In this document: in pieces, positions 1-20,432 of the stretch
Numbering within the stretch: position 1 is the stretch's first letter
Layout of the letters: each line of letters begins with the position of its first letter
Virus record (IMG/VR): IMGVR_UViG_3300025769_001100
Coordinates: 1-20,432 of that record
Reading direction: 5' to 3' (one strand)
Length of the DNA stretch: 20,432 nucleotides
DNA from: a virus
Program-made: the position numbers and the translations under genes
The notes under the pieces: generated by a model
The model's database searches: none
The model's input: only the letters and a program-made list of their open reading frames with translations
What the model was told of the DNA's origin: nothing

Positions 1-1
1 G

Positions 2-106
2 CCTCCCGCAGCACCAGGGGCACCTGGGGCTGACACCACGGTGACCGGCGCGTTGCCCGAAGGCACCGAGCCTCCTCCCGTTCCTACTCCGATGGGTAGC
101 CTCTGA
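2..106 (+). CDS. C-terminal end of an upstream virion protein, probably portal (partial)
   Basis: The reading frame is open from base 2 to the TGA at 104-106 and encodes 34 residues, of which about ten are proline, with the rest mostly Ala, Gly and Thr. This is a disordered tail with no recognisable domain. The stop overlaps the ATG of the next gene (TGATG), as in the rest of this operon, which supports it being real coding sequence cut by the window edge. The portal assignment is inference only. In phages with this order, the gene just before the small HNH, scaffold and capsid genes is usually the portal, and flexible Pro/Ala-rich portal tails are common. Another head protein is possible. 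Confidence 0.55.
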   Translation, partial: PPAAPGAPGADTTVTGALPEGTEPPPVPTPMGSL

Positions 107-342
107 TGGCCCGGGACTACCGGCATGAGTACGACTCGTACCACGGCACGCCCGAGCAGATCAAGAAGCGCCAGATGCGTAACGAAGCCCGTGCGATGAT
201 CAAAAAGAAGTACAAGGATAGGCACCTCCGCAAGGGGGATGAGGTCGATCACATCCGGTCTCTTTCCAACGGGGGCACGAACGCCGAGAGCAACTTGCGG
301 GTAGTGTCTCGGCGCGAGAACCGGCGTAAGGGTAGCAAGTAA
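106..342 (+). CDS. Small HNH endonuclease-like protein
   Basis: This is a 78-residue, strongly basic protein. Residues 45-75 carry an HNH-type pattern: Asp48-His49, a Gly-Gly loop at 56-57, Asn59, Asn63-Leu64 and a final Asn72-Arg73 followed by Lys. There are no Cys pairs, so the optional zinc-binding knuckles of larger HNH proteins are absent. The N-terminal 40 residues are a basic helical region. Very similar small HNH-like proteins, starting with MAR-Y and ending with an NR-K motif, occur in the structural region of many marine short-tailed phages. HNH enzymes cut DNA with one metal ion, and some phage versions support terminase during packaging. Whether this minimal form cuts DNA is not shown. 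The start overlaps the upstream stop. It lies just ahead of the capsid genes and is not an obvious homing insertion. Confidence 0.85.
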   Translation: MARDYRHEYDSYHGTPEQIKKRQMRNEARAMIKKKYKDRHLRKGDEVDHIRSLSNGGTNAESNLRVVSRRENRRKGSK

Positions 343-353
343 GGGAGAAACTG

Positions 354-518
354 ATGAAGGACACGAAGAAGACGACAGCTCGACAGGCCATCCCCGAGGG
401 CACAGTCCCAGGACATAAGAAGCCGTTCAGCTTCCGTAAGAAGAAGGGCTCTCCCCTGTCGACGCTCTCCGACCTGCGCGTGAAGGGTGGCAAGACGCTC
501 AAGTCGGCAGGTGAGTGA
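354..518 (+). CDS. Small basic protein of unknown function
   Basis: A 54-residue ORF starts at ATG 354, with the purine-rich AAGGGAGA (341-348) about five bases upstream, and ends at TGA 516-518, which overlaps the next ATG. It is rich in Lys/Arg (a KKTTAR segment near the start, an FRKKKG cluster in the middle) and has no Cys, hydrophobic segment or recognised motif. It is too short for many gene callers, but the good ribosome binding site, the exact fit between neighbours and the stop/start overlap make it credible. A basic peptide in the head region might bind DNA or the acidic proteins encoded downstream. That is speculation. Confidence 0.72.
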   Translation: MKDTKKTTARQAIPEGTVPGHKKPFSFRKKKGSPLSTLSDLRVKGGKTLKSAGE

Positions 519-931
519 TGCCCCTGTACGACTTCCGCTGTAACGGCGGCTGTGGCTACTTCGCTGACATGTTCATCCCGCTGGCCGACATCGACAACGC
601 TGTCTGTCCCGAGTGCCAGGCGGACATCACCATCCGCATTGGAGCCGTCATGACGATTGGCCCGATGCCCTCGAAGCCGCTCAAGATCAGTCAGGTCGGT
701 CGCTCGTTCGAGTCCGCGTCCGAGTATCGCGACTACCAGCGTCAGAACCCCGACTGCGCCATCATCGACGCCGGCTCGTCGGAATGGCGCAAGCACGTCG
801 ACACAGCCCGTGAGAAGGCAGAGAAAACTGCCAAGCGCAGGGGCTACCGCGACCTCGCCGATCAGCATCAGAAGCGTGGGCTGGAGCGGAGAAAGGAGCG
901 CGGAGAGGTTGACGTAAAAGTTTACGTCTAG
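518..931 (+). CDS. FmdB-like zinc-ribbon protein
   Basis: This is a 137-residue protein. It opens with the MPLYDFRC pattern typical of the FmdB/CxxC_CxxC_SSSS regulatory-protein family. Cys8 and Cys12 form a CxxxC pair (the family more often has CxxC), followed by Cys30-Pro-Glu-Cys33, so a small zinc ribbon is likely. The second half is a charged helix rich in Arg, Lys and Glu with no further motif. I chose ATG 518 over the in-frame GTG at 515 because 518 overlaps the previous stop and restores the family's exact N-terminus. Zinc ribbons of this type are often found beside phage portal and scaffold genes, but their role in the virion is not settled. The last codons lie inside an inverted repeat (911-928). 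Confidence 0.8.
   Translation: MPLYDFRCNGGCGYFADMFIPLADIDNAVCPECQADITIRIGAVMTIGPMPSKPLKISQVGRSFESASEYRDYQRQNPDCAIIDAGSSEWRKHVDTAREKAEKTAKRRGYRDLADQHQKRGLERRKERGEVDVKVYV
911..928. repeat. AT-rich inverted repeat at the end of the zinc-ribbon gene
   Basis: GACGTAAA at 911-918 is the exact reverse complement of TTTACGTC at 921-928, with two bases between them. As RNA it could fold into a seven-base-pair stem with a four-base loop. It covers the last codons of the zinc-ribbon gene and is followed by a 24-base gap before the acidic protein gene. No T-run follows, so it does not look like a standard terminator. Arms of this length can arise by chance in 20 kb. The position, and the locally AT-rich codons in a GC-rich gene, are the only reasons to record it. 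Confidence 0.4.
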
Positions 932-955
932 TAGTCAAGCCTTGAGAGGTGCCGT

Positions 956-1339
956 GTGCCCATGATGAACGAGCTGCTCGAGAAGCTACAAGAGAGCCCC
1001 CCACAGTCCGAAGAGGAGCTGGAGCAGATCCTCGGCGAGACGGGCTACGACCTTGTGCCGACCGAGCCGACGGCGCCCGAGGGCGACGACATGGGCGGCG
1101 ACGACATGGGCGACATGTCGGAGAAGGACGAGGACGAGGACGAGGACGAGGAGAAGGGCGAGGACGAGGAGATGGAGATGAAGGAGGAAGACGAAGAGCT
1201 TCCCCCTCCTCCGATGAAGATGCCCGGCAAGGGCGCTCCTACTCGCGTCGAGCTCTCGGTCATGCGTCTCGGCGCCGCGAAGAAGGCTCTTGATGGCAAG
1301 GGCAAGAAGAAGAACATGAAGGGAGGAATGTATGGCTGA
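956..1339 (+). CDS. Very acidic low-complexity protein, possible scaffold partner
   Basis: This is a 127-residue protein. Residues 5-30 are predicted helical. Residues 42-82 are dominated by Asp, Glu and Met-Gly repeats, including four Asp-Glu pairs at 58-65. A Pro-rich hinge follows, and the C-terminus is Lys-rich (about 113-123). I use GTG 956 because AGAGG at 945-949 sits six bases ahead. ATG 962 or 965 would leave an 11-14 base spacer. The gene overlaps the scaffold-like gene by eight bases, so the two are probably translationally coupled. I recognise no family. An acidic protein placed between portal and scaffold could assist capsid assembly or occupy the head before DNA entry, but this is inferred from position and charge only. 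Confidence 0.78.
   Translation: MPMMNELLEKLQESPPQSEEELEQILGETGYDLVPTEPTAPEGDDMGGDDMGDMSEKDEDEDEDEEKGEDEEMEMKEEDEELPPPPMKMPGKGAPTRVELSVMRLGAAKKALDGKGKKKNMKGGMYG
1127..1150 (+). repeat. Hexanucleotide tandem repeat (GACGAG x4)
   Basis: Four perfect copies of GACGAG encode alternating Asp-Glu in the acidic protein. Imperfect copies follow to about 1170. A 15-base direct repeat around GGCGACGACATGGGC lies just upstream (about 1083-1112). Such tracts can change length by slippage in steps of six bases without breaking the frame. Confidence 0.9.
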
Positions 1340-2156
1340 AGAGGTCGAGGCGGGGGTTGCGCCCGCGCCAGCATCAGCGTCCGAGTCTGAAGCTGTGGGT
1401 AGTGCATCTGATGCTTCCGTAGATGACTCCCTTTCTACGGAAAGCGAGGCGCAACCTACCGCCTCCTTCGACTGGGACGGCTGGGACGGCGAAGTCGACA
1501 CTCTTCCCGAAGGCGCCCGTGAGTGGGCCGAGCCTTTCAAGACCCACTACAGCAAGGGGCTTGAGACGCAGCTCACTGAAGTCGAGGAGCTGAAGAAGCT
1601 CTACGACGGGCTCCTGGCAGGGCACACGGACCCTCGCCTCGAGCAGATGCAGACCAAGATCAAGGAGATGGAGGAACTTCACGGGAAGTCCAGCTCCGAG
1701 TGGGAAACGAAGTACGCCGAACTGGAGAAGACGTACAACGAGTACCACCAGCAGGTCGAAGCCGCGATCGACAAAGAAGCCGAAGAGTACGCCCAGTGGT
1801 TCCAACAGGAGAACACGGACCTCTTCGAGAACGAGACCCTAGCCGAAGTATTCGTCGGGCTTCTGGACGAAGGCTGGGAGATGGAGACGGCGGCCGAGGC
1901 CGCACGTCTTCCTGCGCCGCTGTTGCAGGCGGCACGGCAAGCGAAGGCGGATGGCGTCCCTGACGCATACGCGCTGCGCATTGTTGGCCAGGCGAAGAGC
2001 CCGGCTGCTCCGCGACCAGGGGCAAAGCTGACTGCGGGGGCTACGGTTCCTGCTCGTTCCCGCGAACAGGCAATGCTTCCCGAGAAGGTGCAGCCGACCT
2101 CGTTCCAGGATCTTCGCAACCAAGTCGCGCGACTAGCGCTGAAGAGGACTAGCTAA
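1332..2156 (+). CDS. Capsid scaffold-like protein
   Basis: This is a 274-residue protein directly ahead of the major capsid gene. Residues 1-45 are a disordered Ala/Ser/Glu-rich acidic segment. A Trp-Asp-Gly pair of repeats follows (about 47-53). Residues 72-160 are highly charged, with Glu/Lys/Leu spacing typical of coiled coil. The C-terminal 60 residues are Pro/Ala-rich and turn basic. This acidic start, long helix and basic end is the general layout of tailed-phage scaffolding proteins, whose basic end binds the capsid protein and which leave before DNA is packaged. No family signature is visible, so the call rests on composition and position. ATG 1332 follows GGGAGG (1321-1326) by five bases. 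The stop overlaps the capsid ATG (TAATG). Confidence 0.8.
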   Translation: MAEEVEAGVAPAPASASESEAVGSASDASVDDSLSTESEAQPTASFDWDGWDGEVDTLPEGAREWAEPFKTHYSKGLETQLTEVEELKKLYDGLLAGHTDPRLEQMQTKIKEMEELHGKSSSEWETKYAELEKTYNEYHQQVEAAIDKEAEEYAQWFQQENTDLFENETLAEVFVGLLDEGWEMETAAEAARLPAPLLQAARQAKADGVPDAYALRIVGQAKSPAAPRPGAKLTAGATVPARSREQAMLPEKVQPTSFQDLRNQVARLALKRTS

Positions 2157-3253
2157 TGGCTATTTCCCCTGACGTTCTGGCGACTGCTCTCAACGAGCTG
2201 ATGCCGGCGTACTCCGAGCTCTTCGTCAAGTGGCACCCGCTGCTCGACAACATCCTCAAGGGTGGCAACATGGACCGCGCGGCTCTCAAGGGCCCGAAGC
2301 GCGAGTTCGCCGTCGTCACCGACGGCCCTGGTACGGTCACGCATGTGCAGACCGGTACCGAGGTCATCGCTGGCGGTCGTACCCAGAACGCCCACCGAGG
2401 CAACGTGGTTGCACCGCGCCTCATCTACGCGTTCGACGTGCCTGGCAAGGACCTGGCTGAGGCCAACGGCGAGATGGACCTCGCCCGCATCCTTCAGCAC
2501 TACCCGGAGTTGGCCCTGGCCGACTTCCACGAGCGCATCGCCAAGCAGCTCGGAACCGGCAACGGCTCGGGCGTCGGCTCGTTCGTCACGATGAACGGCA
2601 ACACGTCGTTCAACCCGGACGGCACCGCGCGTGACGGCCTGTTCGAGTTCACCGCCCTCGGGTCGCAGACCAACGAGGTTCACGGTCTTCTCAGCCAGGG
2701 CGCCGCTAGCGGCATCACGGGCTGGGGCAACCAGTACGAGGACGTGTCGTCGTTCGCGACGAACGGCCGTACCCGTCTCCGCAAGGCGTACTTCGCCGCC
2801 AGCCGCCAGGGCAAGACGCTCGGCCCCGTCGACCTGATGATCGGCGACGAGCAGTCCTACCTCAACTACATCGAGGACCTCGACGATCAGGTCCGCGTGG
2901 TCAAGGTCGAGGGCGACAAGGCTCCGGGCAACGTCCGTCAGGGCATCAAGTTCCTCGACGCCGACTTCTACCTCGACGACGCCATCGACATCACCGCGTC
3001 CCAGTACACGTCGGCGGACAGGTCGACTGACGCGGGCAAGGACGGCGTCATCTACGGGTTCAAGACCCCGACGTGGTACCTGTTCACCCTCGGCCACGAC
3101 GCGAGCCGTGAGACCAAGGGCGACTTCGCCGTTCGTGGTCCGTTCCGTATTCCGGACCAGGACCTCTACCGCTACGAGATCGTCCTGATGATGGGTATGC
3201 ACACGACCCAGCGTCGGGCCAACTTCGCCGTCACCGGCTGCGCCACGCCGTAG
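2156..3253 (+). CDS. Major capsid protein (HK97-fold likely)
   Basis: This is a 365-residue protein with the size, position and organisation of an HK97-fold capsid subunit. It has a helical N-arm (1-40). Residues 42-100 are rich in Gly, Thr and Val and could form the extended E-loop. A probable spine helix at 107-133 is followed by a Gly/Ser-rich loop. Residues 220-300 are mixed alpha/beta, with the IGDEQSYLNYIED and FLDADFYLDDAIDI segments. The end is beta-rich (VIYGFKTPTWYLFTLG, then PFRIPDQDLYRYEIVLMMGM at about 331-350), as expected of the P-domain and axial domain. I recognise no proteolytic cleavage site, which fits the separate scaffold gene. It would be the most abundant virion protein. 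The exact capsid family cannot be fixed without a profile or structure search. Confidence 0.88.
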   Translation: MAISPDVLATALNELMPAYSELFVKWHPLLDNILKGGNMDRAALKGPKREFAVVTDGPGTVTHVQTGTEVIAGGRTQNAHRGNVVAPRLIYAFDVPGKDLAEANGEMDLARILQHYPELALADFHERIAKQLGTGNGSGVGSFVTMNGNTSFNPDGTARDGLFEFTALGSQTNEVHGLLSQGAASGITGWGNQYEDVSSFATNGRTRLRKAYFAASRQGKTLGPVDLMIGDEQSYLNYIEDLDDQVRVVKVEGDKAPGNVRQGIKFLDADFYLDDAIDITASQYTSADRSTDAGKDGVIYGFKTPTWYLFTLGHDASRETKGDFAVRGPFRIPDQDLYRYEIVLMMGMHTTQRRANFAVTGCATP

Positions 3254-3262
3254 GAGGCCATC

Positions 3263-3760
3263 ATGGGATTCACCGCTGCGGGCATTAGCCCCACCACCGT
3301 CACGTCCGAGTCGTCTGCTGGTGCGGATGACGCCAGCCAACTCGCACCCTTGGGCTTTGTTCTTACCGTCCCTGACGGTGACAACGGGTCTCAGGAGTGG
3401 ATCTACGTCAAGAACACTGACGCCGCTGACATGAACGTTGTCGGTACTGTCGTGGGGCGGGCCGCCGGTTCTGCTACCTACCAAGTCATCACCTGCCCTG
3501 TCAGCGAGACTACGGCGCGAGTCGTGGGCGTTGTTCAGCACACCATTGGTCGGAACGGCTTCGGCTTTGTTCTGCGCAAGGGCGTGGGCACCATTCTCTG
3601 CGATACCGGTTTCAGTGCAAACTCGGGGCTTATCGTGGGTAATGGTACGCCGGGTCGTGCAGACGCGGGTACGGCTTTGACCTCCCCGACGTTTGCTTAC
3701 TCCCTGGCCGCCATCGCTACGGGTGAGACGGGCTCTGCTTTCATCAACTGCAAGGGCTGA
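3263..3760 (+). CDS. Decoration-like capsid stabilising protein, copy 1
   Basis: This is a 165-residue, Gly/Val/Thr-rich, nearly all-beta protein right after the capsid gene. Its core matches the next gene: WIYVKN (46-51), VVGVVQHTI (87-95), GFGFVLRKGVGTI (99-111) and a closing AFINCKG. That makes the two tandem paralogs. The pattern of short strands and the place just after the capsid gene suggest a decoration protein that sits on the shell, possibly of the DUF2190 or lambda gpD-like type. This is a fold-level guess, not a motif match. It has two extra Cys (78 and 113) that copy 2 lacks. TAGGAGG at 3251-3257 is its ribosome binding site and contains the capsid stop codon. Confidence 0.75.
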   Translation: MGFTAAGISPTTVTSESSAGADDASQLAPLGFVLTVPDGDNGSQEWIYVKNTDAADMNVVGTVVGRAAGSATYQVITCPVSETTARVVGVVQHTIGRNGFGFVLRKGVGTILCDTGFSANSGLIVGNGTPGRADAGTALTSPTFAYSLAAIATGETGSAFINCKG

Positions 3761-3763
3761 TTG

Positions 3764-4237
3764 ATGGCCGTCACCTCCGCGAGTGTTTCCGTCAACGCCG
3801 AGGCCAATCTGGGTTCCACGCTCGAGGTTCAGTTCTCGGCGCGTGGTCCCCAGACCTGGGTGTACGTCCTCAATGAGGGCTCGACGAACCTCGCGGCAGG
3901 TGAGGTTGTCATCCGCAACACCACGTCGACCGAGTACAAGGTGATTGTCGCGCCTGCGGCGTCGATCACCCTTGGGCTCCGCGTGATTGGGATTGCCCAG
4001 CACGCCATTCCTGCCGGCTCCTACGGGTACGTTCTCCGTAGGGGTATCGGCACCGTCAAGATCGGCTCGGGCGCGGGTGTGTCCGATGTCGACACCTTGA
4101 CCTCGGGAGGGGCCGAGGCCGGTACCCTTCTCGTCAAGGCCAACTCGGCGGCCGGTGCCGCCGGCATGATTGCATTGGCCGTGCAGAACATCGCCGCCAG
4201 CGGTACAGGACTCGCGTTCATCGACTGTCGGGGGTAG
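3764..4237 (+). CDS. Decoration-like capsid stabilising protein, copy 2
   Basis: This is a 157-residue beta-rich protein, paralogous to the gene before it: TWVYVLN (31-37), RVIGIAQHAIP (73-83), GYVLRRGIGTV (88-98) and the end AFIDCRG all align. The N-terminal 25 residues differ from copy 1 and are shorter. ATG 3764 is preferred over the in-frame TTG at 3761 because AAGGG (3752-3756) is then seven bases upstream. Two adjacent copies suggest two distinct surface sites on the capsid, or one copy acting elsewhere, for example as a head spike or a tail part. Sequence alone cannot separate these options. Confidence 0.75.
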   Translation: MAVTSASVSVNAEANLGSTLEVQFSARGPQTWVYVLNEGSTNLAAGEVVIRNTTSTEYKVIVAPAASITLGLRVIGIAQHAIPAGSYGYVLRRGIGTVKIGSGAGVSDVDTLTSGGAEAGTLLVKANSAAGAAGMIALAVQNIAASGTGLAFIDCRG

Positions 4238-4239
4238 CC

Positions 4240-5991
4240 ATGAACTTGACCGAGATCCGGGCCGCGATGTTTGCGCAGGCGGATTGGTCACCCGAGCAGT
4301 CTGAAGAAGCCGTCGGCCGCATCAATGGCTTCATCAACCGGGCCTATAACCAGTTGGCTCTCGAAGCGCCGTTCCTGTTCTTCGAGGACAAGATGCGCGT
4401 GGCTGTGGAGCCCGACGAGAAGTCGGCATCCGACTTCGACACGCTCCAGTTGCTGGGCGACAACGACCTCGCGTCCCCCGCTGTCGACCCATGGTCGTTC
4501 GTGACGACGTACACGAAGACCGCCGCCGAGGCGGACACCGACGGGCTCTACACCACGACGTGGAAGACTGATCGCTCGTGGGACGGGCGCACTATTGAGT
4601 TCGAGACTTCTGACGGCACCAAGGTGCGCAACAGGATTCGCACCATCTGGTACGACAGCTCGGACGACAAGTACAAGCTGACGGTCGTGCATCCGTGGGA
4701 CTGGCCAAACCGGGGCGCAGGTTCATCGACGACGGGCTTCAAGTGGCGCATCTACACCGAGGAATACCCGTTTCCCGATGACATCATCAAGATGCGCTCG
4801 ATGCGGCTGTTCAACAACACGCAGCAGTACCCCATTGACGTGATGGGCCAGGACGAGGCCGAGGAGCGCACGCTCGTCGGGCCGCGAGCTCAAGTCGCCT
4901 CGGGCATTCCACGCATCGCATTCCGGCGCGAGCACTTCCAGCTCGAGGGACCAGGGACCGCTCCGTTCGTCGAGAAGGCGCCGGACACGACGCTGGTTGG
5001 TCCCAACAACTCGCCCACACCGACGTACCCGTGGAACGGTCCCGAGAAGCCCGGCGAGTTCCAGTACATCGTGACGTACACCTGGGGCAAGCGGGACGCC
5101 GACTTCCGCCTGCCAGGGCTCGCCAAGTGGGACACCTACGCAGGAGCCTGGACGAACACGGGGCAGACCATCGCACAAGCGCCGGGCAACGAGCCGGCGA
5201 ACAACCGCGTGCGAGAGCCCCGCTACGAGTCGGCTCCAAGCCCTGCATCAGGCACGCAGCCCGTTGAGTTCTTTGACGAGACCGATAAGACGAAGGGCTA
5301 CACGGCCATCAAGGTGCGGGTGCCCAACATCGAGTACGCGCTTGGCTTCCTGACCGAGCACCCCTCGGGCTCCCCCTCGGGCAAGCGCGTGTCGCAGCAC
5401 CAGAGCGGCATTCACGTTCGCATCTACCGCAAGCGCGTCTCGGTGTTCGATGACATCCCCGAAGACCCGTATCAGGACATGGCGTACGCCGCGAAGGGCA
5501 TCGTCGGTGGCAAGGCCGTCATCGACAACAAAGACAAGTTCTACCTGCTGGCCGAGCTGCGGGTCGACGAGGTCAACCGGGGCGTCTTCATCGATGACGG
5601 GCAGTACATTCCCGACCGGTCACGGCCGCTTCGTGATGTTCACGGGTACCAGCAGTACGCGCTCTACCCGCGCCCTGACCAGCGGTACGAGATGGACGTG
5701 CGCTGTGTGCGCCGGCCGCAGAAGCTCGATGCCGAGCAGGACGTGCCTCGCATCCATGCCGAGGCTGTGAACGTGCTCATCACGAGGGCGATGTCGTACC
5801 TCTACGAGAGCATGGGCAACCTACAAGCGTCTCAACTCATGCTGGGTCGCTACATGGAGTTGCTCGAGACACTGTCGAAGCGGTATGGTGACCTTCGGCC
5901 GTCCGCAGTTCCCATCCTGCGGCGGATGTCGCGGGCTCGGTTCTCGTACCGCTCACGCGACAACTACCGGAAGTGGTACAAGACACCGTAA
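4240..5991 (+). CDS. Head-tail adaptor-like protein with a large central insertion
   Basis: This is a 583-residue protein. The N-terminus (1-45) is helical, with INRAYNQLALEAPFLFF at 32-48, resembling the start of podovirus adaptor or tail tubular A-type proteins. Near the end, GYQQYALYPRPDQRYEMDV is followed by a C-terminal helical bundle (about 503-550) with the MSYLYESMGNLQASQ pattern. This is the usual closing section of adaptors that ring the portal. Between these ends lies a beta-rich section of several hundred residues, with a TWGKRDADFRLPGL segment in the middle, which makes the protein about three times the usual ~200 residues. The insertion might be a surface domain. The role in joining portal to tail is inferred from this layout and from the nozzle-like gene nearby. 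The start ATG lies three bases after the previous stop. Confidence 0.65.
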   Translation: MNLTEIRAAMFAQADWSPEQSEEAVGRINGFINRAYNQLALEAPFLFFEDKMRVAVEPDEKSASDFDTLQLLGDNDLASPAVDPWSFVTTYTKTAAEADTDGLYTTTWKTDRSWDGRTIEFETSDGTKVRNRIRTIWYDSSDDKYKLTVVHPWDWPNRGAGSSTTGFKWRIYTEEYPFPDDIIKMRSMRLFNNTQQYPIDVMGQDEAEERTLVGPRAQVASGIPRIAFRREHFQLEGPGTAPFVEKAPDTTLVGPNNSPTPTYPWNGPEKPGEFQYIVTYTWGKRDADFRLPGLAKWDTYAGAWTNTGQTIAQAPGNEPANNRVREPRYESAPSPASGTQPVEFFDETDKTKGYTAIKVRVPNIEYALGFLTEHPSGSPSGKRVSQHQSGIHVRIYRKRVSVFDDIPEDPYQDMAYAAKGIVGGKAVIDNKDKFYLLAELRVDEVNRGVFIDDGQYIPDRSRPLRDVHGYQQYALYPRPDQRYEMDVRCVRRPQKLDAEQDVPRIHAEAVNVLITRAMSYLYESMGNLQASQLMLGRYMELLETLSKRYGDLRPSAVPILRRMSRARFSYRSRDNYRKWYKTP

Positions 5992-6001
5992 GGGAGAACC
6001 C

Positions 6002-6247
6002 ATGCCTAGCGACCGACCCCCTATGATCTGCGGCGGCATCTACGAGTACATCGACTACCGCAAGGTGAAGGTCGAGGCGACGCTGGTGAGCAAGGAAACG
6101 CTCCCCGACGGCACCCAGCAGGGCACTCTCCTTCGGCACGGGCACGCGCCCGAGCTCGTCTCATACGAGAGCGACAGGTGGCAGAAGCTCACGTTGTCGG
6201 GGCGCCCTGCCTCTCCACGCGTGGGACGGCCGCGTAAGGAGGGCTAG
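6002..6247 (+). CDS. Small protein of unknown function with a basic AT-hook-like tail
   Basis: This is an 81-residue protein. ATG 6002 is chosen because AGGGAGA (5991-5997) precedes it by four bases. The frame stays open upstream into the previous gene, but that extension has no ribosome binding site. The first 60 residues look like short beta strands (YEYIDYRKVKVEATLV, then TLLRHGHAPELVSY). The tail has a GRPRK motif (core Gly-Arg-Pro) at about 75-79, the minimal element of AT-hooks, which could touch DNA or be chance. It sits between the adaptor-like and nozzle-like genes, so a neck or tail assembly role is possible. I recognise no family. Confidence 0.72.
   Translation: MPSDRPPMICGGIYEYIDYRKVKVEATLVSKETLPDGTQQGTLLRHGHAPELVSYESDRWQKLTLSGRPASPRVGRPRKEG
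6237..6242 (+). promoter_or_regulatory. Strong Shine-Dalgarno deciding a GTG start
   Basis: AGGAGG lies four bases ahead of GTG 6247, whose G is also the last base of the previous gene's TAG stop. The next in-frame Met codon is about 35 codons later and would remove conserved-looking sequence, so GTG is the likely start. Confidence 0.75.
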
Positions 6248-8568
6248 TGGGCAACCCCACGAACGCAGCGAACGTCGGGCCGCTCATCCTTCGTGTCCAG
6301 GCTGACGGCCTGTTCAACGCGAACGACGTGGCCCAGCGCATCGTCAACATGCGCTACAGCGAAGAGCAGACGCTGCACTCCATCGTGGGGCCCACAGCCT
6401 ACGTGCCAGACAAGGTGACAGGTCTGCGCCCGTCGTCGCGTGGGCAGCCTGTCGACGCACCCGTCTTCCTTCCAGGGAATGAACTCGACGCGACCGAGCC
6501 GCACTACGGCTTCCGACAGCACGGGCTCTTCCACACCGTGATGCCCTCGGGGAAGGAGCTGCTGCTCCTCCACACGGGCAACGAGATGTGGGAGTGGCGA
6601 GGCTGGCAGCGCAACTGGCGGAAGTTGATCAGCCCGACAGCCGGGGCGCACGGCATCGTTGGTGACCTGCCCGACAAGCCCCAGTCAGACTTTCCGACGC
6701 AGTTCGTCTACACGGGCAATGGCGTCGTCATTATCCCCCAGCAGGGCCAAGCGTACTTCTACGACGGTGCCTACATCGCCCCGCTGGGCTTTTCCCAGAC
6801 GCCCTCGAGCCCGACAGCCCGAGGCCCTGACAGCTCTTCGGAAGAGTTCAGAGCGCAGAAGAAGAGCATCAACGACACGGGCTACGCGCATACCAGCTCG
6901 TACAACGGGGCGACGTTGGTCAACGTCACAACAGTGCAGGGAACAGCCGACGAGCTCGTCGCGACAGCCATGACGGAGGGCTTCGGCCCGTGCCGCCTCG
7001 GTACAATTCAGGTCATTCCCGTCACAAACCCTGAAGAGCTGGAGAACGTGGCTACGGGCTGGATGCGGGCGGGGGAGTGGCGCTGCGCTGTGCAGTACGT
7101 CGACCGCTGGGGCAACCTGTCACCCGCGTCGGCCCCGAGTAGCTCGGTGACGGTGGACGTGTGCCCAGCTGTGCTGCCTCAAGTGGAGTACGCGGAGCAG
7201 ATTGTACCGGAGATCACTTCGACCAACCTGCTCCCGAGCACAGTGCGCGTGCAGATCAAGTGGGAAGGCATCTCGGTCGGCCCTGAACATTGCATAGGAC
7301 GCATCCTGTACCGGACGAAGGACACACAGAACACGGGGGACAACACCCTGTATTACCTGTCGCAGAACGCGCTGTCGGTGCCCGAGTACGCCACCATCCC
7401 CGACAACGTCGTCACGGACTTTCCCGACAACATCCCTGATACCTGGCTGGGTGACCCCCTAGAGCAGTACCTCGCGGTGCCCGAGTTCCGACTGGCCACG
7501 ATGGCTCTCGGGCGACTGTGGATTGGGAACTTCGTTGGGGGGCCTTCGACCGTGCGCCCCAGCGAGCCGGGCTTCTGGGGCACGTTCAAGGCAGGCAATG
7601 ACCTGACGCCTGACCCGACCTCTGAAGTCACGGGCATGGTGGGCGTCAACGAGGGGCTGCTGGTCTGTACGGCGGCTTCCTCGTTCCTCGTGACCTCCTC
7701 GGACGACGGGCAGGGCTTCAAGTACGCACCGCTCTCGAAGACGGTCGGGTGTGCTGCCCCGAGCAGCATGGTGACGCTGCCCAACGGGCCGACCATCTTC
7801 CTCGGTCGCGACGGCTTCTACTTGTACGAGGGAGGCCAACTCCAGTTCGTGTCGCCCGAGCTGCGTCGTACGCTCAAGCGGCTCACGTACGCACGCCTCA
7901 AGCAGGCCGTGGCCGCGTACGACCCTCGGAGCCGCGAGTACCGCTGCTGGGTGAGCCTCGACGGCTCCGAGCGCAACAACCGGTGCTTCGTGTACGGGCC
8001 GAGCCCGGACGGCTCTCGGGGTTGGAGAGAGCGCGACGACATGCTGGTCGACGCTGTCTGCACGACGACGGATCACCGCCGGTACATGCTCGTCGGGGGC
8101 AACCTCAACGACGACAACAGGCACAGCGGCGTGTACCTGCTCGACCACGACGCGAGCCCTGACGTGCCTGCCCTAGTCGAGGACCGCGAAGCCATCATCG
8201 AGACGGGCTGGCTCGAGGCGTCCGACTCCGACAAGGCGAAGACCTCCTACGTCGTGTACCTGTGGCTCCGCGAGACGGAGAACACGAAGGTCACTGTCGA
8301 CATCCTGCGCAACTGGCGCGAGAAGGTCATCGACACGGCGACCGTGTTCCGGTACTCGAAGAAGGACATCCCTGACTTCTGGGCTACGACCAAGCTCGGC
8401 GCGGGCACCTGGCGAGACAAGCGCCCGTACTGGACACGCGCTGCCATCCATGTGCCCTCGGCCGAGTCCGTGAAGTTCCGCATCCGAGGCACGGGCACTT
8501 GGGAGTTCGTCGGGCTCCAAGTCAAGATGTCTCCGCGTTACTACGGTGGCGCCCAGCTTTCGCCGTAG
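6247..8568 (+). CDS. Tail nozzle / stabilisation-like protein
   Basis: This is a 773-residue, mostly beta protein with GTG start. The stretch FRLATMALGRLWIGNF (from 414) and, further on, FLGRDGFYLYEGG (from 518) followed by a spaced PxSREYRCWV segment are the kind of repeated blade motifs seen in podovirus nozzle or stabilisation proteins (P22 gp10 type, T7 gp12 type). There, beta-propeller domains from several subunits form the tube below the adaptor. The final 150 residues are a separate beta domain ending in MSPRYYGGAQLSP. The neighbours fit: adaptor-like before, tail-associated beta-rich proteins after. It would form the distal DNA channel of a short tail. Assignment to one named family needs a profile search. 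Confidence 0.68.
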   Translation: MGNPTNAANVGPLILRVQADGLFNANDVAQRIVNMRYSEEQTLHSIVGPTAYVPDKVTGLRPSSRGQPVDAPVFLPGNELDATEPHYGFRQHGLFHTVMPSGKELLLLHTGNEMWEWRGWQRNWRKLISPTAGAHGIVGDLPDKPQSDFPTQFVYTGNGVVIIPQQGQAYFYDGAYIAPLGFSQTPSSPTARGPDSSSEEFRAQKKSINDTGYAHTSSYNGATLVNVTTVQGTADELVATAMTEGFGPCRLGTIQVIPVTNPEELENVATGWMRAGEWRCAVQYVDRWGNLSPASAPSSSVTVDVCPAVLPQVEYAEQIVPEITSTNLLPSTVRVQIKWEGISVGPEHCIGRILYRTKDTQNTGDNTLYYLSQNALSVPEYATIPDNVVTDFPDNIPDTWLGDPLEQYLAVPEFRLATMALGRLWIGNFVGGPSTVRPSEPGFWGTFKAGNDLTPDPTSEVTGMVGVNEGLLVCTAASSFLVTSSDDGQGFKYAPLSKTVGCAAPSSMVTLPNGPTIFLGRDGFYLYEGGQLQFVSPELRRTLKRLTYARLKQAVAAYDPRSREYRCWVSLDGSERNNRCFVYGPSPDGSRGWRERDDMLVDAVCTTTDHRRYMLVGGNLNDDNRHSGVYLLDHDASPDVPALVEDREAIIETGWLEASDSDKAKTSYVVYLWLRETENTKVTVDILRNWREKVIDTATVFRYSKKDIPDFWATTKLGAGTWRDKRPYWTRAAIHVPSAESVKFRIRGTGTWEFVGLQVKMSPRYYGGAQLSP

Positions 8569-8576
8569 GAGACGCC

Positions 8577-9335
8577 ATGTCCTGGCGCTACAAGCTCTAC
8601 AACATCGAGCCCGAGCAAGTCGTCACGATCGACCCGATCAACGACAACTTCCAGCCCTACGTGGAAGAACTCGGCGGTGCCCTCAACGCACACAACTTCC
8701 GCTCGGACGCCTTCGTCCGAAGCAACTTCGCAGACGACACGGCCCACATCTTTCACCTGTCGCAGGCCAACGACGTGGGGCTGGGACTTGAGGGTTACAG
8801 CAACCCTACGGGAGCTGGCTGGGTCACCATTCGCGCCAGTGAGTCGTGGCAGAGCTTCCCAAACACGGGGCTCACGCTGACGTTCACAGCGCATGCCTCG
8901 AAGGTTTACCTCTGCGCGAGCTTCAACATCCACTGCGGGACAGACAAGACCTACACGCTCACCGAAAAAGGAGAGCGTGTGCCGGCTTACAGGCAACTCG
9001 GCTACGGCTATCTCGTTGCTTTGCGTTTCGACGGGACCATCCTCAACGAGACCATCATCGGGAGCGGGGACGCGGGTGTCGATGACTACGAAGCAAACGA
9101 CTTCACGGTAGGTGACTCGGACTCGTCCGACGCGACGTTCGACAAGCCCCAGGGTGGCGGCGGCACGGCTGGAGCTCGCCTGCCCCTGACGGTCGATGCG
9201 GTGCTCGACATCGTGCCTGGCCAGCACACGGTCGAGGTGGTGGTCATGAACATCAAGGGCTCGATGCGAACCTTCGAGTCGCTCAGCACGTACATCGGAC
9301 AGCGTGAGCTGTTCGCGCTCGAGATGGTGCGCTGA
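8577..9335 (+). CDS. Beta-rich virion protein with INDNF motif, first of three
   Basis: This is a 252-residue protein. ATG 8577 is used because AGGAG (8567-8571) lies five bases upstream and overlaps the previous stop. The longer frame from 8499 lies inside the nozzle-like gene. The N-terminus has a helix with DPINDNFQPYVEELGG (19-34), then Asn-Phe-Arg-Ser-Asp. From about 70 it is beta-rich: a LTFTAHASKVYLCASF strand pair, then LVALRFDG and a Gly-rich loop, and a final VEVVVMNIKG with Leu-Phe-Ala-Leu-Glu. A short helical anchor plus a jelly-roll or TNF-like sandwich is typical of trimeric phage appendage proteins. A receptor-binding or fibre-like role is plausible. The exact attachment site is unknown. 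Confidence 0.7.
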   Translation: MSWRYKLYNIEPEQVVTIDPINDNFQPYVEELGGALNAHNFRSDAFVRSNFADDTAHIFHLSQANDVGLGLEGYSNPTGAGWVTIRASESWQSFPNTGLTLTFTAHASKVYLCASFNIHCGTDKTYTLTEKGERVPAYRQLGYGYLVALRFDGTILNETIIGSGDAGVDDYEANDFTVGDSDSSDATFDKPQGGGGTAGARLPLTVDAVLDIVPGQHTVEVVVMNIKGSMRTFESLSTYIGQRELFALEMVR

Positions 9336-10312
9336 TGGCTTACGAGTTCCTCAAGGATGGCTCCCCGTTCAACGCGCTGTCGTTGACGACGCGCTTCGAC
9401 ACGCTCGTCGCAGACGTGAACGCTGTCTCGGCTGATGCCATCCAGTTCCTCGGGCTCGGTCCCGAGCAGTTGCCCTCGTTCGTGGGGACGACCACAGGGG
9501 ATGTCACGGACACGTTCACGGCAGAGAACACGGCGGATGGGGTGTCCACCCCGTCTACCTCGGGCTCTCCTCCAGAGATCGACGGGAACGAGTATCGAGG
9601 GCTAGGGGCTTCTCCCATCAACGCAGGCTTCAAGACGTTGACCAACACGGGCTTCTCCGTGCAGTTGCGTGACGTAAGCCAGTACACACTTGAGCGTGAG
9701 GGTGGCGATGACGATGTCACGGCTCTGCTCGTGCTGGCCAATGTCGAGGTGAGGCAGTTTGAGGGCGTCGAGATTGTGAGCCCTGCGATTGCCTCTCGCT
9801 ATCAAATCTGGGGCATCTCGCTCAACGAGTATGAGTGGGATGCGACGGTCATTCTGGAACTCGAAGACCGCTGGGGCACAAAGGGCTACCTGCCCCGTAC
9901 AGAGCGTCAAGTGTCGCCGAGAGTCACCATCGGGGCAGCCGGGAACAAAGAAACCCCAGACCCGCCCACACCTACATCGACAGCGGCTGGCGACTATCTC
10001 GATGGGCGAGTCGCGATGAGCCCGTTGCGTGACTACCCAGGGCACACACGCACGGTCGGCACAGACTTCCATCCAGTCGTAGAGCAGTTCGACCACCGTA
10101 CGCATCAGGACGTGAGCATCAGGACGGTCATTACGAAGGACGACCTGTCGCGCGTTGTGCGAGCGAGTGCATTTGGGCCTGCCGAGACGGTCACGTTGAC
10201 TGGTGTGAAGTACGTGCGGCTGGCCTTCGCATCGCTGCGCGAGCGTAAGTACAAGGTACAGCGGGCCAACGTCACGGTGTTGCCACTGCTCGCGAAGGTG
10301 GAGGGGGCCTGA
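9335..10312 (+). CDS. Beta-rich virion protein, second of three
   Basis: This is a 325-residue protein whose ATG overlaps the previous stop. The start has PFNALSLTTRFDTLVADVNA (11-30), placed like the INDNF helix of its neighbours. A Thr/Ser/Pro-rich linker of about 50 residues follows, then a beta-rich body with the VTALLVLANVEV and WDATVILELED segments. The end is also strand-rich (VKYVRLAFASLRERKY, then NVTVLPLLAKV). The arrangement of helix, linker and sandwich matches the genes on either side, but residue identity is low. It is probably a related appendage or tail-surface protein with its own binding face. Function is inferred from layout only. Confidence 0.7.
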   Translation: MAYEFLKDGSPFNALSLTTRFDTLVADVNAVSADAIQFLGLGPEQLPSFVGTTTGDVTDTFTAENTADGVSTPSTSGSPPEIDGNEYRGLGASPINAGFKTLTNTGFSVQLRDVSQYTLEREGGDDDVTALLVLANVEVRQFEGVEIVSPAIASRYQIWGISLNEYEWDATVILELEDRWGTKGYLPRTERQVSPRVTIGAAGNKETPDPPTPTSTAAGDYLDGRVAMSPLRDYPGHTRTVGTDFHPVVEQFDHRTHQDVSIRTVITKDDLSRVVRASAFGPAETVTLTGVKYVRLAFASLRERKYKVQRANVTVLPLLAKVEGA

Positions 10313-11169
10313 TGGGCATCATTGCTGTCGACCCGGTCTACGACGGCGCCATTGTGCCGACGACGACCATCAACGACAACTTCACCAAGTTCACCGAGAT
10401 CAACGGCTCTCTCGGGCAACTGAACACGGCGGGCATCGACAAGCAGATCACGCATCGGCACATCCAGCTCGATGCGTTGAGCGGCGGCACGATGGTCGGG
10501 GGCACAGCCAACCTCGACTACTTCAACGGCATCCGGTACGGCTTCGTTCGGAGCAGCGCCCGGTCACCAGACTCCAGTACACGAACTATGGAGTTCTACG
10601 ACCACGGGTACCTGACGTACTTTAGTCTAGCGAAGACCCAGGTAGACAGCACGTTCAGGGGCGTCACAGATGCCGTAACTGCTGCTGCCCCTCGCGCTAT
10701 CGCTCTCCCTGGGGCCTCCACGTCCTTCTTCCTGCCCTACCGAGCTCACGTCATCGTGACCTGGCAGATCAGTTGGACTTCGGACGCAGCTCGCTTTGGC
10801 CCGACGCCCCGCAAAGGCCCGCAAGGAGGTGGTGGCCCCGACCGAAGTGAGTTTACGAAGCCCAACACAGCCGTACGGTTCTTCTTCGATGGAGCCGAGC
10901 ACAACCAGGCCTCGACAACACGCGAGACGCGCGAGGCGATGTTTGGGTCGCCTCTGGTCGACGTAGGTTCAGAAGACGATCCGACGTTGCGCATCCCGAA
11001 GCACAGGCTACGCGACCGGTACAAGTCCCGCTACTGGTCGGGGCATGCCTACGTGGGCATCAAGGCTAAAGGCTTCCACACGGCTGGTCTTCGCATCTGT
11101 GCGATGCAACTGGTCCGGCAGACGCGGGTTCGCGTGCGGAACATCAAGGTACTATACTTCAAGGCATAG
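10312..11169 (+). CDS. Beta-rich virion protein with INDNF motif, third of three
   Basis: This is a 285-residue protein whose ATG overlaps the previous TGA. It carries TINDNFTKFTEINGSLGQL (20-38), the same Ile-Asn-Asp-Asn-Phe core followed by an acidic helix as in the first gene of the set, then a His-rich stretch (ITHRHIQ). The body has AHVIVTWQISWTS and AVRFFFDGAEHN strands, which parallel AHASKVYLCASF and VALRFDG in the first protein. A Pro/Gly-rich loop lies between them. The end is basic (RVRVRNIKVLYFKA). It is likely a paralog of the gene at 8577 with a different surface loop set, serving as a tail or head appendage. No enzymatic motif is visible. Confidence 0.7.
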   Translation: MGIIAVDPVYDGAIVPTTTINDNFTKFTEINGSLGQLNTAGIDKQITHRHIQLDALSGGTMVGGTANLDYFNGIRYGFVRSSARSPDSSTRTMEFYDHGYLTYFSLAKTQVDSTFRGVTDAVTAAAPRAIALPGASTSFFLPYRAHVIVTWQISWTSDAARFGPTPRKGPQGGGGPDRSEFTKPNTAVRFFFDGAEHNQASTTRETREAMFGSPLVDVGSEDDPTLRIPKHRLRDRYKSRYWSGHAYVGIKAKGFHTAGLRICAMQLVRQTRVRVRNIKVLYFKA

Positions 11170-11178
11170 GGGGCCGAG

Positions 11179-11745
11179 ATGGACATGAAACAACGGCTTC
11201 GTGAGCAGGGCAAGCAAGAAGGCTTTGCTACGCTGCGGGGCTACAGCAAGTTCGCCCCCCTCGACGCGGCGTTGCAGGACCTTGAGACCACCAAGAAGAT
11301 GGCGGACCCAAGGTTCCTGGCGAAGACCGAGCAACTCATTCAGAGCCAGGCAGACCCCCAGAAGGGGGACACGCAGACCATCAACGTGCGAAGCGGGCTG
11401 ACAGGCTCGGCGGGTCAGACAGCTGAAGCTGCCCGAGCCGCAGGGGCTGGGGCAGCGTCGAAGACGGCAGAAGCGATGGCCCGCATCAAGCAGCGGGCGC
11501 GTCAGCAGTACCGTCAGGACCTGGGCATTGCCCAGCAAGCCCAGCGTGCCGCGCAGGACCGCTTCGCAGGCGCTCTGACGACGGCTAGTCAGCCGACCTT
11601 CGCCGAGGACCTGGCTCAAAAGGCTCTTCGGGGAGCAGTTGGGGGCGGTATCGGGGCACTAACAACGACTGCCACAGGCAATATCGCGCAGGCTGCGGGC
11701 CTTAGCCCCGAGATGCTCCAAGCCGCGCAAGGGAGACCAGTCTGA
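11179..11745 (+). CDS. Ala/Gln-rich helical protein, likely internal virion protein
   Basis: This is a 188-residue protein rich in Ala, Gln, Arg and Lys, with Leu spaced for helices. The middle (about 75-130) is an Ala/Arg/Gln helix. The C-terminal GAVGGGIGALTTTATGNIAQ is Gly-rich and mildly hydrophobic, a pattern that could insert in or pass a membrane. AGGGGG (11168-11173) precedes ATG 11179; a second in-frame ATG at 11185 is a less likely start. It is the first of three helical genes that end the structural block. In short-tailed phages such genes usually encode the inner core proteins released into the cell at infection, and the smallest is often the first. No catalytic motif is visible. 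Confidence 0.62.
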   Translation: MDMKQRLREQGKQEGFATLRGYSKFAPLDAALQDLETTKKMADPRFLAKTEQLIQSQADPQKGDTQTINVRSGLTGSAGQTAEAARAAGAGAASKTAEAMARIKQRARQQYRQDLGIAQQAQRAAQDRFAGALTTASQPTFAEDLAQKALRGAVGGGIGALTTTATGNIAQAAGLSPEMLQAAQGRPV

Positions 11746-13196
11746 TGGCTGAAGCAGGCTTTGAGCAGAAGCTCCAGGCTCTCGTTCGGGCCCGCAGGCG
11801 CGAGCCGGGGCGCATCCTGGGCGAGATCGGCAAGGGCATGCTGCGCGGCGCGGCAGGGCTCCAGTACATCCCGAAGGCGGTCGACCAGACAAACCAGATG
11901 GCGGCCCTCACCAAACAGTACGAGACCTTGGGTGAGCTGGAGGCAGCGGCCGGCGGTGACCCTGTCAAGATGGCCGAGGCGAAGCTCGACTTCCTCGTCA
12001 AGTTTGTGGGCGAAGCACGTCAGCGTCTCAACAAGAAGGCGGACGTGTACAGCCAGGCCCAGTTCAACAGAGCCAAGCTGCTCCTCGACAACCTCGACAA
12101 GCAGGTCGACAACCAGCGGCAGTTGATCACGACGCTGGAACCTGCGCGACGTGGCGGCGGCGCAGGTGCAGGGGCAGTCGACCAGTCGAAGGTGGCTCGC
12201 GTCTTCCGCGCCATCGAGGCGAGGATGGCGGAGAAGGAAGGCGGTGACGTAGGACAGCTGCCGGTTATCGGCTCCCTCATCACCAACGCACGGATGACAC
12301 CTGCCGAGCAAGAAGTCCTGTTCGATCGCCTGGAGGACGATGCTGCGTACATGCAGATGCGGTCTGAAGTGCCGGGCGCCCCGGCGGCTGTGTCTTCGGC
12401 GTACAATAAGCTCCAGACCCTCGGGACCACGATGGGAGGAGATGGTGTCAAGGGAGTCACCGAGGCTCTGCGCGGTCAGTTGAGCAAGGATGCTGCGCTT
12501 GCCCAGGAGGCAGCGGCCTCGGACGACCCCCAGGGCTACCTTGACAGTCTGCCAGGCGAGCTCCGCAACCGCGTCAAGGAGATGCACTTCGTGCTCGACG
12601 AGCGCGGCGAGCCCGTGCCTGACCCCGTGACGCAGCGCCCGATGCTGAAGAAAAGCGCAGAAGTGGCTGCCGAAGCACGACTGACCTCGCAGGGGCTAGA
12701 GCGTAGCTACGACGACATGGCCGCCACCATCAATCAGCTCGTCACGGGCTCGGGTGGGGGCAAGTTTGCGAACGAGATGAAGGACATCCTGTCGGCCTAC
12801 GGGGCAGGGTCTGTCGATGAGCTCTTCGCACGCTATGGGCTCGACACCGCCTCGATGCAGGCCCGAGAAGATGCCCTGCGGGGCAAGTACGGCGGTGAGC
12901 GGGCAGACATTGCCGCACAGTTGCAGAAGCTCGCTGTGGCCCCCAAGGCGCCTGTCGCACGCGCCGCCTTCGAGGTGATGCAGGACCCGAGCTTCTCAGC
13001 CGAGATGAAGAAGCGCGGCTACGAAGACCCTGTGTCAGGGCTCCGCGCAATGGCCAGGGAAGAAGGGGAGGAGATGCGCGCCGAGCGGAAGGAAACGCGG
13101 CAACAGGCTCGTGCTAGGTTAGCTCGTCCCCGAGTAGTAGCCGCGATGCGGGAGAAGCTCTATGCCCCAACAGGACCTCAGCCCGTCGACACCTGA
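11745..13196 (+). CDS. Long helical protein, likely internal virion protein
   Basis: This is a 483-residue, highly charged and mostly helical protein rich in Ala, Arg, Glu and Leu. Residues 60-135 look coiled-coil. A Gly/Ala-rich break lies at about 138-145, and the C-terminal third ends in a dense Glu/Arg helix and a Pro-rich tail. I see no lysozyme, transglycosylase or protease motif. The ATG overlaps the previous stop (TGATG), and its 3' end overlaps the giant gene by 35 bases in a different frame, so the three genes are probably translated together. Position and composition suggest a core protein packaged in the head, but no family is recognised. Confidence 0.65.
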   Translation: MAEAGFEQKLQALVRARRREPGRILGEIGKGMLRGAAGLQYIPKAVDQTNQMAALTKQYETLGELEAAAGGDPVKMAEAKLDFLVKFVGEARQRLNKKADVYSQAQFNRAKLLLDNLDKQVDNQRQLITTLEPARRGGGAGAGAVDQSKVARVFRAIEARMAEKEGGDVGQLPVIGSLITNARMTPAEQEVLFDRLEDDAAYMQMRSEVPGAPAAVSSAYNKLQTLGTTMGGDGVKGVTEALRGQLSKDAALAQEAAASDDPQGYLDSLPGELRNRVKEMHFVLDERGEPVPDPVTQRPMLKKSAEVAAEARLTSQGLERSYDDMAATINQLVTGSGGGKFANEMKDILSAYGAGSVDELFARYGLDTASMQAREDALRGKYGGERADIAAQLQKLAVAPKAPVARAAFEVMQDPSFSAEMKKRGYEDPVSGLRAMAREEGEEMRAERKETRQQARARLARPRVVAAMREKLYAPTGPQPVDT

Positions 13197-16100
13197 GTCC
13201 CCGCCGGTTCCAGAGAAGCCTCTCACCATCGAAGAGCGCCTAGAGCAGGTGCGCTCCATGTCTCCGGGCATGGAGCGTGCAGCCGCTTTCGGTGAGGTGT
13301 TCAGGCAGATCGACACGAAAGAAGCGGAGCGCGAGAAGAAGCGGCGCAAGGCTGCTGACGAGCGCCTTGAGAAGCTCCGCACTGCCCAACAGCAAGGGGC
13401 AAAGCGCGAGCAGCTTCGAGCGGCGGCACCTGACCGCGAGACGGCCCTCATCGTCGACACGAAGAGGAGAGGTCAGACCCTGATGCAGAGCGACTTCGGG
13501 ACGTACCTGAAGCGCGTAGCAGACAAGCGGGGCATCGACTTCGACGACATGCCCCAGCGAACGAAGCTGCTAGACGACCTCATCCAGTCGGCGACGCGGC
13601 CCGTCGACAAGGGCTACGACGCGTCCTTGCCCCTCTACGACAAGGACAAGGAGGGCTTCGATTCGGATGCCCTCGAGGCCGTCAACATCTGGTCGATGGC
13701 GACTCTCGGGCAGCAGTACACGAACCCCGATGAGCTACGGAAGAACCTGCCCGAGGACTACCAAGAGCTGCTCCGACAGCAGGCCAACCTCCAACTGCTC
13801 TACAATCAGGAGATTGCCGAGAAGGGTGGGGAGCGCATCAACGGGCTTCTCGACGGTAAGACCTTCTCGGTCGACCGCACGAAGAACGACAGCCTCAACG
13901 CGCAGATGGCACGTCAACAGACGCATGGTCCCGAGCACACGCTGTTGCTGGCCGACCTCGATGAAGACACGAAGAAGGCGCTGCGTGAGGCAACAGCGAC
14001 CGAGCCCACGAAGCAGATGATGGACGAGGCGGGCATCCGTCCCGAGGCCCAGGAGCGGGTCATCGCGCTTAGTCAGATGCGCGACCCGGCACGTCCGCAG
14101 GACATCCAGATGGCCCTGATGCAGTCAGCAGACGGGCAGGTGGCTGTTGACCTTCGCGGCATGTACGACGCGCTCTATGCATCGAGGTTCGCGGCGACAC
14201 GGACGCAGTTGCCCGAGATGTCTGTCGAGGATGCGCGCGAGCGAGCTCGCGACGAGGCCAATCGCTACATCCAGAAGATGGTCAACCTGCGGGCCCCGAC
14301 GTACCACCCCGACCCGGAGGGGCTGTTCGCGGCGTACACGCGCGGTGAGGGCGCCCTCGGCAACCTTGCGGACGGGTTCCAGGTTCTCGCCAGCATGGCT
14401 ACGTTAGGTATGGATGAGTTCGCGGGAGACTTCCTCGACAAGGCAATCAAAGCCGGCCTGGCACCAATCCTGCCTCCCGTCAGAGTTGCCGGCACGCTGA
14501 AGCGTGCCACTGGGGACAAAGTCAGGGCGGGCGAGTTCGGGTTCGTCAGTCGCTACTTGTCGGACAACACGACGACACGAGGCATCGATCAGTTCCTGCG
14601 CGTCAGCCTCCTGTCGGAAGGCTTGTCCTCCGCGTATGCGATGGCCCTCGAAGATGTCATCGAAGAGAAGGGCAAGTTCGACGGCGAGATCATGGACATT
14701 GCGGAGCGCGTAGCCGAGATCTACGGCACGGACGAGCACCTCTTCCGCATCGCATCTCGCGACGATGACCTCGGCACCATGATGTTCACGCTGGGGCGGG
14801 CAGCAGACCCGACAGTTGCCATGGGGCTTCGCGAGGCGCCCGCACCCGACAGCGTGTTCAACATCTCGACCGTCACTGGCGCAGCTGCCATGATCTTCGG
14901 GATGATGTTTGAACCAGACGCGCTGACGCTGCTCGGCCCCATGGGGCATCTCGCGAGCAAGGGGAAGAAGCTGACGGCCGCTCTCGCAGGGTTCGACGCT
15001 GCCAGGATGAATGCTCGCGCTGCTTCGAGGCTTCAGTACAAGGACCTCACGGGCATCGACGCGTCGCGGAAGCTAGAGGAAGACCTCAACAACGGCGTGA
15101 TCACAGAGGAGAAGGCCGCCGAAGAGTTCAGCGACATGCTGTATCAGGACCCTACGGGGCGGCTTGCGGCGACAGGGCGCAAGGCGGAGATGGCGAACCT
15201 CAAGTCCGCAGGGGTCGAAGCGGCTGGCCCTGGGCAGGTGCCTTCCATCTCAAAGGACGTATTGAACGTGACGCGTGAGGCCGAGCGGGCCTACAGCAAA
15301 TCGTACGCAGACGCGAGCAAGCGGGCAAGCGACACCGAAGAGGCCCTCGAGAACGCTCCTCCGGTAGCCCTGGAGGTCGCGCAGGACATTCGTAAGCGCA
15401 TCGAGGTCCGGGCCGAGAGGACGGAAGCCGAGACTTCTGCGGCACAGGCGAAGATTCACGAGAGTCAGCTGCGAAGTCGGCTGGCTGTACTCGAAGATGC
15501 GCGGCAGCGCGGTCGTCTTACAGTCGACGACACAGTTCGCCAAGGGCTGGCGGATCAGCTTGAGAACATCGACTTGATGGATGATGCCGCGCGCATCAAC
15601 TTCCTTCAGCAGAACGCCGTCAAGAAGATCATCCGCGCTTCGGGAGGCGACCCTGTCGAGATGCTGGCCAGAGCCCAGGCGCTTCAGCGTACAGGCGAAG
15701 GCCGGGGCATCATGCGAGAGAAGAACCTCGCGGCGTTCGCAGAGAAGCTCCGCACCTCGTTGCTCGCCACGCTGGCGCGGCCTTTCGACGATGTGCTCGA
15801 CGAGACTATTGCCACGACCAAGGCTCAGCATCAGAAGGCGCTGGATCAGGTCCGCAAGGACGAAGTTCGTGCGCAGGCGGCGGAGCGTGTCGAAGAGACA
15901 CTACGGCAGTCCATCGAGACCAAGCTCACGAACTTCGGGGCGACGATAGCCCCAGGGTCCGAGGTAGGCGACATGCTGCGCCGTCTGACGGACGAGACCC
16001 AGATCTACATCAGGCATTCGCAAGATCTGCTCAAGGCCCGTGCTGACATGGCCGAGATGGCTGTGAAGATGCAGGAGCCTGCGTCGCAACGACGGGCGTA

Positions 16101-19100
16101 CATGCTGGGCGTGCTCAAGAACTTCAACGAGATCTTGGAGCTGGAAGCAAAGCTGGGCGAAGTCGGGGCAAAGGCGCGTGTCGAGTTCGACGCGTTGCTC
16201 AAGCGAGCCCGTAAGACTGCGGGTGAAGAGGGCGGCATCACGCCCGACATGATCAGGGAAGCCGATGAGGTGCTGCGCAAGGGCAAGTCGATGGAGCAGC
16301 TGCTCACCGACATGCGCAACACGATGAGCCCAGAGGAGTACGCGGCAGCCATCGAAGACTTGCTCCGCAATCAGATCGCCGTACGGCAGTTCTACCGACG
16401 CCCTGGGGCAGTCGGCGACCTCGTACGAAGTCAGCCCTCCATTCGAGGCGTACGCGACTTCGTCGACACCTACATGATGAAAGCCGCTCGGTTCTACGCC
16501 AAGTACGAAGGAGAGCTTCAAGACTTCATTGACACGTACCTAACGGTCGAGCGCGGCGTTCTCGACATCGACGCGAACGAGGGGCTGACGCGGGCTTCGA
16601 CATCGGCCCGCATCTACGCCAGAACCATCGGCGGGGAGATGAACGAGTACATCATCTACTCGGAGAAGATAGGCGACGAGCTTCCCGAGAACATGGCGAA
16701 CTTGAGCTCGAAGGAGAAGGCACAGGTCAACTACGACCGCGCCCAACGCCTGTCCCTTGACTACCTCGACGGTCGCGGCGTCATCGACGTGAAGACGACC
16801 TTGGGGCAGGAGATGACGTTGTCAGGGCGTACGGGCGACACGAGCCCCCTTGACCACGCCATCGACTACCTAGTGGGGGCTGCCCGGCTGATGACGGGCG
16901 CCGAAGGCTACGTTGACGAGGCGCTGGCCGCGATTGTGCGTAGCTTCGCTGCTGACCGCATCAGTATCGACGAGCTGGCGCAAGCCGAGAAACTTGCGAC
17001 ACAGGCCGTCGCCAGCTTCCTTATCTCGCAATCGAAGGCGGGCGTGCCGTCTCGACGGATTGCAGAACAGCTCCCTGACGTGATTCGCAAGGCCTGGAAC
17101 ACAGGGCCAGGCAAGTTCGGGTCGCCCGTCTCGAAGCAGCTGGCCGACTACCGGCTGTTCTCTAAGATCCTTGTCATCGCGGCTGCCGAAGGCCGCATGC
17201 TGAAGAAGGTTGTCGCGATAGCCGGGGAAGGCCGCCATCTGTTCTCTCCTTCCCTCGCGCGCAGTGTCAACAGCTTCCTGGCAGAAGGCCTGGCTGTGCG
17301 CGCTGACTTCACGACCAAGCCTGTTGTCGGGGACCTCGTCATCACGACGAAGGCAGCTCGTCAGTTCAACGAGGCTCTCAACAAGGGTCGCATCGTCCCA
17401 GCGCCTCCCAACGTCAAGGTCGAGGGCTACACGGTCAAGGGAGAAGCCTCGCGGGCTACCCCTGCGGGCTTCCCGGCTGACCCGCGCGTGCGGAGTGTGT
17501 CGCAGTCTGAACTGGACCAGGCGGCGGACATCCGCACGAAGCGAACCATCGGCGACGGCATCAAGCGTGACCTCTACGCCGAGCGCAACATCCGTGGCGA
17601 CATGGGCGTCACTGCCTACCGTGTCGACGAGATCTTCACGCAGAAGAGGGGAAGCAGGAAAGTCGAGTTCGCCAAGCTGACGGACCTCGAGGGCAACTAC
17701 AAGATGACGGTGCCCTTGGCCGAGGTGACGCTGCGCGACCCCCTTGTGGGCAGCTTCCAAGACGCCATCGACGGCATCCTGTCTCTGGGGCTCTCGTTCA
17801 CATCAGGCCGCCAGAAGAACGTCGCGACAGCGGCTGCCGGGCAAATCAAGCGGCAGTACAGCAAGCTCGTGGCGCGGTCTATCGACGCAGACGGGAACAT
17901 CCTGTACGTGCCGCGCGACTTGTCGAAGGACTTGTACGACGCACTCGACGGGCTGAAGAAGGACTTGACCGACGCCCCGGTCAAGACGCGCATCGGTCAG
18001 AAGATGCTCGGGCTAGTCGACACGATGATCAGCTGGCACAAGAAGGCCATTCTCTTCGGGCTTCTGCTCCCACGAGCTGCGTTCGCCACCAACGCTGTCT
18101 ACGGCGATACCACGCAGATGATCATTGACCTCAACGAGGTGCCCCTGTCCTCTGTGCTGCGCGTTAGCACCTTCGGGGCCCTTGGGTACATACCAGTCTT
18201 GGGCAAGGCCATGCAGCGCTCTCTGGGCGTCGTAGGGGGCACGGGGCGACGGGTACTGCCGGCTCCGACGAGAGCCTTCAGTGATCCGGCTACACGGGCT
18301 GTGCTCGAGGGCTCTGACCAGCTGATTGAGATACGTCGAGGCGACCGCGTCATCAAAGAGAAGGCCTCATCCATCTTGGAGAAGGCTCTCGACCAGGGCG
18401 CGGGCGACAACATCCTGACCTCGGACGCGATGCTCGCGCTGCGGAAGGTAAAGAAGGACCCCGCGTTCGGGGGCCGTCTACGTGACTACGGCAGGCTGAT
18501 GGAGATTCAGATGCGCGAGGCCACCAAGGCTCAGCGCGTCGGACTCTTCCTACAGTTGTACGCCGAGCAAGGGATGACGGCCCAGCAAGCAGGCCTGCGC
18601 ATGCGGCAGGCGCTGTTCAACTGGGACGATGCCATCGGGGCCAGTGAAGCCATATTCCTCGGGCGCAACTTCCTGTTCTACACGTTCATCAAGAACGCCT
18701 TTGCCCAGGCGCACCGCACCCTGTTCGAGGGCTACACCGACAACCTCGACGAGTACCTGAAGAAGTTCGTTCGGGGTCGCACTAAGCTCCAACGGCTTGA
18801 GCTCGTGTCGCGGTTCTCGAAGGACTTCTTCGAGAAGGCTGTGTTCGGCGACCCGATGGCCGAGATTGAGACACCGGAAGAGGCCCAGCGGCGCGCGTAC
18901 ACGACGTTCATGCCCGACTACTTGATCGAGCAGACGCTGATGATGACGATGCCCCTGGGCAGGGACCAGGCGCGCGTCGTCAAGGCCATCTACGGACGAG
19001 ACATCGACTCGGTGGCCGGCGTTCTGCCCAAGGCCACGCACATCGAGTTCCTCAACAACTACCTCGACCTCGTGAACCTCTCGATGATCCCTCTGGCAGT

Positions 19101-19830
19101 CACGGCTCTCAACGCCATGGGGCTCACGGAGAGGGAGGTGAACTACGACTCCGTCATGCAGGGGCTTCTGCGGCACGCTGTCGACGTGGCCAACCCGTTC
19201 TCGTCCGAAGTCATCAAGGCCTTCGCGGGCATGGTAGGCATCGAGGACCCCCAGGCAGGCTACGGGGGGACCGCCGGCAGGAAGGTGCGTCAGTACGAAG
19301 CCGTCATGCTGACTCACTTCGGACTCGGAGATGCGCTTCATCCCCACCCCAAGAACGGAGAGCTGTACATCCTGCCGGACGCCACCTCGAGCACCCCCGC
19401 CAAGATTGCCGGCAACCCTGTATCCATCGGGCTCATGCGGACGTTCGTGCTGCCCGAGTACACGCGCTCTCGCCTGCTCGACGAGATCAACGGCGGCTAC
19501 GTCGTTGGCGAGGGCTCCCTGCTCCTTCTCCAAGCCCTGTCGCAGGGCATCCCAGGCGTCAATCCGTTCGATGACATCGACGCAGCGCGCGTCAGAGCGG
19601 GCCCGCTGTCCATCGAGTACACCGAAGCCCAGAAGGGCTGGCTGGCCGCCCGCGTCGTGGCGTTCTCCGAGTATCTCGGAGCTTACAAGCACGCTTTCTT
19701 CTCGGGGCGCATGGCTCAACGCTACGACATCACCGACAAGAAGCAGTTCGCATCAACAATCGTCAGCCAGGCGGAGCACCGGGGCAAGCCTCGGCAGCCG
19801 ATTCCGTCTAAGCTACCGAAGGACGAGTAG
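13162..19830 (+). CDS. Giant 2222-residue helical protein, likely ejected internal virion protein
   Basis: This is the largest gene in the window. GGGAGAAG (13150-13157) lies ahead of ATG 13162, and the start overlaps the previous gene by 35 bases. The protein opens with a Pro-rich tail, then charged helices. Hydrophobic or amphipathic stretches occur near 398-445 and 574-600. A long coiled-coil-like region spans about 700-1000. A beta-rich patch lies near 1500-1560, a hydrophobic stretch near 1630-1680 (AILFGLLLPRAAF, then TNAVYGD), and LFNWDDAIGASEAIFLGRNF begins at 1818. The last pattern, with the preceding Trp-His-Lys-Lys segment, resembles a recurring section of very large phage and mobile-element proteins (polyvalent-protein type), from memory. 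I found no vRNAP, transglycosylase or HExxH motif by eye. Likely packaged and ejected with the DNA. Confidence 0.68.
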   Translation: MPQQDLSPSTPESPPVPEKPLTIEERLEQVRSMSPGMERAAAFGEVFRQIDTKEAEREKKRRKAADERLEKLRTAQQQGAKREQLRAAAPDRETALIVDTKRRGQTLMQSDFGTYLKRVADKRGIDFDDMPQRTKLLDDLIQSATRPVDKGYDASLPLYDKDKEGFDSDALEAVNIWSMATLGQQYTNPDELRKNLPEDYQELLRQQANLQLLYNQEIAEKGGERINGLLDGKTFSVDRTKNDSLNAQMARQQTHGPEHTLLLADLDEDTKKALREATATEPTKQMMDEAGIRPEAQERVIALSQMRDPARPQDIQMALMQSADGQVAVDLRGMYDALYASRFAATRTQLPEMSVEDARERARDEANRYIQKMVNLRAPTYHPDPEGLFAAYTRGEGALGNLADGFQVLASMATLGMDEFAGDFLDKAIKAGLAPILPPVRVAGTLKRATGDKVRAGEFGFVSRYLSDNTTTRGIDQFLRVSLLSEGLSSAYAMALEDVIEEKGKFDGEIMDIAERVAEIYGTDEHLFRIASRDDDLGTMMFTLGRAADPTVAMGLREAPAPDSVFNISTVTGAAAMIFGMMFEPDALTLLGPMGHLASKGKKLTAALAGFDAARMNARAASRLQYKDLTGIDASRKLEEDLNNGVITEEKAAEEFSDMLYQDPTGRLAATGRKAEMANLKSAGVEAAGPGQVPSISKDVLNVTREAERAYSKSYADASKRASDTEEALENAPPVALEVAQDIRKRIEVRAERTEAETSAAQAKIHESQLRSRLAVLEDARQRGRLTVDDTVRQGLADQLENIDLMDDAARINFLQQNAVKKIIRASGGDPVEMLARAQALQRTGEGRGIMREKNLAAFAEKLRTSLLATLARPFDDVLDETIATTKAQHQKALDQVRKDEVRAQAAERVEETLRQSIETKLTNFGATIAPGSEVGDMLRRLTDETQIYIRHSQDLLKARADMAEMAVKMQEPASQRRAYMLGVLKNFNEILELEAKLGEVGAKARVEFDALLKRARKTAGEEGGITPDMIREADEVLRKGKSMEQLLTDMRNTMSPEEYAAAIEDLLRNQIAVRQFYRRPGAVGDLVRSQPSIRGVRDFVDTYMMKAARFYAKYEGELQDFIDTYLTVERGVLDIDANEGLTRASTSARIYARTIGGEMNEYIIYSEKIGDELPENMANLSSKEKAQVNYDRAQRLSLDYLDGRGVIDVKTTLGQEMTLSGRTGDTSPLDHAIDYLVGAARLMTGAEGYVDEALAAIVRSFAADRISIDELAQAEKLATQAVASFLISQSKAGVPSRRIAEQLPDVIRKAWNTGPGKFGSPVSKQLADYRLFSKILVIAAAEGRMLKKVVAIAGEGRHLFSPSLARSVNSFLAEGLAVRADFTTKPVVGDLVITTKAARQFNEALNKGRIVPAPPNVKVEGYTVKGEASRATPAGFPADPRVRSVSQSELDQAADIRTKRTIGDGIKRDLYAERNIRGDMGVTAYRVDEIFTQKRGSRKVEFAKLTDLEGNYKMTVPLAEVTLRDPLVGSFQDAIDGILSLGLSFTSGRQKNVATAAAGQIKRQYSKLVARSIDADGNILYVPRDLSKDLYDALDGLKKDLTDAPVKTRIGQKMLGLVDTMISWHKKAILFGLLLPRAAFATNAVYGDTTQMIIDLNEVPLSSVLRVSTFGALGYIPVLGKAMQRSLGVVGGTGRRVLPAPTRAFSDPATRAVLEGSDQLIEIRRGDRVIKEKASSILEKALDQGAGDNILTSDAMLALRKVKKDPAFGGRLRDYGRLMEIQMREATKAQRVGLFLQLYAEQGMTAQQAGLRMRQALFNWDDAIGASEAIFLGRNFLFYTFIKNAFAQAHRTLFEGYTDNLDEYLKKFVRGRTKLQRLELVSRFSKDFFEKAVFGDPMAEIETPEEAQRRAYTTFMPDYLIEQTLMMTMPLGRDQARVVKAIYGRDIDSVAGVLPKATHIEFLNNYLDLVNLSMIPLAVTALNAMGLTEREVNYDSVMQGLLRHAVDVANPFSSEVIKAFAGMVGIEDPQAGYGGTAGRKVRQYEAVMLTHFGLGDALHPHPKNGELYILPDATSSTPAKIAGNPVSIGLMRTFVLPEYTRSRLLDEINGGYVVGEGSLLLLQALSQGIPGVNPFDDIDAARVRAGPLSIEYTEAQKGWLAARVVAFSEYLGAYKHAFFSGRMAQRYDITDKKQFASTIVSQAEHRGKPRQPIPSKLPKDE

Positions 19831-19914
19831 TTCACGCAGTCCTTGACCGAAACATTTAGTTCTGCTACTCAACGACCAGAGCCAAGCCCGGCTCGAGGTC
19901 TATAGGAGACTCCA
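19831..19914 (+). promoter_or_regulatory. 84-base intergenic region, possible promoter ahead of decoration-like gene
   Basis: This is the only long gap between genes here. It has an AT-richer patch (about 19849-19872) in a GC-rich setting and a TTGACC at 19843-19848, but the bases 17 further on (TACTCA) match a -10 box poorly. A small stem, GAGCC at 19879-19883 with GGCTC at 19890-19894, has no T-run, so it is a weak terminator at best. TAGGAG at 19903-19908 is the ribosome binding site of the next gene. It may hold a phage-specific promoter or a transcript processing site. Neither is proven. Confidence 0.35.
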
Positions 19915-20343
19915 ATGGGCAACCTTAAGCAGCGCCTGATCAAGCCGGGCACCGACTTCAACTACGCCGAGGGCGTCAAGGTCAAGAACGCGAGCACTTC
20001 TGTGGCTATCGCGGCTGACACTGTCGTCTTCGTCAATGGCTACGAGGGCCCGTTCCTCAAGGTCACCAAGGCACTCGGCACGGACAAGGCGGCACGCGGC
20101 CGTCTGTTCATCGCCAAGCACGAGATTCCGGCTGACGGGTTCGGCGTGGTCCTGCCCTGGAAGCTCGTCACGAACTCCGTCAACTTCTCGACCGGGGTTG
20201 TCGGCGACCGTGTGTTCATCGCAACCGACGGAACCCCTACGCTCACGGCGACGACGAAGTCACGTACCATCGGGCACGTCGTCGACGCCGCCAACCCTGG
20301 CGTGTACCTGTTCACGGGTGAGATCGTCGACCAGACGGCCTAG
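19915..20343 (+). CDS. Decoration-like beta protein, third distant copy
   Basis: This is a 142-residue, Gly/Val/Thr-rich all-beta protein. Its core KHEIPADGFGVVL (68-80) aligns with QHAIPAGSYGYVL of the decoration-like protein at 3764, and the strands before it (VKVKNASTSVAIAADTVVFV) and after it (GDRVFIATDG, then TIGHVV) keep the same spacing. Overall identity is low, so this is a distant relation or a shared fold. The second half recalls DUF2190-type capsid proteins. TAGGAG lies six bases upstream of ATG. It sits far from the capsid gene, behind the giant gene and after the only long gap, so it may be expressed separately. Confidence 0.7.
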   Translation: MGNLKQRLIKPGTDFNYAEGVKVKNASTSVAIAADTVVFVNGYEGPFLKVTKALGTDKAARGRLFIAKHEIPADGFGVVLPWKLVTNSVNFSTGVVGDRVFIATDGTPTLTATTKSRTIGHVVDAANPGVYLFTGEIVDQTA

Positions 20344-20345
20344 TC

Positions 20346-20352
20346 GGAGGTG
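20346..20352 (+). promoter_or_regulatory. Very strong Shine-Dalgarno
   Basis: GGAGGTG, followed by A at 20353, gives a near-complete match to the 16S rRNA tail. It lies four bases before ATG 20357. This is the strongest ribosome binding site seen in the window and suggests an abundant product. Confidence 0.75.
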
Positions 20353-20356
20353 ACTC

Positions 20357-20432
20357 ATGGCTACGGGCCAGTATACGAAGCAGAACCTGCTTCAGTCCGA
20401 TGCTGATGTCACCACGGTGCGTGCGGCTGCCG
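20357..20432 (+). CDS. Start of an unidentified gene (cut by window end)
   Basis: An ATG with a strong ribosome binding site opens a frame that remains open to the window edge. Only 25 residues are visible, starting MATGQYTKQNLLQSDADV and rich in Gln, Thr, Asp and Ala. This is too little to assign a family. It follows the decoration-like gene by 13 bases, so it probably belongs to the same transcription unit and may be another virion protein. Confidence 0.7.
   Translation, partial: MATGQYTKQNLLQSDADVTTVRAAA

Follow-up and report, generated by a model that had tools for sequence, protein, structure and literature searches.

A giant cysteine-free protein of an uncultured phage as the likely third protein of an ejection cassette

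Gene order around the giant gene

The window analysed here, the whole 20,432-base record of an uncultured phage, carries on its + strand, in this order, genes for a scaffold-like protein, a capsid protein, an adaptor, a nozzle, a small protein of 188 aa, a middle-sized protein of 483 aa and a giant. The scaffold-like protein (1332..2156), directly before the capsid gene, was assigned from its place and composition; its database matches are weak, the best being phrog_7970 (E=0.03). The major capsid protein (2156..3253; phrog_9953, E=5.2e-4) was our handle for finding related phages and recovered 64 loci at 59-100% identity. The head-tail adaptor (4240..5991) has an SU10-adaptor-like C-terminal part (PF24175, E=0.0016, below cut-off; phrog_10775 tail, E=3.1e-5). 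The nozzle or tail-tube-B-like protein (6247..8568) was assigned from its place and size and from a match to the virion structural protein family phrog_3287 (E=1.6e-7).

The giant gene (13162..19830, +) opens with an ATG and runs through 2222 codons with no internal stop. It takes up 32.6% of the window bases and, computed over the 17 accepted genes, about 33.5% of the residues (2222/6639). Its product, P0001, has a full-length homologue (L099) at 52% identity over 2179 aligned codons. Between the two, dN is 0.44 and dS 1.19 (NG86), and third positions differ most often; the open reading frame is therefore a real gene under purifying selection, which confirms the 2222-residue protein described in the initial annotation. 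Giant counterparts are present in 36 of the 59 related records searched, and complete family members measure 1757-3534 aa. Two records, L100 and L112, agree with L101 and L109 in length, start and end; they appear to be duplicates and were not counted in the family. Two members truncated at contig ends (L104 and L155) were retained in the hydrophobicity, cysteine and conserved-residue counts, and the N-half alignment was made without L104 and L156. Among the sequences searched, we could find the family only in environmental ones: tblastn with P0001, L109, L116 and the capsid protein against 50,697 phage records gave no homologues in named phages, and peptide scans with P0001 returned 2 stretches in viral_contigs and 23 in genome_contigs, none of them from a relative.

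Just upstream of the giant gene, the 188-aa partner (11179..11745, +) occupies the place of the small ejection protein T7 gp14 / N4 gp52, and the 483-aa partner (11745..13196, +) that of the periplasmic tunnel protein T7 gp15 / N4 gp51. Neither has a Pfam or PHROG match, thus their assignment rests on synteny, and we infer gp14- and gp15-like roles from place and size. A middle gene precedes the giant in the relatives as well: at 31 of 33 loci, an open reading frame of at least 200 aa has its end no more than 160 nt from the giant gene. As would be expected of a third ejection protein, the giant is the largest open reading frame, lies 3' of the gp14- and gp15-like genes and follows the head-tail genes. 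The same small-middle-giant order is found in the ejection cassettes of T7 (gp14-15-16), N4 (gp52-51-50) and JC1 (gp67-68-69), and JC1 gp69 is preceded by virion proteins of 196 and 510 aa, compared with 188 and 483 aa in the window. Published descriptions treat DEV gp73-72-71 as functional equivalents of gp14-15-16, and N4 gp51 and gp52 as homologous to their DEV counterparts (PMC10925440, PMC12633501).

Cysteine content and regions along the giant

Cysteine is absent from the giant (0 of 2222 residues) and from both partners; the other window genes encode 24 cysteines in 4339 residues. The 34 members of the giant family contain 5 cysteines in 74,406 residues, and 29 of them are cysteine-free. 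When complete reading frames of the related phages were counted, cysteine-free proteins made up 0/49 nozzles, 9/59 adaptors and 11/80 capsid proteins. Known ejection proteins are similarly poor in this residue: T7 gp14, gp15 and gp16 contain 1, 0 and 0 cysteines, and P22 gp7/20/16, N4 gp50-52 and JC1 gp67-69 none. In the same counts of complete frames, however, the scaffold-like protein (83/85 loci) and a short acidic protein, g956 (31/37), were also cysteine-free, which weakens the trait as proof of ejection: part of its explanation may lie in a helical or acidic composition or in a general exit from the head. Cysteine-free N4-like virion RNA polymerases (vRNAPs) have been published (PMC3715699, PMC3915230, PMC4837373, PMC2784036). 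In the titles and abstracts covered, a part of the literature, we recognised no general statement on cysteine-poor ejection proteins, and a term search of the review PMC8954989 and of PMC12633501 and PMC10925440 gave no 'cystein'.

The initial annotation described the giant as mostly helical and coiled-coil. Two AlphaFold2 models of middling confidence agree with this, with long helices at residues ~690-1020 (15229..16221, +), where PDB structures of helical or coiled-coil type match (108 residues at Z 11.5 in the best case). Residues ~90-370 were modelled confidently (pLDDT mostly >80) and gave no named confident structural match. A small beta-barrel of SH3/KOW/tudor type is predicted further downstream (strands ~1486-1524; 17617..17733, +); its VIA matches to the PDB are weak (Z up to 6.2 over 51 residues), and it is missing in part of the family, being gapped in L113, L114, L116 and L118.

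At least three hydrophobic stretches had also been noted. In P0001 the Kyte-Doolittle mean indeed rises above 1.2 in six windows, two of them overlapping. The sole region with regular hydrophobicity among the family members, however, is 545-600, which reaches at least 1.2 in 31/34 members and at least 1.6 in 12/34 (KD19). The other regions reach 1.2 in 18/34 members (1955-1995), 9/34 (1618-1690) and 4/34 (1325-1365); candidates for membrane insertion are one moderately hydrophobic region in 31/34 members and a second in 18/34. Within the first, a conserved segment at residues ~564-592 (14851..14937, +) carries an EPD motif, with D586 kept in 29/34 members, and is a candidate membrane-inserting helix.

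A helical N-half would also suit a tape-measure-like or other structural protein retained in the particle. Foldseek returned tape-measure matches (E ~6e-4 to 1e-3 and weaker, TM ~0.08), and in the PHROG scan of 19 members, one hit a tape-measure family (5.5e-4). These matches, however, are of the coiled-coil kind, the adaptor and nozzle are those of a short-tailed phage, no tail-tube or sheath match was found among the window genes scanned, and the C-terminal core is probably related to ejected giants (see below). We thus consider retention in the particle highly improbable.

Enzyme searches and the conserved C-terminal core

P0001 matched no Pfam family at E<=1 and just two PHROGs, both of unknown function (E 0.12 and 0.52); the earlier observation of no visible enzyme domain thus holds with these tools. 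More generally, no shared or strong enzyme family was found in Pfam (34/34 members), PHROGs (19/34), PDB profiles or predicted structure. Every Pfam match was confined to a single member: the strongest was DUF7178 in L156 (1.2e-8), followed by a leucine-zipper family (3.6e-4), a T7 capsid-assembly family (0.0054) and eight further families at 0.035-0.099, including Thiolase_C and SPOUT methylase. The PHROG search likewise gave seven families in one member each, the best being the tape-measure match above and an anti-repressor (9e-4). Hence the several enzymatic or effector domains per chain that define polyvalent proteins were not found, P0001 being Pfam-free and the other members carrying single-member matches only. 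The family profile matched 31 PDB sequences (E 0.025-1). The majority are coiled coils or helical bundles, and some of the matches lie on entries for fusions or enzymes (tRNA ligases, an aldolase fusion, an M23-family EnvC-type protein); RNA polymerases and lytic transglycosylases were absent at E<=1. VIA comparison to the PDB brought up the small SH3/tudor-like barrel (Z ~6) and coiled coils with no prominent enzyme fold, although such a fold could be present all the same because the AlphaFold2 models are large and of middling confidence. An SLT profile search, one of the checks first proposed, matched 0 of 33 records while its control matched in 8 of 14 genomes; P0001, with no Pfam family at all, likewise shows no transglycosylase. 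The cassette also yielded no murein hydrolase.

The most conserved windows of the family fall in a C-terminal core at residues ~1600-1878 (17959..18795, +), with the family motifs P..A/Y..N..GD..Q and RQR..LY...G...A...ALYDW...FY...KN, and the core covers the pattern from residue 1818 on which the initial annotation had remarked. Eight polar residues are conserved at 85% identity among the 34 members; seven lie within 1600-1878 and D586 is the sole outlier, joined outside the core by R480 and K603 when the threshold is lowered to 70%. This clustering favours a structural or packaging core over an added catalytic domain, and the earlier suggestion of an unknown activity is not supported.

The giant might nevertheless be a polyvalent protein that is ejected with a genuine but unrecognised catalytic cargo, for instance one for counter-defence, located either in its first 560 residues or in its middle part. 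SLT, methylase-like and helicase-like parts do occur in a protein with a related C-terminus, JC1 gp69, and another such protein, in MinM2, bears a RelA/SpoT annotation; the confidently predicted residues ~90-370 lack a named match, and the complete members differ about twofold in length (see above), one having the DUF7178 segment. Against this stand the near absence of polar conservation outside the core and the lack of a shared enzyme in Pfam, though lineage-specific cargo would escape family-wide conservation. On balance, a catalytic cargo seems unlikely to us.

The core was compared with the block that directly precedes LPD38 in giant polyvalent proteins of phages. The hhalign score was 45.8 (P 4e-4; hhalign probability 34%), while none of 40 column shuffles exceeded 17.7 and reversal gave 17.1. 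Residues 1-560 and 560-1100 gave no signal against LPD38-type C-termini. HMMER comparisons were borderline (family profile on a vRNAP piece 5e-4, best control 0.09; LPD38-type profile on the family 0.04, control 0.61; vRNAP profile on the family 8e-4, shuffled control 0.0063), so that the kinship rests on hhalign and the shuffles. With the C-half model, Foldseek gave 23 matches at E<=1e-3, with low TM-scores (0.14-0.43); eight were named large-polyvalent-domain phage proteins, one an LT_GEWL-domain protein and one an N4-like vRNAP piece. All together, these comparisons suggest that the core (~1600-1880) is probably distantly related to the pre-LPD38 block. The block lies at ~3956-4149 in JC1, outside the Pfam LPD38 definition, and its counterpart in P0001 begins near 1626. 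The resemblance to polyvalent proteins first seen from 1818 therefore stands as distant homology, but it starts earlier, and LPD38 itself (PF18857) was detected in 0/35 family records at E<=10, compared with 6/8 reference phages above cut-off.

A weaker similarity links the core to the C-terminus of the N4 vRNAP (hhalign 28.9, reversed 19.3; Foldseek E 6e-4 and weaker). Together with the same cassette place, the lack of cysteine and three occurrences of a [DT]xxGR pattern in P0001, it raises the question of a strongly diverged N4-like virion RNA polymerase. However, the similarity is limited to a part outside the polymerase domain, the polymerase motif R...K...YG is absent from P0001, and the family profile found no RNA polymerase among the PDB sequences. 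Pfam detected no single-subunit RNA polymerase domain in P0001 or the 34 members; a PF00940 search matched nothing, its controls included, and therefore carries no information. A diverged polymerase is thus hardly credible.

Proposed ejection and envelope crossing

The results are best explained if P0001 serves a podovirus as its third ejection (pilot) protein, the largest of the set, a role that we consider likely and that would resemble those of T7 gp16 and of the non-catalytic parts of the N4 vRNAP. In our best reading it is a structural inner-membrane ejection protein, its packaging and ejection being inferred. That it is likely ejected, as first proposed, is well supported indirectly by the cassette position, the near-total lack of cysteine and the probable kinship of the core to other giants. 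JC1 gp69, which bears the pre-LPD38 block, was detected in virions by mass spectrometry (PMC9144972).

In the mechanism that we propose, the giant would be packaged in the head with its 188-aa and 483-aa partners. During infection, the small protein would form an outer-membrane pore and the middle protein a periplasmic tunnel. The giant would be unfolded as it crosses the portal and tail, accounting for its lack of cysteine, and would refold in the envelope. It could then enter the inner membrane via the hydrophobic segment near 564-592, perhaps also via 1967-1989, with the C-terminal core (~1600-1880) on the cytoplasmic side, where it would gate or anchor the incoming DNA.

Known giants share some of these features. 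T7 gp16 (1318 aa) is also the last and largest protein of its cassette and has no cysteine; it is reported to be largely helical, as is P0001, and to carry an N-terminal transglycosylase that is not conserved in P22 and Sf6 (PMC8954989). P0001, in contrast, has no detected transglycosylase, is 1.7 times longer and gave no sequence match to gp16. The Bcep22-type giant JC1 gp69 (4515 aa), a DarB-like protein with LPD38, shares the cassette place, the lack of cysteine and the related block near the C-terminus; it differs in having SLT, LPD3 and LPD38 domains that exceed the cut-off, as well as sub-threshold segments resembling a methylase and a helicase, none of them detectable in P0001. N4 gp50, the virion RNA polymerase (3500 aa), shares the cassette place, the lack of cysteine and a weakly similar C-terminal region, and differs by its polymerase domain. 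PTXU04 gp25, a hypothetical protein of an Escherichia phage, has a similar length (2197 aa), a late-gene place and no cysteine, but it carries a clear LPD38 (E 1.3e-41), and tblastn with P0001 against the phage collection containing PTXU04 gave no match.

Of all that short-tailed phages use to cross the cell envelope, third ejection proteins are understood least, and the giant cargo-bearing forms (the N4 vRNAP and DarB-like proteins) appear unrelated in ordinary sequence searches. We tentatively propose, as a possibility less probable than its opposite, that the core is a module of ancient origin for head packaging and ejection, common to the present giants, LPD38-type polyvalent proteins and N4-like vRNAPs, beyond the reach of profile HMMs; cargo would vary by phage, and these giants would be a nearly cargo-free, cysteine-free chassis. 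Candidate ejected proteins could be spotted cheaply by their near-total lack of cysteine, although scaffold-like proteins share this trait. The family recurs in dozens of phage records from the environment, and a 2222-residue member with no detectable enzyme may represent just what all giants need; if the core is common, it could be tested as a delivery signal by one assay.

The giant gene and its relatives

The window comprises the whole of one IMG/VR virus record (20,432 bases), which is classed as linear, a label that often denotes a fragment. The open reading frame at 13162-19830 (+) is intact over 2222 codons; its first 35 bases lie within the preceding gene. The giant protein (P0001) and a full-length homologue from another record (L099) are 52% identical over 2179 aligned codons, with dN 0.44 and dS 1.19; these values mark the giant reading frame as protein-coding and subject to purifying selection. 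P0001 matched no Pfam family at E<=1 and none of 50,697 phage records by tblastn, and in PHROGs it matched two families of unknown function (E 0.12 and 0.52). Since no library named P0001, the capsid protein (2156-3253) was taken as a handle for relatives. It was found at 64 loci in viral contigs (59-100% identity), which have the same gene order as the window, but tblastn gave no hit to it among the phage records.

In the whole records behind 41 capsid loci, P0001 was present in 20 at E<=0.01. A C-terminal family profile (A3) was run on 27 records, 18 of them new and nine already among the 41, and 19 contained the gene. With both searches combined, the gene occurs in 36 of 59 distinct records, the remainder including many short contigs. 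Two records missed by the P0001 search (G010 and G025) carry a long aligning ORF at the same place (L117 and L118); both ORFs are rows of A3, so that the profile is not independent of these records. Thirty-five ORFs were fetched and two apparent duplicates dropped, giving 34 members with the window. Complete members span 1757-3534 residues; the longest (L156, record G059) contains a DUF7178 segment at 1673-1847 and, ahead of its C-terminal region, some 1500 additional residues. The portal of one relative had no match in the phage collection and its terminase had matches in 464 records, none reaching 60% identity; the group is therefore distant from the cultured phages in the collection. Among the 15 terminase matches listed, the lowest E-value was 1e-17, at 26% identity (Roseobacter phage CRP-7).

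A T7-like gene order

The window reads: scaffold-like gene (1332-2156), capsid gene, two decoration-like genes, adaptor (4240-5991; SU10-adaptor-like, PF24175 at E=0.0016, below cut-off, and phrog_10775 at E=3.1e-5), nozzle-like gene (6247-8568; phrog_3287, E=1.6e-7), three further tail-region genes without match, and ORFs of 188 (11179-11745), 483 (11745-13196) and 2222 residues. T7 has the same order: gp8 connector, 9 scaffold, 10 capsid, 11, 12, 13, then 14-15-16. The last three T7 proteins measure 196, 747 and 1318 residues, those of N4 150 (gp52), 644 (gp51) and 3500 (gp50), and those of JC1 196 (gp67), 510 (gp68) and 4515 (gp69). In 31 of 33 relatives' loci, an ORF of at least 200 residues has its end no more than 160 nt from the giant gene, and at least six loci (L106-L110 and L117) have two ORFs of about 240-290 residues in place of the middle gene. 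Published descriptions make DEV gp73-72-71 the functional equivalents of gp14-15-16 (PMC10925440) and N4 gp51 and gp52 homologues of the DEV proteins (PMC12633501). The gp16-like proteins compared in one review range from 609 to 1337 residues, and their transglycosylase is stated there not to be conserved in P22 or Sf6 (PMC8954989).

Other features of these loci were also observed. The adaptor-like protein has 583 residues versus 196 for T7 gp11, and its SU10-adaptor match is confined to the C-terminal 469-548, leaving a large extra region. The adjacent decoration-like proteins (3263-3760 and 3761-4237) match the same places in several relatives and look like paralogues; a small protein 3' of the giant gene (19915-20343) resembles the pair by eye. 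Beside the head genes lies a small HNH-endonuclease-like gene (106-342), which matches phrog_4590, a family of unknown function, at E 2.6e-18 and the endonuclease VII-like phrog_1035 at E 7.3e-9. In a relative, a protein with a CxxCSSF-like motif (L157:6774-7319) appears by eye to be an NlpC/P60-type peptidase, possibly an endolysin.

A conserved core and the search for enzymes

The initial annotation had seen neither a transglycosylase nor a polymerase signature, and the searches agree: SLT was detected in none of 33 records, the window among them, against 8 of 14 control genomes, and the family profile matched no polymerase among PDB sequences at E<=1. In Pfam scans of all 34 members (batches of 19, 3 and 12), no family occurred in more than one member within any batch; the strongest matches were DUF7178 in the longest member (E 1.2e-8) and a leucine-zipper family (3.6e-4).

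Conservation is highest at about 1600-1850. Twenty-five columns reach at least 85% identity among the 34 members, 14 of them G or P; the polar ones (consensus residues) are D586, K1600, D1649, Q1791, R1792, D1820, E1829 and R1878. A resemblance to polyvalent proteins had been proposed from about 1818. The LPD38 profile matched none of 35 family records versus six of eight reference phages, so this domain itself was not recovered; what stood was a distant alignment to the stretch just before it. Profile-profile comparison of family positions 1100-2222 with six LPD38 C-termini scored 39.4 (P 0.0019; reversed 14.8), pairing P0001 1626-1840 with JC1 gp69 at about 3956-4149, just before its LPD38 domain (4196-4401). 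JC1 gp69, reported from virions by mass spectrometry (PMC9144972), has SLT, LPD3 and LPD38 matches that exceed the cut-off; its methylase- and helicase-like segments fall short of it. Against 17 LPD38-type proteins, taken in full or as the C-terminal part (six with a profile match and 11 related by tblastn to the MinM2 C-terminus), hhalign gave 45.8 (P 4e-4; 40 column shuffles at most 17.7, reversed 17.1; its own probability 34%), and family positions 1-560 and 560-1100 scored only about 15. The C-termini of N4-like virion RNA polymerases scored 28.9 (reversed 19.3), at a place that agrees with the alignment of LPD38-type proteins to N4 (45.0; reversed 26.8). HMMER comparisons between sets were borderline. 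The core is thus probably related to LPD38-type proteins and possibly to N4-like polymerases.

AlphaFold2 models of 1-1085 (32 sequences; mean pLDDT 69.8, pTM 0.44) and 1060-2222 (34 sequences; 66.6, 0.67) are mainly helical, with about 90-370 confident. The C-terminal half had 23 Foldseek matches to viral models at E<=1e-3, with low TM-scores: eight named large-polyvalent-domain proteins, one LT_GEWL-domain protein, one piece of N4-like virion RNA polymerase and 13 unnamed. The unnamed A0A516MA22 tops this list and strongly matches the N-terminal half (E 3.1e-20; the rest are tape measures and coiled coils); it is likely a homologue. Among PDB chains, the prominent matches were confined to a small SH3/tudor-like barrel (Z 6.2, 51 residues) and helical or coiled-coil structures.

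Cysteine content and the proposed ejection role

The giant and its 188- and 483-residue partners contain no cysteine, versus 24 in 4339 residues of the other 15 window genes counted. The 34 family members hold five in 74,406 residues (29 have none), and 25 of 31 middle neighbours have no cysteine at all (13 in 15,239 residues overall). T7 gp14/15/16 have 1, 0 and 0, and P22 gp7/20/16, N4 gp50/51/52 and JC1 gp67/68/69 none; the other virion proteins counted have 18 in 2869 (T7), 25 in 3147 (P22), 9 in 2753 (N4) and 8 in 1489 (JC1). Cysteine is also absent from 16 of the 17 LPD38-type C-terminus proteins, the exception (three) being that of Methanosarcina virus MetMV, and from both N4 vRNAP and nine C-terminal parts of relatives identified by tblastn. 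The MetMV protein, from an archaeal virus, has 3002 residues and a clear LPD38 domain (L163). For N4-like vRNAP, this absence and its explanation by unfolded passage are already published (PMC3715699, PMC3915230, PMC4837373, PMC2784036).

In capsid-relative loci, cysteine is missing from 0 of 49 nozzles, 9 of 59 adaptors and 11 of 80 capsid proteins, but also from 83 of the 85 scaffold-like proteins and 31 of the 37 short acidic g956 proteins; T7 and P22 scaffolds likewise lack it. The signature is compatible with leaving the head as an unfolded chain but does not single out ejection; it may be a general mark of proteins that exit the head. We infer that the giant most likely has an ejection role, with no detectable cargo enzyme. 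All together, it is most likely an inner-membrane ejection protein of a group of uncultured podoviruses, and its conserved core is probably common to other giant injected proteins.
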